NCBI RefSeq assembly: GCF_003399635.1
Contig: NZ_NBXB01000020.1
Location: forward strand, 1 to 64,000
Length of the DNA: 64,000 nucleotides
Direction of reading: 5' to 3'
From: Subtercola boreus
GTDB taxonomy: Bacteria; Actinomycetota; Actinomycetes; Actinomycetales; Microbacteriaceae
The notes under the pieces are model-generated. The model searched no databases and had not been told where the DNA came from. It saw nothing but the letters and a program-made list of their open reading frames with translations. The stretch's first letter is position 1, and each line of letters opens with the position of its first letter. This document shows, one piece after another, positions 1 through 64,000 of this stretch. Both the position numbers and the translations under genes were made by a program.

Positions 1-90
1 AGGACACGCTGGACAGTGCGGTGGAAACCCGCGCTGAACGCGTTCGCGATCACCTTCGCCGACCGCTGGCCGGCAGCAGAAACCTACTAA
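1..90 (+). CDS. Transposase, C-terminal fragment (IS256-like), cut by the window edge
   Basis: Frame 1 is open from base 1 to a TAA at 88-90 and encodes 29 residues ending in WKPALNAFAITFADRWPAAE. The pattern W-K-x-A-L-N-x-F-x-I-x-F-x-D-R is typical of the extreme C-terminus of IS256/Mutator-type DDE transposases. The catalytic domain lies upstream of the window. The stop is about 37 bases from the presumed IS end, a normal arrangement. What remains is too short to exclude a related DDE family. Confidence 0.5.
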   Translation, partial: RTRWTVRWKPALNAFAITFADRWPAAETY

Positions 91-127
91 CCAAAAATGC
101 TGGAAACACCGAAAACGTTACAGACCC
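1..127 (+). mobile_element. Right end of an IS256-family-like insertion sequence
   Basis: The window opens inside a transposase tail and the element seems to end near 127, where the sequence reads outward through a candidate terminal inverted repeat (reverse strand GGGTCTGTAACGTTTTCGGT, 108-127). Downstream, the leftward RHS reading frame resumes as normal protein. The other end lies outside the window, so the inverted repeat and target duplication cannot be checked here. Family assignment rests only on the transposase C-terminus and the style of the end. Confidence 0.55.
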
Positions 128-3100
128 ATGCGAGTAGTCCAAGGCGGCCGCGCAGTCGAGAAGTTGCGCCCGCGTCAAGCAGGTATATGCGAGTGAGCTG
201 GCCTTGTCTGCAGAATATTTGCTCAGGTTGCTTAAGGTCACGCGTGAACCTTCGACGTGACGCACCTGAAGGAACGCCGTCGCGGAGCCCGGGTCCCAGG
301 AGTGGCCAGCGGATGAGGCTGAGGGTTTGAGCCAGGCGCCGGTGCCGTAGCCGGGGCGGGAGCTGGCGGGTGGGGCGACGTAAGGCGCGACCGCAGTACG
401 GGCAGGGGCATACGAGGGGTAGCCGGTGGAGGAGTAGTTGCCGCCGCCCATGTTCTGCACGGCGATGCCGGTGGGGTTGTAGGGGCGGAAGCCGAGTTGG
501 TCGGCCATCGTGGTGGGGTTGTTGGTGACGAAGGCGTAGCGGTGCAGGGACTGGGGGTCGGTGAGGAGGCCGCGGGCGGCGTCGGGGGAGAGCCAGCTGC
601 CGGTTGAGGGGTCGTACTGGCGGGAGAAGTACGACGAGAGACCGGTGGTGGGGTCGGCGGGTTGGCCGCCAAAACCGGCGACGGCGTTCCAACCCGAGGT
701 CTCGAAGGATGCCGCGCCAAAGTCGTCGTAGGCGGCGAGTTGGGTGACGGATCCGCCGACGGCCTGGGCGGCGACCGAGCCGAGGCGGTCGAGGAGGTTC
801 CAGCGGGTGCCGGTGTCGACGGTCTGCAGGGTGGAGGCTTGCAGGGCGACGCTGCCACGGGCATCCAGAACCTGCGAGGTGGTGCCCGAGGCCGGGTTTG
901 TCTGCTGCACGATGGAGGTGCCTGACCAGACGGAGGTGGTGGTTTGGGTGCCGAGGGGGGTGGTGTCGGTGGCGGACTGCTGGCGGCCGAGGCCGTCGTA
1001 GGCGTAGGAGGTGTGGCGTCCGTCTCGGGTGGTGCCGGTCATCCGGCCGGCGTCTGACCAGCTGTAGGCAGTGGTGACGCCGGAGGTGGTGGAGGCGGTG
1101 CGCTGGCCGTTCGCGTCGTAGGTGTAGGCCGTGGGGGAGGTGCCGGTGGTGGCGGTGAGCTGGTTCAGGGCGTTGAAGGTGGCGGTCTGCGAGGTGGCGG
1201 AGGCGGGAGCGGCAGTGCCGGATCCAGAGACAGCGCCGGAGCCGGCGGCTGGGATGGCCGGGGGAGTGGATGCCGCGGAGGTGCGGTTTCCGGCGGGGTC
1301 GTAGCCGTACCTGGCCGAGGCGCCGTCGGTGGAGGTCGAGCCGGTGAGGCGGCCGAGGGGGTCGTAGCTGTAGTGATTCGTGACGGACTGCTGCTGGGCC
1401 GGGGTGGCGGTGGTCGAGAGGCCGGCGGCGATGGTGCGGGTGGCGGAGGTGACGTCGCTGTTCGCGTCGTAGGCGTAGGCGAAGGCGAGGGTGCCGCCGT
1501 CGGCGACCGGGTTCGGGGGAGCTGGGGTGGTGTGGTGGCCGAGGTAGTCCGAGGGGTCGAGGCCGGCGGGGCCGCCGCTGCCGGGCGACGCGGGTGCAGG
1601 TGCAGGAGCAGGCGGCGACGGCGGCCCGGGCGCGGGCAGCTGGTTCCGGATGCTCGTCACCCGGTTCGCGGCGTCGTAGGCGTAGTTCGTGGTGAGGCCG
1701 GTGCTGCGGGATTCCGCGGCGAGGTTGCCCGCCGCATCCCAGCCGTACGAGAGCGAACCCCACGGCGAAGTCTGCGCGAGAGGGCGGCCGGCTTTGTCGT
1801 AGGTGTAGCCGATGCGGTCGCCGGTCGGGAGGGTCAGGTCGGTTAGCCCGCCCGATGCGTCGTAGGTGTACCCGATCCGCGCGCCGGAGGCATCGATCTG
1901 TGATGATACGCGGCCAGCGGGGTCGTACGTCCAGCCGGTGACGCCGAGCGGATCGGTCATCGCGATGGGCTGGCCGGCCTTGTCGTATGCGAACGAGGTC
2001 GCCGATCCGTCGGCGTAGGAGGTCTTCTGCAGGTTGCCGAGGAAGTCGTAGGCGTTGCGGGTGGTGCGGCCCGCGGCATCCGTCGTCGCCGTGAGCTCGC
2101 CCAGATTGTCGTAGGCGTAGCGCCAGATGTTGCCGGCCGCGTTCGTCTCGGTGAGGGGGCGGCTTTTCTGGTCGTAGGTGAAGGTGGTGGCGTGGCCGTT
2201 GGGGTCGGTCGACGACGCGAGGTTGCCGACGGGGTCGTAACGGTAGCGGGAAGTCACGTTGGCCGTGGCGGTCGAGGCGGGGTCGGATGTCGCGTTCTCG
2301 ACGACGCTCGTCAGCTGGCCTGCGGGGTCGTAGCCGTAGTGGGTGACGACGCCGAGCGGGTCGGTCAGGGAGGTCTGGCGTCCGGCCGCGTCGTAGCCGT
2401 AGCGGGTGGTGTTGCCGAGGGCGTCTGCGGCGGACGCGACGGCTCCGGCGGCAGTGTAGGCGCGGGTCTGGGTGTGGCCGTTGGGATCCGTGACGGCGGT
2501 GGGCCGGGCATCCGCATCGTAACTGTACGAGGTGACGGCGCCGAGGGGGTTCGTGGCGGCGGTGACGAGTCCGCGGGGGTCGTAACGGGCGGTCGAGGTG
2601 CGTCCGAGGGCGTCGGTCGCCGAGGTGAGGTGGTCGGCGGCGTCGTAGGTGTACGTGACGACCCCGCCGGTGGGGTCGGTCGCGGTGCGGATGTTGCCGG
2701 CCGCGTCGTAGCTGAACCTGGTCGTGCGACCGGCGGGGTCGGTCGTGGATACGACGTTGCCCGCAGCGTCGTAGCGATAGGTGGTTCGGTCGCCGGCCGG
2801 GTTCGTGATGGCGGTGGTGCGGCCGAGCAGGTCGTAGGCGTAGGGGGTTATGTTGCCCGCGGGGTCGGTGCGCGCGGTCACGCGGCCGAGGGCGTCGTAC
2901 GAGGTGAGGGACGTCTTTCCGAGCGGGTCGGTGCTGGCGGTGACGCGGCCGGCCGTGTCGAAGGTCTGCGAGCTCGCGGCGCCGCGCGGGTCTGTCGCCT
3001 GCGTGACCTGGCCGAGCGGGTCGTAGGCGCGCTTCCACACGCCGCCGTTCGGGTCGGTGACGGATGTCGCGCGATCCAGGCGGTCGAGGGTGAAGGCGGT

Positions 3101-6100
3101 CTTCGCGCCGACGGGGTTCGTGGTACCGACCAGGGCGTCTTCGCGGTTGTACGAGTAGGTCGTCGTTCCACCGCCGGGAGCGGTGACGGTCGCCAGCCGG
3201 AACAGCGCGTCCCAGCTGTACGACGTGACCGCGCCCGCCGGATCGGTCGACGTGAGCACGTGGCCGTTGTTGTCGTAGGTGTAGGCGGTGACGCCGCCGA
3301 CGGGGTCGGTCACGGCGGCGAGATTGCCGGCTGCGTCGTACCGGTACGAGCTGGTTGCCCCGACCGGGTCGGTCGAGCTGGTGACCTGGCCGGCCACGTT
3401 GTAGACATAGCTGGTCGAGTGGATGTTCGGATCCGTCGCCCTCGTCAGGTGCCCCTGCCCGTCGTAGGCGTACTGCGTCTTCTGGCCGCCGGGGGCTGCG
3501 GAGGAGAGGATGTTGCCCGCGGCGTCGTAGGTGTTCGAGACTGTGGATCCGTCAGGGAGATGGATGCCCGTGACCTCGCCGCGCGCATCGACGTCGTAGG
3601 TCGTGGTTCGCGCCGATCCGCCCACGCCGCCCTGGTCGGTGACACTCGCCACGCGACCGGACGGGGTGTACGTGTACTGGGTGGTCGCGGCATCCGGAGC
3701 CACGATCTTCGTGACGTTTCCGCTCGCATCGTAGGTGTACGTGTACCGGTTGCCGGCCTCGTCGGTGTAGGCCGTGACGTTGTTGGCGGCGTCGTAGGCG
3801 TACTTCTTCGTGCCTCCTTCGGCGTTCGTGACGGCAGTGACGCGGTGCTGCGTATCGAAGGCGAAGACGCTCGCGCGGCCCTCGTTGTCGGTGTAGGTGG
3901 TTGTGCCTCCGCCGGGAGTGACGTTGTAGGCGAAGGTGCGGGTGTTGTTCTGCGCGTCGAGCTGCTTCACGACGCGGCCCTCGGCGTCGTAGGTGTTGCG
4001 CAGGTAGGTGACGCCGAGCGGATCCGTCGCGGTGATGAGACGGTGGGCGGCGTCATAGGTGAAGGTGCGCGGCGATGTGCCGGGGCCCCCGCTGCCGGGG
4101 TACGTGATGCCGGTCAGGTTGCCGGCGGTGTCGTACGCGAAACCCCAGGCTCGGGCATCCGGAGCCGTGAATGAGGTGATGCGGCCCTCGGCGTCGCTGG
4201 AGGCACGGACGACCTGACCACCGGTGTCGGTGATCGACGCTAGGGGTAAGAACTGGGCCGTCGGGCTCGGGGTTCCGTAGGCCACGTCGTAGCCGTTGCC
4301 CGCGAGGTCGCGGTAGGAGGAGAGCTCGCCGATGCCCTCGGGGTCGGTGGCGTCGAAGGTCCAGGTCTGGCCGTCGGCGCCCGTGAGCGTGAGGCGGCCG
4401 GCGCTGTTCGTGAGGGTCTGGTGCTTCGAAGGATCGCCGTCGTAGCCGCCGGCCTTGTTTGGAGTGAACGTGTAGGAGGCTCCGTCGCCGCGCACGATCA
4501 TGACGGATGCGTCGTTGAAGACCTGCGCGTGGGCGCCGACGCCGAGCGACCAGCCCGCGCCGCTGCGGGTGAGCCGGCCATCCTGAGCGTTGTAGGTCAG
4601 GCCGAGGTCGACGCTCGCGCCGCCGTTGCCGGGGAGCGTGAAGAGAGGCTCCTCCTCTATGAGGTTGCCGGTTGAGAACGACACGGGCTCTGAACCGTAC
4701 AGCTGGTAGTTCTGCGTGCCCAGATCTGCCCAGGCAGCCTTCTCTGCGGCTGTCGGTGGGCTCGGGAAACCGGCGGCGGCGGGGGAGAGGCAGTTGTACC
4801 CTTTCGAGACCAGGTACTGGCGGAACGCATCGGCGACGCCGGCGGCGATCTCGTCCATGTGCTGGTCGATGATCGGCCAGTCGTAGTTGTTGTCGAGATT
4901 CAGGGCCTCGAGGTGGATGTAGGTGCCGGGGTTCGGGTCGAACTCCTTCTGCGGGATGTTCTGCGCGGGTATGGGTGCCCAACTTGCTGACGGGCGGGTC
5001 GTGTAGGTCGGCAGGGTGTCGTTGAGGTAGCCGCCGACCGCGTCGGAGTCGGCGATGCCGTTGCTGAAGACCTTGGATCCGCCGGAGGTCGGTGTGACGC
5101 CCCAGGCGTGCCCGACGGGGGCGTCGAAGGCGAGGGTCGCGGTGAGGGCCGGGTTCTGGGCCTTTGCGTAGTCAGCCCGTGTCTGAGCGTCGACGACCGG
5201 GGTGGCGGGGTCTTCGCGCGTCAGGTTCACGGTTGCGAGGCAGGCGTTCTGCAGCAGCGTCTTGACGGCGTTCGCGAGGGCAATGTTGTACGGCAGCTCG
5301 GAGTCGACCTTCGCCGGGCTACTGGTGTGGGCGACGCCGTCGTCGGGGTCGAGCACGATGACCGGGCCAACCGGAGCGATGTACGGCTTGCCGATGACGA
5401 CGAACTGCGAGAGGTGGCCGGATTCGCCGATGACCGTCTGGGTGGCGGCGTCGTAGTGCGAGGCGAGGGGGAGCCACGGATCGCCCGCGTTCTCTCGGGT
5501 GAAGATCTGCAGGGAGGCGGGGTCGAGGGTGGGGAGGACGGCGGGGTCGACGCCCATGGCGATGGTGACGCCGGGGTGTACGGTCGTGACGCCCTGCGGG
5601 CCAGCCGCGTCGGTGTCGGCGGGGGGTTCTTCATCGTGATGTCCGTGTGATCGCGACGACGTGGCAGCCTGTGGTGCCTCCGTCGTCGCCTCAGCCTCGA
5701 TCGTCGTGACCTCGGCGCCCGCGTCGTCGTGTGCGGTGACGCGCACCGGATCGGAGGCGACCAGCCCCGCCGTCTCGGAGGCGGCGCTCGCGGCCGTGCT
5801 GCCGGGCATCCGCGAGACTGTGACCGACAGCTCAGCGTCGGACTTCTTTCCACCGAAGGTGACGGCGGTGTCGACCGCGTCGGCGGTGACGGTGGTGCCA
5901 TCGCCTGCGCGCAGTGTCGCCGATGCGATCTCCTCGTCGGCCGGCGCGGGGTCGGGCTGGCTGGGATCTGTGTTGGTGCCCGCAGCCGCCGCGAATACCT
6001 CGGTGAGGGTCTCTGCGGTGAGAGTCCGGGCGCGTTCGGCAGCGGATGCCTCGGCCGGCGTCAGCGCGCCCGTCAGCACGAGGGCGAGCACGGTGAGCAC

Positions 6101-6175
6101 GCCGAGTCCGGCTGTGCGCATACGGCTCCGGATGCTGCGTCGGCGGTTCGTGGAGAGATTCGGTGTCGGTGCCAT
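50..6175 (-). CDS. Giant secreted RHS/YD-repeat protein, C-terminus truncated by an IS
   Basis: 2,041 residues. A signal peptide is visible (hydrophobic stretch about residues 23-40, ending AEASA). An entry region around residues 500-560 (SFSTGNL...LTYNAQDG) opens the RHS shell. From about residue 620 to 1,830 there are dozens of YD repeats of about 21 residues (D-P-x-G-x-x-T-x-Y-x-Y-D-x-x-G). The conserved RHS core lies near 1,850-1,895 (YFSRQYDPSTGSWLSPD). In this family the shell encloses a variable C-terminal domain, often a toxin. Here only about 120 residues follow the core, and the last 25 or so are read from the IS end, so the native C-terminus is lost. The gene follows the anchored protein at 6181-7008 by 5 bases and is probably co-transcribed. 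ATG at 6175. Confidence 0.9.
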   Translation of the reverse strand: MAPTPNLSTNRRRSIRSRMRTAGLGVLTVLALVLTGALTPAEASAAERARTLTAETLTEVFAAAAGTNTDPSQPDPAPADEEIASATLRAGDGTTVTADAVDTAVTFGGKKSDAELSVTVSRMPGSTAASAASETAGLVASDPVRVTAHDDAGAEVTTIEAEATTEAPQAATSSRSHGHHDEEPPADTDAAGPQGVTTVHPGVTIAMGVDPAVLPTLDPASLQIFTRENAGDPWLPLASHYDAATQTVIGESGHLSQFVVIGKPYIAPVGPVIVLDPDDGVAHTSSPAKVDSELPYNIALANAVKTLLQNACLATVNLTREDPATPVVDAQTRADYAKAQNPALTATLAFDAPVGHAWGVTPTSGGSKVFSNGIADSDAVGGYLNDTLPTYTTRPSASWAPIPAQNIPQKEFDPNPGTYIHLEALNLDNNYDWPIIDQHMDEIAAGVADAFRQYLVSKGYNCLSPAAAGFPSPPTAAEKAAWADLGTQNYQLYGSEPVSFSTGNLIEEEPLFTLPGNGGASVDLGLTYNAQDGRLTRSGAGWSLGVGAHAQVFNDASVMIVRGDGASYTFTPNKAGGYDGDPSKHQTLTNSAGRLTLTGADGQTWTFDATDPEGIGELSSYRDLAGNGYDVAYGTPSPTAQFLPLASITDTGGQVVRASSDAEGRITSFTAPDARAWGFAYDTAGNLTGITYPGSGGPGTSPRTFTYDAAHRLITATDPLGVTYLRNTYDAEGRVVKQLDAQNNTRTFAYNVTPGGGTTTYTDNEGRASVFAFDTQHRVTAVTNAEGGTKKYAYDAANNVTAYTDEAGNRYTYTYDASGNVTKIVAPDAATTQYTYTPSGRVASVTDQGGVGGSARTTTYDVDARGEVTGIHLPDGSTVSNTYDAAGNILSSAAPGGQKTQYAYDGQGHLTRATDPNIHSTSYVYNVAGQVTSSTDPVGATSSYRYDAAGNLAAVTDPVGGVTAYTYDNNGHVLTSTDPAGAVTSYSWDALFRLATVTAPGGGTTTYSYNREDALVGTTNPVGAKTAFTLDRLDRATSVTDPNGGVWKRAYDPLGQVTQATDPRGAASSQTFDTAGRVTASTDPLGKTSLTSYDALGRVTARTDPAGNITPYAYDLLGRTTAITNPAGDRTTYRYDAAGNVVSTTDPAGRTTRFSYDAAGNIRTATDPTGGVVTYTYDAADHLTSATDALGRTSTARYDPRGLVTAATNPLGAVTSYSYDADARPTAVTDPNGHTQTRAYTAAGAVASAADALGNTTRYGYDAAGRQTSLTDPLGVVTHYGYDPAGQLTSVVENATSDPASTATANVTSRYRYDPVGNLASSTDPNGHATTFTYDQKSRPLTETNAAGNIWRYAYDNLGELTATTDAAGRTTRNAYDFLGNLQKTSYADGSATSFAYDKAGQPIAMTDPLGVTGWTYDPAGRVSSQIDASGARIGYTYDASGGLTDLTLPTGDRIGYTYDKAGRPLAQTSPWGSLSYGWDAAGNLAAESRSTGLTTNYAYDAANRVTSIRNQLPAPGPPSPPAPAPAPASPGSGGPAGLDPSDYLGHHTTPAPPNPVADGGTLAFAYAYDANSDVTSATRTIAAGLSTTATPAQQQSVTNHYSYDPLGRLTGSTSTDGASARYGYDPAGNRTSAASTPPAIPAAGSGAVSGSGTAAPASATSQTATFNALNQLTATTGTSPTAYTYDANGQRTASTTSGVTTAYSWSDAGRMTGTTRDGRHTSYAYDGLGRQQSATDTTPLGTQTTTSVWSGTSIVQQTNPASGTTSQVLDARGSVALQASTLQTVDTGTRWNLLDRLGSVAAQAVGGSVTQLAAYDDFGAASFETSGWNAVAGFGGQPADPTTGLSSYFSRQYDPSTGSWLSPDAARGLLTDPQSLHRYAFVTNNPTTMADQLGFRPYNPTGIAVQNMGGGNYSSTGYPSYAPARTAVAPYVAPPASSRPGYGTGAWLKPSASSAGHSWDPGSATAFLQVRHVEGSRVTLSNLSKYSADKASSLAYTCLTRAQLLDCAAALDYSHGSVTFSVFPAFLVSRFLLPASGRRR

Positions 6176-6180
6176 CGTGG

Positions 6181-7008
6181 CTACTCCCCGGCTTCGGTGA
6201 ATGGTCGGGTGAGTTCGCCTGCGTGGTCGCCCTGGTCGCCGTGTTCGCCTAGGTCAGCCAGGCGGCGCCGTCGTCGCCACGCCAGCAGCACCGCAATCCC
6301 GCCCGCCGCGACGACCAGCCCGGCGCCGATCGGGAGAACCACGGTCAGTCCGGTGTGCGCCAGCGCACGGAGCCGCGCAGCCTCCGCAGCTTCGCGAGCC
6401 GCCTTGAGGTCGAGGTAGCGCTTGAGGAGCTGCGCTGCATCCGGAACCCCGTCGCCGTTCAGGTCTTCGGCACCCGTCGCGCAGGTGGTGTCACCACAGA
6501 TGAGCACGGAGATCCACTGGGGAACGCCGTGCCGGTTCAGCGTTTCGAGGCCATCGGTGCAGGTCTTCGAACCGCAGATGACCTCGGAGATGTAGTCGGG
6601 GATGCCGTTGCCATCCGCGTCGGCGGTGGGATCGGCGCAGGTCGGCGTGTGGCACGCCGTGTACTCGACCCAGTCGGGGATGCCGTCTTCGTCGGAGTCT
6701 TCAGCTCCCGTCGCGCAGGTGGCTGTGCCGCAGAGCTGCCGTTCGAGCTGGTCGGAGATGCGGTCGGCGTCGGCGTCGCAGAGCGTGGCGTTGGATGCCG
6801 CGGGGCAGGGTGTCGGCGCAGAGTCAGCCGCGAAAGCCCCGGCCGCCGCGGTGCGGGTCGAGGCTGGGCCAGTGACCGTGGCCGCCACGGCCATCGCTGT
6901 CGCAGAGGGCGAGCCGATCATCCCGAGTATGACGACCGTTGTCACGGCCACCAGCGCTGCCGTCCGTCGACGAGCGGCAGTGAATCTCTGCATGCTGTGC
7001 GGCCCCAT
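6181..7008 (-). CDS. Cell-wall-anchored protein with TSP3-like calcium-binding repeats (LAHTG)
   Basis: 275 residues. The N-terminal signal peptide has an RRR run followed by a hydrophobic stretch. The central part has repeated acidic motifs of the DxDxDGxPD type (DSDEDGIPDW, DADGNGIPDY, DLNGDGVPDA), each next to paired cysteines (GTATCATG, CHTPTC, GSKTC, GDTTC). This resembles thrombospondin type 3 / dockerin-like Ca2+ loops. The C-terminus has the sorting-signal layout LAHTG, a hydrophobic helix and an RRRRR stop-transfer, so sortase anchoring is likely although LAHTG deviates from LPXTG. It lies directly upstream of the RHS gene, suggesting a two-gene surface operon. An alternative ATG at 6993 would give a more usual signal peptide. 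Confidence 0.8.
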   Translation of the reverse strand: MGPHSMQRFTAARRRTAALVAVTTVVILGMIGSPSATAMAVAATVTGPASTRTAAAGAFAADSAPTPCPAASNATLCDADADRISDQLERQLCGTATCATGAEDSDEDGIPDWVEYTACHTPTCADPTADADGNGIPDYISEVICGSKTCTDGLETLNRHGVPQWISVLICGDTTCATGAEDLNGDGVPDAAQLLKRYLDLKAAREAAEAARLRALAHTGLTVVLPIGAGLVVAAGGIAVLLAWRRRRRLADLGEHGDQGDHAGELTRPFTEAGE

Positions 7009-7079
7009 CTCCGGGCACGCGATGAGCCCTCGACAGCACCAGCGCTACCGTGACCGATACACTAGGGCATTAATGACAT

Positions 7080-7356
7080 ATGCTCATAACCGAGGCTGCG
7101 GAGAACGGGTGGCGAGCTAGGTCAGTTCAGCGTTTGATCTGTGACATCTATGGCGAGACGGAAGCTTCGGCAATCACCCTTGTTCTTGCGGAGCTCCATT
7201 CGCCATTCGAGCGGATTTATCTCTTCATCGACGGGAATGGTCGAACCGGCAGGCTCGTGCTCAACCTGGCTCTGGTACGCCTGGGTTTTCCGCCAGCCAT
7301 CATCTTCAAGGTGAACCGGAAAAGGTACCTCGACAACCTCATGCGCCTTGCGAGGG
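7080..7356 (+). pseudogene. Fic-family AMPylase remnant lacking the catalytic histidine
   Basis: The translated stretch contains FERIYLFIDGNGRTGRL followed by LNLALVRLGFPPAII, clearly the Fic core (consensus HPFxDGNGRxxR). The catalytic His-Pro is replaced by Tyr-Leu. The usual N-terminal half and inhibitory-helix region are absent, and similarity stops near 7356, where the frame runs into the next gene's leader. I read it as a decayed Fic gene, not a regulated inactive Fic protein. Confidence 0.7.
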
Positions 7357-7399
7357 TGGGGGCACGGTGCGAGTCTGGCAGCAGGAGAAGGGAGACCCT

Positions 7400-8059
7400 G
7401 TGCGTTCGAGTGAACCGATGCCCGGCAATCCGTGGCCGCACGACATGGTCATCTCGATCGACGAGAACGATGCTCTGCTGCTGAGGTTGCTGTTCGTGCG
7501 CGCGGCCTGGGGGCTGGGTGCGATCGGCGTTCCCGCGGTCGTGGGGCTGATTGGGATCGGCGTCGGCGGCGCTGGCATCGGCGCATCGCGCCTGCCGTCG
7601 GACGTCGGCTTCGCGAAGGCCGACTACCTCTGGCGTGACGAGTGGGAGCGCAGCTGGGAGCGGTTCGATGTGCGGGATCGCCGCGTTCGGCCGATGGATG
7701 CTCGGCACCGCGAAGTGCTCGACGCGACCCCTGACGAAGAGCTCGGCGCCGTCTACCTCATCGGGCCGTCCCGGTTCTGGAGCGAGGGCATCGACGAGGA
7801 GGCGTTCGACCGGTGGAACCGCGGGCTGTTCGAGCGCACGATCCAAGGGCACCGGGCGCCGCTGGAGGAGAGTCCCGAGCGGCGGGCGCTGCTGGCGCTG
7901 GTCTCGGCGTGGGAGACCGGGCTGACGAACATCCTGCAGCTGCCGTATGAGGGGTACTTCGCGGAGCGGATCAACGCCCAATACCTCGTGGTCTCGGAGG
8001 AGACCCGGCGGGAGGTGACTCTCTACTCCAGGGCGCTCGCACTGCCGCCGACCAGCTGA
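7400..8059 (+). CDS. Hypothetical protein with one membrane-like segment
   Basis: 219 residues from GTG 7400, chosen because GGAGAAGGGAGA at 7382-7393 is a good ribosome-binding site; the frame is open further upstream into the Fic remnant. An early hydrophobic Gly-rich stretch (LGAIGVPAVVGLIGIGVGGAGIG) could be a membrane helix. The rest is soluble, charged and Trp-rich (WRDEWERSWERF), with helical segments. I recognise no family. It stands alone between the Fic remnant and the LLM oxidoreductase. Confidence 0.6.
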   Translation: MRSSEPMPGNPWPHDMVISIDENDALLLRLLFVRAAWGLGAIGVPAVVGLIGIGVGGAGIGASRLPSDVGFAKADYLWRDEWERSWERFDVRDRRVRPMDARHREVLDATPDEELGAVYLIGPSRFWSEGIDEEAFDRWNRGLFERTIQGHRAPLEESPERRALLALVSAWETGLTNILQLPYEGYFAERINAQYLVVSEETRREVTLYSRALALPPTS

Positions 8060-8179
8060 GACGGAGGGGAGTCGTCGTGCGATGACCTTCGACGTGTACA
8101 GCGAATCGCAATACGCTGGGGTGAGCGGAAGGCGTGCGCGGGAATAGAACGCGACCATCACCCGTTGCACCGGATATCG

Positions 8180-8194
8180 ATGCAGACGCATAGA
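8180..8194 (+). promoter_or_regulatory. Motif ATGCAGACGCATAGA, shared with the second LLM gene
   Basis: This 15-mer, 13-27 bases upstream of the ATG at 8207, is repeated with one change (ATGCAAACGCATAGA) upstream of the other LLM gene at 21194-21208. A related ACGCATAG element lies before the MarR gene at 38951. It may be an operator or promoter core; the binding protein is unknown. Confidence 0.4.
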
Positions 8195-8206
8195 AAGAAG
8201 AGTATC

Positions 8207-9391
8207 ATGCAGTTCGGAATCTTCAGCGTCAGTGATGTGACGACCGACCCGACGACCAGGACGACCCCCAGCGAGCAGACGCGCATCAAGGACATCGTCA
8301 CGATCGCTCAGAAGGCCGAAGAGGTCGGCCTCGATGTGTTCGCGATCGGTGAGCACCACAACCCGCCCTTCTTCTCGTCGAGCCCGACGACCACGCTCGC
8401 CTACATCGCCGCCAAGACCGACAAGCTCTTCCTGAGCACGAGCACCACGCTCATCACCACGAACGACCCGGTGAAGATCGCCGAAGACTACGCGATGCTC
8501 CAGCACCTCGCCGACGGCCGCGTCGACCTGATGATGGGCCGCGGCAACACCGGCCCCGTGTATCCGTGGTTCGGTCAGGACATCCGGCAGGGCATCCCGC
8601 TCGCCATCGAGAACTACGCCCTGCTGCACCGGCTCTGGCGCGAGGACTACGTGAACTGGGAGGGCACGTTCCGCTCGCCGATCCAAGGCTTCCAGTCGAC
8701 GCCACGTCCGCTCGACGGCGTGCCGCCCTTCGTATGGCACGGCAGCATCCGTTCGCCCGAGATCGCCGAACAGGCTGCCTACTACGGCGACGGATTCTTC
8801 GCGAACAACATCTTCTGGCCCAAAGAGCACTACATGAAGCTCATCGGGTACTACCGCTCGCGCTTCGAGCACTATGGCCACGGAACCGCCGCGCAGGCGA
8901 TCGTGGGCCTCGGCGGCCAGGCGTTCATGGCGAAGAAGTCGCAGGACGCGGTGAACCAGTTCCGTCCGTACTTCGACAACGCGCCGGTCTACGGCCACGG
9001 CCCCTCGCTTGAGGACTTCACCGAGCAGACCCCCCTCACCGTCGGCAGCCCGCAGCAGGTCATCGACCGCTACGCCGGCATGCGCGACCACTTCGGCGAC
9101 TACCAGCGCCAGCTGTTCCTGATGGACCACGCCGGACTGCCGCTGAAGACCGTGCTCGAGCAGCTTGACTTCCTGGGCGGCGAGGTGGTCCCGGTGCTCC
9201 GGCGCGAGCTCGAGGTGAACCGCCCCACGGGTATCTCCGACGGGCCCACGCACGCCTCACTGGTCGCCGCGCGCGATGCGGCCGAGGTTGCTGCTGCCGC
9301 GTCGCTCGTCGCCTCGGCTGACGCGTCGTCGGCCGGCGCTGTCGATGCGCTCGCGACATCCGGCTCCGGCCCCTCCTCCGAGCGGAGCTAG
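8207..9391 (+). CDS. LLM-class flavin-dependent oxidoreductase (luciferase-like monooxygenase)
   Basis: 394 residues from ATG 8207 (MQFGIFSVSD), preceded by the purine-rich AGAAAGAAGAG; an upstream in-frame ATG at 8165 has no ribosome-binding site. The TIM-barrel family hallmarks are clear: a GEHH signature near residue 50 (FAIGEHHNPPF), the STSTTLITTNDPVKIAEDYAMLQHLADGRVDLMMGRG block and a C-terminal VGSPQQVIDRY segment. Members use FMNH2 or F420 and O2 or act as oxidoreductases on small organic substrates; the substrate here is unknown. The last ~45 residues form an Ala/Ser-rich tail outside the fold. Transcribed alone. Confidence 0.88.
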   Translation: MQFGIFSVSDVTTDPTTRTTPSEQTRIKDIVTIAQKAEEVGLDVFAIGEHHNPPFFSSSPTTTLAYIAAKTDKLFLSTSTTLITTNDPVKIAEDYAMLQHLADGRVDLMMGRGNTGPVYPWFGQDIRQGIPLAIENYALLHRLWREDYVNWEGTFRSPIQGFQSTPRPLDGVPPFVWHGSIRSPEIAEQAAYYGDGFFANNIFWPKEHYMKLIGYYRSRFEHYGHGTAAQAIVGLGGQAFMAKKSQDAVNQFRPYFDNAPVYGHGPSLEDFTEQTPLTVGSPQQVIDRYAGMRDHFGDYQRQLFLMDHAGLPLKTVLEQLDFLGGEVVPVLRRELEVNRPTGISDGPTHASLVAARDAAEVAAAASLVASADASSAGAVDALATSGSGPSSERS

Positions 9392-9462
9392 GCCGGGGGA
9401 TGCCTGTCGGTTCTGGATGTCACGACCTCCGTCGAGGTCATCGAATTCCGTGACCTCGGAAC

Positions 9463-9679
9463 CGGGGCGCCACGAGGGCTGCCCGCACACGATGCCGGCG
9501 AGAGTGAGCCAGGCCAGCGGAAGCAGCACGAGCCCGCCCGTCCCGTTGATCGCCCACTGCACGGCGGCGTCGATCGTCCTGAAGGGGGAGAAGACGCTGA
9601 TGGCACCCTGCCGCAGGTCATCGAGCCAGCGTGGCAACTGAGGTTCGGGGCCTACATCTCTCTCTCGTTGGACCGTCAT
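9463..9679 (-). pseudogene. Fragment of an integral membrane protein
   Basis: The leftward frame starting at 9679 encodes about 70 protein-like residues (PRWLDDLRQGAISVFSPFRTI, then WAINGTGGLVLLPLAWLTLAGIV, one membrane helix). It then turns into low-quality sequence antisense to the end of the LLM gene. It looks like an internal piece of a larger membrane protein. No family was identified. Confidence 0.35.
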
Positions 9680-9739
9680 CTCGTTCTGGTGGTCGTGCGC
9701 CCGCCGAGAACCATGTCTGGTGTTTCACAGCCGGGCATG

Positions 9740-9885
9740 GGCTGGTGACCGCCCAGCTCGACCGGGCGCACCGCGATCCGTTCGATCGGATGCTCGCCGC
9801 GCAGGCGATCGTAGAGAACGCGGTGCTTGTGACCGCGGATCGCGCCCTTGCCGAGCTCGGCGGTCTGCGCGTCGCGTGGGGCTGA
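9740..9885 (+). pseudogene. VapC/PIN-domain toxin, C-terminal remnant
   Basis: The residues LDRAHRDPFDRMLAAQAI and then VLVTADRALAELG match the last third of Sll0205-like PIN-domain toxins (consensus HRDPFDRMLxAQAxxExxxLVTxD). The N-terminal two thirds, with the first catalytic aspartates, and any antitoxin gene are missing. The open frame upstream (from 9631) is unrelated sequence. Confidence 0.6.
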
Positions 9886-9957
9886 ACCGAGCCAAGCCGA
9901 TGAGGCGTCTTCGCGGCGACGCAGCGCGAGTCGCGCAGCGGTCGGCGACGCCGGCCG

Positions 9958-10368
9958 TCACACGAACGGCGCCGCCGAGTCCATGAGTTTCGAGCGGATC
10001 AGGAACCGCACTCCCTCCGGCGCCTCCACCGAGAAACCGCTGCCACGGCCCTTCACGACGTCGATCGTGAGGTGGGTGTGGCTCCAGTACGCGAACTGCT
10101 CGACCGACATCCAGAAGTCGATCGGCTGCGGCGAAGCGCCGGGCGGGGCGATGTCGAGCACTCCGAGGAGCACGTCGGCGTCGGAGGTGATGAAGTCCCC
10201 GGCCGGGTAGCACATCGGCGAACTGCCGTCGCAGCATCCACCCGACTGGTGGAACATCAGCGGGCCGTACTGCTCCCACAGCTTTCGAAGGAGCGAGACG
10301 CTCACGTCAGTAAGCGCCACCCGCGACTGGGTCTCGTGCGGCACGGTCACCGCGGCATCGACAGGCAT
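9958..10368 (-). CDS. DUF779 protein, partner of the aldehyde dehydrogenase
   Basis: 136 residues from ATG 10368 (MPVDAAVTV), 10 bases after the aldehyde dehydrogenase stop, so the two are co-transcribed. DUF779 hallmarks visible are YGPLMFHQSGGCCDGSSPMC near residue 30, a Cys-rich motif likely to bind metal, and the conserved SVEQFAYWSHTHLTIDVVKGRGSGFSVE block. In actinobacteria this family is habitually found next to acetaldehyde/aldehyde dehydrogenases, but its biochemical role is not established. The longer upstream open frame overlaps the dehydrogenase antisense-free tail and is not needed. Confidence 0.85.
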   Translation of the reverse strand: MPVDAAVTVPHETQSRVALTDVSVSLLRKLWEQYGPLMFHQSGGCCDGSSPMCYPAGDFITSDADVLLGVLDIAPPGASPQPIDFWMSVEQFAYWSHTHLTIDVVKGRGSGFSVEAPEGVRFLIRSKLMDSAAPFV

Positions 10369-10378
10369 CGGCGTCGGC

Positions 10379-11902
<1,524 letters not shown>

Positions 11903-11975
11903 TTCGGTGATCCTCCGACGTCGTTGTCTGTGGGGGCGCGGGTTCGGCCTCTTCGACGCACGATACGCAGGGGGA

Positions 11976-12002
11976 GGTTGCAGGGAGGTTGCGAAAGGTT
12001 GC
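11976..12002 (-). promoter_or_regulatory. Three helically phased direct repeats before the aldehyde dehydrogenase
   Basis: GGTTGC occurs at 11976-11981, 11987-11992 and 11997-12002 (GCAACC on the coding strand), spaced 11 and 10 bases, so on one DNA face. They lie 74-100 bases upstream of the ATG at 11902, a typical activator position. The GAF/HTH protein encoded just upstream is the obvious candidate binder. Confidence 0.45.
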
Positions 12003-12060
12003 GCGCGGCAGCGGGGTGCCGGCGCAGCGAGCGGCCGGGAGGTGCGGAGGCGGTGCGTCG

Positions 12061-13464
12061 CTATCCGGCGAGCTCAGCGTCGATGTGTTCGATGCGCGAC
12101 ACCACGGATGCCCGTTTCGGCGAATGCGCCGGCAGCCGCTGCAGGCAGGCCAACCACACGTCGCGGTCGTAGGCGCATTCATCGGTGCGGGCGTAGCCCA
12201 GCAGAACGTCGGCCGACGCATCCGTCAGCAGCGACTCGCGCACGTTCGCGCTCACCTCGCGCCGGATCTCGACGACCCCGGGCGCCTTCGACCCTGCGAG
12301 CACTTCGCCGGTGTAGGCGCCGAGGGCCACGCGGTGCGCGCCGCGCTCGAGGAAGGCCAGCACGCGGTGCGCATCGAGCTCGAACGGTACCGGCAGGCGA
12401 TAGGGCCGGGAGAGCGGCTCGAGCGAGGGGTCGAGGTCGACGAGTACCGCACGGAGGCGCACCATCTCCGCCCGGAGTGTGGCGACCGAATTGTCGGCGA
12501 CGTAGAGCTTCTGGGCCAGCTGCTCGGCTGACAGGCCGTGCCGGTTCCAGACAAGCAGCGTGAGGATTTCGGAGTGTCGTGCACTCAGCTCCACCGCGCG
12601 ACCGGCGAACGCCAACCGCGCCACCTCCCGGCCGAGCACACTGAGCAGCGGAGCATCCGTCGCCTGCGGCCGTGCCGGCGACGAAGCGACCGGCCGAGGC
12701 GTTCGGTGCGACCGCGCGGGCGTCAGCTGGTGGATGCGCAACTCGGCTTCAGCGGCAGCCACCGCCGCCTCGAGCAGGGGCAGGGTGACCGGCGACACAG
12801 CGTCGTCGCCTCCGGTGATGTCGATGACGCCGAGCACATCGCCCGACGACGGGTCGTGCACGGGCACCGCTGTGCAGCTCCACGGGTGCACGATGCGGTT
12901 GAAGTGTTCGGCCCCGCCGATCTGGATGCTGTGGTCCAGGGCGAGCGCTGTGCCGGGCGCGCTCGTTCCGACGACCCGCTCCGACCAGTTGGCGCCCTCG
13001 ACGAAGGCCATGCCCTCGGCGCGGCGACGGAGATCGCGGTCGCCGTCGATCCAGAGCAGCCGGCCGGCCTGGTCGCCGATCGCGACAATGAGCCCGCGTT
13101 CGAAGGTGTGGGCGATCAGCAGGCGATGGATGACCGGCAGCACGAGGGCGAGCGGATGCTCACTGCGGTACTGGCGGAGGGCCTCGTCGTCGAGGTCGAA
13201 GGCGGGGGCGAGCCGGTCGGGGTCGAGATTCGACTGCAGCGACCGGAGCCAGGACTCCTCGACGAGCCGACGGACGCCTGCAGTGTGCGAGAGATCGGTG
13301 CCTCCGGCGAACCCGGTGCCGAGGCCGAGGCCGCGGACGCTGCCATCGAAGCCGGGGCCGCTGCCGCCGGGGCCGGTGCCCCCGCCTGCGCCGGGCGAAC
13401 CGACGATGACGTCGTGCGCATGCTCAGTGAACGCCCGCGTGCTGCGGGAACCGCTGCCGGCCAC
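12061..13464 (-). CDS. GAF-domain transcriptional regulator of the aldehyde dehydrogenase operon
   Basis: 467 residues from GTG 13464, preceded by GGAG at 6 bases. After a Gly-rich N-terminus comes an AcoR-like sensor region ([11 protein letters not shown]..., [19 protein letters not shown], then [12 protein letters not shown] and [18 protein letters not shown], the GAF domain) at about residues 60-260. A C-terminal DNA-binding part follows at about 300-380 ([24 protein letters not shown], wing-like [15 protein letters not shown]). There is no sigma-54 AAA+ domain, as expected for an actinobacterium. Encoded immediately upstream of the aldehyde dehydrogenase on the same strand; likely its activator. 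Confidence 0.85.
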
Positions 13465-13574
13465 TGTGCTCCGATCGTCGCTGATCTGCCCGGGTGGGGT
13501 GGATCTCAGAATACGCGCAACACACGGGCCGCGCCTGAGAAAACGGTACGCCGCCCGGCCGCTAGGGTTCTCGC

Positions 13575-13949
13575 ATGATCATCAGGCTTTTCGACATCGA
13601 CACCGCTACGGCCCTGTCGCAGATCCTCCCGATCATCCTGCTCGCCCTGATGGTGGAACTGCGGCGCACGAAGATCCACAAACGAGGGCACAACCAGCGA
13701 CGCACCCGGGGCCTGATGGGGCTGTTCTTCATCCTCTTCGCTCTGATCGAGACGGTGCTCGTGCTGTCGATCGACGGCCGGGTCTTCCCGTTCCAGCCGA
13801 GCGACCTGTTCGCAGCGCTGATCATCTTCGCGCTGCTGATCATGCTGTTCGTGCTGACGTTCCTGCCCGAGTTCGAGGAGGACCACCGGCGCCGGCACGC
13901 CCACGAGCCGATCGAGCACCACGGTGCTGACGACCCGGAGGGGCTCTAA
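13575..13949 (+). CDS. Small membrane protein, three predicted helices
   Basis: 124 residues from ATG 13575. Hydrophobic segments lie at about residues 9-28, 46-66 and 78-100, separated by a basic loop (RRTKIHKRGHNQRRTRG). The soluble C-terminal tail is rich in His and acidic residues (EEDHRRRHAHEPIEHHG), which might bind metal, though this is speculation. The stop overlaps the stop of the convergent MFS gene by 3 bases. No family recognised. Confidence 0.65.
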   Translation: MIIRLFDIDTATALSQILPIILLALMVELRRTKIHKRGHNQRRTRGLMGLFFILFALIETVLVLSIDGRVFPFQPSDLFAALIIFALLIMLFVLTFLPEFEEDHRRRHAHEPIEHHGADDPEGL

Positions 13950-15409
13950 CCGGCGACAGCCACGCGTCCGTCGGAGCGCAGCCGCGCATCCGGCATCGAA
14001 GCGGCCGCAGCGACGGTAGCGACGGCGCACACCAGAACGGCGATGAAGGCCGCGCCCGAGGCCACGGCGACTGTCACGGGATCGCTCGTGCCCCCGCCCC
14101 CGGGATGACCGGCGTAGATGCCATTCGCGATGGCTCCGAACACGGCCACACCCACGGCGCTGCCGATGGAGCGGGCGAAGAAGTTGGTGCCGGTGACGAC
14201 GCCGCGCTCCTCCCACGGAACGCTCGACTGGGCGGCGATGAGGCTGGGCGTCGCCACGAGGCCGAGCCCGAGACCGATCACGAAGCAGCTGGCCGCGACG
14301 ACGACAAGGTCCGGGCGGGGTGCGGAGAGCGCGAGGCTGAGCGCACCGGCGACGGCCAGTACCATGCCGATGAGGATGGTGCGCTTGAACCCGATCCGGA
14401 GATACAGACGGCCTGACTGCGAGGCATCAAGCGGCCAGCCCAGGGTGATGGCGGCGACGGCGAGACCCGACACGACGGGGGTGATGTGGATGGTTCCCTC
14501 GAGGTAGGTCGGAACGAAGGAGGTCACCCCGAGGAGGATCGCTCCCACCCCGAGCGAGATGAGGGTGGTCGTCAGCAGCAGGCGGCGGGAGAACACCCAG
14601 AGCGGCAGCACCGGTTCGGCCGCGCGCCGCTCGACCAGCACGAACACGACAAGCAGCAGCCCGCCGAGGGCGAAGGCGCCGATGCTCTGGATCGAGTTCC
14701 ACGCCCAGGCCTGTCCGCCTTCGAGAGCGGCGAGGATGAGGGCGCTGAGGGCGCCGGTCAGCACGGCCGACCCCGCGTAGTCGATGCGGTGCTTCGTCTT
14801 CTCGATCTGTTCGTGGAAACGGCGGAAGATCATCCATCCTGCGATGACACAGAGCGGAACGTTCACGAAGAAGATCCACCGCCACGAGAGGAACTCGGAG
14901 AACAGCCCGCCGAGCAGGGGCCCGGCCACGGAGGCGATCGCCCAGACGCTCGCGAGGTAGCCCTGCACCTTGGCGCGCTCGGCCACGGTGTAGATGTCTC
15001 CGGCGATGGTGACGGCCATCGGCTGCACCGCGCCGGCGCCGAGGCCCTGGATCACGCGGAACGCGATCAGCGCGGGCATGCTCCAGGCCAGCCCGCAGAG
15101 GATCGAGCCGGCCAGGAACAGGCCGATGCCGAGCAGGATGATCGGCTTCCGGCCGAGCGTGTCGCTCAGTTTGGCGTAGACCGGTACCGAGACGGCCTGC
15201 GCCAGGAGGTAGATCGAGAACAGCCACGGGAACTGCGAGAAGTCGCCGAGGTCGCCGACGATCGACGGTACGGAGGTGGCGAGGATCGTCGCGTCGATCG
15301 CGACCAGGCCGGTGGAGAGCATGAGCGCCACGAGAAGGGGACCTCGCTCGGATCGGAACCCGACGCCGTGCCTGTACGGGTTCGTGCCCGGTTCGCTCTT
15401 CGTGCTCAT
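13946..15409 (-). CDS. MFS drug exporter, DHA2/EmrB-QacA type
   Basis: 487 residues from ATG 15409 (MSTKSEPGTN) with GAGG 8 bases upstream; the open frame runs far upstream, but that part is antisense to the next gene. About 14 hydrophobic helices. Family motifs are LDATILATSVPSI-like IDATILATSVPSIVGDL in helix 1, AKLSDTLGRKPIILLGIGLF (motif A), VIQGLGAGAVQPM (motif B) and GGLFSEFLSWRWIFFVNVP (motif C and the DHA2 signature). Likely a proton-driven exporter of toxic organics at the cytoplasmic membrane. Divergent from the glucose-6-phosphate dehydrogenase homologue with an 85-base shared promoter region. Confidence 0.9.
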   Translation of the reverse strand: MSTKSEPGTNPYRHGVGFRSERGPLLVALMLSTGLVAIDATILATSVPSIVGDLGDFSQFPWLFSIYLLAQAVSVPVYAKLSDTLGRKPIILLGIGLFLAGSILCGLAWSMPALIAFRVIQGLGAGAVQPMAVTIAGDIYTVAERAKVQGYLASVWAIASVAGPLLGGLFSEFLSWRWIFFVNVPLCVIAGWMIFRRFHEQIEKTKHRIDYAGSAVLTGALSALILAALEGGQAWAWNSIQSIGAFALGGLLLVVFVLVERRAAEPVLPLWVFSRRLLLTTTLISLGVGAILLGVTSFVPTYLEGTIHITPVVSGLAVAAITLGWPLDASQSGRLYLRIGFKRTILIGMVLAVAGALSLALSAPRPDLVVVAASCFVIGLGLGLVATPSLIAAQSSVPWEERGVVTGTNFFARSIGSAVGVAVFGAIANGIYAGHPGGGGTSDPVTVAVASGAAFIAVLVCAVATVAAAASMPDARLRSDGRVAVAG

Positions 15410-15494
15410 GGGTACCTCAAGTGTTGGACGGCCCGAGATATTTCCTTGGCATGAAACAACTGTGGGCGGGCATTCGGGCAAGTACGCTCGACGT

Positions 15495-16907
15495 ATGATG
15501 ACGTCGAAGACCCTCCTCATTCTCGGTGCCAGCGGTGACCTGACCGAACGACTCCTGCTGCCGGGCCTCGCCAGCCTGGTGGGCGGGGGAGTGGACACTG
15601 ACCGCGAGCTGATCTCGGGTCTTCGCATCATCGGTTCCGGCCGTTCGGAGCGGAGCCGCGACGAATGGCAGAAGACCGTGAAGACGGCGTTCGACGGGGT
15701 CGAGGCGAAGGGGGCCACGGCCCGGGCACTCGTGAAGGACGCCGACTACGTGGTCGGCGATCCGACGTCGAAGGATGACCTCACGAACATCCTCGAGAGC
15801 GTCGAGGGTTCGCTGGTGATCTACTTCGCGCTGCCGCCCGCGATCGTGTCGACGGTCATCCAGACCATGGCCTCCGTCGACCTGCCCGAGGGAACCGTGT
15901 TCGCCCTCGAGAAGCCGTTCGGGTCGGACTCGCGCAGCGCGGCGACGCTCAACCGGCACCTGCTGAAGCTCGTGCCCGAGGAGCAGATCCACCGGGTCGA
16001 CCACTTCCTGGGCATGTCGACGGTGCTCAACATCCTGGGCCTCCGCTTCGTGAACCGGCTGGTGGAGCCGATCTGGAACAACCAGAACGTCGAGAAGGTC
16101 GAGATCATCTACGACGAAGACCTCGGGCTCGAGGGGCGCGCCGGGTACTACGACACGTCGGGGGCGCTGATCGACATGCTGCAGTCGCACCTGCTGCAGG
16201 TGCTCTCGATCGTGGCCATGGAGGCGCCGACGCGCGTCGACCCGGTCGACTTCCGCGCGGCGACGGCTGCGGTGCTGCGCGCGACCTCGGTGTGGTCGGG
16301 TGCGCCGATGCTGCCGGGAACGGATGATGTGAGCCGCCGTGCGCGGTACGGCGCCGGCACCGTGGGGCGGCGGACGATGCCCGCGTATGCATCGGAGGAG
16401 GGCGTGGACCCGTCGCGTGAGACGGAGACGCTCGCTGAGATGGTCGTCGAAGTGAAGACGCGGCGCTGGGCGGGCGTGCCCTTCGTGCTGCGGTCGGGCA
16501 AGGCGATCGGGGAGCCGGTGAAACAGGTGGTGCTCACGATGAAGCCCCTCGGCTTTGTGCCCGACGGGCTCACCGGGTCGGAGTCGCAGGAGCGGATCGT
16601 CGTCGGCCTGCGCCCGCCGACCCTCACCTTCGAGCTGACGTTGAATGGCGACGGGGATCCGTTCAGCCTCGCCCGCCATGACCTGAGCGCGACCCTCGAC
16701 CCGTCACCCCTCACTGCCTATGGCGAGGTGATGCGCGGGGTGCTCGGCAACGACCCGACGCTGTCGATCCGCGGCGACGTCGCCGAGACGTGCTGGCGGA
16801 TCGTCGCGCCGGTGCTGAACTCGTGGAAGCGGGGCGACGTGCCCCTCGAGGAGTACCCGGCCGGTTCGCAGGGCCCGCGCGCCTGGTCGCGCGACGTGAC
16901 GGAGTAG
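15495..16907 (+). CDS. zwf: Glucose-6-phosphate 1-dehydrogenase homologue with altered active-site loop
   Basis: 470 residues from the tandem ATG ATG at 15495. The Rossmann motif GASGDLTERLLLPGL and the LEKPFG motif are intact, and the protein aligns in order to the end (PLTAYGEVMRGVLGNDPTLSIRGD). The substrate-binding signature RIDHYLGKE reads RVDHFLGMS here: the catalytic His is kept, but the Lys that contacts the glucose-6-phosphate phosphate is Met. It may therefore be a paralogue with another sugar-phosphate substrate or a weak enzyme. No opcA, tal or tkt is adjacent, unlike the main actinobacterial zwf locus. Confidence 0.82.
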   Translation: MMTSKTLLILGASGDLTERLLLPGLASLVGGGVDTDRELISGLRIIGSGRSERSRDEWQKTVKTAFDGVEAKGATARALVKDADYVVGDPTSKDDLTNILESVEGSLVIYFALPPAIVSTVIQTMASVDLPEGTVFALEKPFGSDSRSAATLNRHLLKLVPEEQIHRVDHFLGMSTVLNILGLRFVNRLVEPIWNNQNVEKVEIIYDEDLGLEGRAGYYDTSGALIDMLQSHLLQVLSIVAMEAPTRVDPVDFRAATAAVLRATSVWSGAPMLPGTDDVSRRARYGAGTVGRRTMPAYASEEGVDPSRETETLAEMVVEVKTRRWAGVPFVLRSGKAIGEPVKQVVLTMKPLGFVPDGLTGSESQERIVVGLRPPTLTFELTLNGDGDPFSLARHDLSATLDPSPLTAYGEVMRGVLGNDPTLSIRGDVAETCWRIVAPVLNSWKRGDVPLEEYPAGSQGPRAWSRDVTE

Positions 16908-16932
16908 TCCCACACCTGCCCTGCCCTCCAGT

Positions 16933-16999
16933 GCGATCGATCTCCCGAAAATTGTCGCTCTGCGGCGCTCTGAGCGACAATTTTCGGGAGATCGATCGC
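16933..16999. terminator. Perfect 28-bp inverted repeat with 11-base loop
   Basis: Arms at 16933-16960 and 16972-16999 are exact reverse complements around the loop TGCGGCGCTCT. The hairpin lies 26 bases after the zwf-like stop. The stem is much longer than a normal terminator and lacks a T-run, so it may instead be a dispersed palindromic repeat; no second copy was seen in the window. Confidence 0.6.
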
Positions 17000-17049
17000 G
17001 CGGGGGCGGGTTCTGAGGCCGGTGTCGTTTGTTCGCGTAGAGTGCTCGG

Positions 17050-17409
17050 TTGACGTCGATCGGTACTCGCGCCACTGTTCTGAGCCTGGCGGCCGTGCTG
17101 GTGGTGATGCTGGCCGGATGCTCGCCGGGAGGGCCCGGCGAGACGGAGACGAGTGCCGACGCAACGACCGTGGTCGGCGTGGCGGAGGCGCCCGACGTGC
17201 CACCCGGTTCGGGCGCGGGAGATGTCCGGCGACGCGGCTGGCGGGCGACGATGGTCGCCGCGCCTCGTCGTCAGGGAGCTGCTGGTGCCGGAGTGGTTGC
17301 CCGACCCGGCGTGAGCGACAGCGCCGGAACGCTCCACGTGACCGGCACGCCGCGCATCACGAGCACGCTGTCGAGCTTGGCTGAGCCCGCAAGCAGAGCG
17401 TCGAAGTAG
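17050..17409 (+). CDS. Lipoprotein-like N-terminus, probably a truncated gene
   Basis: TTG 17050 opens a frame with a convincing lipoprotein signal (LAAVLVVMLAGCSPGG, lipobox LAGC) and an acidic/Thr-rich start of a mature domain. After about residue 48 the translation becomes Arg-rich and improbable, and the frame overlaps 139 bases of the DUF2071 gene on the other strand. I infer that only the first ~150 bases derive from a real lipoprotein gene, the remainder being lost. Confidence 0.35.
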   Translation: MTSIGTRATVLSLAAVLVVMLAGCSPGGPGETETSADATTVVGVAEAPDVPPGSGAGDVRRRGWRATMVAAPRRQGAAGAGVVARPGVSDSAGTLHVTGTPRITSTLSSLAEPASRASK

Positions 17410-18038
17410 CTCGAGCGAACCGTCAACGCCTTTCCGCCCTCGATGCGCCATGCCGAGGTCGAGAGCGTGAGCCCCTGCAACGCGCCCGAGCGTGTCGGCG
17501 ACCACCCCGTGCTTCCGGCGCGGAAGAACTCCGACGCCGCATCGAGGGTAGGGAACAGGGAGCTCCCCCAGGCACCGGATGCCCCGCCGGGCAGTTCCGG
17601 CAGGGCGACCACCCCGGCGTCGACTGTCATGCCTGTCGAGCGCATCACTACGTGCATCCGGTCGGCCGACTCGTCGCTCACGAACTGCGCGTGCCGGTGG
17701 ATGCCCGGAAAGATGCGTTCGCCCGCCGCGACAGCCAACCACGACGCGCTGTGGCGTTCGGGGATGAAGACCCCGGTGCGGGGCCCAGTGGGGGTGTCCC
17801 ACTCGACGGCGATGCGGTGGGCAGCGTTCTCGGCGTGCCAGCCGACCCGCGGTCTGACGCGTGCCGGGCGCAGGTCGCCGAGGCGGATGAGACAGATGCC
17901 GGCAACCGCACTGCCGTCGACGAGTTGCGGTCGGAACCCCGCGGGCAGCAGGGCCTCTGCGACCCGCGGGTCGACGCGGTAGTTGATGAGCAGCCGGCGT
18001 TCGATCGTGGCCGAGAGGTCGGGCATCCGGAGCTTCAT
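17271..18038 (-). CDS. DUF2071 protein
   Basis: 255 residues. Typical DUF2071 features are the opening RLLINYRVDPRVAEALLPAGFRP, then GICLIRLGDLRPAR and the EWDTPTGPRTGVFIPERHSASWLA region. The family is uncharacterised; its fold is thought to be acetoacetate decarboxylase-like. The start codon overlaps the stop of the ArsR gene (ATGA, 18035-18038), so the pair is translationally coupled and the ArsR protein presumably represses it. Confidence 0.8.
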   Translation of the reverse strand: MKLRMPDLSATIERRLLINYRVDPRVAEALLPAGFRPQLVDGSAVAGICLIRLGDLRPARVRPRVGWHAENAAHRIAVEWDTPTGPRTGVFIPERHSASWLAVAAGERIFPGIHRHAQFVSDESADRMHVVMRSTGMTVDAGVVALPELPGGASGAWGSSLFPTLDAASEFFRAGSTGWSPTRSGALQGLTLSTSAWRIEGGKALTVRSSYFDALLAGSAKLDSVLVMRGVPVTWSVPALSLTPGRATTPAPAAP

Positions 18039-18391
18039 GAGGTGGCCGCGTTCGCCGCCGTGTTCGTCGAAGCGACCGTCGCCTTCTTCGTCGGCTTGCG
18101 GATGCTCCGCAGCACGATCTGCTCCGGGCAGACGCTCGAGAGGAAATCTCCGACGGACAGTGCCAACCGCTCGCCGACCAGCGAGTAGAGGATGCGGTTC
18201 GAATCGCGCCGCTCGGTGACCAGCCCCGCCGCCTTCAACACCGACAGGTGCCGTGAGATCGTCGGACCCGAGGCCTGGAACCGGGCGGCGATGTCGCCGG
18301 CGGCGAGCTCCCCGTCTCGGAGGTCTTGCAGGATCTGGCGCCTCGTGGGGTGAGCCAGGGCGGAGAAGATGTCACTCACGGCTTCTTGCAT
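18035..18391 (-). CDS. ArsR-family winged-helix repressor
   Basis: 118 residues. The helix-turn-helix is plain: IFSALAHPTRRQILQDLRDGELAAGDIAARFQASGPTISRHLSVLKAAGLVTERRDSNRILYSL. There is no CxC metal-binding motif in helix 3 and the only Cys is distal (SSVCPE), so this is probably not a metal sensor but the common ArsR/DUF2071 or SRPBCC type. First gene of a two-gene operon, with its own operator candidate at 18402-18415. Confidence 0.88.
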   Translation of the reverse strand: MQEAVSDIFSALAHPTRRQILQDLRDGELAAGDIAARFQASGPTISRHLSVLKAAGLVTERRDSNRILYSLVGERLALSVGDFLSSVCPEQIVLRSIRKPTKKATVASTNTAANAATS

Positions 18392-18401
18392 GCTCGCAAT
18401 A

Positions 18402-18415
18402 TAGCACAGGTGCTA
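18402..18415 (-). promoter_or_regulatory. Candidate ArsR operator TAGCACAGGTGCTA
   Basis: A perfect inverted repeat with 6-base arms and a 2-base spacer, 11 bases upstream of the ArsR start. On the coding strand an AT-rich TATATT follows (18398-18403), a possible -10 element. Autoregulation by the adjacent repressor is inferred. Confidence 0.5.
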
Positions 18416-18497
18416 ATTAGCAATCTAGCTCCAGAACGATTCATGCAGGCAGAAACCTATCAGCAGGCTCATGTCAGATCTGAGGTAAGCTCGGTTC

Positions 18498-19175
18498 ATG
18501 GAGACCACTGAAGAACCCACTGTGATCGTCGGCCGGGTGGGCCGGCGGTACACAAACGCGCTGACGATGACGTTCGTGGATGCGCCGGGCGCCCCGGTCG
18601 CGACGGTCCGCCAGGGCGGGGCCGGCGGTTTCGGGGGCAAGCTCGCCATTGCCCTGGGGCTCCGCAACCACGGGCCCGGGCGCCACCTGATGCAGACCCG
18701 TGAGGGCCAGCGGGTCGTGACGGCCAGCGGCTACAACTCCCCGTCGACGATCGAACGATGTGGGTCGACGGTCGCCACCGTCACCTGCGGTGCGACGACC
18801 ACCGTCAGGGGCGCTGCCGGCGGCGTGCTGTTCACGATCGAACCCGATCCCGACCGCGCCAGCACTGCAGACGTCCGTCGGATGCTCGTGCGATCCGAAC
18901 ACGGTGGGCCAGCGGCCCGGGTCGACGTGATCCTTGCGGCGTCGGGGTGGGACATCAGCCCGGTTGACCTGGTCGGCTTCGGCTTCGCTCTCGCCTCCGA
19001 GGGGATCGGGGCGCTCGTCAGCGACGGCGTGCCGAGCGGCGGTAGCCTACCGATCCGCATCCTCGGCACGCGGCTGGTGCTGCCGGCGCCAGTGCAGGAG
19101 AGTGAGCGTGACCTCTTGCTGGCGCTCTGCGTCGACCTCGCCGTCGGCGGGCGCAGGTATGTGGCCGCTGCCTGA
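18498..19175 (+). CDS. Hypothetical protein, paralogous to the fragment at 19503-19622
   Basis: 225 residues from ATG 18498. A soluble, beta-rich protein with no signal peptide and no membrane helix. It contains the conspicuous run GGVLFTIEPDPDRASTADVRRMLV near residue 120. The same kind of segment (GLYLVEPDPARANTMDLYRMLLLG) recurs in a truncated frame 330 bases downstream, so the gene was partly duplicated or a related gene decayed. Family unknown; some segments recall LURP-one/Tubby-like beta proteins, but I would not assign it. Confidence 0.6.
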   Translation: METTEEPTVIVGRVGRRYTNALTMTFVDAPGAPVATVRQGGAGGFGGKLAIALGLRNHGPGRHLMQTREGQRVVTASGYNSPSTIERCGSTVATVTCGATTTVRGAAGGVLFTIEPDPDRASTADVRRMLVRSEHGGPAARVDVILAASGWDISPVDLVGFGFALASEGIGALVSDGVPSGGSLPIRILGTRLVLPAPVQESERDLLLALCVDLAVGGRRYVAAA

Positions 19176-19217
19176 GGCGAACGCGCCGATGACCGTCACG
19201 ACCAGCAGCCCGGCCGG

Positions 19218-19490
19218 TCAGAAGATGCGCACCGCGATCTCCGCGGGCGCGGCCAGAAACGACTCGACCCCATCGTCGAGCTTCACGAGCGTGAGCGAGG
19301 CGCCAGCCATGTCGAGCGATATGCAGTACTCGCCGGAGTAGTTTCGGCCGATGGTTAACCCCTTGTCGGCCAGCTTCTGGTGCACGATCCCGTACAGCAG
19401 GTAGAGCTCGCTGATCGGTGTGCCGCCCAATCCGTTGACCATCACCGCGAGACGGTCGCCGCTCTCACAGGGCAGGTCGGGGAGGATCGC
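19218..19490 (-). pseudogene. Dihydroxyacetone kinase subunit DhaK, C-terminal remnant
   Basis: Leftward translation gives SGDRLAVMVNGLGGTPISEL, then LYLLYGIVHQKL and GEYCISLDMAGASLTLVKLDD. This matches the C-terminal ~85 residues of DhaK (consensus VLVNGLGxTPxxELYxxYxxV...YxTSLDMAGxSLTLLKLDD). The first three quarters, with the substrate-binding His, are gone. The natural stop at 19218 is kept. No dhaL or dhaM is nearby. Confidence 0.75.
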
Positions 19491-19502
19491 CTCAGTGCGG
19501 CC

Positions 19503-19622
19503 GACGGCAGTGGGCTCTATCTCGTCGAACCTGACCCTGCGAGGGCCAACACGATGGACCTTTACCGCATGCTGCTGCTCGGCGCGAACAGGGAGATCGT
19601 CGGCTGGCTCGACGTCAGTTGA
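19503..19622 (+). pseudogene. Fragment related to the hypothetical gene at 18498
   Basis: About 39 residues (SGLYLVEPDPARANTMDLYR..., ending GWLDVS and TGA) resemble residues 110-150 of the protein encoded at 18498-19175 (VLFTIEPDPDRASTADVRRM). The frame upstream is antisense to the DhaK remnant. Its stop overlaps the stop of the LCP gene. Confidence 0.45.
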
Positions 19623-21081
19623 TGCAGGCGCCCTGGGCGTAGCTGGTGCCGGGCGTCGACGGGGTCGGCGTCGGAGTGTCGGCGGGGGTGACTGGGGCGG
19701 CTGGGGAGGCGGAGGCGGCCGCGGCGGGATCTGTCACGGCGATGCCGTCGGCGCCGAGGATGACGGTGACATCCGACACGTCAGCAGACTCCTCGACCGA
19801 CGCGCCGGGGAGGTAAGCGGCGACCGCCTTCGCGTTACCCTCCTTGCCGGCTGCGTACTGGATGACCGTGGTGGCCCGTGTGTCGGCAGACGCCGGGGTT
19901 CCGGTGCCGAACCCGAAGCCCGAGAAGGCGTCCGAGGCTGCCGCGGCCACGCCGTCGGCGTCACTGCCGTTCAGCACGGTCACGGTGACATCGCCGGGCG
20001 CCGACGCCGTGGCGGAGTCGTACGCAGACGCGGTGGCGGGAGCATCCGGAGACCCGGAGCCGAGGATTCCGGCGATGAAGCCCGGCATCGCAGCCGTGTC
20101 GACCTCGACGATCGACACGTCGTTCCCGTCGACCTGGATCGTCGGGGTGCCGGTGATCGGGATCGTCGCCGAACGGATCTTGTCGGCGCTCAGCCCTCGC
20201 ATCTGCGTTGCGAGGTCGATGATGTTGAGTCCCGGGTCGGTCTCGACCGATGAACTGATGGCGTCGAGCACGCTACCGAGCTTGACGGGGTTGAGCAGGG
20301 TTCCGGCCGACAGGATCTGGCGCGCCTCGACGGAGAGGAAGTACTGCTGCCGCACCTGGCGATCGAGGTCGCCGTTCGGCAGGCCGTGGCGCTGGCGCAC
20401 GAACGACAGCGCCTGCGAGGCGTTCAGTGACGAGACGCCGGCGGGCAGGTCGATCGCCGAGAACGGGTCGTCGACGGCCTTGTTCAGGCACACCTGCACT
20501 GGCCCGAGCGCGTCGACCACGTTGTAGAACCCGAGCAGCGAGACGCGCACGAAATGGTCGATCGTCAGCCCGGTGAGGTTCTGGATGGTCGTTATCAGCA
20601 GCTGCGCCCCGGCAGCGTCGTTCCCGCCATCCTCGACTCCGTGGATGAAGGCCGAGTTCAGCTTGTCCTGACCGTAGCCCGGAATGTCGACCCAGGAGTC
20701 ACGGGGGAGGGAGATCATCGTGGCGGAGCTGCCGTCGGCTGGCAGGTGCACGACGATCATGGTGTCGGTGCTGGTTCCGCCGCCATCCTGCTCTGTGCCG
20801 AGCTGGGCGAGTTGCTCGGGCGTCGCGTTGTCGGGTCGGTGGTCGTCGCCGACCAGCAGGATGTTCTGGTCTTTGCCTGTTGTGTTCGTGCCGCCCGGAA
20901 TGGCGTCGATGTGGTTGATTCCGCCGACGAAACGCTGGTAGTTGTAGACCACGTACCCGCCGGTCGCGACCACCGCGAGCACGACGGCGATGACGAGCCA
21001 CCGGGTGGCGACCTGTCGGCGTCGCCGACGCTGACGCTGCTCGGGCGTCAGGATGCGGCGGGGTGTGGTGGCAGAAGTCAT
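19615..21081 (-). CDS. LytR-CpsA-Psr (LCP) family cell-wall glycopolymer ligase
   Basis: 488 residues from ATG 21081 (an in-frame ATG at 21093 is possible; neither has a strong ribosome-binding site). A short Arg-rich cytoplasmic tail and one membrane helix (WLVIAVVLAVVATGGYVVY) precede an extracellular LCP domain: ILLVGDDHR, STDTMIVVHL, SLPRDSWVDIPGYGQDKLNSA, LGPVQVCLNKAV and FVRQRHGLPNGDLDRQVRQQ, with the conserved Arg/Asp residues that bind polyprenyl pyrophosphate. A LytR_C domain (TVTVLNGSDADGVA...) and a Pro/Thr/Ala tail follow. It attaches glycopolymers to peptidoglycan outside the membrane. Confidence 0.92.
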   Translation of the reverse strand: MTSATTPRRILTPEQRQRRRRRQVATRWLVIAVVLAVVATGGYVVYNYQRFVGGINHIDAIPGGTNTTGKDQNILLVGDDHRPDNATPEQLAQLGTEQDGGGTSTDTMIVVHLPADGSSATMISLPRDSWVDIPGYGQDKLNSAFIHGVEDGGNDAAGAQLLITTIQNLTGLTIDHFVRVSLLGFYNVVDALGPVQVCLNKAVDDPFSAIDLPAGVSSLNASQALSFVRQRHGLPNGDLDRQVRQQYFLSVEARQILSAGTLLNPVKLGSVLDAISSSVETDPGLNIIDLATQMRGLSADKIRSATIPITGTPTIQVDGNDVSIVEVDTAAMPGFIAGILGSGSPDAPATASAYDSATASAPGDVTVTVLNGSDADGVAAAASDAFSGFGFGTGTPASADTRATTVIQYAAGKEGNAKAVAAYLPGASVEESADVSDVTVILGADGIAVTDPAAAASASPAAPVTPADTPTPTPSTPGTSYAQGACIN

Positions 21082-21193
21082 CGGAGCGAGCATAGGCACC
21101 GTGTGCTGTCGAAAGCCTGAGCGACCCGGCAGTTCCGCGGAATTCGCGGGGGAGGATGCCGGGAATACCCTGCCGCCGAGATGGTTGTATTGC

Positions 21194-21208
21194 ATGCAAA
21201 CGCATAGA
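21194..21208 (+). promoter_or_regulatory. Motif ATGCAAACGCATAGA with palindrome TTGCATGCAA
   Basis: Located 40-54 bases before the LLM gene start and nearly identical to the motif before the other LLM gene (8180-8194). Here it overlaps the perfect 10-base palindrome TTGCATGCAA (21190-21199), a style of site used by MarR-type repressors. Function inferred. Confidence 0.4.
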
Positions 21209-21247
21209 CGTGTGGTGTAGAGACAAAAGGATGGCAGGGTTTTCGTC

Positions 21248-22321
21248 ATGACCGAAGCAGTGGGAACAGACCGCATCGAGTTCGGGCTCGACACTTTTGG
21301 GGATGTGACGAACGCCCCGAACGGTGAAGCCGTCACGCAGGCGCAGGTGATCCGCAACGTCGTCGACGAGGGCGTGCTGGCTGACCAGGTGGGCCTCAGC
21401 TTCTTCGGCCTGGGCGAACACCACCGCGAGGACTTCGCGGTCTCCGCCCCTGACGTGGTGCTCGCCGCCATCGCGGGCCGTACCGCGAACATCCATCTCG
21501 GTTCGGCCGTCACCGTGCTGAGCTCCGACGACCCGGTGCGCGTGTTCCAGCGGTTCTCGACGCTCGATGCGGTGTCGGATGGTCGTGCCGAGGTCATTCT
21601 CGGCCGGGGCTCGTTCACCGAATCGTTCCCGCTGTTCGGCTACGACCTCGGCGACTACGAGAAGCTCTTCGAAGAGAAGCTCGAGCTGTTCACCGAACTG
21701 CTGCAGGAGAAGCCGGTCACCTGGAGCGGCACGACCCGTGCACCGCTCGCGAACCAGTCCGTCTACCCCGTCACCGAGAGCGGCTCGCTCCGCACCTGGG
21801 TCGGTGTCGGTGGCAGCCCGGAGTCTGTCGTGCGAACCGCCCGTTACGGGTTGCCCATGATGCTGGCGATCATCGGGGGAGCATCCGCTCGCTTCGCGCC
21901 CTACGTCGACCTGTACAAGCGGGCCATCACGCAGCTCGAGCTGCCGATGCAGGCGATCGGTGTGCATTCGCCCGGCTACATCGCCGAGACCGACGAGCAG
22001 GCCAAGAACGAGTTCTTCCCGCACTACCAGCGGATGCACGCGCGGATCGGCGCGAGCCGGGGCTGGCCGCCCCTCACCCGCCAGCAGTTCGAGGGCGAGG
22101 CCACCCCGAACGGTGCGATCTATGTGGGGTCGCCCGAGACGGTCGCGAAGAAGATCGCCGCGACGATCGACGTGCTCGGGGCGAACCGGTTCGATCTGAA
22201 GTACAGCGCGGGCACGCTGCCGCACGAGAACATGATGCGGAACATCGAGCTCTACGGCACCCAGGTGGTGCCCCGCGTCGAGGAGCTGCTCGCCGAGTCC
22301 CGCGCGGCGCTCACGCACTAG
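21248..22321 (+). CDS. LLM-class flavin-dependent oxidoreductase
   Basis: 357 residues from ATG 21248. Luciferase-like TIM barrel with IEFGLDTFGDV at the N-terminus, FFGLGEHHREDF (GEHH signature), IHLGSAVTVLSSDDPVRVFQRFSTLDAVSDGRAEVILGRGSF and a C-terminal YVGSPETVAKKI. This subgroup is commonly annotated CE1758-like monooxygenase. Function on an unknown small substrate with reduced flavin. It is a monocistronic gene with a terminator-like hairpin at 22433-22454, and it shares an upstream motif with the LLM gene at 8207, so the two may be co-regulated. Confidence 0.88.
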   Translation: MTEAVGTDRIEFGLDTFGDVTNAPNGEAVTQAQVIRNVVDEGVLADQVGLSFFGLGEHHREDFAVSAPDVVLAAIAGRTANIHLGSAVTVLSSDDPVRVFQRFSTLDAVSDGRAEVILGRGSFTESFPLFGYDLGDYEKLFEEKLELFTELLQEKPVTWSGTTRAPLANQSVYPVTESGSLRTWVGVGGSPESVVRTARYGLPMMLAIIGGASARFAPYVDLYKRAITQLELPMQAIGVHSPGYIAETDEQAKNEFFPHYQRMHARIGASRGWPPLTRQQFEGEATPNGAIYVGSPETVAKKIAATIDVLGANRFDLKYSAGTLPHENMMRNIELYGTQVVPRVEELLAESRAALTH

Positions 22322-22432
22322 CAGCGCCGGCTGCGCGGCCCGACCACAGCCGTGCACCTGCACAGAGGGGCGGCGGAAATCAACCCGTCGCCCGGGCCGC
22401 ACAGGGTGGACACGTTTGTTGTCGTCCCCCAG

Positions 22433-22454
22433 AGCGCTCCTGCAGGGGAGCGCT
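22433..22454 (+). terminator. GC-rich hairpin after the LLM gene
   Basis: AGCGCTCC (22433-22440) and GGAGCGCT (22447-22454) form a perfect 8-bp stem around TGCAGG, 112 bases after the LLM stop. No T-run follows. The surrounding stretch 22322-22559 shows no other recognisable feature. Confidence 0.45.
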
Positions 22455-22559
22455 GACGCAACAGAGTTGGCTCTACTCTTCCTCAGCAGCTCGGCGAGGT
22501 GATCGAAGTCCACCGAGCCGACGGCGACGCTGGCGCAGGGTTCGGGTGAGTTCGTCGGC

Positions 22560-22763
22560 ATGGTCGAATTCGTGGACGGTCACTTCATCAGCACGGATCG
22601 AGCCGGGGGAATCATCGACCCCTACAGCGACCTTCCCGCCGCTCGCCAGGCGGTCGTCAACCACGCAACGATGCTGGACTCGTTCGCCAACCCGGGTTCG
22701 AGGCGGGCGTCGGTGCGGCGTGGCGCCGCGGTTTCAGCGCGCTTCCTCCGCCGCACGCCCTAG
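22560..22763 (+). CDS. Short ORF of unknown family, possibly a remnant
   Basis: 67 residues from ATG 22560. The first ~45 (MVEFVDGHFISTDRAGGI..., AARQAVVNHATMLDSF) have natural composition; the end is Arg-rich and looks non-coding. No convincing ribosome-binding site. It may be the decayed start of a small regulator. Ends 45 bases before the sigma factor gene. Confidence 0.25.
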   Translation: MVEFVDGHFISTDRAGGIIDPYSDLPAARQAVVNHATMLDSFANPGSRRASVRRGAAVSARFLRRTP

Positions 22764-22807
22764 CCCACACCTGGGCAGCACGCCCGGTGCGAGCGTAAGG
22801 TGAGGCC

Positions 22808-23719
22808 GTGGCGACGGCAGGAGCAGACCAGGAGCAGTTCGAGCAGCAGCGTGGCCGGTTGGTCAGCATCGCGTCGCGCATCCTCGATGATCGTCACGAG
22901 GCCCAAGACATCGTGCAGCAGGCGTGGCTCCGTCTGAACGAGAACACGGTCGACCTGGAGAACGTGCCTGCATGGCTGACGACGGTCACCACCCGGTTGT
23001 GCATCGATCGCCTGCGACAGCGTGTGCCGGTGCCGGTTGACGTCCCGGCGGACGACAGTGCCCACACCCCGGCACAGGATGGCGATACGGCGGCAGGGAG
23101 TGTCTCCGATCCGGCGCGCTCGGCTGAACAGCGGGAGGCTGTGGGCCAGGCCCTCCACGTAGTGGTCGACCGTCTCAGTCCGAACGAACGCGTGGCCCTC
23201 GTGCTCCACGAGTCGTTCGGGTTCGACTTCGACACCATCGGCGACATCCTCGAACGCGGGCCGGCCGCCGCACGAAAGCTCGCATCCCGGGCGCGAGCCA
23301 AGATCGCCGGCGCAGAGCCCGGCGGGCCTATTACCGACCAGCAGGTCGTGGATGCCTTCATGGCGGCTGCTCGAGGGAGCGACCTGGTGCGTCTGCTGGC
23401 CCTCCTGGCCCCCGGCGCGAGCGTGAGCGCCGACGCGGCGGCGATCGTGGCGGGCACCCCCCAGCAGATCGAAGGCCGGGAGGCTGTCGCAGCATTCTTC
23501 AACGGCAGCGCTCACGCGGCCCTGCCCGTGTTCGTCGAGGGTCGACCCGGCTTTGCCTGGTTCCAGCGTGGCACTGCCGCGGTCGTCTTCGACTTCACCG
23601 TTCTGCGAGGCGCGGTGCAGTCGGTCATGTTCCGAGCCGAACCCGAGGCGCTGCAGAGTGTGGTCCGCCGCGCGAAGACGGATGTCACATTCTCGTCCTC
23701 TGAGCCGTCAGAGGAGTAG
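22808..23719 (+). CDS. ECF41/SigJ-type RNA polymerase sigma factor with SnoaL-like domain
   Basis: 303 residues from GTG 22808. Region 2 covers about residues 12-75 (RLVSIASRILDDRHEAQDIVQQAWLRL), and region 4 covers about 115-165 (LSPNERVALVLHESFGFDFDTIGDIL...AARKLASRAR). A C-terminal SnoaL/NTF2-like domain fills residues 185-290 (VVDAFMAAARGSDLVRLLALLAPGASVSADAA...FEVEGRPGFAWFQRG-like). In ECF41 factors this extension regulates the sigma in place of an anti-sigma protein. The usual ECF41 partner (COE oxidoreductase) is absent; a DUF1059 gene follows by 34 bases instead. Confidence 0.9.
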   Translation: MATAGADQEQFEQQRGRLVSIASRILDDRHEAQDIVQQAWLRLNENTVDLENVPAWLTTVTTRLCIDRLRQRVPVPVDVPADDSAHTPAQDGDTAAGSVSDPARSAEQREAVGQALHVVVDRLSPNERVALVLHESFGFDFDTIGDILERGPAAARKLASRARAKIAGAEPGGPITDQQVVDAFMAAARGSDLVRLLALLAPGASVSADAAAIVAGTPQQIEGREAVAAFFNGSAHAALPVFVEGRPGFAWFQRGTAAVVFDFTVLRGAVQSVMFRAEPEALQSVVRRAKTDVTFSSSEPSEE

Positions 23720-23753
23720 AAGCCGTCGAGAGCGACGGCAGGAGGAGAAGACC

Positions 23754-23990
23754 ATGAAGACTATGACCTGCAACAGCCTCGGTGGCCCGTGCGAGCTCGA
23801 ACACCGAGCCGAAACCGCAGACGACATCATTAAAGCCCAGGACAAGCACCTCAGGGAAGCCGTCAAATCGGGCGACGAGTCCCACGCCGCGGCCCGCGAC
23901 GCGATGAAGGGGCGGTGGATGCATCCCAAGAAGTCACTCGACTGGTACAACGGCGTCAAGCGCGCCTACGCCGACCTCCCCGTGATCTGA
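23754..23990 (+). CDS. Small DUF1059-family protein downstream of the ECF41 sigma factor
   Basis: 78 residues from ATG 23754 with an excellent ribosome-binding site (GGAGGAG, 23742-23748). It reads MKTMTCNSLGGPCELEHRAET, then ADDIIKAQDKHLREAV and AMKGRWMHPKKSLDWYNGVKR. The two N-terminal cysteines and the T-x-D-D-I-I-K-A-Q-D-x-H-L core match the DUF1059 type. Function unknown. The tight spacing suggests it is the operon partner or target of the sigma factor. Confidence 0.72.
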   Translation: MKTMTCNSLGGPCELEHRAETADDIIKAQDKHLREAVKSGDESHAAARDAMKGRWMHPKKSLDWYNGVKRAYADLPVI

Positions 23991-24041
23991 GCGGAGGGGC
24001 GTGCCCCGGGTGCAGGTGCGGGGGTAGTGCATCGGGACGGG

Positions 24042-24488
24042 TCAGGCCTTCTTCAGATCCTCGGCCAGCATCACCAGGATGCCGCTCGGGCCGCGGAGGT
24101 AGGTCAGCCGGTAAGCGTCCCCGTACGTGGCGACACCGCGAAGCGGGTGGCATCCGTGCTTCGCGGCGACCTCCAGAGCGGCGTCGAGGTTGTCGACGGA
24201 GAACGCGATGCGGTGCATACCGATCTCGTTGGGGCGAGTGGGCTCCGTTTCGATCGCATCGGGGTGCAGGTATTCGAAGAGTTCGATCTGTCCCCGACCG
24301 TCAGGCGTCGTCAGTACAGCGATCTTGGCGTGATTGCCGTCGAGGCCGACTGCGGTGTCCGCCCATTCGCCGCTGATCGTGTCACGACCGACGACCACCA
24401 GGCCGAGGTCGGTGAAGAACGCCACCGTCGCCTCGATGTCACGAACCGCGATCCCGACGTTCTCCAGTGTGATTGTCATGCTGTGCAT
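24042..24488 (-). CDS. VOC-family (glyoxalase/dioxygenase fold) protein
   Basis: 148 residues from ATG 24488 (alternative ATG 24479). Two beta-alpha-beta-beta-beta modules: NVGIAVRDIEATVAFFTDLGLVVV, then GMHRIAFSVDNLDAALEVAAKHGCHPL and YLRGPSGILVMLAEDL. Candidate metal ligands are the His of GMHRIAF, the Glu of QIELFEY and the Glu near the end. Such proteins isomerise or cleave small substrates, or confer resistance; the substrate cannot be told. Monocistronic. Confidence 0.85.
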   Translation of the reverse strand: MHSMTITLENVGIAVRDIEATVAFFTDLGLVVVGRDTISGEWADTAVGLDGNHAKIAVLTTPDGRGQIELFEYLHPDAIETEPTRPNEIGMHRIAFSVDNLDAALEVAAKHGCHPLRGVATYGDAYRLTYLRGPSGILVMLAEDLKKA

Positions 24489-24777
24489 GCTATCGAGGCG
24501 GGGGCGTAGGCGTCGAAGACGGCGTCGTCCACGCGGAGGAGGGCGCTCATCCATCGGCAATCGACGGCGATCCATTCGCCATGATTCCCCTTCTGGGGCG
24601 GCCGGGAGTCTGTTGAACTGCCCGGCCTGCGCTGTCGAACATGTCCGACTCGAGCAGAAACGTCGACGTGCCCGTTCCGTTCCTTCGCAGGCTCCGGAAT
24701 TCGCGGCACGGAGGACTGTCGACGTCCTTCTGATGGTGCTTGACGGCCAGTACGGGAGGGAATGATGAGAGCATGTG

Positions 24778-25140
24778 TGCATGCTCAGACCAGCGGATCA
24801 GCCTTTCACGAACCTGCCTCTGAGGCGGGTCGTAGAACGAACGCCGGGGTCGCTGGATCGGACGGTGTGGCCGGCAACGCTCGCGCCCGTGCGGCAGGTC
24901 CTGGATCGCGGGCTCAGAGTCATCACTCGCCGACCACCTCCAATTCGTGCGGGGCGGTGGCGCGTCGAAGAAGGGGTACTTCCTTCGGGCGGAGACAATG
25001 CATGGCTTCTTCACCTACCTCGAATCCATCGGTGGTGGCCAGGGGTTGCATGAACGCAGCCACGGCGAATCCTTTTTGGACCTGGTCATGGCCCGATCCA
25101 GAGTGCGTGGACTGTGGGTGTTCGATAACGAGCTCGTTGC
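24778..25140 (+). pseudogene. COG3910-type ATPase remnant with an internal deletion
   Basis: From about 24780, one frame reads the start of this family (LPLRRVVERTPGSLDRTVWPATLAPVRQVLDRGL). From about 24950, another frame reads its middle (GYFLRAETMHGFFTYLESIGG then GLHERSHGESFLDLVMARS). The Walker A region that should lie between them is missing, and the Walker B/DEPE region breaks down at VRGLWVFDNE. So the gene suffered a deletion and frameshift. The flanking 24,489-24,777 stretch shows nothing else recognisable. Confidence 0.6.
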
Positions 25141-25206
25141 GCGCCACTTCCTCTCAATCGCCCCCGACCGCCCGCTGAAGGAACCCCGACCACGACCCGA
25201 TCCCTT

Positions 25207-25530
25207 CCTCCACGTCTCGGCGCCGCCGCATCCGTCATCCTGGTCGTGTCCCTGGCCGTCGGCATCCGGGTGGGAGTCTCGTCGGTGGCCTCGCTCCTGT
25301 TCGGCGCGGAGTACGGTGTCGCATCCCACGTCTTCCGGGCCGCCCTCGTGCCTTTCGCCATCGCTTCCGTCTTCGCCGCTGTGGGATTCCATGCGGCGTT
25401 CCAGACCGTGACTCAACCGGAGCAGGGAGCGCAGTGGGCGGCGCTGACCCTCAGCGACCCCGAACGCTGGTATTCCGACATCGCCTACGGCCTGGCCCGG
25501 CTCGCCGCTCTTCGGCAGGACGCTCAGCGC
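25207..25530 (+). pseudogene. Membrane-protein fragment, unknown family
   Basis: The frame carries two hydrophobic stretches (ASVILVVSLAVGIRVGVSSVASLLF and RAALVPFAIASVFAAVGFHAAF) followed by a soluble piece (LSDPERWYSDIAYGLARLAAL). It has no start of its own and runs directly from the ATPase remnant. It then continues antisense to the next gene. I read it as a truncated membrane protein. Confidence 0.3.
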
Positions 25531-25533
25531 GCC

Positions 25534-26202
25534 TCAGTCGGTCTCGACGAACACGACGATCTCGTTGGTGGCTTGGTCGTAGACGAACTGCAGGGCGGCC
25601 GGGCCCGGGAACGCTGCGCGGAGGTCGGCGGGGTATCCGTCCGCGTCGGGCCGGAACTGCACCATCGCGGGGAACCGTCCTGCGGCGCACCCACCCAACG
25701 CCTGCCCGGAGAAGGAATCGGAGGACGCTTCACGCATGTCGGCCTCGCTGAAGAGGCTGAGGCAAGGATCGTTCGGGCTGCCGCTTATGGCGAAGAACCC
25801 GGCTGTGGTGACCACCGTTCGGAGTCCATAAACCTGCACCCTCTGAACCAGTGTCAATGCCGTCAACACACTCACGATGATGACGAAGACCCCGAAGCCG
25901 ATGAGGACGCTCGACCGTCTCGCGTGGCGAACGGCCCGGTACGCCTTCTCCGGCCACGACCGGATCCGCTCATCCGGACTTTGTGGCGGCTCGTCTTCAC
26001 CCGGGGCGGACGGATCGTTCCGCTCTCCCGCTGGGTCCGAGAACGTTTCCGGCTGTTCCGGGATCTCGTGCCGCTTCGCTTCGCCCTCCAAGTGGCGGAG
26101 TCGGCCCAGCGCCTCTGGATCGTTGTGGATGTCCGCGGCGGGCCCGTAGGCCCTGTTCCGCAGCGCAGAAAACTCGTCGTCATTTCCCCCGGGCATACCC
26201 AC
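25534..26202 (-). CDS. Hypothetical single-pass membrane protein
   Basis: 222 residues. The N-terminal ~95 residues are acidic, Pro/Glu-rich and presumably cytoplasmic. One membrane helix follows (SVLIGFGVFVIIVSVLTALTLV, about residues 97-120), then a ~100-residue extracytoplasmic domain with two Cys (NDPCLSLFSEADM, LGGCAAGRFPAM) and a YPADLRAAFPGPAALQFVYD segment. No family recognised. Composition and codon use look genuine. It stands among remnants on both sides. Confidence 0.6.
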   Translation of the reverse strand: MGMPGGNDDEFSALRNRAYGPAADIHNDPEALGRLRHLEGEAKRHEIPEQPETFSDPAGERNDPSAPGEDEPPQSPDERIRSWPEKAYRAVRHARRSSVLIGFGVFVIIVSVLTALTLVQRVQVYGLRTVVTTAGFFAISGSPNDPCLSLFSEADMREASSDSFSGQALGGCAAGRFPAMVQFRPDADGYPADLRAAFPGPAALQFVYDQATNEIVVFVETD

Positions 26203-26279
26203 GATCCTCCCACTACCCGGGCAGAGTAATCATCCGTCGAAGACGGGTTGACCGAGGCCTCTGTCTCAACATCAGCCCG

Positions 26280-26818
26280 GAACAGGTGCCGTGCACGAGA
26301 TCGCCAATTCTCTGCAGGGCGGGCTCGCAACCGCACGGCTCGTCGCGAACTCAGCTGGCGTCCGGATTTGGCACCGGAGCCACCACGACCGTCACGGTGA
26401 ACGCAGCCGGCCCTGATGCTACTGACCCGGCACTCACGACAATCACCGTCGACGCCACGGTGCCGGACGAAGCCACTCTCGACGGGCTCGCGGTCATCGC
26501 CCGTCATCCTGGCGTCGCGTTGTTCTCCTACGACCAGGTGCGGCCGCCTGACTCGCAGGGCGACTGGCGATCGACTCTCGTCGTCGCGACCACCACAACG
26601 ATCGCCAAAGACGACGTCGTGCAGCACCTCTCGACCTTCGACACTCAGGCCGCACCCGCCGCAGGCACACCACGCGCCTCCTACACCGTCTCCTCCCGGG
26701 AGGAGGAGATCGGGTCGGATGTCAGCGGCTACCTTGGACTGGCTCGACGAGTGCGGCACGGCATCGGATGGACACGAGTGCCGTGCCGCCGGCAGGACAC
26801 GACTGTCGCCTGTTCCTA
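26280..26818 (+). pseudogene. Possible C-terminal fragment of a Thr/Ala-rich protein
   Basis: Between about 26350 and 26700, one frame gives coherent protein-like sequence (TTTVTVNAAGPDATDPALTT, then VDATVPDEATLDGLAVIARHPGVALFSYDQV and DDVVQHLSTFDTQAA). It lacks a start and degrades after about 26700. The repeated V-x-V-x-A patterns suggest a beta-sandwich surface protein. Low confidence. The rest of 26,203-27,285 holds only two hairpins and no gene I can support. Confidence 0.25.
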
Positions 26819-26914
26819 GCAGGCACCAGCCGGCAACCCCCACCTGTCAGCTCGAACAACCCGAAACTTGCTCTGAGCCGACTCTCCAGTTGTACATCAC
26901 AGAGCCTCTTTAGG

Positions 26915-26955
26915 CCATCACCCCCCGTACGGGTCGCCCCTTTTCTGGGTGATGG
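26915..26955. repeat. Inverted repeat, 9-bp arms
   Basis: CCATCACCC (26915-26923) pairs with GGGTGATGG (26947-26955) across a 23-base loop containing TTTT. Possibly a decayed terminator or repeat end within the remnant region. Confidence 0.3.
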
Positions 26956-27051
26956 ACCCTCTGCGAGTGCGGCCGATATGGTAGGTGTGCAGGCCGAATA
27001 CTGTTGCTGGCCATCCGGTGTTCCTAGCACCCACGCCAGCCCGACTCCGGT

Positions 27052-27086
27052 TGCCCGAGCCCTCTCACCCCGAATGGGCTCGGGCA
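27052..27086. terminator. Strong hairpin in the intergenic debris
   Basis: TGCCCGAGCCC (27052-27062) and GGGCTCGGGCA (27076-27086) form a perfect 11-bp stem with a 13-base loop. It lies 200 bases beyond the stop of the leftward GNAT gene (27286) and could end its transcription. No T-run. Confidence 0.45.
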
Positions 27087-27285
27087 GCTGAGCACGGGGG
27101 ACGTACCGTCGTCATCATCGCTTCAACCGCGAACGCGTCCACTTCGCCGACCGCTGGGAAGGCGTCATCCGTGACTGGTCGGGGCGCCTCACCGAGGACA
27201 GCCCGCAGGATGGCGGATTCGCGTGTCCAGCATCTCGACCGATAGTTTCGAGGGCACTTCGCACAAGACAGGCGTTCAGCGGAAG

Positions 27286-27993
27286 TCAGATCGACGGGGG
27301 ACCGGGTGCGTTCTCCGCGCGAGCCACGTCGACTACCTTGAGGTCATCGCGCCGAATGACGAACCCCATTGCCTCGTAGACACTTCGAGCAGGGTTGCCG
27401 TGCGCCACGTGAAGAAAGGCGCGGTCGCCGTCGGCACGAATGTCGCGCACCACCTCCGTTGTGAGCCGTTTCGCGTACCCGCGCCCTCGTGCCGCGGGGT
27501 GGGTGCACACCGCGCTGACTTCGACCCAGCCGGGCATGCTCAACCGTCGCCCGGCCATCGCCAGGAGTTGCCCACCCTCACGGATCCCGACGTAGCCTCC
27601 GAACACTGTGGTGCGCCTCAGGAATGGCCCCGGACGGGTGAGCGTTGTGAGCTCGAGCATGGCTTCGACCTGAGCGGCGCCCAACTCGACGATGTCGGCA
27701 CCGCGCGGCCCAGTGGTATCGACGCCATCGTCGGTCAGTTGCGAGAGACCAAGGCTCAGACGAGTGACCCACCCCGCCGGCACGATGAAGTCCTGGGGCA
27801 CGAACATGGCCGCGGGGTCGTCCATGGTGGTCAGCCCTGCGAGGTCAGCCCAGTCGTCACTGGTGGGGTTCATCGGCATGGAACCAAAGGGCGCGACGTC
27901 ATCGGGGTATCGCATGGCGCTTCCGCTTACATGGGCCAACGCCGAATGCCGTGAGATGAGAGCAGACCGGATCGGATCGTCGAGTGCATGCAT
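27286..27993 (-). CDS. GNAT-family N-acetyltransferase (FR47-like)
   Basis: 235 residues from ATG 27993. The acetyl-CoA binding motif A is clear near residue 175 (VSAVCTHPAARGRGYAKRLTTEVV, R-x-x-G-x-G/A type). The family's closing motif follows (HVAHGNPARSVYEAMGFVIRRDD). The N-terminal ~100 residues are the divergent substrate-side domain typical of FR47-like proteins. Transfers an acetyl group to an unknown amine substrate in the cytoplasm. Monocistronic. Confidence 0.85.
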   Translation of the reverse strand: MHALDDPIRSALISRHSALAHVSGSAMRYPDDVAPFGSMPMNPTSDDWADLAGLTTMDDPAAMFVPQDFIVPAGWVTRLSLGLSQLTDDGVDTTGPRGADIVELGAAQVEAMLELTTLTRPGPFLRRTTVFGGYVGIREGGQLLAMAGRRLSMPGWVEVSAVCTHPAARGRGYAKRLTTEVVRDIRADGDRAFLHVAHGNPARSVYEAMGFVIRRDDLKVVDVARAENAPGPPSI

Positions 27994-28120
27994 GAGACAA
28001 CGCTAGCGGCGCGAACCTGAGATCCCGCACGGCCCACCGGCCGGTTTGGATGCGGACACGGCCCGCGCACCGGAGGCGGAGGCCGGAATGTCGGACGCAT
28101 CCGCCCCGCGACGGAGGCAG

Positions 28121-28471
28121 CTAGTCACCGGCGACACGGTGGACGTCATGGAGGTCATGCAGGTCGAGGAGGACGCGGGACGCTGCGGGACCGCCGTCGG
28201 CTGCGCGCATGACTTCGTGGTGTCGCTTGTCAACAGGAAGTGTCGACGCGGCGCCGATTCTGCGGGCCCGGTCGATGTCGTCCGATTCCATCGCGTGCAC
28301 GAGAATCGGGCCGTCGCTCGTGTCGAGAATCACCGCGGTTTCATGACGGACACCTTCCGCCCGGAGCGATTCGAGGGCCTCGTCTCGGCGGAGACCGTTC
28401 AGTTCGGAGAGCCACAGCTCGACCGTTTCCCGGGCCTCGGGTTTCACCGTGCGAAAGTTCAAGTGGATCAT
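28121..28471 (-). CDS. Small DUF6176-like protein
   Basis: 116 residues from ATG 28471. It begins MIHLNFRTVKPEARETVELW and contains RAEGVRHETAVILDTSDGPILVHAMESDD, a compact alpha-beta pattern seen in the uncharacterised DUF6176 group (ferredoxin-like/Dabb-like barrel). No cofactor motif is seen. The C-terminal His/Asp-rich tail (LLDLHDLHDVHRVAGD) is unusual. Single gene between the GNAT gene and the surface protein gene. Confidence 0.55.
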   Translation of the reverse strand: MIHLNFRTVKPEARETVELWLSELNGLRRDEALESLRAEGVRHETAVILDTSDGPILVHAMESDDIDRARRIGAASTLPVDKRHHEVMRAADGGPAASRVLLDLHDLHDVHRVAGD

Positions 28472-28646
28472 CGGATGAGCCTACGCCAGCTCGATTTAGA
28501 CCCCGTTTGGCCAGATGTGGCGCCCGATCTTTCCGGTCAATGGAACTCGAACGGCTCTGCCGGACATTACTGTTTAGACGGACAGAACGCGCAGTGGAAT
28601 CTGCGGTGCGGCTGGCCGAAATGTTGAACTCCGGGGGAGAAGTACC

Positions 28647-29756
28647 ATGATGATGTTTCGCGCGAATGAGAGCCGCACGGCGATTGCAGGAGTCGGGCTC
28701 GGCGCCCTCCTTCTGATGGGAACGGTCGTCTTCGGCTCAGTGGATGCGGCGGTTGCGGAGGTGAATACTCCAGCGCCCGTCGCGACCGATGCGCCTGCAC
28801 CCGCGCCCGCGCCATCCGTTCCGGTACCGTCGGCCGTGCCCACGCCGGCAGCTCCGTTGCCGTCTGTAGTGCCGTTGCCGTCTGTAGTGCCGTCGCCGTC
28901 TGCGGTGACGTCCGAGGTTCCGGCGGCGGCGCCTCTGAGCACTGTGGTGACCATCACGACACCGACGTCGATGGAATTTGGCACGCCGGTGTTCCTCTCG
29001 GTGTCGGTTCGCGACGAGTCGGGTCAACCTGGGGTCGGCACCGTGCAGTTCACGATCATGGGCGGAACGACGTTCCAGGTGCCCCAGACTCTCGTCGACG
29101 GCGTCGCGGAGGTCGAGTTCGGCAGCACGAGCTTCGGTCCCGAACCGGGGCAGGAGACCGTGGATCCGTACTTCCAGCTGCCGCCCGGATTCGACATCGG
29201 TGCACTGTTCGTCCCGGCGGATCCGCTGGTGCAGGCTCCATCGTCCGGTCGAGCCGACCTCACCATCACGCCGGCCACTCCAACGGTTTCCGGAGGGTGG
29301 GGCGGCGACGTGGTCTCCCTTCCCGTCGGCGGCACGATCGAGCTGAAGGCGGTCGTTTCTGCGCCGCCCGTCGAGGGATCGTACACACTGCTCGACCCCA
29401 CCGGCTCCGTGGACTTCTACCTCGGGGGCGTGCTGGTCGCTTCCGCTCCGCTCGTGCAGGACTCGACGCAGCCCGACGGTGTCTCCGGAGCTTCGGCGTT
29501 GGCCACATCGCAGACAGCGGGGGAACAGAAACTCGAAATCGTCTACTCCGGTGACACGAACTATTCCGCTGCACGCAGTGGATCTTTCCCCGGTCCTCCC
29601 TTCACCCAGGCTCCCGGCCCATCGCCGGAGCTTGCGTCGACCGGTACCGACAGCGGGGCAGGTCTCTTCGCCGGCTCCGTGGCGGCTGGTGTTGTTCTCG
29701 GCGGGCTCGGCCTGGTTCTCCTGAGGCGCGGCGACAAGCGTCGCCGCCTTTCCTAG
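28647..29756 (+). CDS. Cell-wall-anchored Ig-like repeat protein (LASTG sorting signal)
   Basis: 369 residues from ATG 28647, with GGGGGAGA 8 bases upstream. A signal peptide (AIAGVGLGALLLMGTVVFGSVDAAVAE) is followed by a Pro/Ala/Val-rich stalk (about residues 38-95, in which PLPSVV is repeated). Two Ig-like 3 domains of the bacterial adhesin type come next (VTITTPTSMEFGTPVFLSVSV; PTGSVDFYLGGVLVASAPL...EIVYSGDTNYSAARS). The C-terminus has ELASTG, a hydrophobic helix and RRGDKRRR, a sortase signal. Likely a surface protein; ligand unknown. Confidence 0.85.
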   Translation: MMMFRANESRTAIAGVGLGALLLMGTVVFGSVDAAVAEVNTPAPVATDAPAPAPAPSVPVPSAVPTPAAPLPSVVPLPSVVPSPSAVTSEVPAAAPLSTVVTITTPTSMEFGTPVFLSVSVRDESGQPGVGTVQFTIMGGTTFQVPQTLVDGVAEVEFGSTSFGPEPGQETVDPYFQLPPGFDIGALFVPADPLVQAPSSGRADLTITPATPTVSGGWGGDVVSLPVGGTIELKAVVSAPPVEGSYTLLDPTGSVDFYLGGVLVASAPLVQDSTQPDGVSGASALATSQTAGEQKLEIVYSGDTNYSAARSGSFPGPPFTQAPGPSPELASTGTDSGAGLFAGSVAAGVVLGGLGLVLLRRGDKRRRLS

Positions 29757-29872
29757 AATCCACCCGTTTCGGCTTCAGCCCGCAAGAACAGGGACCTGCA
29801 CGAAGCGGCCGAGGCTCTTGCGGAATGGTCAGTTCTGTCACGACGGGCTCTCTGTTCAGCCATGCCGTCGCA

Positions 29873-30067
29873 TCATGGGACTCCCTTCGCGAGGAGTTCG
29901 AGTCGCGCTCCGGCCACTGCGAAACGCACGATCGTCTGTTCGAACTTGGCGTGAGCTCGGGCGGCGACTTCGAGTCCCTGTTCATGGCCGTCGCTGGCAC
30001 GCAGAGCGTCCAGCCAGATCGCGACGCAGATGTCGCGCTCGTCGGCTGTGCCGGCCCGGATGATCAT
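29873..30067 (-). pseudogene. GNAT acetyltransferase, N-terminal remnant
   Basis: ATG 30067 opens MIIRAGTADERDICVAIWLDAL, a typical GNAT N-terminus, followed by about 40 residues of helical sequence before the frame stops. The acetyl-CoA binding half is missing, and 29,757-29,872 shows no continuation. Truncated gene. Confidence 0.5.
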
Positions 30068-30274
30068 CGGATCACGATATCGCGCAGAGGGAAGAGGCCG
30101 AAGTGGTGCGAGCAAGCGAGGGTGACGGAAGATCGAGTCGAAATGTTACGGGCAACAACTTGCGAAGTCCTCTCGGAGGCGGTTACAGTCCAAGACATCG
30201 CAGCACGACGCGAAGCCTTGCGCCCGGGATCACATCCAGTGGGCACGCGCTGCGGCTCCCTGAAAAGCTCTTCA

Positions 30275-30293
30275 GCGGGCCGCTTCGGCCCGC
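30275..30293 (+). terminator. Hairpin in the leader region of mesX
   Basis: GCGGGCCG (30275-30282) and CGGCCCGC (30286-30293) form a perfect 8-bp stem with a CTT loop, 107 bases before the mesX start and inside a ~330-base stretch without a gene. It could be a terminator or part of a regulatory leader. No known SAM, SAM-IV or cobalamin riboswitch core was recognised around it. Confidence 0.45.
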
Positions 30294-30399
30294 CCGAACC
30301 AGATCGGTCTGTCGTGCGTCCAATCACTCCGTGCTCACCCCTTTCGCCGTACCATGCCGGTGTCGTACCCACCGTTTTCACCCTGGCGGTGCTCTGTCG

Positions 30400-31416
30400 A
30401 TGACCGACCTGACGTTCTCTCTGTCGAGCACCAGATTCGACGAGGACTATCGCCCTCGCAGCGATACGCGCACCACGACGAACTTCGCCAACCTGGCCCG
30501 GGGCGAGAACCGCGAACAGAACCTGCGGAAGACGTTGGGGATGATCGACAGCCGTTTCAACGAACTGGCCCACTGGGACAACGAAAACGGGGATCGATAC
30601 TCGATCGAACTCGACATCGTCTCGGTGTGCGTCGCCATCGAAGGTGGTGGCGACGTCAGTGGCGAGGCGATGCCGCTGATCGAAGTGTTGCGAACGACTG
30701 TCGTGGACCGACGATCCGGCGAACGCACCCACGGCATTGTGGGAAACAATTTCTCGTCGTACGTGCGGGACTACGACTTCAGCGTCCTGCTCCCGGCCTG
30801 CAGCGGGAGCACTTCCGGCGATTGCCCGCCAGACGATTTCGGAGTTCTGCACGGAAACCTGTTCAAGGCTTTTCTGCGCTCCGACACCTACGCCGAGAAC
30901 TTCCCCAAGCCGCCCGTCATCTGCCTCAGTGTCTCAACCAGCAAGACCTACCAGCGCACCGAGAATCGTCACCCCGTCCTGGGCGTCGAGTACCGACAGA
31001 GTGAGTACTCGCAGACGGATGCCTACTTCGCGAAGATGGGTTTGAGCGTCCGCTTCTTTCTCCCCCCGAACGGCGTGGCCCCTCTTGCCTTCTACCACCT
31101 CGGTGATCTGCTCGGTGAGTACAGCGACCTCGAACTGGCCGCCACGATCGGAACGATGGAGACCTTCCAGAAGATCTACCGACCGGAGATCTACAACGCC
31201 AACTCGGCAGCGGGCGTGTCGTACCAGCCGAGCCTGGCGAATCCGGACTTCTCGCCCATCCCGATCGTCTACGACCGCGAGGAGCGCAGCCGACTGGCCA
31301 TGGAGCAGGGCAGGTTCGCCGAGGAGCACTTCATAACCCCGCACAGGACCGCGCTCGAGGAGTGGTCGAAAGACGTCACGGTCAATCAGCTCGATCCGCA
31401 AGGAGAACAGTCTTGA
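30400..31416 (+). CDS. mesX: MesX (DUF1852), partner of the folate-independent methionine synthase
   Basis: 338 residues from ATG 30400 (MTDLTFSLSSTRFDEDYRP). Full-length DUF1852: the conserved N-terminus TRFDEDYxPxxxTRxTTNFANLARG is present, as are HGNLFKAFLRS and YHLGDLLGEYSDLELAATIGTMETFQKIYRPEIYNAN near the C-terminus. Published genetics on folate-independent methionine synthases shows that MesD needs MesX and O2. The gene overlaps mesD by 4 bases (TTGA), so the two are translated together. Its exact biochemical role is unknown; it may supply or prepare the methyl donor. Confidence 0.9.
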   Translation: MTDLTFSLSSTRFDEDYRPRSDTRTTTNFANLARGENREQNLRKTLGMIDSRFNELAHWDNENGDRYSIELDIVSVCVAIEGGGDVSGEAMPLIEVLRTTVVDRRSGERTHGIVGNNFSSYVRDYDFSVLLPACSGSTSGDCPPDDFGVLHGNLFKAFLRSDTYAENFPKPPVICLSVSTSKTYQRTENRHPVLGVEYRQSEYSQTDAYFAKMGLSVRFFLPPNGVAPLAFYHLGDLLGEYSDLELAATIGTMETFQKIYRPEIYNANSAAGVSYQPSLANPDFSPIPIVYDREERSRLAMEQGRFAEEHFITPHRTALEEWSKDVTVNQLDPQGEQS

Positions 31417-32435
31417 ACACAGTACTTCCGACATCCACCGCCGGCAGCCTGCCCAAGCCCTCGTGGCTTGCAGAGCCCGAGAAACTTTGGTCGCCCTGGA
31501 AGCTCGACGGTGACGAGTTGGTGGAGGGCAGGCATGATGCTCTCCGATTGTCGCTGTTGGACCAGCAACAGGCGGGCATCGACATCGTGAGCGACGGCGA
31601 GCAGACCCGACAGCATTTCGTCACCACCTTCATCGAACACCTCAGCGGCGTGGATTTCGAGAATCGAAAGACGGTCAGGATCCGCGACCGATACGACGCA
31701 TCTGTACCCACCGTGGTCGGCGCGGTGACCCGAGAAAAGCCGGTCTTCGTCGACGATGCCCGGTTTCTCCGAGGCCAGACCGACCAGCCCATCAAGTGGG
31801 CCCTGCCCGGGCCGATGACCATGGTCGACACTCTCTATGACGCCCATTATGGGAGCCGGGAGAAGCTGGCCTGGGAGTTTGCCACGATTCTCAACCAGGA
31901 GGCGAGAGAACTGCAGGATGCGGGCATCGACATCATCCAGTTCGATGAGCCCTCTTTCAATGTCTTCTTCGATGAGGTGAACGACTGGGGTGTGGCCGCG
32001 CTGGAGAAAGCGATCGAAGGCCTCACCTGCGAGACGGCGGTGCACGTCTGCTACGGCTACGGCATCAAAGCCAACACCGACTGGAAACAGACCCTCGGAG
32101 CGGAGTGGCGTCAATACGAAGCGATCTTCCCGAAGATTCAAGCCTCGGACATCGACATCGTCTCGCTCGAGTGCCACAACTCGCACGTGCCCCTCGACCT
32201 GATCGAGCTCATCCGGGGGAAGAAGGTGATGGTCGGTGCCATCGACGTGGCGACCACCGCCATCGAAAAACCTGAAGAGGTCGCCCAGACTCTGCGGAAG
32301 GCGCTGAAGTTCGTCGACGCTGACAAGCTCTACCCCTCCACCAACTGCGGCATGGCACCCCTGCCCCGAGGTATCGCCCGCGCAAAGCTTGCCGCACTGG
32401 GGGCGGGGGCAGAGATCGTCCGAAGGGAGCTCTGA
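31413..32435 (+). CDS. mesD: MesD, core methionine synthase (MetE C-terminal type)
   Basis: 340 residues from TTG 31413, with AAGGAG (31400-31405) upstream. It corresponds to the catalytic half of MetE only, lacking the N-terminal folate-binding barrel. Zinc ligands are visible in order: AVHVCYGYG (His and Cys), the Glu of VSLECHNSH and the Cys of STNCGMAPLPRG. The segment FDEPSFNVFFDEV is the homocysteine-side loop. MesD enzymes methylate homocysteine to methionine without methyltetrahydrofolate, and need oxygen and MesX. Operon with mesX; the direct downstream region has no other methionine gene. Confidence 0.9.
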   Translation: MNTVLPTSTAGSLPKPSWLAEPEKLWSPWKLDGDELVEGRHDALRLSLLDQQQAGIDIVSDGEQTRQHFVTTFIEHLSGVDFENRKTVRIRDRYDASVPTVVGAVTREKPVFVDDARFLRGQTDQPIKWALPGPMTMVDTLYDAHYGSREKLAWEFATILNQEARELQDAGIDIIQFDEPSFNVFFDEVNDWGVAALEKAIEGLTCETAVHVCYGYGIKANTDWKQTLGAEWRQYEAIFPKIQASDIDIVSLECHNSHVPLDLIELIRGKKVMVGAIDVATTAIEKPEEVAQTLRKALKFVDADKLYPSTNCGMAPLPRGIARAKLAALGAGAEIVRREL

Positions 32436-32470
32436 GCGTAGGCCCGAGGCATGAACCGACTCGTCGTTTG

Positions 32471-32539
32471 TCAGTCGCGGGTGAGAACGGCGACGAACGG
32501 GAAGAAGAAGCACAGGATGATGAACAGTACTTTGCGCAT
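32471..32539 (-). CDS. 22-residue hydrophobic peptide, Pmp3/YqaE-like start
   Basis: ATG 32539 encodes MRKVLFIILCFFFPFVAVL then TRD and TGA. This resembles the first helix of Pmp3/YqaE small membrane proteins, which normally have about 50 residues and a second helix. No ribosome-binding site is obvious. Either a remnant or a true micro-protein. A further leftward fragment at 32584-32688 (LGHDPKNAKSRKKLGKKVAR...) ends in a Lys-rich tail of unknown origin. Confidence 0.25.
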   Translation of the reverse strand: MRKVLFIILCFFFPFVAVLTRD

Positions 32540-32711
32540 GAGGGATCCGATCTGGGTGGAGGGGTGGGCGGATGGGGCGGAGCCTACTTCTTGAGGTCGT
32601 CGACCTTGCGGGCGACCTTCTTGCCCAGCTTCTTGCGGGACTTGGCGTTCTTCGGGTCATGCCCGAGCCGCTCGGCCTGGTGGCGCTACAGGCGCCCGCT
32701 GGCACCGTCCG

Positions 32712-33510
32712 GTGAAGGGAAAGCAGTCAGAGACCCTGTCCGATCTGTGGCCGCCCGCACGGCAGCAAGCGGCCGCTCTGCACGGGCTGTCAGAAAGGCC
32801 GGAACCGTGCGCGGGCACCTGCCGGGACTGCGGCAAGCCAGCTCGACGGATCATGCTGGCCGGACACAACGGCAATCTGGAACGGCTCCGCCCCGCGATC
32901 CTTGCCGTGCAGCAACCCCTGACCGTGGGCCGGTGGCTGGCCCGGTCCCGGGAGCTGCTGACCGCTCTGAATGAGGGGCGAGTGCCTCTCGAGCATGAGA
33001 CTCTCGACCAACTTCCCCACCCGAAGGCGGCCGAATACCTCCGCTGATCACCTGGACGATCCGGGCGTTCCTTTCCGGGGCGCAGCACCGCGGCGTGCTG
33101 CCTCGCACCCTCATCCTCCCGCCCGCGTACATCGGTATCCCCACGCCCGCTACGGACTCGGAAACGCGCTGGCAGGTCGCCGACCGGCTGCTCAACGATG
33201 ACACCGTGGGCCCGACGCGCTGGAGGTTCCCGGACCGCTCGCGTCACTGGTTCGGTCATTGCCCCGCACCCGGCGGGCGGGGACCGCCGACATCGGTATC
33301 CAACGGCGCACCATGCATCTCATCGCGATCGACCAACTCGCCCGCGAAATCCCGCCCGCGATGCTCGCCGGAATCCTCGGCATACCCATCACGGCGGCAG
33401 CACGCGCGACCGCCCGCGCCGGAGGCAGCTGGGCCAATTACTACGCTGACCGAAATAGTCCCGCCCGTGAGCCGGATCCGGACGGACGACAGCACCGCAA
33501 CCCATTTGTG
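32712..33510 (+). pseudogene. Tyrosine recombinase/integrase, frameshifted and deleted
   Basis: Three consecutive frames carry pieces of one actinobacterial integrase type. The first, from 32712, is a zinc-ribbon N-terminal domain with TCRDCGKPARRIMLAGH and a helical VGRWLARSRELLTALNEG. The second, around 33090-33210, reads LPRTLILPPAYIGIPTPATD then WQVADRLLNDDTV. The third, from 33270, is the C-terminal helix region MHLIAIDQLAREIPPAMLAGILG...GGSWANYYAD. The central catalytic part is missing. A dead integrase beside the chrB operon suggests an old mobile-element boundary. Confidence 0.6.
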
Positions 33511-33520
33511 TGACGTGTGT

Positions 33521-33534
33521 TACATTTAGTCTTG
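33521..33534 (+). promoter_or_regulatory. chrB: Probable leaderless promoter of chrB (-10 TACATT)
   Basis: TACATT at 33521-33526 is a good -10 hexamer, placed so that transcription would start at or within a base of the GTG at 33534. There is no ribosome-binding site. Leaderless GTG transcripts are common in actinobacteria. No clear -35 element. Confidence 0.45.
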
Positions 33535-34124
33535 TGATTAGTGATACTCAGTGGGTGCTTTTGATCGTGCAGCTCTCGGCGGAACCGTCCCGGCACCGCG
33601 TTGCGGTGTGGCGTGAGTTACGAAGAGCGGGTGCGGTCCCCGTGTCCGCGGGGACGTGGGGCATGCCGGCAGGTCCGGCGTTCCAGCCTGCTGTCGACCG
33701 TGCAGCCGAGCTGTGTCACAAGGGCGGTGGTGTGCTGGCCGTGATCGATGCGTCGCCTCGTGATGAGGCGTCCGCGATGCTGATCGAGACCGCCTACCGT
33801 GCAGCTCGCGTCGATGAGTGGAACGAGTTCGAGGCCGATTGCGGCAAATTCGAAGCAGAAATCGCGCGGGAAATCGCGAAGCAGAAGTTCACCTTCGGGG
33901 AACTCGAAGAAGAAGAACAATCCCTCGAGCGGCTCCGCCGTTGGTACCTGGATCTCATGAAAAGAGACGTGCTGGGCTTACCCGAAGCACACACCGCCGA
34001 ACAGCGGCTCCACGCCTGCGAATCGGTGCTCGAGGGATACGCCGAGATGGTCTACGACGTCATGCGCGGAACGACCCCGACAGCGGACACCCCAGCAACC
34101 CAAAGCGAGCAGACCTCACTATGA
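33534..34124 (+). CDS. chrB: ChrB-type regulator/accessory protein of chromate resistance
   Basis: 196 residues from GTG 33534. It matches the ChrB N-terminal domain: QWVLLIVQLSAEPSRHRVAVWRELRRAGAVPVSAGTWGMP, then a long helical region (FEADCGKFEAEIAREIAKQKFTFGELEEEEQSLERLRRW). ChrB proteins sense chromate or assist its export. The C-terminal ChrB domain of the long forms is absent, and no chrA transporter is in the window, so the chromate role is by family only. Overlaps the next gene by 4 bases (ATGA), forming a three-gene coupled operon. Confidence 0.75.
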   Translation: MISDTQWVLLIVQLSAEPSRHRVAVWRELRRAGAVPVSAGTWGMPAGPAFQPAVDRAAELCHKGGGVLAVIDASPRDEASAMLIETAYRAARVDEWNEFEADCGKFEAEIAREIAKQKFTFGELEEEEQSLERLRRWYLDLMKRDVLGLPEAHTAEQRLHACESVLEGYAEMVYDVMRGTTPTADTPATQSEQTSL

Positions 34125-34354
34125 ATGGAACCCTCCTCGGCCGCAGCACGACCGGGCGGGCGTTGAACAACCCCGTGCTCGAAACCGAAGGCCGCGTGAC
34201 ATTCATCGATGGCCTCCTCGCTGTCACCGTGCTGGCCGGTATCGTTCTGGATCTGGTGCTCGGCTGGTGGTGGGCCGACGCTCTGGCCGGCTACGTGATC
34301 GTCTACTACGCCGTCCGTGAAGCTGTCCACATCTTCCGGCCGGACACGGAATGA
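34121..34354 (+). CDS. Short cation-transporter (CDF-like) membrane fragment
   Basis: 77 residues from ATG 34121, overlapping the chrB stop. The segment LNNPVLETEGRVTFIDGLLAVTVLAGIVLDLVLGWWWADALAGYVIVYYA matches two helices of cation-diffusion-facilitator-like transporters, including the W-W-A-D-x-L-A-G motif with the metal-site Asp. The protein is less than half the usual length, with no N-terminal helices and no cytoplasmic domain. It may be a remnant kept in the operon or a genuine mini-protein. Stop overlaps the next start (ATGA). Confidence 0.6.
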   Translation: MNGTLLGRSTTGRALNNPVLETEGRVTFIDGLLAVTVLAGIVLDLVLGWWWADALAGYVIVYYAVREAVHIFRPDTE

Positions 34355-34779
34355 CGGTGGCCGAGTGGTTGCAGATCCTCGTCACAGTCACGCTCGGCAT
34401 CACCGTGATGTGGCTTGTCCTCGTGGCCATCTTGTGGGCAGAACAACGAAAACATCCCGAACGGGCATCGTTGCGGGATCTTCTGCGGCTCGCACCCGAC
34501 GTCGTCCGGCTGCTGAAACGACTTGCCAGTGACCGGGCAGTCCCTCGAGGGGTCCGGATATGGCTGATCGTCCTGCTGATATATCTGATCTCACCGATCG
34601 ACCTTATCCCGGACTTCATCCCCGTCCTCGGCTATGCCGATGACGCACTCATCGTCGCAATCGCCCTCCGATTCGCGACACGAAAGGCAGGCAGCGCCGC
34701 AATCCAGAGACACTGGCCCGGAACACCCGCCGGACTTCGATCCGTCCTTCGTCTCGCCGGCCTGCCGCCCACCAGTTAG
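34351..34779 (+). CDS. DUF1232 (YkvA-like) membrane protein
   Basis: 142 residues from ATG 34351. An N-terminal membrane helix (LQILVTVTLGITVMWLVLVAIL) is followed by a basic region and the DUF1232 core (WLIVLLIYLISPIDLIPDFIPVLGYADDALIVAIALR) near residues 72-108. The motif S-P-I-D-L-I-P-D-x-I-P is diagnostic. Function unknown; YkvA-like proteins are often near metal or stress genes. Last gene of the chrB operon. Confidence 0.85.
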   Translation: MTVAEWLQILVTVTLGITVMWLVLVAILWAEQRKHPERASLRDLLRLAPDVVRLLKRLASDRAVPRGVRIWLIVLLIYLISPIDLIPDFIPVLGYADDALIVAIALRFATRKAGSAAIQRHWPGTPAGLRSVLRLAGLPPTS

Positions 34780-34905
34780 GTACCTCGGCTCCGGCGTCCA
34801 CGCCGACGCGATCATGGACCGCATCGTCCACAACACCATCACCGTCGAGACCGGCACCTACAACATGCGCGAACACACCGCCCACGCCACCACTCGATAC
34901 CCGCC
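34780..34905 (+). pseudogene. IS21 IstB-like ATPase, C-terminal scrap
   Basis: The frame reads YLGSGVHADAIMDRIVHNTI then VETGTYNMREHTA, close to the C-terminus of IstB helper ATPases (ADAILDRIVHNxxxVETGxxNMR). Only about 40 residues remain. Adjacent to other mobile debris. Confidence 0.35.
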
Positions 34906-34914
34906 GGGCAGCAT

Positions 34915-35293
34915 CAGTGGTACCCAAACCGCGCAGCAGCTTGTGGAGATCGCCGTCCGAGGTCTTGCCTCCGGCAGCGACGACCCGTACACCGCGGTCA
35001 GCGCACTGTATCTCTCCGGCGAGAGTCTCGTTCCCCTCTTCTCTCGCCCCGCCCCTGGAGTCAGAACCTATGGTCTCGAGCATCCGGTCGTCGTGAGGCG
35101 GCCTTGCGTCTGGCCACCCGGTTGCGCGTCGCCACTGTGACACCCGAACGGCGCGAACGCGTCGCCGACGAGGTGGAGAAACTCTTCAACGCTTATCAGG
35201 CGGCGAAACCTGACACGGCAGCGTTGCACTCATTGCGGAGATTCGTCTCCGGTGACGGTGAGAATCCCGCCGAGACTGCGGGCCACGGCAGCT
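34915..35293 (+). pseudogene. DUF2254 membrane protein, C-terminal remnant
   Basis: One frame reads TAQQLVEIAVRGLASGSDDPYTAVSALYLSGESLV, matching the conserved R-x-L-S-P-G-x-N-D-P-x-T-A-V core of DUF2254. After a shift, the frame ending at 35295 gives VTPERRERVADEVEKLFNAYQ. The N-terminal helices are missing. Disrupted gene. Confidence 0.45.
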
Positions 35294-35311
35294 GATCGGG
35301 CCCCGCCCGGT

Positions 35312-36370
35312 TCAGCCTGCGGCAGAGATGGCGAGGAGACCGGCAACGCCTGCCAGATAGATCACCAGGACGGCGAGAGAATCGATGCCCATTCCGGCGA
35401 TCTTCTTCTGGGGCCTGAAAAGCAGCCCGACCGCGTAGACGAGGGTCAGGAGCACTCCGAGAGCTGACAGGTAGATGTCGCTCGCGTTCGCCGACGGCAA
35501 CACGGCCTTCCCGGAGATGAGGGTGGCGACGAAGAGCAGTACGGGCAGGAAAGCGTTTCCGCCGAAGATGTCGCTCATGGCGAGATTGTCGTCGCCCTGC
35601 CTGATGGACTGGATGCCTGTTGACAGCTCGGGAAGTGATGTTGCGAGGGCGAGAATGGTGGCGCCGAACAGGATTCCCGACAGCCCCAGCTGGCTGGAAG
35701 CGGCCTCGCCCGCCCGCTCGAGGACGACGCCCGCGACCAGGGTGCCAAGGGCTGCTACTCCGAAGATCACGGCGGCCTTGACTGTGCTCATCTTTGGTGG
35801 GGTGTGGCGGCGGTGACCGGATTGGTGCGGTGCGCCATCCGGAGCATTGCCGTTCTCGTGCCAGGGCAGTGTGGACCCTGCACGTTTCACAAGCAGCAGC
35901 CCGACGACCCACGCCAGAACGATGAGCAGGCCCTGGGGAGTGATGCCGGCGACGATGAGGCCGCTCGGTAGTTGGGTGCCGGCGATCACGATCCCGAGGA
36001 CTGCAACCACGACGAGGGCTTCGAGGACGATTGTGAGGGAGGCGGCCCGGTAGGTGAGGGGCTTGATACCCTTGCCTCGTTTGCCGAAGAGGTCGAGAAG
36101 GACCAGCACCACGGTCTGCAGTGCGATGCCGCCCAGGATATTGCCGACCGCCACCTCGATGTTCCCGTTGATCGCGGCGCTGACCGTGATCGCGATCTCG
36201 GGAAGATTGGTGGCGACCGCGAGCACGATCAGGCCGCCGAGGGCACTGCCGAGGTGCAACTTCTTGTCGAGCACGTCGGTTGTCTTCGACAGGTGGATGC
36301 CGGCGACCCAGACGACGGCTGCGGCCGCGGCGAAGATGACAACCAGCAACCAGAGGGGGAGCGCCTCCAT
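35312..36370 (-). CDS. Ca2+/cation antiporter (CaCA family)
   Basis: 352 residues from ATG 36370. Ten to eleven membrane helices with the two CaCA repeats: alpha-1 GGLIVLAVATNLPEIAITV...GNIEVAVGNILGGI and alpha-2 GATILALATSLPELSTGI...DNLAMSDIFGGNAF. Each keeps the Glu that binds the cation (NLPE, SLPE). A His-rich cytoplasmic loop (HENGNAPDGAPHQSGHRRHT, about residues 180-200) separates the halves. It exchanges Ca2+ or another divalent ion for H+ or Na+. It follows ctaD by 14 bases on the same strand and may be in its operon. Confidence 0.88.
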   Translation of the reverse strand: MEALPLWLLVVIFAAAAAVVWVAGIHLSKTTDVLDKKLHLGSALGGLIVLAVATNLPEIAITVSAAINGNIEVAVGNILGGIALQTVVLVLLDLFGKRGKGIKPLTYRAASLTIVLEALVVVAVLGIVIAGTQLPSGLIVAGITPQGLLIVLAWVVGLLLVKRAGSTLPWHENGNAPDGAPHQSGHRRHTPPKMSTVKAAVIFGVAALGTLVAGVVLERAGEAASSQLGLSGILFGATILALATSLPELSTGIQSIRQGDDNLAMSDIFGGNAFLPVLLFVATLISGKAVLPSANASDIYLSALGVLLTLVYAVGLLFRPQKKIAGMGIDSLAVLVIYLAGVAGLLAISAAG

Positions 36371-36384
36371 CAGCCACCGACTCT

Positions 36385-38082
36385 CTAACGGATCTTCTGG
36401 TGCGGAGCGTCCGGTGCGTCTGCAGCGGGGCCCAAACCAGTGGGCAGTCCGGCTTCGGGATGGTTCAGGTCGAAAGCAGGGGATTCCGAGCGGATGCGTG
36501 GGATGGTCGTGAAATTGTGTCGGGGTGGCGGGCAGGATGTCGCCCACTCCAAGGACCTGGCGTGACCCCAGGGGTCGTTCACCGTCACTCGCGGCGCCCG
36601 CCTGGCGGTGATGTACACGTTCAGGAAGAACGGGATCATTGACGACGCGAGCAGGAAAGCACCGACCGTCGAGATCTGGTTCATCCAGGTGAAACCGTCT
36701 GTCGGGGAGTACGACGCGTACCGGCGGGGCATGCCGATCACGCCCAGCCAGTGCTGGATGAGGAACGTGGTGTGGAAGCCGATGAACAGCAGCCAGAAGT
36801 GCCACTGGCCGAGTTTCTCGTTGAGCATCTTGCCGGTCCACTTGGGCCACCAGAAGTAGAAGCCCGAGAACATCGCGAACACCACGGTGCCGAACACCAC
36901 GTAGTGGAAGTGGGCGACGACGAAGTAGCTGTCGGAGACGTGGAAATCGAGCGGCGGCGACGCCAGGATGACACCCGTCAGACCACCGAAAGTGAAGGTG
37001 ATGAGAAAGCCGATCGCCCACATCATCGGCGTTTCGAAGGTGACAGATCCGCGCCACATCGTTCCGACCCAGTTGAAGATCTTCACCCCGGTGGGCACGG
37101 CGATGAGCATGGTCATGAGGGAGAAGAACGGCAGCAACACTGACCCGGTGACGTACATGTGGTGCGCCCACACCGTGACCGAGAGCGCGGCAATGGCGAT
37201 GGTGGCATAGACGAGGGTCTTGTATCCGAACAGGGGTTTGCGGCTGAATACCGGGAGGACTTCGGAGATGATCCCGAAGAAGGGCAACGCGATGATGTAG
37301 ACCTCCGGGTGGCCGAAGAACCAGAAGAGGTGTTGCCAGAGCAGGGCACCGCCGTTGGCCGGATCGTAGATGTGTGCACCGAACACCCGGTCGATGCCGA
37401 GCGCAGACAGCGCCGCCGCGAGTACGGGGAATGCCATCAGGATCAGGATCCCGGTGACCAGCGTGGTCCAGGTGAACAACGGCAACCGGAACATCGTCAT
37501 GCCGGGGGCGCGCATGGTGATGATGGTGGTGATGAAGTTCACGGCCCCGAGGATGGTGCCGAAACCGGAGAGCACGAGGCCGAAGACCCACAGGTTGCCG
37601 CCATCCCCGGGTGTGAAGGTTTGGCTGGAGAGTGGTGCGTAGGCGAACCAGCCGAAGGATGCGGCGCCCTGGGGGGTGAGGAACCCGGCGACGACGATCG
37701 CGCTGCCGAAGGTGTAGAGCCAGAACGCGAACGCGTTCAGTCGGGGGAACGCGACATCCGGTGCGCCGATCTGGAGCGGCATGAGCACGTTCGCGAATCC
37801 CGAGAACAGGGGAGTGGCGAACATCAGCAGCATGATCGTGCCGTGCATCGTGAACAGCTGGTTGTACTGGTCTTTCGTCGCCAACAGCTCACCACCCGGT
37901 TCGAAGAGCTGTGCCCGGATGACCAACGCCATCACCCCGCCGAAGCAGAAGTAGAGGAACGACTCGATCAGGTACATGTACCCGATCACCTTGTGGTCTG
38001 TGGAGGTCAGCCAGCTGACCAGCACGTTGCCTTTGCGTTTCGCCGAGCCACTGATCTCGACTCGTTCGGTGAAAGTGCTCAC
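36385..38082 (-). CDS. ctaD: Cytochrome c oxidase subunit I (orphan copy)
   Basis: 565 residues from GTG 38082, chosen because GGAAGGAC lies 6-13 bases upstream; an ATG at 38103 is possible. It is a complete haem-copper oxidase subunit I with twelve helices: [10 protein letters not shown] (haem a His), [10 protein letters not shown] (CuB His and cross-linked Tyr), WAHHMY (CuB His pair) and VVAHFHYV (haem a3 and a His). The K- and D-channel residues of A-type oxidases seem present. Subunits II and III, and haem-copper assembly genes, are not adjacent, so this is a second or alternative subunit I. It lies upstream of a cation antiporter and close to the copper block. Confidence 0.93.
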
Positions 38083-38190
38083 GTCGTTGTCCTTCCGGGA
38101 CATTGGTGCAGCGTTGACTCCTTCATACCCCTGAGTGCAGGTGAACCGATAGGGGTCTCAGGCCGACACTCCGCCCGCGGGTGCGCCGGG

Positions 38191-38670
38191 TCAGGCGGCG
38201 GGCTCTTGCAGTGCGTTGAGATCGGTTCTGACAGTGGTGCTGGCGCTCTGGATGATCGTGGCCCGCTTGTGGGAGACATGTGTTCCTGTTGAGCTCGAGA
38301 TCGCTCGGGCGAGGTCCGCGTCGAGTTGGTCGAGGTTGGTCAGGGCTGAACGGAAGTCCCCGTTGGCGGCCGGTCTGACGACGAGTTGAACGGCCCGCCG
38401 GAGACTCCGGGTGGTTGTCGGGTTGAGGTCTGGCGCGTCAGGGACCACGCCTGCAGCGAGGGCCAGCAGATCGGTCCGCAGTGGCTCGACCATCGAGGGA
38501 ACCGTGATGACCGGTGCCACCGTCGCACCGGCAGGGACGACGTACGAGACCAGCGCGATGGTGATCGCAATCGCGATGGCGATCAGAAAACAGAGGAGGC
38601 CGAAGCGTGCAGCGACGATCCCTCTGCCGGGCTGGAGGCTGGTTGTGGCGGGCATCATGCAATTCCTCAC
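38191..38670 (-). CDS. Small single-pass membrane protein
   Basis: 159 residues (ATG 38670; ATG 38655 also possible). One N-terminal membrane helix (FGLLCFLIAIAIAITIALVSYVV) is followed by an extracytoplasmic, mainly helical domain (LRTDLLALAAGVV..., TRSLRRAVQLVVRPAANGDFRSALTNLDQLDADLARAI). The repeating-helix pattern is like FIMAH domains but weak. It precedes ctaD by 108 bases on the same strand. No family assigned. Confidence 0.55.
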   Translation of the reverse strand: MRNCMMPATTSLQPGRGIVAARFGLLCFLIAIAIAITIALVSYVVPAGATVAPVITVPSMVEPLRTDLLALAAGVVPDAPDLNPTTTRSLRRAVQLVVRPAANGDFRSALTNLDQLDADLARAISSSTGTHVSHKRATIIQSASTTVRTDLNALQEPAA

Positions 38671-38896
38671 GTTCGGGGGTCACTGGGTGGGGTGTCGTGC
38701 TCGACGTTCCCGGGCGCCTGTTACCGATGGGAAGGGTGCGGTTTACCCGTCCGGTGTATCGGCGTCGAAGCCCACATCCACGCTGACAGAGATGGATACC
38801 GTACCCATGAGACTGGGAGCGGCAGGATCTACAGCCTCGTGGGGATGATCGATTGGCCGGTTGCTCATGATCGACGCCTTCTGTTGTATGTGCGGC

Positions 38897-38920
38897 TACA
38901 ATAAATGCACTAACGCATAG
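38897..38920 (+). promoter_or_regulatory. Promoter/operator of the MarR gene
   Basis: TACAAT (38897-38902) is a good -10 hexamer. Just downstream ATGCACTAACGCATAG (38905-38920) spans the likely transcription start. It is an imperfect dyad (TGCACT/AACGCA) and shares ACGCATAG with the motifs before both LLM genes. Autorepression by the MarR protein is inferred. Confidence 0.4.
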
Positions 38921-38950
38921 GAATTTACCATGAATGAGGGAGTGGCTGCC

Positions 38951-39427
38951 ATGGAGCAGGGCGCAATTTGGACAAATGCGTTGACGACCGAGTCGACACT
39001 CACTGCGTCAAGGGCGTTGCTGGGAATCGTCGCGCGATCCATCTCGAATGCGCTCAATGACGTGACCATGCCGCAGTTCCGGGTCCTCGTGGTTCTCAGC
39101 GGGTCCGGCCCGCTTCGGATGGGTGCGCTGGCTGAGAAGATGGGGGCCGTTCAGTCCACTTTCAGCCGGACGATTGACCGTATGGTCAAAGGTGGTTGGG
39201 TCGAGCGCGCCTCGAGCCCGGACAGCCGCCGTGAGGTGCTGATCTTTGCGACATCCCAGGGTCGTGCGCTGGTCGATGAGGTCACGGAACGTCGACGTGC
39301 CGAGCTCAGCCGGATTCTTTCCGCACTGAGCCCGGAAGAGCAGGCACAGTTGGCATCTGCGTTCGATGTTCTGGCACGAGTAGCAGGAGAGACTCCCGCA
39401 GAGGAACTGCTCATACTCGGTCTGTAG
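38951..39427 (+). CDS. MarR-family transcriptional regulator
   Basis: 158 residues from ATG 38951, preceded by GAGGGAG at 8 bases; the frame also allows ATG 38930. Winged helix: TMPQFRVLVVLSGSGPLRMGALAEKMGAVQSTFSRTIDRMVKGGWVERASSPDSRREVLIFATSQGRALV, a standard MarR recognition helix and wing. Ligand unknown; there is no reactive Cys in the N-terminus. Convergent with the end of the complex I-like operon, so it is not an obvious regulator of it. Confidence 0.85.
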   Translation: MEQGAIWTNALTTESTLTASRALLGIVARSISNALNDVTMPQFRVLVVLSGSGPLRMGALAEKMGAVQSTFSRTIDRMVKGGWVERASSPDSRREVLIFATSQGRALVDEVTERRRAELSRILSALSPEEQAQLASAFDVLARVAGETPAEELLILGL

Positions 39428-39637
39428 GGCAAAGGGTCGTTAACCCAGCAACCTGCGCGGTGAGGCGTTTACCGGTGGCGTCCTCGAAGACGTGCAGACA
39501 ATCCGGACTCGGGATCGGGTACACCGTTTCATCCTCCCGGGGGGTGCCCGGCCGTTCATCGTGAGTCCCGTGGCATCGCGTGTAGGAAAAGCGGAATCCC
39601 CCTGATACCTGCGATGGCTTTGTTAGCCTGAAGCGTG

Positions 39638-41032
39638 TCAGAGGAGTCCGATGCCGAGGGCGATGGGTCCGGCCACGATGACCGCGATCCCGAGAATGAC
39701 GGGCATGACTGATGGAGACTTCGGCGTCTGGGCGGCGGCGGGCGTGTCTGGGATGGTTGCGGGGGTTTGGAACGGGCTGATGAGGAGGCGAAGGTAGTAG
39801 ACGAGGCTCAGGACGGTGTTGGCGGCGGCGATGATGACCAGCCACGCCAGGCCGCCGCTCCAGGTTGCGGTGAAGACGAGGAGTTTTCCTGCGAATACGG
39901 CGGTCGGGGGTGTTCCGAGGAGGCTGAGGGAGCCCACGATGAGGGTTCCGGTGAGCCAGGGGTGTGATCTCGCGACGCCGGCCCAGTCGGTGAGATTTTT
40001 GCGGCGCGGGAGGCAGGCGACTGTGCCGAACACGGTCAGGTTGGTCAGTGCGTACAGCACGAGGTAGGTGAGGAGCGCCCCGGATGCTGTCGGGGTTGTG
40101 GTGATGACGGCCACTGGCATGAGGAGGTATCCGACTTGGCTGACGGTGGACCATCCGAGCAGGCGGCGGATGTTTGTTTGCGCGAGGGCGGCGAGATTTC
40201 CGACGGTCATGCTGAGTGCTGCGAGGACTGCGATGAGCAGTGGCAGGTCGATGCTTGACGGCGCCACAGGTACCAGTCGTGCGAGGGCGATGAGGGCGCC
40301 GAGTTTCGGGATGGTGGTGAGGAATGCGGCGATGGCGGGGCTGGAGGATTCGGCGGCGTCGGGGATCCAGAAGTGTCCGGGGACCCCGCCCGCTTTAAAC
40401 AGCAGCCCGATGATGACGGCGACGAACCCGGCCGCGATCGCGGCGGGCGGGGCGTGTTCGAGTCCGCGGGTGAGATCTGGGTAGCTGCTGGAGCTGCCGA
40501 GTGCGGTGAGGAGGGTGATTCCGGCGAGGAGGAGAACGCCGAACAGGGCGCCCATGAGGTAGGTCTTCAGGGTTGCTTCGGCGGCACGGGCTGTGCGGGA
40601 CAGCCCGATGAGCGCGTAGAGGGGGATGCTTGCGAGCAGGTATCCGGCCATGAGGACCAGAAGGTCCGTGGTGCCGGCGACGACGACCGTGCCGAGGGTC
40701 GCCAGCAGGAGGAGCGCGTATGTTTCGCTTTCCCGGGGGGTGCCGCTGAATTCGCTCCGGCCGATCAGGATCACTACCGCGGTTGAGAGTGGCACCAGTA
40801 GTCGGATCACAGTTGTGGGTGTGTCGATCGCGTAGGTGCGGGTGAAGATTTCTGTGGCGGGCTGGCCGAGGGGGATCAGGGCGGCGCTTGCGCTGGTGAG
40901 GAGTGCTCCGAGGGTGAACCAGCGGGTCAGGATTTGCCGGCGCCGGGGCAGGTAGCTGCCGGCGAGGAGGGTGATCACGGCGGCGGCGAGGAGGACGACT
41001 TCTGGGAGGAGCGCGGTGTAGTCCATCCGCAT
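39638..41032 (-). CDS. nuoN: NuoN-like antiporter-type subunit of the copper-linked complex
   Basis: 464 residues from ATG 41032 (GTG 41041 overlaps the nuoM stop as GTGA and is possible). Fourteen-helix antiporter-like protein. Conserved: GLLFKAGGVPGHFWIPDAAE (channel Lys), TTIPKLGAL (second Lys), NIRRLLGWSTVSQVGY and GTPPTAVFAGKLLVF (third Lys). In helix 5 the Glu of NuoN/NuoL/NuoM is missing: the helix reads LLVLMAGYLLASIPLYAL without an acid. Last gene of the operon. Proton-channel role is by homology. Confidence 0.85.
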   Translation of the reverse strand: MRMDYTALLPEVVLLAAAVITLLAGSYLPRRRQILTRWFTLGALLTSASAALIPLGQPATEIFTRTYAIDTPTTVIRLLVPLSTAVVILIGRSEFSGTPRESETYALLLLATLGTVVVAGTTDLLVLMAGYLLASIPLYALIGLSRTARAAEATLKTYLMGALFGVLLLAGITLLTALGSSSSYPDLTRGLEHAPPAAIAAGFVAVIIGLLFKAGGVPGHFWIPDAAESSSPAIAAFLTTIPKLGALIALARLVPVAPSSIDLPLLIAVLAALSMTVGNLAALAQTNIRRLLGWSTVSQVGYLLMPVAVITTTPTASGALLTYLVLYALTNLTVFGTVACLPRRKNLTDWAGVARSHPWLTGTLIVGSLSLLGTPPTAVFAGKLLVFTATWSGGLAWLVIIAAANTVLSLVYYLRLLISPFQTPATIPDTPAAAQTPKSPSVMPVILGIAVIVAGPIALGIGLL

Positions 41033-41037
41033 CGAGG

Positions 41038-42522
41038 TCACGGGGTGAGGCTTTCGACGACGATGCGGGCCGCGGGCTGGATCAGCGCCAGCAGGGGGCC
41101 GGGGAACACGCCGACGATCACCGAGAGTCCCATCAGGATGGCCAGGGGAATGGTTTCGTGGCGGCGGAGGTCGGCGAAGCCGGGGGAGAGGTTCTCGGTG
41201 GGGCCGGTGAAGATGCGTTGGAACGCGCGGAGGAGCAGGACGGCGGTGATGAGGATGCCGGGGAGGGCGAACAGGGCCCACCAGGTGGTACCGATGCTGC
41301 CGGTGAAGATCTGGAATTCGGCGATGAACCCGCTGAACCCGGGGAGTCCAAGGGAAGCGAATGAGGCGACGGCGAAGAATCCGGCGAACCGGGGTGCTGG
41401 GCGGGCAAGTCCGCCGTATTGGCGGAGGTCGTAGCTGCCGGTGCGGTCGTAGAACACGCCGGCCAGCAGAAACAGGGCACCCGTGATAAGTCCGTGGGAG
41501 ACCATCTGGGTGACCGCCCCGGTGACCGCGAGCTGTTGCGCCGCTGCGGTGTCGCTGCCGATGATCCCGGCGGCGCCGACGGCGAGGATCACGTAGCCCA
41601 TGTGGTTGATGGAGGTGAACGCGATCATTCTTTTCACATCGGTCTGCGCCAAAGCGACGAGTGCGCCGTAGAGGACGGAGACGAGGCCGAGGACGACGAT
41701 GACCCAGGCGTAGGAGCGCCACGCGTCGGGGAGCATCGGTATCGCGATACGGACGAACCCGTACGTTCCCATCTTCAACAGGACGCTGGCGAGGACCACG
41801 GAGCCGATCGTTGGGGCGTCGGTGTGCGCGGGAGGCAGCCAGGAGTGGAACGGGAATGTGGGCGTTTTGATGGCCAGGCCGACGACGATCGCGGCCAGGA
41901 CGAGGCCGGCTACCAGGGGGGTGCCGGTGAAGGCACCCGCCTGAGACAGGGCGACCATGTCGAAGGTGTGCGGGGTGGCGCCGAGGTACAGGCCGATGAA
42001 TCCCAGCAGTAGGGCGAGGGAGCCGAGGAAGGTGTAGAGGAAGAATTTCAGCGCCGACTGGCGGTGGTTGCCGTGTCCCCATCCGGCGATGATGAAGTAC
42101 ATCCCAACGATTGACAGGTCGAAGAAGACGAAGAACAGGATCAGGTCTTGGGCGGCGAACAACCCCAGGCAGGTGCTCTGCAGAAACAGGAACAGCGCCG
42201 CTTGTGGGCGCGGCCGGTCGATGGCCCGAACAGACCAGAGGGCGCAGACCAGGAAGATGATGCTGGTGAGCAGGATCAGCGGGACGGAGATCCCGTCGAC
42301 GCCGACGTGATAGCTGGAGCCGATGCCCGGCATCCATTCCCACCGCTGCTCGCCCCGAAGCGTGCGCCCGGTTTCTGGTTCGACGGTCAGCACAAGTGTG
42401 AGGAGCAGGTCCGCTCCGGCGGTTCCCACCCACACCCAGCGAATTATCGCGGCCGGTAGGCGGCGGGATGTCGCGAGGACGATTCCGATCACGACGGGAA
42501 GGAAGATGACAACACTGAGCAC
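41038..42522 (-). CDS. nuoM: NuoM-like antiporter-type subunit
   Basis: 494 residues. Closely NuoM-like throughout: YHVGVDGISVPLILLT, LILFFVFFDLSIVGMYFIIAGWG, LAIKTPTFPFHSWLPPAHTDAPT, ALAQTDVKRMIAFTSINHMGY and SLGLPGFSGFIAEF. The helix-5 channel Glu (E144 in E. coli) is Asp here (D135). The channel Lys (K219) and the following His (H226) are kept. It lies 5 bases after nuoL and overlaps the possible GTG start of nuoN. In complex I this subunit moves one proton per cycle; here the electron-transfer arm is lacking. Confidence 0.88.
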   Translation of the reverse strand: MLSVVIFLPVVIGIVLATSRRLPAAIIRWVWVGTAGADLLLTLVLTVEPETGRTLRGEQRWEWMPGIGSSYHVGVDGISVPLILLTSIIFLVCALWSVRAIDRPRPQAALFLFLQSTCLGLFAAQDLILFFVFFDLSIVGMYFIIAGWGHGNHRQSALKFFLYTFLGSLALLLGFIGLYLGATPHTFDMVALSQAGAFTGTPLVAGLVLAAIVVGLAIKTPTFPFHSWLPPAHTDAPTIGSVVLASVLLKMGTYGFVRIAIPMLPDAWRSYAWVIVVLGLVSVLYGALVALAQTDVKRMIAFTSINHMGYVILAVGAAGIIGSDTAAAQQLAVTGAVTQMVSHGLITGALFLLAGVFYDRTGSYDLRQYGGLARPAPRFAGFFAVASFASLGLPGFSGFIAEFQIFTGSIGTTWWALFALPGILITAVLLLRAFQRIFTGPTENLSPGFADLRRHETIPLAILMGLSVIVGVFPGPLLALIQPAARIVVESLTP

Positions 42523-42527
42523 GGCGG

Positions 42528-44453
42528 TTACCTCACAACAATCAGCAGAAGAACAGCGGCCACGGTGACGACTGCGGCGGCGGCGTAGTAGTCGGAGATC
42601 TTCCCGGTCTGGAGACGTCTGGCGAGTGTCCCTAATCCGAGCACCCCCGATGCCGCATGGTGAATGGCCCGGTCCAGGCGCTGATCGACTGTCTGCAGGG
42701 CGCCAGCGGTGCGGGTGAGTGCTCCTACGGTCCTGCCCACCCCCGCATCGAGGCTGTCATCGATTGTTTGCAGGGCGCCTGCGGTGCGGGTGAGTGCTCC
42801 GGCGGTCTTGTCCACTCCGGCGTCGAGGAGCTGATCGAACCGGGAGAGCGTGTCGGCCAGTCGGAGCGTTGGTGTTCCGATGACGGCAACGGCGGCGCGT
42901 TCGAGACCGAACCAGGTCAACGCCCCGGGGATGTGTGGGATCCCGCGCCAGTAGCTGAGCGCGGCGGTCACTACCGCGAGGGCCGCTGAGACCAGGAGCT
43001 CCGGGATGGTGCTTTCCGGTTCGCCGGTAGCGCCCAGAAGGGCCCGGAACGGTCCCGACAGGCCGGGGATCGCGGCCGCGCCGAGCACAACTGTTCCGGC
43101 ACTGAGGACGAGTATCGGTGCGAGGGCGCCTGCAGGAACGGTCCGGGTTCCTTTTTCTTCGGCATCCCACAGTCGGTTTTCGAAGCGCGCCCGTTCCCTC
43201 GGGTCGGGTTTTGCCCAGACGACGGCGATCATTTTCGCCGAGTACGCAGCCGATAACACTGCCCCGAGAAGGCCCGCCGCATAAAGGGCCGGGCTGGTCG
43301 CCAATGCTCCGGCTAGGACGTCGTCTTTGGTCCACCACAACGCGAACGGGGGCAGCCCGGCAAGTGACAGTGCGCCGGCGAGGAAGAGGAGCCCAAGGAG
43401 GGGCCATCGTCGGGCGACGCCTCGGAGGGCGCTGAGTTGTTTGGTGCCGGCGGCGGCCAACCAGGCCCCCGCCGCCAGGAAGAGGAGCGCCTTCGTGGCG
43501 GCGTGTCCGATGAGTTGCGCGGTGCCGCCGGCGGTCGAGCCGACTCCGGCCGCGAGAACGACGAACCCCAGTTGCGCTGCAGTGGACGCGGCGAGGAGCT
43601 GTTTGAGGTCTTTCTGCGCCAACGCGATCAATCCGAGAACGATCGTGGTCACAGCTCCGACCCATGCAGCAGTCGGTGCCGCCCACCCCGACGCGTGAAG
43701 GACAGGCTCGAGCCGGAGGAGCAGGTAGGCACCCATCGCGACCATCGCCGCTGAATGCAGCAGTGCACTGACGGGGCTGGGGCCGTCCATGGCCCGGGAC
43801 AGCCAGAAACTGAATGGTAGTTGCGCTGCTTTGCCAAGTCCCGCGACGAGAACACCGGCGGCGATCACATGAACCCAGGGGGCAGGGGCGTGCGAGAGGT
43901 CTGTGAGGTTCCAGGAGACGCCCGATGCGATGGCGGCTCCGGCGGCGGCGTACAGGCCAAGGTCCGCGGTGCGGGTGACGGTGAAGGCGACGAACCCGGA
44001 CGGTATGGTGCGGGGCTGCTGCCAATGGAACCCGATCAGGGCGTAGGAGGTGGCGCCCATGATCTCCCATCCGGCAAGGAGTGACGGTAACGACGTCGAG
44101 GACACGGTGACGACGACCGCGGCGGCGAAGAGGAGCATCAGGCCGTGGAACCGGGCTGCCGGTTTCGTTTTTTCCGCCACAGCGAACATGAGCACCAAAA
44201 GGGTGACCGCGGTGACCGTGGGGAGAAGGACCGCCGTCAGCCCGTCCACGTGAAGCGTCGCTCCTGTCGAAGAGATGAACCCGGCAGTGAGGGTGGGCCG
44301 GGTGGTGAACGCGGTGATCGCGGCGCCCAGGATGATCGTGGCGATCCCGAGTGAGACCCACGGTGCGGCCCGGTCCGCTCTCCGGCCAATGACCAGGAGG
44401 ATCCCGCCGCCTGCTGCGGGAAGGAACGCCAGGGTGACGAGGAGGACGCTCAT
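42528..44453 (-). CDS. nuoL: NuoL-like antiporter-type subunit with duplicated C-terminal segment
   Basis: 641 residues. The channel residues are intact: E130 in SLLAGWEIMGATSYALIGF, K208 in GLGKAAQLPFSFWLSRAMDGPSPVSALLHSAAMV (with H233). A C-terminal extension takes the place of the lateral helix and contains two near-identical 25-residue repeats (core GALTRTAGALQT) with amphipathic character, then a final membrane helix (AAAAVVTVAAVLLLIVV). Its start overlaps the nuoK stop by 4 bases. The usual long lateral helix HL of NuoL is not clearly present. Confidence 0.87.
   Translation of the reverse strand: MSVLLVTLAFLPAAGGGILLVIGRRADRAAPWVSLGIATIILGAAITAFTTRPTLTAGFISSTGATLHVDGLTAVLLPTVTAVTLLVLMFAVAEKTKPAARFHGLMLLFAAAVVVTVSSTSLPSLLAGWEIMGATSYALIGFHWQQPRTIPSGFVAFTVTRTADLGLYAAAGAAIASGVSWNLTDLSHAPAPWVHVIAAGVLVAGLGKAAQLPFSFWLSRAMDGPSPVSALLHSAAMVAMGAYLLLRLEPVLHASGWAAPTAAWVGAVTTIVLGLIALAQKDLKQLLAASTAAQLGFVVLAAGVGSTAGGTAQLIGHAATKALLFLAAGAWLAAAGTKQLSALRGVARRWPLLGLLFLAGALSLAGLPPFALWWTKDDVLAGALATSPALYAAGLLGAVLSAAYSAKMIAVVWAKPDPRERARFENRLWDAEEKGTRTVPAGALAPILVLSAGTVVLGAAAIPGLSGPFRALLGATGEPESTIPELLVSAALAVVTAALSYWRGIPHIPGALTWFGLERAAVAVIGTPTLRLADTLSRFDQLLDAGVDKTAGALTRTAGALQTIDDSLDAGVGRTVGALTRTAGALQTVDQRLDRAIHHAASGVLGLGTLARRLQTGKISDYYAAAAVVTVAAVLLLIVVR
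42694..42800 (-). repeat. 75-base direct repeat within nuoL
   Basis: TGCAGGGCGCCAGCGGTGCG at 42694 and TGCAGGGCGCCTGCGGTGCG at 42769 begin two 32-base near-identical blocks 75 bases (25 codons) apart. They encode the GALTRTAGALQT repeats in the NuoL C-terminal extension. Confidence 0.7.
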
Positions 44454-44752
44454 CCGTGCAAGTCCGTCGCACTATCGGTCATGTCGGATTTCCGTGACCG
44501 GTGTACGACAGTCGCGACAGCGAATCCCATCGCCATTTCCACCGTCATTGCCGCCAGCACCACAAGGAGAACGGTTTGTCCGTCTGGAGTAGGGGATAAA
44601 AACCACCACAGGGCGCCGCCTGCGAGGAGGACTCCGTTGATCATCAGTTCGATGCCCATCATGACCATCACGACCACCTGTTGGGACAACGCCCCGTACA
44701 GTCCGACAGCGAACAGGGCTGCGGCGACGAGGAGAACAAGGTGCAGTGTCAT
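44450..44752 (-). CDS. nuoK: NuoK-like subunit
   Basis: 100 residues, the normal length. Three helices with both conserved buried acids: E35 in VVVMVMMGIELMINGV and E72 in LAAMTVEMAMGFAVA. It also ends with the typical basic His-Arg stretch. ATG 44752 overlaps the nuoJ stop (ATGA); its own stop overlaps the nuoL start. Part of the proton-translocating E-channel region with NuoA, NuoJ and NuoH in complex I. Confidence 0.88.
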   Translation of the reverse strand: MTLHLVLLVAAALFAVGLYGALSQQVVVMVMMGIELMINGVLLAGGALWWFLSPTPDGQTVLLVVLAAMTVEMAMGFAVATVVHRSRKSDMTDSATDLHG

Positions 44753-45330
44753 CAGCCGAGGCCTCCTGGGATGGGGTCATCGGGGTCGGGATGCCCGTCA
44801 ACATCTCTGCGGTCGAGGGCGTCGCCGTAGCGGTCGTATCGCCCTTTCGGGTTCGCGAGAACGAGGGCGGCGATGATTGTGGCGAACAGGACCGGGCTGA
44901 TGGTCAACATGACAAGCATTTTCGATCCCATGATCGCGTCGCCCAGGGACTTCGTCAGATCGTCTGCTGGAGATCCAGTCCGGTTGGGCCACGGGATGAA
45001 CACGATCGCTGCGGCCAGAACGACGAAGACGAGGACGGCGAGGATTACGGAGCGGCGTTTGTTGTGGGTCATGTCCATCGGCATCAGGGCCGGGTTCATG
45101 CCCATGAACATGACCATGAACACGGCCATGACGGCCATCTCCATCAGCATCATCAGGATCGTGATCACCCCGATGTAGTCCAGGTGAAGCATCACGATCA
45201 TCGCGCCGACCGCGACGAACGACACCGCGAGAGCGTACGTGGCGCGCGCCATCGAGTTGACCACGAACACGGCGATACCCCCAGCGACAGCCAGGGCGGT
45301 GAGGACCCAGAACAGGATGGCGGTGATCAC
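44752..45330 (-). CDS. nuoJ: NuoJ-like subunit, unusually methionine-rich
   Basis: 192 residues from GTG 45330, which overlaps the nuoH stop (GTGA). NuoJ features: FWVLTALAVAGGIAVFVVNSMARATYALAVSFVAVGAMIVMLHLDYIGVITIL, including the helix-3 region that forms a pi-bulge in complex I. The part after helix 3 has 12 Met in 28 residues (MMLMEMAVM...FMGMNPALMPMDM) and then a His (MTHNK). Such Met clusters are typical of Cu(I) handling proteins; in ordinary NuoJ this part is not so Met-rich. Two more helices follow. Confidence 0.82.
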   Translation of the reverse strand: MITAILFWVLTALAVAGGIAVFVVNSMARATYALAVSFVAVGAMIVMLHLDYIGVITILMMLMEMAVMAVFMVMFMGMNPALMPMDMTHNKRRSVILAVLVFVVLAAAIVFIPWPNRTGSPADDLTKSLGDAIMGSKMLVMLTISPVLFATIIAALVLANPKGRYDRYGDALDRRDVDGHPDPDDPIPGGLG

Positions 45331-46262
45331 AGGGCGCCGCCGTTCACGCCGACGATGACCGCGACCACCGCGAGCTGAAGCAACGTCAAGGGAACCACGA
45401 TCACCCACGCGATCTCCGCCAACCGGTCCGGCCGGACCGTTGGAAACAACCGCCGTACAGTGAGTAGCCCGGCTAGGACGAGGCAGGTCTTCAGCACAAC
45501 CCAGACCCCCGCCGGGAGGATCGGTCCGGCTCCTCCGCCGAAGAACAGCGGGACGGAGAATCCCGCTCCGGCGACCAGAACGGCGTAGCGGCCCCCGGTG
45601 ACGAGGAGCCGGTCGATGCCGCTGAGTTCCAGGAGGACGCCACCGGTGATGTCGGCGCCGAGGGCAGTTTGGAACGGACCCCACGAGGCGAATGCGACCA
45701 CTGATGCGGCGAAAACGAGGAACGCGACAGGCATCCACACCACGAACCAGACGTGCGTCTGGGCTGTTTGGACGGTGAGCAACCTCAGGCTCCCGGCGCC
45801 GATCGCGGGCGCGGTAAGGGCAAACATGAGCGGGATCTCGTACGCGAGCGCTTGGCTCAGGAACCGGTACCCGCCGATAAGTGACCAGCTGCTGTTGGCG
45901 CCCCAGCCGAGCAGCCACCACAACGCCCACAGCAGCACGTCCATGGCGTTGAACCACACCACCCCGACGGGAAGATCGGCGAACGTGAACCCGCCGAGGG
46001 GAATGACGAGAACTTTCAGGACCGCTGCGATCCCGATCCCGGCGGAGGAGATCCGCCACAGCAGCGAGTCAGCGCCGGGCAGGGTCCGCCGTTGCTGGCG
46101 TAACAGCCGCGCCGTCTCCTGGAACGGGACCGCGAACCCTGTTCGGAGCTGTGCGCCGTTTGTTCGGGCGTCGAGGACGCCGTTGGCCGAAGCGGTCACC
46201 GCGGAGAGGACGGCAACGACGACCGGGACGAGAACGACCAACACGAAGGCCCCGTCACTCAT
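45327..46262 (-). CDS. nuoH: NuoH-like membrane anchor subunit
   Basis: 311 residues from ATG 46262. About eight helices. Recognisable NuoH signatures are PFQETARLLRQQ (amphipathic entry), GWGANSSWSLIGGYRFLSQALAYEIPLMFAL (consensus GWxSxxKYAxLGxxRxxAQxxSYEIP) and WGPFQTALGADITGGVLLELSGIDRLL. The last corresponds to the acidic loop by the quinone site (PFDxxEAExExxxGxxxEYSG), but most of its acids are lost. Overlaps the B/D-like gene by 8 bases. Predicted to seat the B/D-like protein on the membrane; quinone binding is doubtful. Confidence 0.82.
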   Translation of the reverse strand: MSDGAFVLVVLVPVVVAVLSAVTASANGVLDARTNGAQLRTGFAVPFQETARLLRQQRRTLPGADSLLWRISSAGIGIAAVLKVLVIPLGGFTFADLPVGVVWFNAMDVLLWALWWLLGWGANSSWSLIGGYRFLSQALAYEIPLMFALTAPAIGAGSLRLLTVQTAQTHVWFVVWMPVAFLVFAASVVAFASWGPFQTALGADITGGVLLELSGIDRLLVTGGRYAVLVAGAGFSVPLFFGGGAGPILPAGVWVVLKTCLVLAGLLTVRRLFPTVRPDRLAEIAWVIVVPLTLLQLAVVAVIVGVNGGAL

Positions 46263-47427
46263 GGGCGCCGCCCGGGATCACGTAGGTGCTCTGGGTCCCC
46301 AGCGCGGCGACGATCAGGCGGGTTGCGGCGATCTCCTGTCCGAGGACCGCCAGACGGATGTCCGCCGGCGTCGGTGCGGGCACGGAACCCGAACGATGCC
46401 CCCAAGGCGCGGCGGCTGGGTTTGAAAGAATGGCCAGCGCGGTGTCGAGCCATTCCAGCAGGCGGTCCAGGACTGTGGTCCCTCCGACGGTGGTGATGTT
46501 CTTCAGAGACCAGCGAAGGGTGCGGGAACGCCGCACCTGGGCTGTCACCCGGCGAAGGCGGGATGTCGCATGCGTGTTGGCGCTTTTGAGGAGGGAATTC
46601 CGGAGGCCGGCGAGTTCGTGGGCGGCGGGTTCCCACCCGGCCACAGTGAGCAGTCGGGCTGCGTCGTCCAGCAGCACGGCGCATTCCGGTAACTGTTCGC
46701 TGTGTCCGGTGCCGAGGAGGCGTTCTGCCCGGGCATCGGCGATGACATCACCGTGCAGGGTGCAGTGCAGGACGAGATCCGCGGGCCACCCCGGCAGCAG
46801 GGGACCAAGCGACAGGTGCGTGACATCCATCTCGAGCCCATCCCGGTCCTCGCCGCCCCCGGCGAGGGGAATCCCGGCAGGACCGGACATATCCATGTCC
46901 ATTCCCATGTCCATGCCCATTCCCATGTCGCCATCGGAGCTCATATCCATTGCCATGTCGGTGTCGGCCATGGAGGAAGACTCACTCGGCGACGTGTCAC
47001 TGCCGGCTCCAGCGTCATCGGACGTCTCGGTGTGCCCGGTCGGCGTATCGGCGGGAAGTGGGCCGCGGTTGTCATCCAGGCGGAGGCGCCTGGTCCGGGC
47101 ATCGGCGTGTTGGAGGGTTTCGTCTTGCAGGGCGACACGGATCGTGTGGAAAGCTTCGTCAAGGGACTGCTCGGTGTCTACACGTACCCGGTAGCGGGGA
47201 GACGGGATCTGCTCCCAGACCGCGTCAATCAACTCCTGAAGATCCGGGCCGGGTGATCCGCAGATCAGGAGAACATCGGCATCTGCCGGGCCTGTCGCTT
47301 CCACCCACCCGAAAGAAGCGATGGCCGCCTGGGCGTTCATCCGCAACAGTCTCCGCCCGGGCGTTTCAACGAGGAACACGTGCACTCGTGTGGTTGCCAG
47401 TTGGGCAATGATGCGGGCTACACCCAC
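46255..47427 (-). CDS. NuoB/NuoD-like fusion without Fe-S ligands, Met/Asp-rich linker
   Basis: 390 residues from GTG 47427, with GGGAG upstream, overlapping nuoA by 10 bases. N-terminal ~110 residues resemble NuoB: after VHVFLVETPGRR come ADADVLLICGSPGPDLQELID then PSPRYRVRV, as in NuoB's ADVMIVxG...PxPRxVIxxG. None of the four cysteines that bind cluster N2 remains. A Met/Asp/Ser linker follows (around 46876-46972, 11 Met in 30 residues). The C-terminal part recalls a degenerate NuoD/hydrogenase large subunit (LSLGPLLPGWPADLVLHCTL). It cannot carry out complex I chemistry. The NuoD assignment is tentative; the NuoB one is better. Confidence 0.65.
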   Translation of the reverse strand: MGVARIIAQLATTRVHVFLVETPGRRLLRMNAQAAIASFGWVEATGPADADVLLICGSPGPDLQELIDAVWEQIPSPRYRVRVDTEQSLDEAFHTIRVALQDETLQHADARTRRLRLDDNRGPLPADTPTGHTETSDDAGAGSDTSPSESSSMADTDMAMDMSSDGDMGMGMDMGMDMDMSGPAGIPLAGGGEDRDGLEMDVTHLSLGPLLPGWPADLVLHCTLHGDVIADARAERLLGTGHSEQLPECAVLLDDAARLLTVAGWEPAAHELAGLRNSLLKSANTHATSRLRRVTAQVRRSRTLRWSLKNITTVGGTTVLDRLLEWLDTALAILSNPAAAPWGHRSGSVPAPTPADIRLAVLGQEIAATRLIVAALGTQSTYVIPGGAHE

Positions 47428-47768
47428 CGGAGAGCTCCCTCTCGCCAAGCCCAGATGACACCGGCGATGAGGACGGCGAGGAAAACGAACATCTCGACGA
47501 TCGCCTCTGCCCCTTTTTCAGCGACGATCACCGCCCATGGGTACATGAAAAGCATCTCGACATCGAACGCCAAAAACAGCAGCGTCAACGGGTACCAGCG
47601 GGCGTGGAAACGAGAAAGTGCATGTTCTTCAGGCTGCCAGCCGGACTGGAACGGCAGGACCTCCAAGACCTCTTCACCGACCATGACAGCTCGGCCGAAC
47701 AGGTACAAGCCTCCGATCCCGGCAGCACAGGCTCCAAGGACGATGAACACGCTCAGGTAGGGCGACAT
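47418..47768 (-). CDS. nuoA: NuoA-like subunit, first gene of the complex I-like operon
   Basis: 116 residues from ATG 47768 with a strong AAGGAGG ribosome-binding site. Three helices. The NuoA signature FDVEMLFMYPWAV keeps D69 and E71, and RFHARWYPLTLLFLAF is typical. The switch-loop motif PYECG is PFQSG here, so the loop Cys is missing. A CsoR-type palindrome lies 75-92 bases upstream. In complex I, NuoA links the membrane arm with NuoH, J and K near the quinone chamber. Confidence 0.87.
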   Translation of the reverse strand: MSPYLSVFIVLGACAAGIGGLYLFGRAVMVGEEVLEVLPFQSGWQPEEHALSRFHARWYPLTLLFLAFDVEMLFMYPWAVIVAEKGAEAIVEMFVFLAVLIAGVIWAWREGALRWV

Positions 47769-47842
47769 GGTGCCTCCTTGGTCGGGACTTCGCATGACGG
47801 GCCAGCACTCATTCCGGCACACTCTATCCGCCCCACTAGTTA

Positions 47843-47860
47843 TATACCCTAGGGGGGTAC
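47843..47860 (-). promoter_or_regulatory. CsoR-type operator before the nuo-like operon
   Basis: TATACCCTAGGGGGGTAC matches the copper-repressor palindrome (ATACCC-n-GGGGGTAT type) with one imperfect arm. It overlaps an AT-rich TATATAA on the leftward strand that could be the -10 element of the nuoA promoter. Copper-inducible control by the adjacent CsoR is inferred. Confidence 0.7.
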
Positions 47861-48064
47861 CTGACAAGCGGGATGGCCAGCTGCGCAAAATTCAGGCCCT
47901 GGCGCAGTCAGCGGAAAGGTCGACGACGAAAAGTACCGCATCGACATCATGAGGCACAACGGTGTGTGGCCGCTTTCGCGTAGTGGTTTCTGACCAGCCA
48001 GCTCAGCTCCGTTGTCAGAGATCGGGTGGCCTTGACTTGCCTTCCATTTCATGGCTTACTTGAA

Positions 48065-48081
48065 ATACCCCTAGGGGGTAT
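48065..48081 (+). promoter_or_regulatory. CsoR operator of csoR-copZ-copA
   Basis: ATACCCCTAGGGGGTAT is an almost perfect palindrome with 7-base arms and the exact G/C tracts of known CsoR sites, 12 bases before the csoR start. With the site at 47843 it places CsoR-type operators on both arms of this divergent region. The 200 bases between them contain no gene. Confidence 0.82.
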
Positions 48082-48093
48082 GAATGGTGAGGT

Positions 48094-48381
48094 GTGGTGG
48101 TGGTCGGTTACGCGTCTAATAAGGATGCTCTTCTGAAGCGGTTGAGTCGTGCGGAGGGGCAGGTGCGTGGTATTGCCCGGATGGTGGAGGAGGATACGTA
48201 CTGCATCGATATTCTGACGCAGGTGTCGGCGGCGACGAAGGCGCTCGAGACTGTTGCGTTGTCGCTTCTGGATGATCACCTCAAGCACTGTGTTGCTGAG
48301 GCAAGTGCTGAGGGTGGGCCTGTGGCGGAGGAGAAGCTTCGTGAAGCGTCCGCCGCGATCGCCCGTCTTGTCCGTTCCTAG
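48094..48381 (+). CDS. csoR: Copper-sensing repressor CsoR
   Basis: 95 residues; GTG at 48094, 48097 or 48100 are all possible (the last is best spaced from GGTGAGG). An all-helical DUF156 protein with RLSRAEGQVRGIARMVEEDTYCIDILTQ and LLDDHLKHCV. The Cu(I) triad is C37, H62, C66 (numbered from 48094), as in CsoR and unlike the formaldehyde or nickel relatives. Cu(I) releases it from the palindromes at 48065 and 47843. Confidence 0.92.
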   Translation: MVVVGYASNKDALLKRLSRAEGQVRGIARMVEEDTYCIDILTQVSAATKALETVALSLLDDHLKHCVAEASAEGGPVAEEKLREASAAIARLVRS

Positions 48382-48413
48382 TGATCGCACGTTTGTCGAG
48401 AAAGTAGAAGCTG

Positions 48414-48740
48414 ATGTCTGAGTCGAATTTGAATGCCGATCTGGGTCTGACCGACAACAATGGTGGGTGCTCCTGTGGTCATATGGAGCACAATGCCGCA
48501 CCGGATACTGCGGGTGCGGACGTGGTCCGGGCGCACTATCTGGTTTCGGGGATGACGTGCTCTCACTGTGTTGCCAGTGTGACGGAAGAGCTCAGCGCCG
48601 TTCCCGGGGTGGACAGCGTCAGTGTTGCCCTGAACGTGGGTGGAGTATCGACGGTGATGGTTGTGAGCTCCGCCCCGGTTCCGGTTGGTGAGGTTCGTGC
48701 CGCGATTGCCGAGGCCGGCTATGAAATGGTCGCAGGCTAG
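48414..48740 (+). CDS. copZ: CopZ-like copper chaperone with metal-binding N-terminal tail
   Basis: 108 residues from ATG 48414. A heavy-metal-associated domain covers residues 39-108 with Cu(I) motif GMTCSHC (C49, C52). A ~38-residue extension precedes it and has a second possible site, CSCGHMEH (C19, C21, H23, M24, H26). It should pass Cu(I) to the CopA N-terminal domain. Between csoR and copA, 2 bases before copA. Confidence 0.9.
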
Positions 48741-48742
48741 GT

Positions 48743-50986
48743 ATGACCATGACAGATGTGAACCTCGATATCGGGGGTATGACGTGTGCCTCCTGTGCGA
48801 CGCGGATTGAGCGGAAACTCAATCGCATCGAAGGTGTCACCGCGTCAGTCAATTACGCGACCGAGAAAGCGCGGGTGCAAACGGCCGGCGTCGAGACTGC
48901 TGATCTGATTGCAGCAGTCGAGGCCGCCGGGTACACCGCCGCGCTACCTGCCCCGGTTCCCGTGACGGCCCCGGCGGATGGTGAGCCGGTGGATGCCGAG
49001 TTGTTGGGTCTTCGGCGGCGGCTGCTTGTCTCTGCGGCGTTGGCTGTGCCGGTCGTGGTGCTGTCGATGGTCCCGGTTCTTCAGTTCACGAACTGGCAGT
49101 GGTTTGCTCTGATGCTTGCGGCCCCGGTTGTGGTGTGGGGGGCGTGGCCCTTCCATCGTGCTGCGGTGGTGAACGCCCGGCACGGTGCCGCGACGATGGA
49201 CACGCTCATCAGTGTCGGCGTGATTGCAGCGTTCGGGTGGTCCTTGTACGCACTGTTCTTCGGTCACGCCGGGGAACCTGGGATGCGGATGAGTTTCCAG
49301 GTGACGGGTACGGCCGGGAACGGAACGTCTGAGCTGTATCTGGAGGTCGCATCTGCGGTCACCGTTTTCATCCTCGCCGGTCGGTACATCGAGGCGCGCA
49401 CGAAGAAACAGTCGGGTGCTGCGTTGAAGGCGCTTCTTGCGTTGGGCGCGAAGGATGCCACACGCGAACGCGCGGGCGTCGAGGAGCTCGTGCCCGTGGG
49501 TTCGCTGCTTCCGGGGGACAGGATCGTTGTCCGGCCGGGGGAGAAGATCGCAGCCGACGGGCTGATCGTCGAGGGCAACTCCGCCGTGGACGCGAGCATG
49601 CTGACAGGCGAGTCGGTCCCTGTCGAGGTCCATTCGGGCGATCGGGTCGTGGGCGCGACGATCAATGTCGGCGGGCGGCTTTTGGTCGAGGTGACCCGGG
49701 TCGGCGCGGACACGGAACTTGCCCGAATGGGCCGGTTGGTGGAAGAGGCGCAGAGCGGCAAAGCCCAGGCGCAGCGCCTCGCCGACCGGGTCTCTGCCGT
49801 GTTCGTTCCTGTCGTCATCGCCCTCGCACTCATCGCATTCGCTGGCTGGCTTCTCATCGGCGGGTCGGTGGAGACCGCGTTCGCTGCCGGGGTGGCGACG
49901 CTGATCATCGCGTGCCCGTGCGCTCTGGGTCTTGCGACCCCGACTGCGTTGCTGGTCGGCACCGGGCGCGGATCCCAGTTGGGCATCCTCATCCGCGGCC
50001 CCCAGGTTCTCGAGCAGACCCGCACGGTCGACACCATCGTGCTCGACAAGACAGGTACCATCACCACCGGGAAAATGACGGTCGCTACTGTCGAGGTGGC
50101 CGCCGGGACCTCCCCGGACGAGCTCGTCCGGTATGCGGCTGCCGCAGAGGAAGGCTCCGAGCATCCCATCGGACGCGCGATCGTCGCGCACAGCACGTCG
50201 CACCCGTCTGATCGGGCGAGCGTGGAAGCGTTCAAGGGGCATCCCGGGCACGGTGTGCAAGCCATCGTCGATGGCCGCCTCGTCGTCGTCGGCCAGCCGG
50301 CCTGGCTCTCCGACTCATGGTCGATCCCGACACCTCCCGAGCTTCTTTCGGTGATCGGGGCGTCCGAGTCTGCTGGCGTGACTGTCATGGCGGTCGGCTG
50401 GGACGGGGTGTTCCGCGGGATCATCAGCGTCGGGGACACCGTCAAATCCTCCAGCGCCGACGCTGTCGCAGAGTTTGTGGCACTCGGGCTTCGCCCGGTT
50501 CTTCTGACCGGGGACAACGCGGGGGCCGCTCACGCTGTCGCCGTGCAGGTCGGAATCAGTGAGGTCCACGCCAGCACCACCCCGACAGGCAAGCTCGCTC
50601 TGATCAGGTCGCTGCAGGAGGCGGGCAGGGTCGTTGCGATGGTCGGTGACGGCGTCAACGATGCTGCCGCGTTGGCTGCTGCTGACCTGGGGATCGCCAT
50701 GGGTACCGGGACCGACAGTGCGATCGCGGCCAGCGACATCACCATCGTCAGCGGCAACCTGACCGGCGTCGCCGACGCCATCCGCCTGTCCAGGCGCACC
50801 CTCGGCACGATCAAGGCGAACCTTTTCTGGGCGTTCGCGTACAACGTCGCAGCGATCCCGATCGCGATGCTCGGTCTCCTGAACCCGTTGTTCGCAGGCG
50901 CCGCGATGGCATTCTCGTCGGTGTTCGTCGTCACGAACAGTCTCCGGCTGAGGAGCTTCCGGCCGGCCACCCGGGAACACCGATGA
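48743..50986 (+). CDS. copA: Cu(I)-exporting P1B-type ATPase CopA
   Basis: 747 residues. One N-terminal HMA domain (GMTCASC, C15 and C18), eight helices and all catalytic motifs: TGESVPVEV (actuator), [16 protein letters not shown] (CPC at 391-393, Cu(I) pathway), DKTGT (phosphorylated D435), EEGSEHPIG (HP motif) and [11 protein letters not shown]. It pumps Cu(I) out of the cytoplasm. The next start overlaps its stop (ATGA). Confidence 0.95.
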
Positions 50987-51507
50987 CCCCGGCCGCGCGG
51001 ACCCAGCCGAACACCACACTGGTGAGCCTCGGACGGACCCGCGCCCGAGTGTTGGGGGCGAGCACCCTCGGGCGGACGGTGCTCCTCCTGGCTGTGGTTG
51101 GCGCGGTCGTTCTTGGGCTCCTCGCGATGCATACCCTGCAAACCGGGATGGGTAACCACAGCGCCCCCATGCACTCGGCCAGTGCGATGAGTGACACTGT
51201 GCACCCGGGCGGTGACATGGTCCACACCACCGACCTGGCGACAGATGCCGACATGGTGGGCGCTTCACATGAGCACGCCACCTCCTCGGAGTGTTCAGGG
51301 AGGTGTGACCCGGAGCACACGATGGCCGGCATGATCTGCGTGCTCGCGCTTCTGCTCGCCGGCCTTCTCCTCGCCGCGTTCAGGCCTACGAGCACCTACA
51401 CCACGGCGCCCGTGAAGCCTGCCCTGCAGCAGCTCGCCGACGTCGAAGCCTCCAGGCCAGGACCTGCCCCACCAGATCTTCACGTTCTCTCCATTTCGAG
51501 AACCTGA
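50983..51507 (+). CDS. DUF6153-type membrane protein, His/Met-rich exterior loop
   Basis: 174 residues from ATG 50983, coupled to copA. Two helices ([21 protein letters not shown] and [17 protein letters not shown]) flank a ~75-residue external loop rich in His, Met and paired Cys ([35 protein letters not shown]). The DUF6153 family frequently accompanies copper genes in actinobacteria; a periplasm-side copper-binding role is inferred, not shown. Confidence 0.75.
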
Positions 51508-51579
51508 TTGCGTCCGCCCGCACCACGGGTACTTCGCGCACTCAATTTCTCACTTTTTAATGAAATGGATACCAAACAG

Positions 51580-52200
51580 ATGTCAAAGCTTCGAACAACC
51601 CTCACCATCACCGCCGCCCTCGCCGCCGCGGTGACGCTCGCCGCCTGCTCGTCTTCCTCCGGGTCGATGAGCGGCATGGACCACGGAAACACCATGATGA
51701 GTTCTGCGCCCACCATGACGGCCGGCACCAACAACACCGCCGACGTCACCTTCGTAACCGGCATGATCCCGCACCACACCCAAGCAGTCACCATGGTCGA
51801 CTCGCTCCTGAAGAAGGACGGCATCGACCCGAAGGTGATCGCCCTGGCGGAACAGATCACATCCGAGCAGGAACCCGAGATCACCACGATGACCGGCTGG
51901 CTCACCGCGTGGGGCGTCCCCACCAGCACCGACACCGGAATGTCAGGCATGGATATGGGAACCGGCACCGGAATGATGTCTGAGGAGGACATGTCAGCGC
52001 TGGATGCTGCGACTGGGTCTGCGGCATCGAAACTGTTCCTGACCCAAATGATCCAGCACCATGAAGGCGCCATCGGGATGGCCAACACGGAAGCAAGCTC
52101 CGGGCAGGACCCTGACGCTCTGGCGCTGGCGAAGAACATCGTCACCAGCCAGACAGCCGAGATCCAGACCATGACCGACCTTCTCGGCACCATCCAGTAA
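51580..52200 (+). CDS. DUF305 lipoprotein, putative copper-binding
   Basis: 206 residues from ATG 51580 (ATG 51565 possible). Lipoprotein signal with lipobox LAAC (AVTLAACSSSSG). The mature part has two DUF305 halves, each with the helix motif MIPHHTQAVTM and MIQHHEGAIGM. They are joined by a Met-rich link (MSGMDMGTGTGMMSEEDM) and follow a Met/His start (MSGMDHGNTMM). DUF305 proteins are ferritin-like helical bundles found with copper genes and likely bind copper at the outer face of the membrane. Ends the csoR operon before a strong terminator. Confidence 0.88.
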   Translation: MSKLRTTLTITAALAAAVTLAACSSSSGSMSGMDHGNTMMSSAPTMTAGTNNTADVTFVTGMIPHHTQAVTMVDSLLKKDGIDPKVIALAEQITSEQEPEITTMTGWLTAWGVPTSTDTGMSGMDMGTGTGMMSEEDMSALDAATGSAASKLFLTQMIQHHEGAIGMANTEASSGQDPDALALAKNIVTSQTAEIQTMTDLLGTIQ

Positions 52201-52207
52201 CACCACC

Positions 52208-52246
52208 GTCGGGTGAGCCAGCCGTGACGCGGCCGGCTCACCCGAC
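52208..52246. terminator. Strong terminator between the copper operon and the convergent hydrolase
   Basis: GTCGGGTGAGCC (52208-52219) pairs perfectly with GGCTCACCCGAC (52235-52246) around a 15-base loop, 8 bases after the DUF305 stop. It lies between convergent genes and could serve both directions. Confidence 0.75.
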
Positions 52247-52358
52247 CTTCCCACTGTTCACGCCGACGGAAAATGGGGCCACTTCGGGTCTGTCAAGATC
52301 ACCGGCTCATGAAAGAACTGCGCCTGGTGGCTCGTACCGGGTGACCTCGACACCGCAG

Positions 52359-53645
52359 TTACGGTAGCCGCACCGCGGCGAGCGTCTCGTCGATGGTCTT
52401 GTCTTCGAAGACGCGGCGGCCGAGAAGCACCACGGTCGCGGAAGTCCAGCCGTGCAATGTGATGGTGCCGTAGCGCGAGTTCGGCAGCATGAACGACCCG
52501 TCGACCACATTGTACTTCTCATACAGCTGACCGGTCGAGGCGTAGTTGCGCTCGATGGTCGACACTATGCGCGATGCGATCTCGCGCGACTCGTCGGCGA
52601 AACCGTACCGGTCAAGGCCCCAGCAGGCCATGATGTGCAGCGGTGGCCATCCGGCGGGGTAGGTCCACTGCAGGTCTTCGTAGGGCAATGCGAAGAGCGT
52701 GGGGTCGGGCCGCGAGGCCTGAGTGGTTGCAAGGCCGTGTGGTTCGAGAAGCTGCGGAAGAGCATCCGCCATCCTGGCCGCCTGCGAGGAGGTTGCAACG
52801 CCCGCCCAGAGGGCCCAATACGAAGTGGCGCCCACTATCGAGACGTGCCGACCGGTCACGAAGTTGTAGTCAAGGTATTGACCGCGCTCTTCGCTCCAGC
52901 AGTACTGCTGAATGAGCGCTGCACGCGAGGCCGCCTGTTCGACAAACGACTCGCGGATGCCCGGCGAGAGCCCAAGGCGCCTGGCCATCGCCGCGAGCGT
53001 TTCGGCGTACACGACCAAGGCGCAGTTCGTGAGCACAGGAGTGGTCTGGGTGATGTCGCCGTCGAACTGGGTCGTCCAGTCGAGCCCGGTCTCCGCCTCG
53101 GCAGACAGACGGGGGTCGAGCGTCGGGTCGCCGAGGTCGCGGTTCGTCACCAGACCGGTGGGCGTCGCGTGGTGCGGCGCGAGCCAGTATTCGGTGTACT
53201 CCTGCACCAGCAGTGGGTAAGCACGGGCGAGTAACTCGTCGTCACCGGTCAGCTGCACGTAGCGCCAGATACTGTCGGGAAAGAGCGGAATCTGCGAGCG
53301 AGTGGCGAGCGCGACCTCGTTGCCATTCGGCATGTATCCGAAACGTTTCACCATGAAGAGGTAGTTCTCGATGGCGTTGCGAACAAGATCATGGCGGCCA
53401 TGCACGAGCAGTGCCAGATTGCTGAAGTACGCGTCCCAATTGAACATGGTGGTATACCAGTCGGGTGAGCTCGGGGCTGCTCCTGCCACATATGGAAAGG
53501 GCATCGCGATCGATTCGACAGCGGCGCGGCGCGGGTCGTCGGCAGTGACCACGTCGGTCGACCACCAAGCCCGAATGACGTCGTCCAGGGCGTCGAACGA
53601 GGCCCTGACTTGATCTGTAGGATTCGATATGACACGTTTCATCAT
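52359..53645 (-). CDS. GH37/trehalase-like alpha-glycosidase
   Basis: 428 residues from ATG 53645 (MMKRVISNPTD) with GGTGAGG upstream. An (alpha/alpha)6-barrel protein with trehalase-like signatures: TTMFNWDAYFSNLALLVHG (cf. WDxY) and DLQWTYPAGWPPLHIM (cf. QWDYPxGWxP), plus FDGDITQTTPVLTNCALV. There is no signal peptide, so it acts in the cytoplasm. Substrate is uncertain: related proteins include trehalases and other alpha-glucosidases. Divergent from the sugar ABC operon and sharing its LacI-type operator region. Confidence 0.72.
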   Translation of the reverse strand: MMKRVISNPTDQVRASFDALDDVIRAWWSTDVVTADDPRRAAVESIAMPFPYVAGAAPSSPDWYTTMFNWDAYFSNLALLVHGRHDLVRNAIENYLFMVKRFGYMPNGNEVALATRSQIPLFPDSIWRYVQLTGDDELLARAYPLLVQEYTEYWLAPHHATPTGLVTNRDLGDPTLDPRLSAEAETGLDWTTQFDGDITQTTPVLTNCALVVYAETLAAMARRLGLSPGIRESFVEQAASRAALIQQYCWSEERGQYLDYNFVTGRHVSIVGATSYWALWAGVATSSQAARMADALPQLLEPHGLATTQASRPDPTLFALPYEDLQWTYPAGWPPLHIMACWGLDRYGFADESREIASRIVSTIERNYASTGQLYEKYNVVDGSFMLPNSRYGTITLHGWTSATVVLLGRRVFEDKTIDETLAAVRLP

Positions 53646-53683
53646 TGACACCTCACCGTTGCAGTGCATATATTGGTTCCAGA

Positions 53684-53695
53684 TGAAACGTATCA
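53684..53695. promoter_or_regulatory. LacI-type operator TGAAACGTATCA
   Basis: One mismatch from the symmetrical TGAAACGTTTCA operator of actinobacterial LacI repressors, in the divergent region between the hydrolase (start 53645) and the ABC operon (start 53793). A second half-matched copy, TGACACGTTTCA, lies at 53630-53641 inside the hydrolase start. The repressor gene is not in the window. Confidence 0.6.
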
Positions 53696-53792
53696 AATAA
53701 TTGTCTGATCCGCGAGAGGCTCGACATGCCTTGGTGCACGTTCATCGATCACCCTCCCGCAATACCCCACACCAAGAGAAGGACGTGACGAA

Positions 53793-55118
53793 GTGGTCAC
53801 CAAGAAAGGCGCAGTCGCACGCATTGCCGCGACAGCACTCGTCGTCGGGCTCACCGGCGCAACGCTCTCTGCCTGCAGCTCACCGAGCGGCGGAAGCGAC
53901 AACTCCGCAGACCCGACAAGCGGCAGCTTGTCGATCGGCATGAACCAGGGGCTCATTCCCCAGTTTCAGACCTATGTCGATGACTACAACAAGACGAACC
54001 CTGGCGTGAAGATCACGCTTTCACCCGTTCCTGACAATCAGTCGGACTACATTCAGCAGCTCGTCACCCAGGGCCTCAGTAATACTGTGCCCGACATCGT
54101 GTTCAACTACGACACTCTCAACACGACCCTGCAGTCGAACGGTCTGCTTTATGACTTGAAGCCCTGGCTCGACGCCGGCAAAGACGGTCTCTCGGGCAGC
54201 AGCTACGTGCCGGCCTTCTTGAACCAGTACAACTCCGACGACGGCAGCCAGATCACCGGCATCCCGGTCAGCGCAGACTCGACGATGCTGTTCTACAACA
54301 AGTCGCTCTTCGCGAAGGCCGGCATCACCGATTTGCCCACCTCGTCGTGGACGATGGATGACCTCTACCGAGTCTCGAAGGAGATCACGGCGGCATCCGG
54401 CGGCTCGTACTGGGGCATTCGTACCCCGATGGGCGCCGGCGACGCCATCTTCGTGGACTACCCGGCTCTGAAGGCCGGCGGTAGCAGTATCTACAACCCC
54501 GACACGAAGAAGTTCGAGTTCGCCGACGCCAAGGGCATCGCGGTGTGGAAGACCCTTCTCGCTCCCTACACCGAAAAATGGGGCTCGCCCTACCCCGATG
54601 CTGCGCAAGACGTGAACTACTTCTCTGGCGGACAGGCGGCGATGTCGCTCGACACTCGCCCGGCGATCGCCAAAGATCGCACCACGCTGACCGACGATTG
54701 GGATGTCGCGAACCTGCCCACTCTCGATGGCAATCCGACCGTGGGTGGCGGCTCGTACGCCCTCTCGATCAGTGCGAAGTCGAACAACAAAGAGCTGGCG
54801 TGGGCGTTCATGGCCTGGTTCTACTCTGCTGACGGCGGCATGGCGGCAGCTGCGCCGAACGGCGTCATTCCGGCAACCACCGAGGGTCTCACCAACGGCA
54901 CGTGGCTGAAAGACACCAACCCGATTCCCGCCAACCTGATTCCGGCGACGCAGTACGCGGTGACGAACGCAGCACTGCCGCCCGCGATTCCGCAGGCCGC
55001 AGCAACTCAGCTGGCTCCCACCCTGAAGCAAGCCGCGCAAGAGGTTGTGCTGGGCGGCAAGAGTGTCGAAGAAGCCTACGGCGCAGCGCAAGACACGCTG
55101 AACGCGCTGCTGCAGTAG
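53793..55118 (+). CDS. Sugar ABC transporter substrate-binding lipoprotein
   Basis: 441 residues from GTG 53793. Lipoprotein signal ending LSACSS (about residues 25-30). Cluster-B extracellular solute-binding protein (MalE/UgpB-like) with NQGLIPQFQTYVDDYNKTNPGVKITLSPV, SADSTMLFYNKSLFAKAGI and KSNNKELAWAFMAWFYS. It captures an oligosaccharide outside the membrane. The downstream permeases and rhamnosidase suggest a rhamnose-containing glycan or glycoside. First gene of the operon, under the operator at 53684. Confidence 0.92.
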   Translation: MVTKKGAVARIAATALVVGLTGATLSACSSPSGGSDNSADPTSGSLSIGMNQGLIPQFQTYVDDYNKTNPGVKITLSPVPDNQSDYIQQLVTQGLSNTVPDIVFNYDTLNTTLQSNGLLYDLKPWLDAGKDGLSGSSYVPAFLNQYNSDDGSQITGIPVSADSTMLFYNKSLFAKAGITDLPTSSWTMDDLYRVSKEITAASGGSYWGIRTPMGAGDAIFVDYPALKAGGSSIYNPDTKKFEFADAKGIAVWKTLLAPYTEKWGSPYPDAAQDVNYFSGGQAAMSLDTRPAIAKDRTTLTDDWDVANLPTLDGNPTVGGGSYALSISAKSNNKELAWAFMAWFYSADGGMAAAAPNGVIPATTEGLTNGTWLKDTNPIPANLIPATQYAVTNAALPPAIPQAAATQLAPTLKQAAQEVVLGGKSVEEAYGAAQDTLNALLQ

Positions 55119-55159
55119 TTCTCGCCACGTCACCGATAGATCACAGGAGGTAGAGGGGA

Positions 55160-55201
55160 ATGTCGGCCGATGCCGGTTGGCATTCCCCTCGCTCGTCATG
55201 A
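55160..55201 (+). CDS. 13-residue upstream ORF coupled to the permease
   Basis: ATG 55160 has an excellent ribosome-binding site (CAGGAGGTAGAGGGGA, 55144-55159) and encodes MSADAGWHSPRSS. Its TGA (55199-55201) overlaps the permease ATG at 55198 as ATGA. The permease itself has no ribosome-binding site, so its translation probably depends on this mini-ORF. Confidence 0.5.
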   Translation: MSADAGWHSPRSS

Positions 55202-56082
55202 AAACCCGTACCCGCTATTCGAAGCTGGATGCCCTCACGGCCTGGTCGTTTCTGACCCCCGCGCTGGTGCTCTTCATTCTCTTCATTGTGATTCCGACGG
55301 TCGCCGGAATCGTGCTGAGCTTTTTCAGCTGGAACTTCTTCAACGAACCGAAGTTCGTCGGCCTGAACAACTTCGCAAAGTTGTTCGACGATCCGTCCGC
55401 CTGGAGCTCGCTCGGCGTCACGATGGAATTCATTGTTCTCGGGGTCGTTCCCACCACGATCATCGGCTTCATGCTGGCCGTGCTGATCAGCGCGAACATG
55501 CCCGCGGTCGGCGTCATCCGCGTTCTCTACTTCATACCGGTCGTTCTGTCGGTTGCGGTGTCTGGCGTGTTGTGGGTCTTTCTCTACGACCCCCGCCAAG
55601 GCCCCATCGCCGCCGCGTTCAGAGCCTTCGGCATTCAGATACCGAACCTGTTGCAGACTCAATCGACAGCCGTGCCGGCCCTTGTGGTGATGATGGTGTG
55701 GCTCGCGTTGCCCATCGTCATCATCTTGTATTTGGCCGCCTTGCAACGCGTGCCAGACGACATCTACGCCGCCGCCGCCCTCGACGGCGCCGGCGCCTGG
55801 CGCACCCTCTGGTCGATGACCTGGCCGAACGTGTTGCCCACCACACTCATCGTGGCAGTGCTGCAGGTCATCAACTTCGCGTCGAGTTCACTCGACGTGT
55901 CACTCATCATGACGAACGGCGGGCCATTGAACGCGAGTCGTTCGCTCGGCCTCTACTCGTATCAAGAGGCCTTCACCCATCAAGACGTCGGGTACGCCAG
56001 TGTTCTTTCTGTTCTGCAACTCGTGGTCATCGTCGCCATCGTCGTTGTCGGCCGCGTCGTCACCTCGAGGAGCAGCAAATGA
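55198..56082 (+). CDS. Sugar ABC transporter permease (MalF/UgpA type)
   Basis: 294 residues from ATG 55198 (TTG 55177 possible). Six helices with the inner-membrane EAA-type loop (DDIYAAAALDGAGAWRTLWSMTWPNVLP) that docks the ATPase. Starts with KTRTRYSKLDALTAWSFLTPALVLFILFIVIPT, typical of CUT1 permeases. Overlaps the next permease start by 4 bases (ATGA). No ATPase gene is in the operon, so a shared MsmK-type ATPase elsewhere is presumed. Confidence 0.9.
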   Translation: MKTRTRYSKLDALTAWSFLTPALVLFILFIVIPTVAGIVLSFFSWNFFNEPKFVGLNNFAKLFDDPSAWSSLGVTMEFIVLGVVPTTIIGFMLAVLISANMPAVGVIRVLYFIPVVLSVAVSGVLWVFLYDPRQGPIAAAFRAFGIQIPNLLQTQSTAVPALVVMMVWLALPIVIILYLAALQRVPDDIYAAAALDGAGAWRTLWSMTWPNVLPTTLIVAVLQVINFASSSLDVSLIMTNGGPLNASRSLGLYSYQEAFTHQDVGYASVLSVLQLVVIVAIVVVGRVVTSRSSK

Positions 56083-56903
56083 AACCCGGAAAGATTCGTC
56101 TCGGGCGCTACACCACGATCGTCATCTTCGGTCTGATCATCGCGCTGCCCCTGCTGTACCTGCTCTCCGGCTCGTTGATGAGCTACAAAGACATTGTTCA
56201 GTACCCGCCCCGCTTGCTGCCTTCCAGCCCGCAGTGGGACAACTTCGTGCAGGCCTTCAACTACCTCACCCCGCAGACGATCGGCAATTCGTTCGTGTTC
56301 GTGGGTGGCGTTCTGCTGATTCAGCTGGCAATCTGCCTGCCGGCGGGATTCGCGCTCTCGAAAATTCCGTTCCGGTGGACCACGATCATCTTCGCTCTGT
56401 TCCTGATTCCGCTGTTCATGCCCACGAACCTGATTCTGATTCCCACTTACATCGTCACGTTCAAGCTCGGGTTGATCGGCACGTTCTTCGGCATGATTCT
56501 GCCGGTGGCCGGCCAGGCATCCATCGGCGTACTGCTCTTTCGGCAATTCTTTGCCAGTCTGCCCGACGGGCTCATCGAGGCGGCCCGAATCGATGGCGCC
56601 AACTGGTGGCAGGTGTTCACCCAGATTGCACTGCCGTTGGCCCGGCCGATCATCGCGGCATATTCGGTCATCACCTTCTTGACGGCGTGGAATCTCTACA
56701 TCTGGCCGCTGTTGTCGGGCCCTGGCACGGCGACCCGGGTTCTGACGGTGGCTCTCGCTCCGCTGGCGGGCGGAAAGTTCTCGTCTATCTCGCCATCGAT
56801 CAGTTTCGCCGCGGCCGTCATCAGCATGCTGCCGGTGCTCATCGTGTTCATCGTGTTCCAGAAATGGTTCACCAAGGGCGTCGCCGGCTCGGGACTCGAG
56901 TAG
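56079..56903 (+). CDS. Sugar ABC transporter permease (MalG/UgpE type)
   Basis: 274 residues from ATG 56079. Six helices; the EAA loop is LPDGLIEAARIDGANWWQVFTQIALPLARP. N-terminal LGRYTTIVIFGLIIALPLLYLLSGSLMS and the closing FIVFQKWFTKGVAGSGLE are typical of CUT1 MalG-type subunits. Pairs with the preceding permease. The rhamnosidase gene follows by 6 bases. Confidence 0.9.
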   Translation: MKPGKIRLGRYTTIVIFGLIIALPLLYLLSGSLMSYKDIVQYPPRLLPSSPQWDNFVQAFNYLTPQTIGNSFVFVGGVLLIQLAICLPAGFALSKIPFRWTTIIFALFLIPLFMPTNLILIPTYIVTFKLGLIGTFFGMILPVAGQASIGVLLFRQFFASLPDGLIEAARIDGANWWQVFTQIALPLARPIIAAYSVITFLTAWNLYIWPLLSGPGTATRVLTVALAPLAGGKFSSISPSISFAAAVISMLPVLIVFIVFQKWFTKGVAGSGLE

Positions 56904-56909
56904 CCGACC

Positions 56910-59606
56910 GTGAAAACTTCACTCCAGCGCTCTAGCGCGGAGGGTGACCCGCTCTACCGGGCAACGGTAGACGGCGCCCTTCGCTTCGAGCAACTTCAGC
57001 CAACCCTGCAGACTCCGTTCGGCGACCCGGTGACGGTTGTCGGAACGGCGCGTCCGCGGTTGTCATGGCGCTACGCTTCGGCTCAGCCCGGGTGGGAGCA
57101 ACGTGGGATCGAGGTGCAACTCACTCGTGCCGATGGGTCGATCACGAGCATCCATCTCGCCGGCGAGGATCAGGCTCTGGTGGCCTGGCCCTTCGACGCG
57201 TTGAACTCGCGAGCGCGGGTGGCGGTGCGGATACGCGCCTGCGCTGATACCGCGACGGCCCCCGAATCGGAATGGAGCACGCCGGCCTACGTCGAGGCTG
57301 CTCTGCTCGAAGCAGGCGACTGGAACGCCCAGTGGATCACCCCCTCCGCCGGCGCGGAAAGTACCGACCCCGCACCCGTGCTCGGTACGAGAATCGACGT
57401 CGGCGAAGGACTGGTGGATGCCCGGCTGCGCATCACCGCCCTGGGAATCGTCGTGGCGCGAATCAACGGCGCCCTCGTCAGCACTGACCATTTCGCTCCC
57501 GGCTGGTCTTCGTACGACCACCGCCTGCGGTATCAGAGCTACGACGTGACGGCACTGCTGCACGCCGGCGAGAACGACTTCCAAGCGCTGCTCGGCAACG
57601 GCTGGTACCGCGGGCGCATCGCTTCGTTCAGCCTGCACCGCGGGCATCCCTACGGCGAGCGGTTGGCCTTACTGGCACAGCTCGAACTGACCTTCGCCGA
57701 CGGCAGTCGCCAGATCATCGGCAGCGATAGCAGCTGGAGAGCCGGCAGCTCGGGTGTGCTGGTCAACGACTTCTACGACGGCCAGACCACTGACCTGCGG
57801 GTGCCGCTCTGCCGGCGGCCCACCGGGGCAGTCGAAACGCTGCCGCCCCTCGACGTCGACTTGGTCGCGCCGGTTGCGCCCCCGGTCCGCGAGACGCAGC
57901 GTGTCGCCGCCGTGTCGACGACCCGAACCGCTGACGGCCGACTTCTGATCGACTTCGGTCAGAACGTGGTGGGCTGGGTACGGATGCGCGTGCGCGGTGA
58001 GGCCGGCCAACGCATTGTGGTTCGGCACGCGGAGGTGCTCGAGAAAGACGAGCTCTCGCTCCGGCCACTGCGCTCGGCGAAGGTGACCGACACATACATT
58101 CTGTCGGGTGCTGATGGCACGGGCGACGGGGATCGCGCTGGCGAACTCCTTGAGCCGAACCTGGTCTTCCACGGCTTCCGCTACGTCGACATCACGGGAC
58201 TCGGCGCCGACTCGCAGAACGACGGCGTACAGAGCGACGACCCGCAAACGACGCGTTCCGCCCTGCTCAGCATCGAAGCCGTCGTTCTCGGCAGCGCCCT
58301 CGAGCGCACCGGGTGGTTCGCGAGCTCGAACCCCGACCTCAACCAACTCCACCAGAACGTGGTGTGGGGCATGCGTGGCAACTTTCTCGACGTGCCAACC
58401 GATTGCCCGCAGCGCGATGAACGGCTCGGCTGGACGGGCGACATCCAGGTCTTCGCGCCGACTGCCACCGACCTGTTCGACGTCTCCGGCTTCTTGAGTT
58501 CGTGGCTGGCCGATCTGGCCGCCGATCAGCTGCCCGACGGCACCGTCTCGGCCGTCGTGCCGCGAGTCTTTCTCGAAGAGAAGCCACTGGCCGGCTGGGG
58601 CGACGCATCGATCATCGTTCCGTGGGCACTCTACGAGGCGTACGGCGATCGAGGTGTTCTCGAACGCCAGTATTCGAGCATGACCCGCTGGCATGCGCGA
58701 GTCACCACGGCGGCTTCTGCCGACCATCTCTGGGTTGGCGGAGATCAGCTGGGCGACTGGCTCGATCCGCTGGCGCCACCGGATGCTCCAGCCGAAGCCC
58801 AGGCGGATCCCGATGTTGTGGCGACCGCGTACTACGCAAGATCGACCGACCTCCTGGCGCGAGCGGCGGCAGTGCTCGGCCGGCACGCTGAAGCCGAACA
58901 GTACGCGAGCCTGGCCATGAGCATCCGCGCCGCCTTCAATCGGGAATTCGTCTCGCCCCACGGAATCGTGCGAAGCGACTGCCAGACCGTTTATGCGCTC
59001 GCCATCCGGTGGAAGCTCATCGCCGACCCGAACGTTCTCGCCCTCGCCGGCCGACGCATGCGCGAGCTGGTCGACGAGCGCAATTACACTGTCGCAACGG
59101 GGTTCTTGGGAACCCCTGCGATTCTCGATGCGCTGACTGACGCCGGGCAGCTCGACGCTGCCTACGCCATGGTTCAGGGGCACGAGCATCCGTCGTGGCT
59201 GTATTCGGTCGATCTGGGGGCCACTACCATCTGGGAGCGTTGGGACAGCATTCTGCCCGACGGCTCGGTGAATCCGGGCGAGATGACCTCGTTCAATCAC
59301 TACGCGTTCGGGGCAGTGGCCGACTGGATGCACCGGGTGATCGGCGGACTCACCGCCACGTCACCCGGCTACCGTGAGGTGACCATCGCTCCGCGCGTCG
59401 GGGGCGATCTCACCTCGGCGAGCGTCTCTCACCTGTCGCCGTACGGGCTGATCGCGGCCGACTGGACACTCAACGGGGGCGTCTTCGGGCTCGCGGTCAC
59501 GGTTCCCGTGGGAGTGCGGGCGCTCGTGGTGCTGCCCTCTGGCGAGAGCCACTACGTTCTGCACGGCGAGCACGTGTTCACGACCGAAGTTGAACTTCGC
59601 GCCTAG
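56910..59606 (+). CDS. GH78 alpha-L-rhamnosidase
   Basis: 898 residues from GTG 56910. N-terminal beta domains (PRLSWRYAS..., GDWNAQWITP near residue 135; GNGWYRGRI...YGERLALLAQLELTFADGS) precede the (alpha/alpha)6 catalytic barrel. The GH78 signature is at about residues 490-515 (GNFLDVPTDCPQRDERLGWTGD), with the general acid/base region DERLGWTGD and a later NWSL-like ATTIWERWDS. No signal peptide: it acts on imported oligosaccharides. It removes terminal alpha-L-rhamnose. The stop overlaps that of the convergent MFS gene. Confidence 0.92.
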   Translation: MKTSLQRSSAEGDPLYRATVDGALRFEQLQPTLQTPFGDPVTVVGTARPRLSWRYASAQPGWEQRGIEVQLTRADGSITSIHLAGEDQALVAWPFDALNSRARVAVRIRACADTATAPESEWSTPAYVEAALLEAGDWNAQWITPSAGAESTDPAPVLGTRIDVGEGLVDARLRITALGIVVARINGALVSTDHFAPGWSSYDHRLRYQSYDVTALLHAGENDFQALLGNGWYRGRIASFSLHRGHPYGERLALLAQLELTFADGSRQIIGSDSSWRAGSSGVLVNDFYDGQTTDLRVPLCRRPTGAVETLPPLDVDLVAPVAPPVRETQRVAAVSTTRTADGRLLIDFGQNVVGWVRMRVRGEAGQRIVVRHAEVLEKDELSLRPLRSAKVTDTYILSGADGTGDGDRAGELLEPNLVFHGFRYVDITGLGADSQNDGVQSDDPQTTRSALLSIEAVVLGSALERTGWFASSNPDLNQLHQNVVWGMRGNFLDVPTDCPQRDERLGWTGDIQVFAPTATDLFDVSGFLSSWLADLAADQLPDGTVSAVVPRVFLEEKPLAGWGDASIIVPWALYEAYGDRGVLERQYSSMTRWHARVTTAASADHLWVGGDQLGDWLDPLAPPDAPAEAQADPDVVATAYYARSTDLLARAAAVLGRHAEAEQYASLAMSIRAAFNREFVSPHGIVRSDCQTVYALAIRWKLIADPNVLALAGRRMRELVDERNYTVATGFLGTPAILDALTDAGQLDAAYAMVQGHEHPSWLYSVDLGATTIWERWDSILPDGSVNPGEMTSFNHYAFGAVADWMHRVIGGLTATSPGYREVTIAPRVGGDLTSASVSHLSPYGLIAADWTLNGGVFGLAVTVPVGVRALVVLPSGESHYVLHGEHVFTTEVELRA

Positions 59607-61000
59607 TGAATCGCGTGCCCGAGCGGAATCCGACGGGCGAAGTACGACGCCGATGCGGTAATGACCGCGCCGAGTCCCAGAGCGATGGCCATCTGTCCGG
59701 CCAGAGCCGCTGGGTTCACGTCGGCCAGGCTCGTCTCGCCGCCACCGATCGCCGCCGCCGCGATTCCCGTGATCAGCGCGAGGCCCACAGACGAGCCCAC
59801 CTGGCCCGAGGTGGTGATGAGTCCGCCGGCCAGGCCTGCGCGATGCGGCGGCAACGAACGAGTGGATGCAGCGGTCAACACCACGACGGCCGTGCTCGCC
59901 CCCACCGCCTCGAGCACGATGAGCGGAACCATCACGTAGAACGGAGGCTGGAAGAGCGCGACGATCGCCAGGAGTGCCAGCGCGCTGCCCGCCAGCAGCG
60001 GCGCCGCGATGCGAACGTTCGTTTCACCGAGCCGCGAAATGACGCGTGGTACGAGTTTGCTCGTGACGGCCCCCGCCACCGCAGAAGGCAACAACCACAA
60101 TGCGGTCTGCACCGGCGTGAGACCGGTGACGACCTGTGCGTAGAGCGAGGTGTAGAAGCCCATCACCGAAAGTCCAGCGATCAACATCAGGGCGGCCCCG
60201 TTCGTGATTCCCACCCGCTTCGTGAACACGATGTTGAGGGGCAGAATGGGATGCTTGCTACGCCGTTCCACCAGAACGAAGACTCCGAGCGACAGCAGTG
60301 CGACCACCGCGCCCGTCAGCCGAATCTGAATTTCGACCGAACTCGTCACCGCGAGGGTGACGCAGCTGATTCCCACCAGAAAGAGAAACGAACCTGGAAT
60401 GTCGAAGTGCGCGCGGCGCAGACGTTCTTCGCTCACATGCCGTCGACGACCGATATTGCGGGTCATCAGGAGAAGCGCCGGGGCGATCGCCACGTTGATC
60501 AGCAGGGTCCAGCGCCAGTCGAGCACCTGGGTCAGGGTGCCGCCCACCAGTGCTCCGACCGTGCCGCCGACCGTGGCGGTCACCGACCAGGTGGCGATGG
60601 CACGCTCGCGGTCGGGGCCGGGTGAGGTCGAGTCGGTGAGCAGAGCGAGGCCGGCCGGCGAAAGCAGTGCGGCACCGAAGCCTTGCATTACCCGAAAGAA
60701 CATCAGCCAGCCGAACGTCGGTGACAGCCCGGCGCCGAGGCTGGCGAGGGCGAACAGCCCCAACCCGAACCGCAGACACGGCACCGCACCGAACAGATCG
60801 GCGATGCGACCGCCCAGCAGCAGACTCCCTGCGACGGCCAGCGCATAGGCGTTCGCCACCCACGGCAGACTTGCTACGGGCACGTTCAGGTCGGCCGAGA
60901 GGGAGGGCAGCGCGATGCTCAGCACTGCGCCGTCGAGCACCACGATCAGCTGCGTGACCGAGGCGACGGCGACAGCGCGGCCGGAATGGGGCACCGTCAT
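59603..61000 (-). CDS. MFS transporter, DHA2-like, in the GH43 operon
   Basis: 465 residues from ATG 61000, which overlaps the upstream GH43 stop (ATGA). 13-14 helices. Motifs are LIVVLDGAVLSIALPSLSADL (helix 1, DHA2 type), GGRIADLFGAVPCLRFGLGLF (motif A), VMQGFGAALLSPAGLALL and DWRWTLLINVAIAP (DHA2 signature). The family usually exports drugs, but its position after two GH43 genes raises the possibility of sugar or oligosaccharide transport. Convergent with the rhamnosidase. Confidence 0.85.
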   Translation of the reverse strand: MTVPHSGRAVAVASVTQLIVVLDGAVLSIALPSLSADLNVPVASLPWVANAYALAVAGSLLLGGRIADLFGAVPCLRFGLGLFALASLGAGLSPTFGWLMFFRVMQGFGAALLSPAGLALLTDSTSPGPDRERAIATWSVTATVGGTVGALVGGTLTQVLDWRWTLLINVAIAPALLLMTRNIGRRRHVSEERLRRAHFDIPGSFLFLVGISCVTLAVTSSVEIQIRLTGAVVALLSLGVFVLVERRSKHPILPLNIVFTKRVGITNGAALMLIAGLSVMGFYTSLYAQVVTGLTPVQTALWLLPSAVAGAVTSKLVPRVISRLGETNVRIAAPLLAGSALALLAIVALFQPPFYVMVPLIVLEAVGASTAVVVLTAASTRSLPPHRAGLAGGLITTSGQVGSSVGLALITGIAAAAIGGGETSLADVNPAALAGQMAIALGLGAVITASASYFARRIPLGHAIH

Positions 61001-62736
61001 CGAATGCCGCTGCTGCCTGCACTGACGAACGACGCGAACGAGTATGAGGTAGAGGTGACCGCGCTGAAACGGGCCGCGCCACCGGCCTCAGCGCCGCTGA
61101 CAGCGAGCAGGGCGAAACGAACCCCCACGAAGGTCTCGGCGGTTTCAGCCGACAGCAGGCGGGCGATACCGCTCCCCAGGTCCGTCCAGTCGCCCGGAGC
61201 ACCTTCAGCGTCGTGGCTGCATAGCGAAAACGCGTAGTTCGTGGCCGAGGCGGTGATCCGCAGCGTGATCGATCCGGTCGGAGCGATATCGACGACGGTT
61301 TCGCTCGACAGGTCGTCGACCACGCGGGCGAAGCGCGCCTGTCGTGAACCGTCTGCGGAAGCCGAGATGAGCAGCGAAAAGTAGTGATTCTCGTCCGCGT
61401 AGGCCGCGACGCCGGCTGCGGCCCGCGCATCCGGAGCCTCGAAAAGAGTGGCTTCGAAGACCGCAGCATCTTCGCGCTGCGGAAGAAAGACGGCGCCGAG
61501 TGCCGACGTAGCACCGTCACCCGCGAGGTCGACCCCGAACGGCAGGCTCACGCTGTTGATCGTCTGCGAACGAAAGGCCGCCACCGGAGCTCCCGTACCG
61601 GCGGGAGCTACTTCGGGCCCACGTGCGGCGGTGCCATCGACCACAGTCTCATCAACGCCCGTCTGTTCGCTGAAGCCGTCGGCCGTGAGCCCAATCGGCA
61701 TGACGCCGACGGTGTTCCAGCCAGCGCGCCAGAACGCGTGCGCAGCCCGAGAGATACCGCCGCCCGAGTTCGATTCTCTTGCTGTTCTCGCCGCGGCGCT
61801 GGGCAGGGCGCGGCCCGGCCTCACCACGAGTTCGGTGGTTCCAGCGTTGCCGATCACCGGCCATCCATCGACCCATTCGACCGGCAGCAGAAACGTTTCT
61901 CTGCCGAGATTATGATGCGACACGAAACCGCCGTGTGCGAGATGCCGGGTGCCGAGCGCGACGGCCCACCACGATCCATCGGGGGCGTCGACGAGCTCGG
62001 CGTGGCCGAGGGACTGAATCGGATGCCCGACCCGATTGCGATGCGTCAGGACAGGGTTGTGCGGTGCCGACTCGAACGGCCCCCATGGCGAACGGCTTCG
62101 GGCGCACGACTGCAGGTGCCCTTTCCAGCTGCCACCCTCCGCGCTGAAGAGGTAGTACCACTCGCCGATGCGGTAGAGGTGCGGACCCTCGATGTCGTTG
62201 GTGACGAATCCGCCATAGTCGGGCGTCAGTTCGCGTAGCTCGCCGAGCGCGCCCGTCGTAATGTCGATCTCGGCCTGAACGACGGGGCCCAGCTTGCCGT
62301 CGGCACGAGGCGCCAGCGTGCGGCGGGTGTAGTACCAGACGCCATCGTCGTAGAGCAGCGAAGGGTCGAAGGCGTCGGTGTCGATCCAGACGGCGTCAGA
62401 CCATTCACCCGCCGGATTGGTGGTACTGATGAGGAAATTGCCCTGGTCATCGGCGACGTTCGTGCAGATGAGGTAGAACGTGCCTTCGGCGTAACGCAGC
62501 GTGGGGGCAAAAAGCATGAGTCCTCCCGGCTGGCCGTCGCGGCGGTACTGGCTCGGCCGAGTGATGGCGCCGCCGATGATGCGCCAGTTCGCGAGGTCTG
62601 TGGAATGCCGAAGGGTCACTCCGGGTAAGAAGTTGAAGGTCGAGGTGGCGAGGTAGAAGTCGTTGCCAACGCGGATCAGCGACGGGTCGGGCGCGGTGCC
62701 TTTGACAACGGGGTTCTCGTACGCGGTTTCAGACAC
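60997..62736 (-). CDS. GH43 glycoside hydrolase (arabinan/xylan-type side-chain enzyme)
   Basis: 579 residues from GTG 62736 with AGAAGGA upstream. Five-bladed propeller with the GH43 triad: D17 in GTAPDPSLI (general base), the Asp in TDAFDPSLLYDDG and the Glu in TNDIEGPHLYRIGEWYYLFSAEGG (general acid). A C-terminal beta-sandwich of ~200 residues (DUF1349/laminin-G-like, AGVAAYADENHYFSLLISASADG) follows, as in beta-xylosidase/alpha-arabinofuranosidase members. No signal peptide. Overlaps the other GH43 gene by 8 bases and the MFS gene by 4. Confidence 0.9.
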   Translation of the reverse strand: MSETAYENPVVKGTAPDPSLIRVGNDFYLATSTFNFLPGVTLRHSTDLANWRIIGGAITRPSQYRRDGQPGGLMLFAPTLRYAEGTFYLICTNVADDQGNFLISTTNPAGEWSDAVWIDTDAFDPSLLYDDGVWYYTRRTLAPRADGKLGPVVQAEIDITTGALGELRELTPDYGGFVTNDIEGPHLYRIGEWYYLFSAEGGSWKGHLQSCARSRSPWGPFESAPHNPVLTHRNRVGHPIQSLGHAELVDAPDGSWWAVALGTRHLAHGGFVSHHNLGRETFLLPVEWVDGWPVIGNAGTTELVVRPGRALPSAAARTARESNSGGGISRAAHAFWRAGWNTVGVMPIGLTADGFSEQTGVDETVVDGTAARGPEVAPAGTGAPVAAFRSQTINSVSLPFGVDLAGDGATSALGAVFLPQREDAAVFEATLFEAPDARAAAGVAAYADENHYFSLLISASADGSRQARFARVVDDLSSETVVDIAPTGSITLRITASATNYAFSLCSHDAEGAPGDWTDLGSGIARLLSAETAETFVGVRFALLAVSGAEAGGAARFSAVTSTSYSFASFVSAGSSGIR

Positions 62737-64000
62737 GGGTTTCCTTCTGTACTTTGAGAGGTGAATGGGTGGAATCGTCGCCCGAGCGCCAGCCGCTGAA
62801 ATGCGCCGCGGACGAAATGGATGCTCGCTCCCCGTTCGTGCGAGATATTCCGTTTTCGGCATACATACCGATGACGGTGCCGGTGAACCCGGCGGCGACC
62901 TCGGTGGAAAGGTAGCGGCTGTCGAGGGAGGCGAGGGTGCGCCACTCGCCACGTGCGGATTCGCGGAAGGCGAATTCGTACAAGCCGCTTCCCTCGAGCG
63001 GGTTGGTGCTGCGATTCGGCACCGCGCGAATCCTGAGCTGTACCGAGGGTGCGGCAGTGGGTGCGCTGCCCACCTGCTGCGAGAGGTCACCGATCCGCGC
63101 GATCACCTCGACGTAGCGGGTGCCGCCGCGCGCGACGAGTAAGATGTGGTAATGGTGACGCTCATCGCGCCGCGCAGCGAGTCCGGCTGCGGCCGGCGCA
63201 ATGAGATCCGCCGTCACAGCGCGGCCGGCCTCGGCTTCCACAGCCGATCCGCCGAGCTCAAGCGCGAGGCCACCAAGCCGCACCTCGACCTGGGCGAAGA
63301 ACCCGTGGGTGCTCTGCCGCCGCCCTACGAAGGCCGGCGTTTCGGGGTCGTCGAGCGTCGATGCCGTTGGGGTCAGCACGAGCTCGCCGTCGCCGACCCG
63401 CGCGAAGGGGGGTTCGGCGGTACGGATGAAGAGCCATCCGGGGTCGAGGGTGTCTGCTACGAAGTCGTCGGCGAACGCGGCCGAGACCGGGTTGCCCGAG
63501 AAGCCCGTCGTGAGCGGCACACGTTTGTCAGTGCCGAAGACGGGCCACTGGTCATCCGGCTCGCCTTGCCACGAGACCGGCACCAGAAACGTCTCGCGCC
63601 CGAGCAGCTGGTAGCCGTGGCCGCCAAGAGGCCTGCTGCCGAGAACGACGGCCCACCATTCGCCCGCAGAGGTCTCGACGAGATCGGCGTGACCCACCGC
63701 CTGAATGGGTGACGACAGGCCGCGATGGGTGAGCACGGGATTGCCGGGATGCGCTTCGTACGGGCCTTCGAGCGCGGCGGAGCGGGCGACAGTCACCGCA
63801 TGGCCGGCACTCGTGCCTCCCTCGGCGATCACCAGATACCAGAAGTCACCGACGCGGTAGAGGTGCGGACCTTCGGGGGCGTTGCCGCCGGTGCCGACCC
63901 AGAGTTCGATCTCGTCGCTCAACGCCGTACCGGTGCTGAGGTCGACGAAGAAGCCGCGGATGCTGGTTCCTGTTGAATAGTGGAAGAAGGCTCGGTCGCC
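62729..64000 (-). CDS. GH43 glycoside hydrolase, N-terminus beyond the window
   Basis: The frame is open from the window edge; 423 residues are visible. The general-acid segment NAPEGPHLYRVGDFWYLVIAEGG, then NPVLTHRGLSSPIQAVGHADLVET and the C-terminal beta-sandwich (GLAARRDERHHYHILLVARGG) parallel the next gene, so the two are paralogues. The general base Asp is outside the window. First visible gene of the leftward GH43-GH43-MFS operon. Confidence 0.88.
   Translation of the reverse strand, partial: GDRAFFHYSTGTSIRGFFVDLSTGTALSDEIELWVGTGGNAPEGPHLYRVGDFWYLVIAEGGTSAGHAVTVARSAALEGPYEAHPGNPVLTHRGLSSPIQAVGHADLVETSAGEWWAVVLGSRPLGGHGYQLLGRETFLVPVSWQGEPDDQWPVFGTDKRVPLTTGFSGNPVSAAFADDFVADTLDPGWLFIRTAEPPFARVGDGELVLTPTASTLDDPETPAFVGRRQSTHGFFAQVEVRLGGLALELGGSAVEAEAGRAVTADLIAPAAAGLAARRDERHHYHILLVARGGTRYVEVIARIGDLSQQVGSAPTAAPSVQLRIRAVPNRSTNPLEGSGLYEFAFRESARGEWRTLASLDSRYLSTEVAAGFTGTVIGMYAENGISRTNGERASISSAAHFSGWRSGDDSTHSPLKVQKETRV

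Follow-up and report, generated by a model that had tools for sequence, protein, structure and literature searches.

Closest Described Systems

The gene cluster described here most closely resembles complex I (NDH-1, NuoA–N), with which it shares, in the standard order, homologues of subunits A, H, J, K, L, M and N, most of the proton-path residues and a remnant of the NuoB and NuoD folds. Unlike complex I, it is without C, E, F, G and I, has no ligands for the N2 cluster and carries replaced quinone-chamber residues, and it adds a methionine ladder, metal-binding inserts and copper-type regulation. The nearest functional analogy is provided by the Mrp-type multisubunit Na+/H+ antiporters, which are redox-free proton/cation machines with NuoL/M/N-type subunits. 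In contrast to these, the complex encoded here keeps NuoA, H, J and K as well as the NuoB/D remnant, and its substrate is probably Cu(I); the gene set MrpA–G is not found, the best models being NuoL, NuoM and NuoN. The proposed task, removal of Cu(I), would be shared with the exporters CusCBA and CopA, the latter being encoded next to the cluster, but these are RND trimers or P-type ATPases, whose folds bear no relation to that of complex I. For CusA, a methionine pathway is known.

Operons of this kind have been noticed before as “partial NDH-1” in Salinispora (Penn and Jensen, 2012; PMC3314556) and Kocuria (2018; PMC6002675), where they were read as proton or sodium pumps for marine life and linked to sea water. 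The seven recognised genes, nuoAHJKLMN, correspond to those of our cluster, and so does the patchy spread across Actinobacteria, their neighbours in the tree being Proteobacteria. Judged by gene list and distribution, these operons probably belong to the same family; the passages of the two accounts used here mention neither a copper link nor a methionine ladder nor lost redox sites. In Marinobacter atlanticus, nuoADHJKL lies inside a copper-resistance operon and is co-expressed with copper genes, and the authors proposed that energy is gained from copper redox reactions (Eddie et al., 2021; PMC8233155). This arrangement resembles ours in placing complex I-like genes among copper genes, but it concerns a single strain, nuoMN are reported missing and copper redox energy is proposed instead of transport. 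An earlier note on this DNA, made from sequence alone, knew of no described system with this composition, a claim that is not supported because the “partial NDH-1” and Marinobacter operons, the latter beside copper genes, had already been published (PMC3314556, PMC6002675 and PMC8233155). In the literature searched, neither the methionine conduit nor the family-wide copper link was found, nor any work joining csoR or methionine-rich sequences with nuo genes.

A Membrane Module Without a Redox Arm

The window, a stretch of 64,000 nucleotides from Subtercola boreus (positions 1 to 64,000 of contig NZ_NBXB01000020.1), carries on its minus strand, at 39638–47768, nuoA, a fused NuoB/NuoD remnant (here BD) and nuoH-J-K-L-M-N, divergently oriented to the adjoining csoR-copZ-copA-DUF6153-copM. 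A cytochrome aa3 oxidase is encoded beside the cluster, with the subunit I gene at 36385–38103. Pfam and NCBIfam searches confirm the single-strand, complex I-like membrane gene set that the earlier note had recognised, identifying subunits A (PF00507), H (PF00146), J (PF00499) and K (PF00420) and three Proton_antipo_M subunits with NuoL, NuoM and NuoN as best models, and no NuoC, E, F, G or I gene in the cluster. The whole genome (3.85 Mb, 99.97% complete) encodes a single NuoH and yields no match to NuoF (PF01512), NuoD (PF00346) or NuoB (PF01058), the three redox-arm families covered genome-wide. The objection that missing subunits are encoded elsewhere is thereby ruled out for B, D and F, and the idea of a membrane module without an electron arm is upheld, no redox arm having been found in the genome and the proton machinery being largely intact.

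The BD gene (46255–47427, minus strand) gives only weak NuoB matches and no confident name from the family libraries. According to its AlphaFold model (pLDDT 81) and the family alignment, it combines a NuoB/NDUFS7-like N-terminal domain, a methionine-rich linker (MADTDMAMDMSSDGDMGMGMDMGMDMDMS) and a C-terminal domain equivalent to a truncated NuoD/49-kDa subunit, the model matching NuoD of mycobacterial complex I with a VIA Z of 14.1 over 183 residues. A Rubrobacter homologue exceeds the Complex1_49kDa cut-off, and fold and homologue together rule out an unrelated protein. In the family alignment, no cysteine is invariant and Cys-Cys motifs are absent, so that the cysteines of the N2 cluster are missing. 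MDHGDMDHG- or MDMDM-type linkers occur in nearly all BD proteins, and those of Rubrobacter and Rhodobacterales contain HMBD repeats; the NuoB/D remnant has gained a heavy-metal-binding-type insert, either Met/His-rich or HMBD.

Loss at the redox site extends to the nuoH-like product (45327–46262, minus strand; PF00146, 3.6e-42), in which the quinone-chamber residues E36, R37, Q44, R46, E71, D213, E218 and E241 are replaced. E157 and E228 are kept here; far members have mostly lost E157. On the proton path, the majority of residues are retained; the N2 cysteines and the NuoH quinone residues are lost. The nuoL-like antiporter subunit (42528–44453, minus strand; PF00361, 4.3e-47), which has a long C-terminal extension, possesses the full proton-path set, and these residues are retained in 66/66 sequences, D178 excepted. 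The nuoM-like subunit (41038–42522, minus strand; TIGR01972, above cut-off) keeps K234, K265 and E407 and has E144 changed to D, a substitution present in part of the sequences; K265 is found in 66/66. In the nuoN-like subunit (39638–41041, minus strand; PF00361, 3.8e-47, best model NuoN), K217, K247 and K395 are kept and E133 is lost. Across the family, E133 is lost throughout and K247 and K395 occur in all sequences, with K217 replaced by E in 11. The antiporter pattern of a TM5 Glu with TM7/TM8/TM12 Lys/Glu is therefore complete in NuoL, bears E144D in part of NuoM and is without E133 in NuoN. Given the state of E133 and K217 in NuoN, one or more of the three antiporter channels may be inactive.

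The Methionine Ladder

The nuoJ-like product (44752–45330, minus strand; PF00499, 4e-13) carries a methionine ladder in TM3, followed by a Met/His-rich loop, with the family pattern LMMxMEMAxMxxxMxMFMGMNPAxLMPMxMxH. Residues M58, M59, E62, M63, M66, M70, M74, M91 and M93 are present in every metal-associated sequence (65–66 examined), as are the partner methionines M30, M33 and M69 of NuoK and M82 and M85 of NuoA. The TM3 helix is predicted at 51–76, and five ladder methionines lie on one face of it. Ordinary actinobacterial NuoJ, unlike the metal-associated form, reads LVQVLVYVGAVVVLVLFALML in TM3. In the window, the nuoK-like product (44450–44752, minus strand; PF00420, 1.5e-12) keeps E36, which is invariant (66/66), and E72, both flanked by gained methionines (VVMVMMGIELM, AMTVEMAMGF), and the nuoA-like product (47418–47768, minus strand; PF00507, 4.9e-25) keeps its DxE acidic motif and, in alignments, shows the invariant methionines at E. 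coli positions 82 and 85 (FDVEMLFM). Base composition is ruled out as the source of this richness, since the NuoL, M and N subunits encoded in these operons show no enrichment and the gained methionines stand at fixed positions. In a sister group lacking BD (Rhodopseudomonas, Methylobacterium), NuoJ TM3 differs, which means that designs other than the full ladder exist.

These features bear on the proposal that copper redox chemistry drives the machine, with the BD insert cycling Cu(I)/Cu(II) and passing electrons to quinone or another acceptor as a cuprous oxidase or cupric reductase that pumps protons. The putative copper sites do occupy the former place of N2, multicopper oxidases are often adjacent and a related idea was put forward for Marinobacter (Eddie et al., 2021; PMC8233155). 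However, Fe-S ligands are absent, the quinone-entry residues of NuoH are replaced, no partner oxidoreductase gene is common to all loci and a transmembrane methionine ladder suits the passage of ions better than that of electrons, which makes this route unlikely. The copper-triggered redox change suggested in the earlier note is likewise unsupported, given the missing N2 ligands and lost quinone residues.

Copper-Type Regulation and Neighbouring Genes

The CsoR-type motif TACCCCCNNNGGGTA has two matches in the 3.85 Mb genome and none in the reversed control. One (TACCCCCCTAGGGTA, 47845–47859) lies upstream of nuoA, the other (TACCCCCTAGGGGTA, 48066–48080) upstream of csoR; the palindrome that the earlier note saw before nuoA, back to back with csoR-copZ-copA, is thus present, but there are two rather than one. 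On the plus strand follow csoR (48094–48381; PF02583, 1.5e-30; best NCBIfam model RicR, below cut-off), which encodes a copper-sensing CsoR/RicR-type repressor and is the genome's only gene of the CsoR family, a copZ-like HMA metallochaperone gene (48414–48740; PF00403, 3.1e-14), copA for a Cu(I)-type P1B ATPase (48743–50986; TIGR01511, above cut-off), a DUF6153 gene (50983–51507; PF19650, 2.3e-13) and the gene of a CopM/DUF305 copper metallochaperone (51508–52200; NF049983 CopM, above cut-off; PF03713, 4.9e-48). A DUF6153 gene likewise adjoins the cluster on a Pseudonocardia plasmid. With a promoter palindrome and an adjacent csoR, the operon is a predicted member of the CsoR regulon. Together with the published Marinobacter co-expression (PMC8233155), the two CsoR sites are the observations that bear on a copper response of the operon. 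A scan of the intergenic region for sigma-70 promoters and terminators found nothing.

Distribution and Copper Linkage

The gene order recurs in 60-odd loci, which are spread over Actinomycetota or lie on plasmids of Pseudomonadota. A genome scan gave 40 loci, and wherever the contig was long enough these have the identical order A-BD-H-J-K-L-M-N, as do additional loci from Actinomycetota and from plasmids. Copper genes of any kind flank 30 of the 59 loci, as opposed to 0/40 random controls (p 3e-9; 1e-7 with Rubrobacter-type loci collapsed), and about half of the 20-kb loci have no copper gene nearby by the profiles used, within the stretch covered. CsoR is nearby in 15/59 against 0/40 (p 2e-4), so the csoR linkage is conserved among some of the relatives. 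Linkage to csoR and/or copA in Rubrobacter, Flexivirga, Pseudonocardia, Curtobacterium and others rules out a local accident. In two Pseudomonadota, cueR stands in for csoR, and the neighbours in Roseivivax and Acuticoccus comprise CueR, a multicopper oxidase and a P1B ATPase. Recurrent neighbours are copper genes, multicopper oxidases among the frequent ones, and the cluster co-occurs with the exporter CopA and with merB-, ars- or CusA-bearing metal-resistance plasmids. A strict CsoR palindrome precedes nuoA in only 4 of about 43 class-level loci, and other regulators must therefore serve elsewhere. Taken as a whole, the copper link of the complex I-like operon is strong.

Occurrence is patchy: 14 of 299 genomes of the host's family contain the cluster, 11 congeners lack it and it is often borne on plasmids. 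A decaying, non-functional complex I remnant carried along with copper islands could look this way, but its residues are invariant across two phyla, the window's reading frames are intact, the gene order is constant and the members form one clade (98/95), so that decay is hardly credible. The cluster might also encode a genuine metal exporter whose substrate is Ag(I), or a range of soft metals, and not chiefly Cu(I). Methionine ladders and HMBD sites can bind Ag(I) besides Cu(I), and the plasmid islands hold other metal genes; among the neighbours, however, CsoR, CueR, CopZ, multicopper oxidase and CopM belong to copper systems, and a main role outside copper seems very improbable.

A Proton-Driven Cu(I) Exporter?

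The loss of recognisable electron-carrying parts, the gain of copper-type residues and the copper-gene setting together point to what is probably a proton-powered copper pump. We put the probability at roughly 58% that the operon encodes a redox-free, eight-subunit copper-handling membrane complex derived from complex I, most likely a proton-driven Cu(I) exporter; we infer its assembly as one complex, the Cu(I) substrate, the outward direction and the proton coupling. Copper would inactivate CsoR, or in Pseudomonadota CueR would activate, and the operon is thereby proposed to be made under copper excess along with CopZ and CopA. Cu(I) would be collected, where quinone binds in complex I, by the NuoB/NuoD remnant in the cytoplasm, whose insert is Met/His/Asp-rich or of the HMBD type, and by the NuoJ loop MNPxxLMPMxMxH. 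From there, the metal may pass along the NuoJ TM3 ladder M59-M63-M66-M70-M74 (E. coli numbering), between NuoA, NuoJ, NuoK and NuoH. Inward proton flow through the antiporter-like NuoL, M and N would power this outward movement, equivalent to complex I working in its pmf-consuming direction with metal movement replacing electron transfer. Outside, a multicopper oxidase and CopM/DUF305 proteins would accept the metal. Proton-coupled Cu(I) movement, one of the options named in the earlier note, receives strong though indirect support from the methionine ladder.

Export is preferred over import because of regulation and neighbours. A complex that takes up copper, or one that provides it to cuproenzymes, for example the neighbouring multicopper oxidase or the cytochrome aa3 oxidase, would agree with a ladder that fits both directions and with the cytochrome oxidase subunit I gene nearby, but CsoR derepression under copper excess, the co-occurrence with CopA and metal-resistance plasmids and the cytoplasmic metal-binding inserts all point outwards and render it quite unlikely. 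Alternatively, copper could merely gate a proton or cation (Na+) antiporter that moves H+/Na+, a reading that includes the marine-adaptation idea of “partial NDH-1”. NuoL, M and N are indeed homologues of Mrp-type antiporter subunits with conserved proton residues, and the sea-water link was drawn by earlier authors (PMC3314556, PMC6002675). Against this, many members are non-marine (Micromonospora, Modestobacter, Arthrobacter FB24, clinical M. avium), the ladder crosses the membrane rather than forming a single regulatory site and the recurrent neighbours are copper genes; such gating is conceivable but improbable.

Beyond the window, we lean slightly towards regarding the family as a widespread, mobile class of heavy-metal pump derived from complex I in Actinomycetota and Pseudomonadota, with the redox arm deleted and NuoA/H/J/K turned into a methionine-lined Cu(I) channel. 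A central question about complex I is how distant proton pumps are driven by the chemistry of quinone. If our reading holds, a relative with similar proton machinery and a redox-free load would reveal what the coupling region needs, and coupling could be studied via an ion gradient in place of electrons. It would also correct many “NADH-quinone oxidoreductase” annotations, NADH and quinone both being unlikely to be involved, and would add a new kind of copper-resistance system, plasmid-borne in soil, marine and mycobacterial species.

Gene Content and Putative Copper Regulation

Eight overlapping genes occupy 39638–47768 on the minus strand (nuoA, a fused gene termed BD, nuoH, nuoJ, nuoK, nuoL, nuoM and nuoN); Pfam assigns families to A, H, J and K and identifies three further subunits as Proton_antipo_M. 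The plus strand carries a divergent group made up of csoR, a copZ-like HMA gene, copA and the genes for a DUF6153 and a CopM/DUF305 protein. This gene content confirms the complex I-like membrane module without redox subunits, back to back with csoR-copZ-copA, that the earlier note had described. The CsoR-type palindrome placed there before nuoA is present (47845–47859) but not single, as a second lies at 48066–48080, also between the nuo genes and the csoR group. Both correspond to the only two sites of the TACCCCCNNNGGGTA motif in the 3.85-Mb genome, in which the reversed control has none and a single CsoR-family gene is found. The DUF6153 gene adjoins a DUF305 gene close to the nuo cluster here (50983–51507, +) and on a Pseudonocardia alni plasmid (L173:14961–15386), and is possibly a further copper-system component.

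The S. boreus genome encodes one NuoH and, in a search that covered the NuoB, NuoD and NuoF families one by one, no member of any of these three, hence no ordinary complex I to which the module could belong. Downstream of nuoN lie a small gene of no assigned family (38191–38670), a divergent MarR-type gene (38930–39427), subunit I of an actinobacterial-type aa3 cytochrome oxidase, a copper enzyme (36385–38103, −), and after it a Na/Ca exchanger-family gene (35312–36370, −). The G+C content falls from ~0.67–0.70 in 1–24000 to ~0.61–0.67 in 24000–64000; together with absence from 11 congeners, this drop may fit acquired DNA.

The BD Protein

BD, encoded between nuoA and nuoH (46255–47427, −), yields only weak NuoB matches in sequence-family searches. 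Its AlphaFold model shows two confident domains separated by a disordered linker. The best Foldseek matches are to the NuoB/NDUFS7 subunit of complex I, with modest E-values (0.002 at best), and residues 200–384 superpose on NuoD/49 kDa of mycobacterial complex I (VIA-align; Z 14.1, 183 residues). The two assignments are mutually consistent and fit the Rubrobacter homologue, which exceeds the Complex1_49kDa cut-off. Since the family alignment contains neither an invariant cysteine nor a Cys-Cys motif, cluster N2 is very unlikely to be present. The linker is Met-rich in the window (MADTDMAMDMSSDGDMGMGMDMGMDMDMS) and reads MDHGDMDHGDMDHG or similar in nearly all of ~40 loci; in Rubrobacter it carries two HMBD heavy-metal-binding repeats (PF19335), and motif copies read by eye number one in Sulfitobacter and five in Thioclava.

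Residues Lost, Kept, and Gained

Alignments of 65–66 metal-associated sequences per subunit (E. coli numbering) reveal that NuoH has lost E36, R37, Q44, R46, E71, D213, E218 and E241, with R291 lost in the near group and kept in the far groups. NuoL keeps E144, R175, K229, H254, H338, K342 and K399 in 66/66, and NuoK keeps E36 in 66/66 and E72 in 64 (D in 2). K265 of NuoM is kept in 66/66, K234 and E407 in 65, and E144 is often D; NuoN keeps K247 and K395 and has lost E133 in all, and NuoA E81 is kept in 65/65. The window NuoL (42528–44453, −) has a long C-terminal segment in which, where the lateral helix is expected, a stretch is duplicated in tandem (LDAGVDKTAGALTRTAGALQTIDDS / LDAGVGRTVGALTRTAGALQTVDQR).

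Gained in every sequence examined are M58, M59, E62, M63, M66, M70, M74, M91 and M93 of NuoJ, M30, M33 and M69 of NuoK, and M82 and M85 of NuoA. NuoJ M59, M63, M66, M70 and M74 share one face of TM3 (predicted at residues 51–76 of the window protein), forming a Met ladder whose positions lack methionine in ordinary NuoJ of the same order. By the positive-inside rule, the MNPxxLMPMxMxHxKRR loop after TM3 would be cytoplasmic and adjoin BD.

Distribution and Copper Neighborhood

A NuoH genome scan identified 40 actinobacterial loci with identical gene order wherever the contig was long enough; NuoJ profile matches occur in 52/396 genomes of the phylum (~36 strong) and 14/299 of the family. The gene set is plasmid-borne in Mycobacterium avium, M. 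paragordonae, Arthrobacter, Gordonia, Curtobacterium, Pseudonocardia and Rubrobacter, as well as in Halomonas, Roseivivax, Thioclava, Sulfitobacter and Acuticoccus. In a NuoM tree including only five ordinary sequences, the metal-associated ones form a single clade (98/95), and the nesting of Pseudomonadota within Actinomycetota suggests horizontal transfer. Sister to the Met-ladder family within this clade are Rhodopseudomonas and Methylobacterium, whose NuoJ has a different TM3 followed by a long His/Met-rich insert; their plasmids carry A-H-J-K-L-M-N without BD (L168:7425–14783, L169:7602–14930).

Controls were 40 random 20-kb stretches, drawn from nine genomes that carry the cluster and from one relative. 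At least one neighbor matching the CsoR, CopA, multicopper oxidase or DUF305 profiles was found at 30/59 loci versus 0/40 controls (p 3e-9), or at 23/52 when the eight Rubrobacter-type loci are collapsed into one (p 1e-7). This combined figure is somewhat favorable because the latter two profiles were picked for recurrence near the cluster, and the loci are interrelated. CsoR, fixed beforehand by the earlier note, alone gives 15/59 versus 0/40 (p 2e-4), or 8/52 collapsed (p 0.008); the csoR linkage thus holds for part of the relatives, the remaining loci having no CsoR match nearby. Rubrobacter shows copA-csoR-copZ-nuoA in one direction, and cueR takes csoR's place in Roseivivax and Acuticoccus. 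Ahead of nuoA on Arthrobacter FB24 plasmid 1 (L163:1931–6823) lie genes for a sulfocyanin-like copper protein, a DUF305 protein, an F510_1955-family protein and a multicopper oxidase.

Discussion

The earlier note knew of no described system with this composition, yet the operon has not gone wholly unnoticed. Penn and Jensen (2012; PMC3314556) reported a seven-gene "second partial NDH-1 operon" of Salinispora, whose relatives occur among Actinobacteria and Proteobacteria, and took it for a marine adaptation, a reading repeated for Kocuria (PMC6002675). In Marinobacter atlanticus, nuoADHJKL lies within a copper operon and is co-expressed with copper genes, for which copper redox energy was suggested (Eddie et al., 2021; PMC8233155). 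The open-licence papers searched yielded no account of the Met ladder, of the disappearance of the redox and quinone sites, or of such a copper transporter.

The module keeps most of its proton machine, lacks the redox arm, and has gained a Met ladder across the membrane as well as metal-binding inserts on the cytoplasmic side; with regulators that respond to copper excess, it is most simply read as a proton-driven Cu(I) exporter (probability about 0.58). Gene content, residue changes and linkage are observed directly; from these we infer complex formation, substrate, direction and coupling. The earlier interpretation is supported in its main line, with a mechanism that is still putative. A copper-related function is highly probable, and metal transport likely. 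Clinical Mycobacterium avium and relatives likewise have plasmids, among them pMAH135 (L162, plasmid 8626–38098), that carry a copper-type complex I cluster annotated as NADH-quinone oxidoreductase, together with genes for a P1B ATPase and an HMA protein; the cluster goes unmentioned in the pMAH135 paper. The complex I-like cluster is a variant within the complex I/Mrp superfamily.
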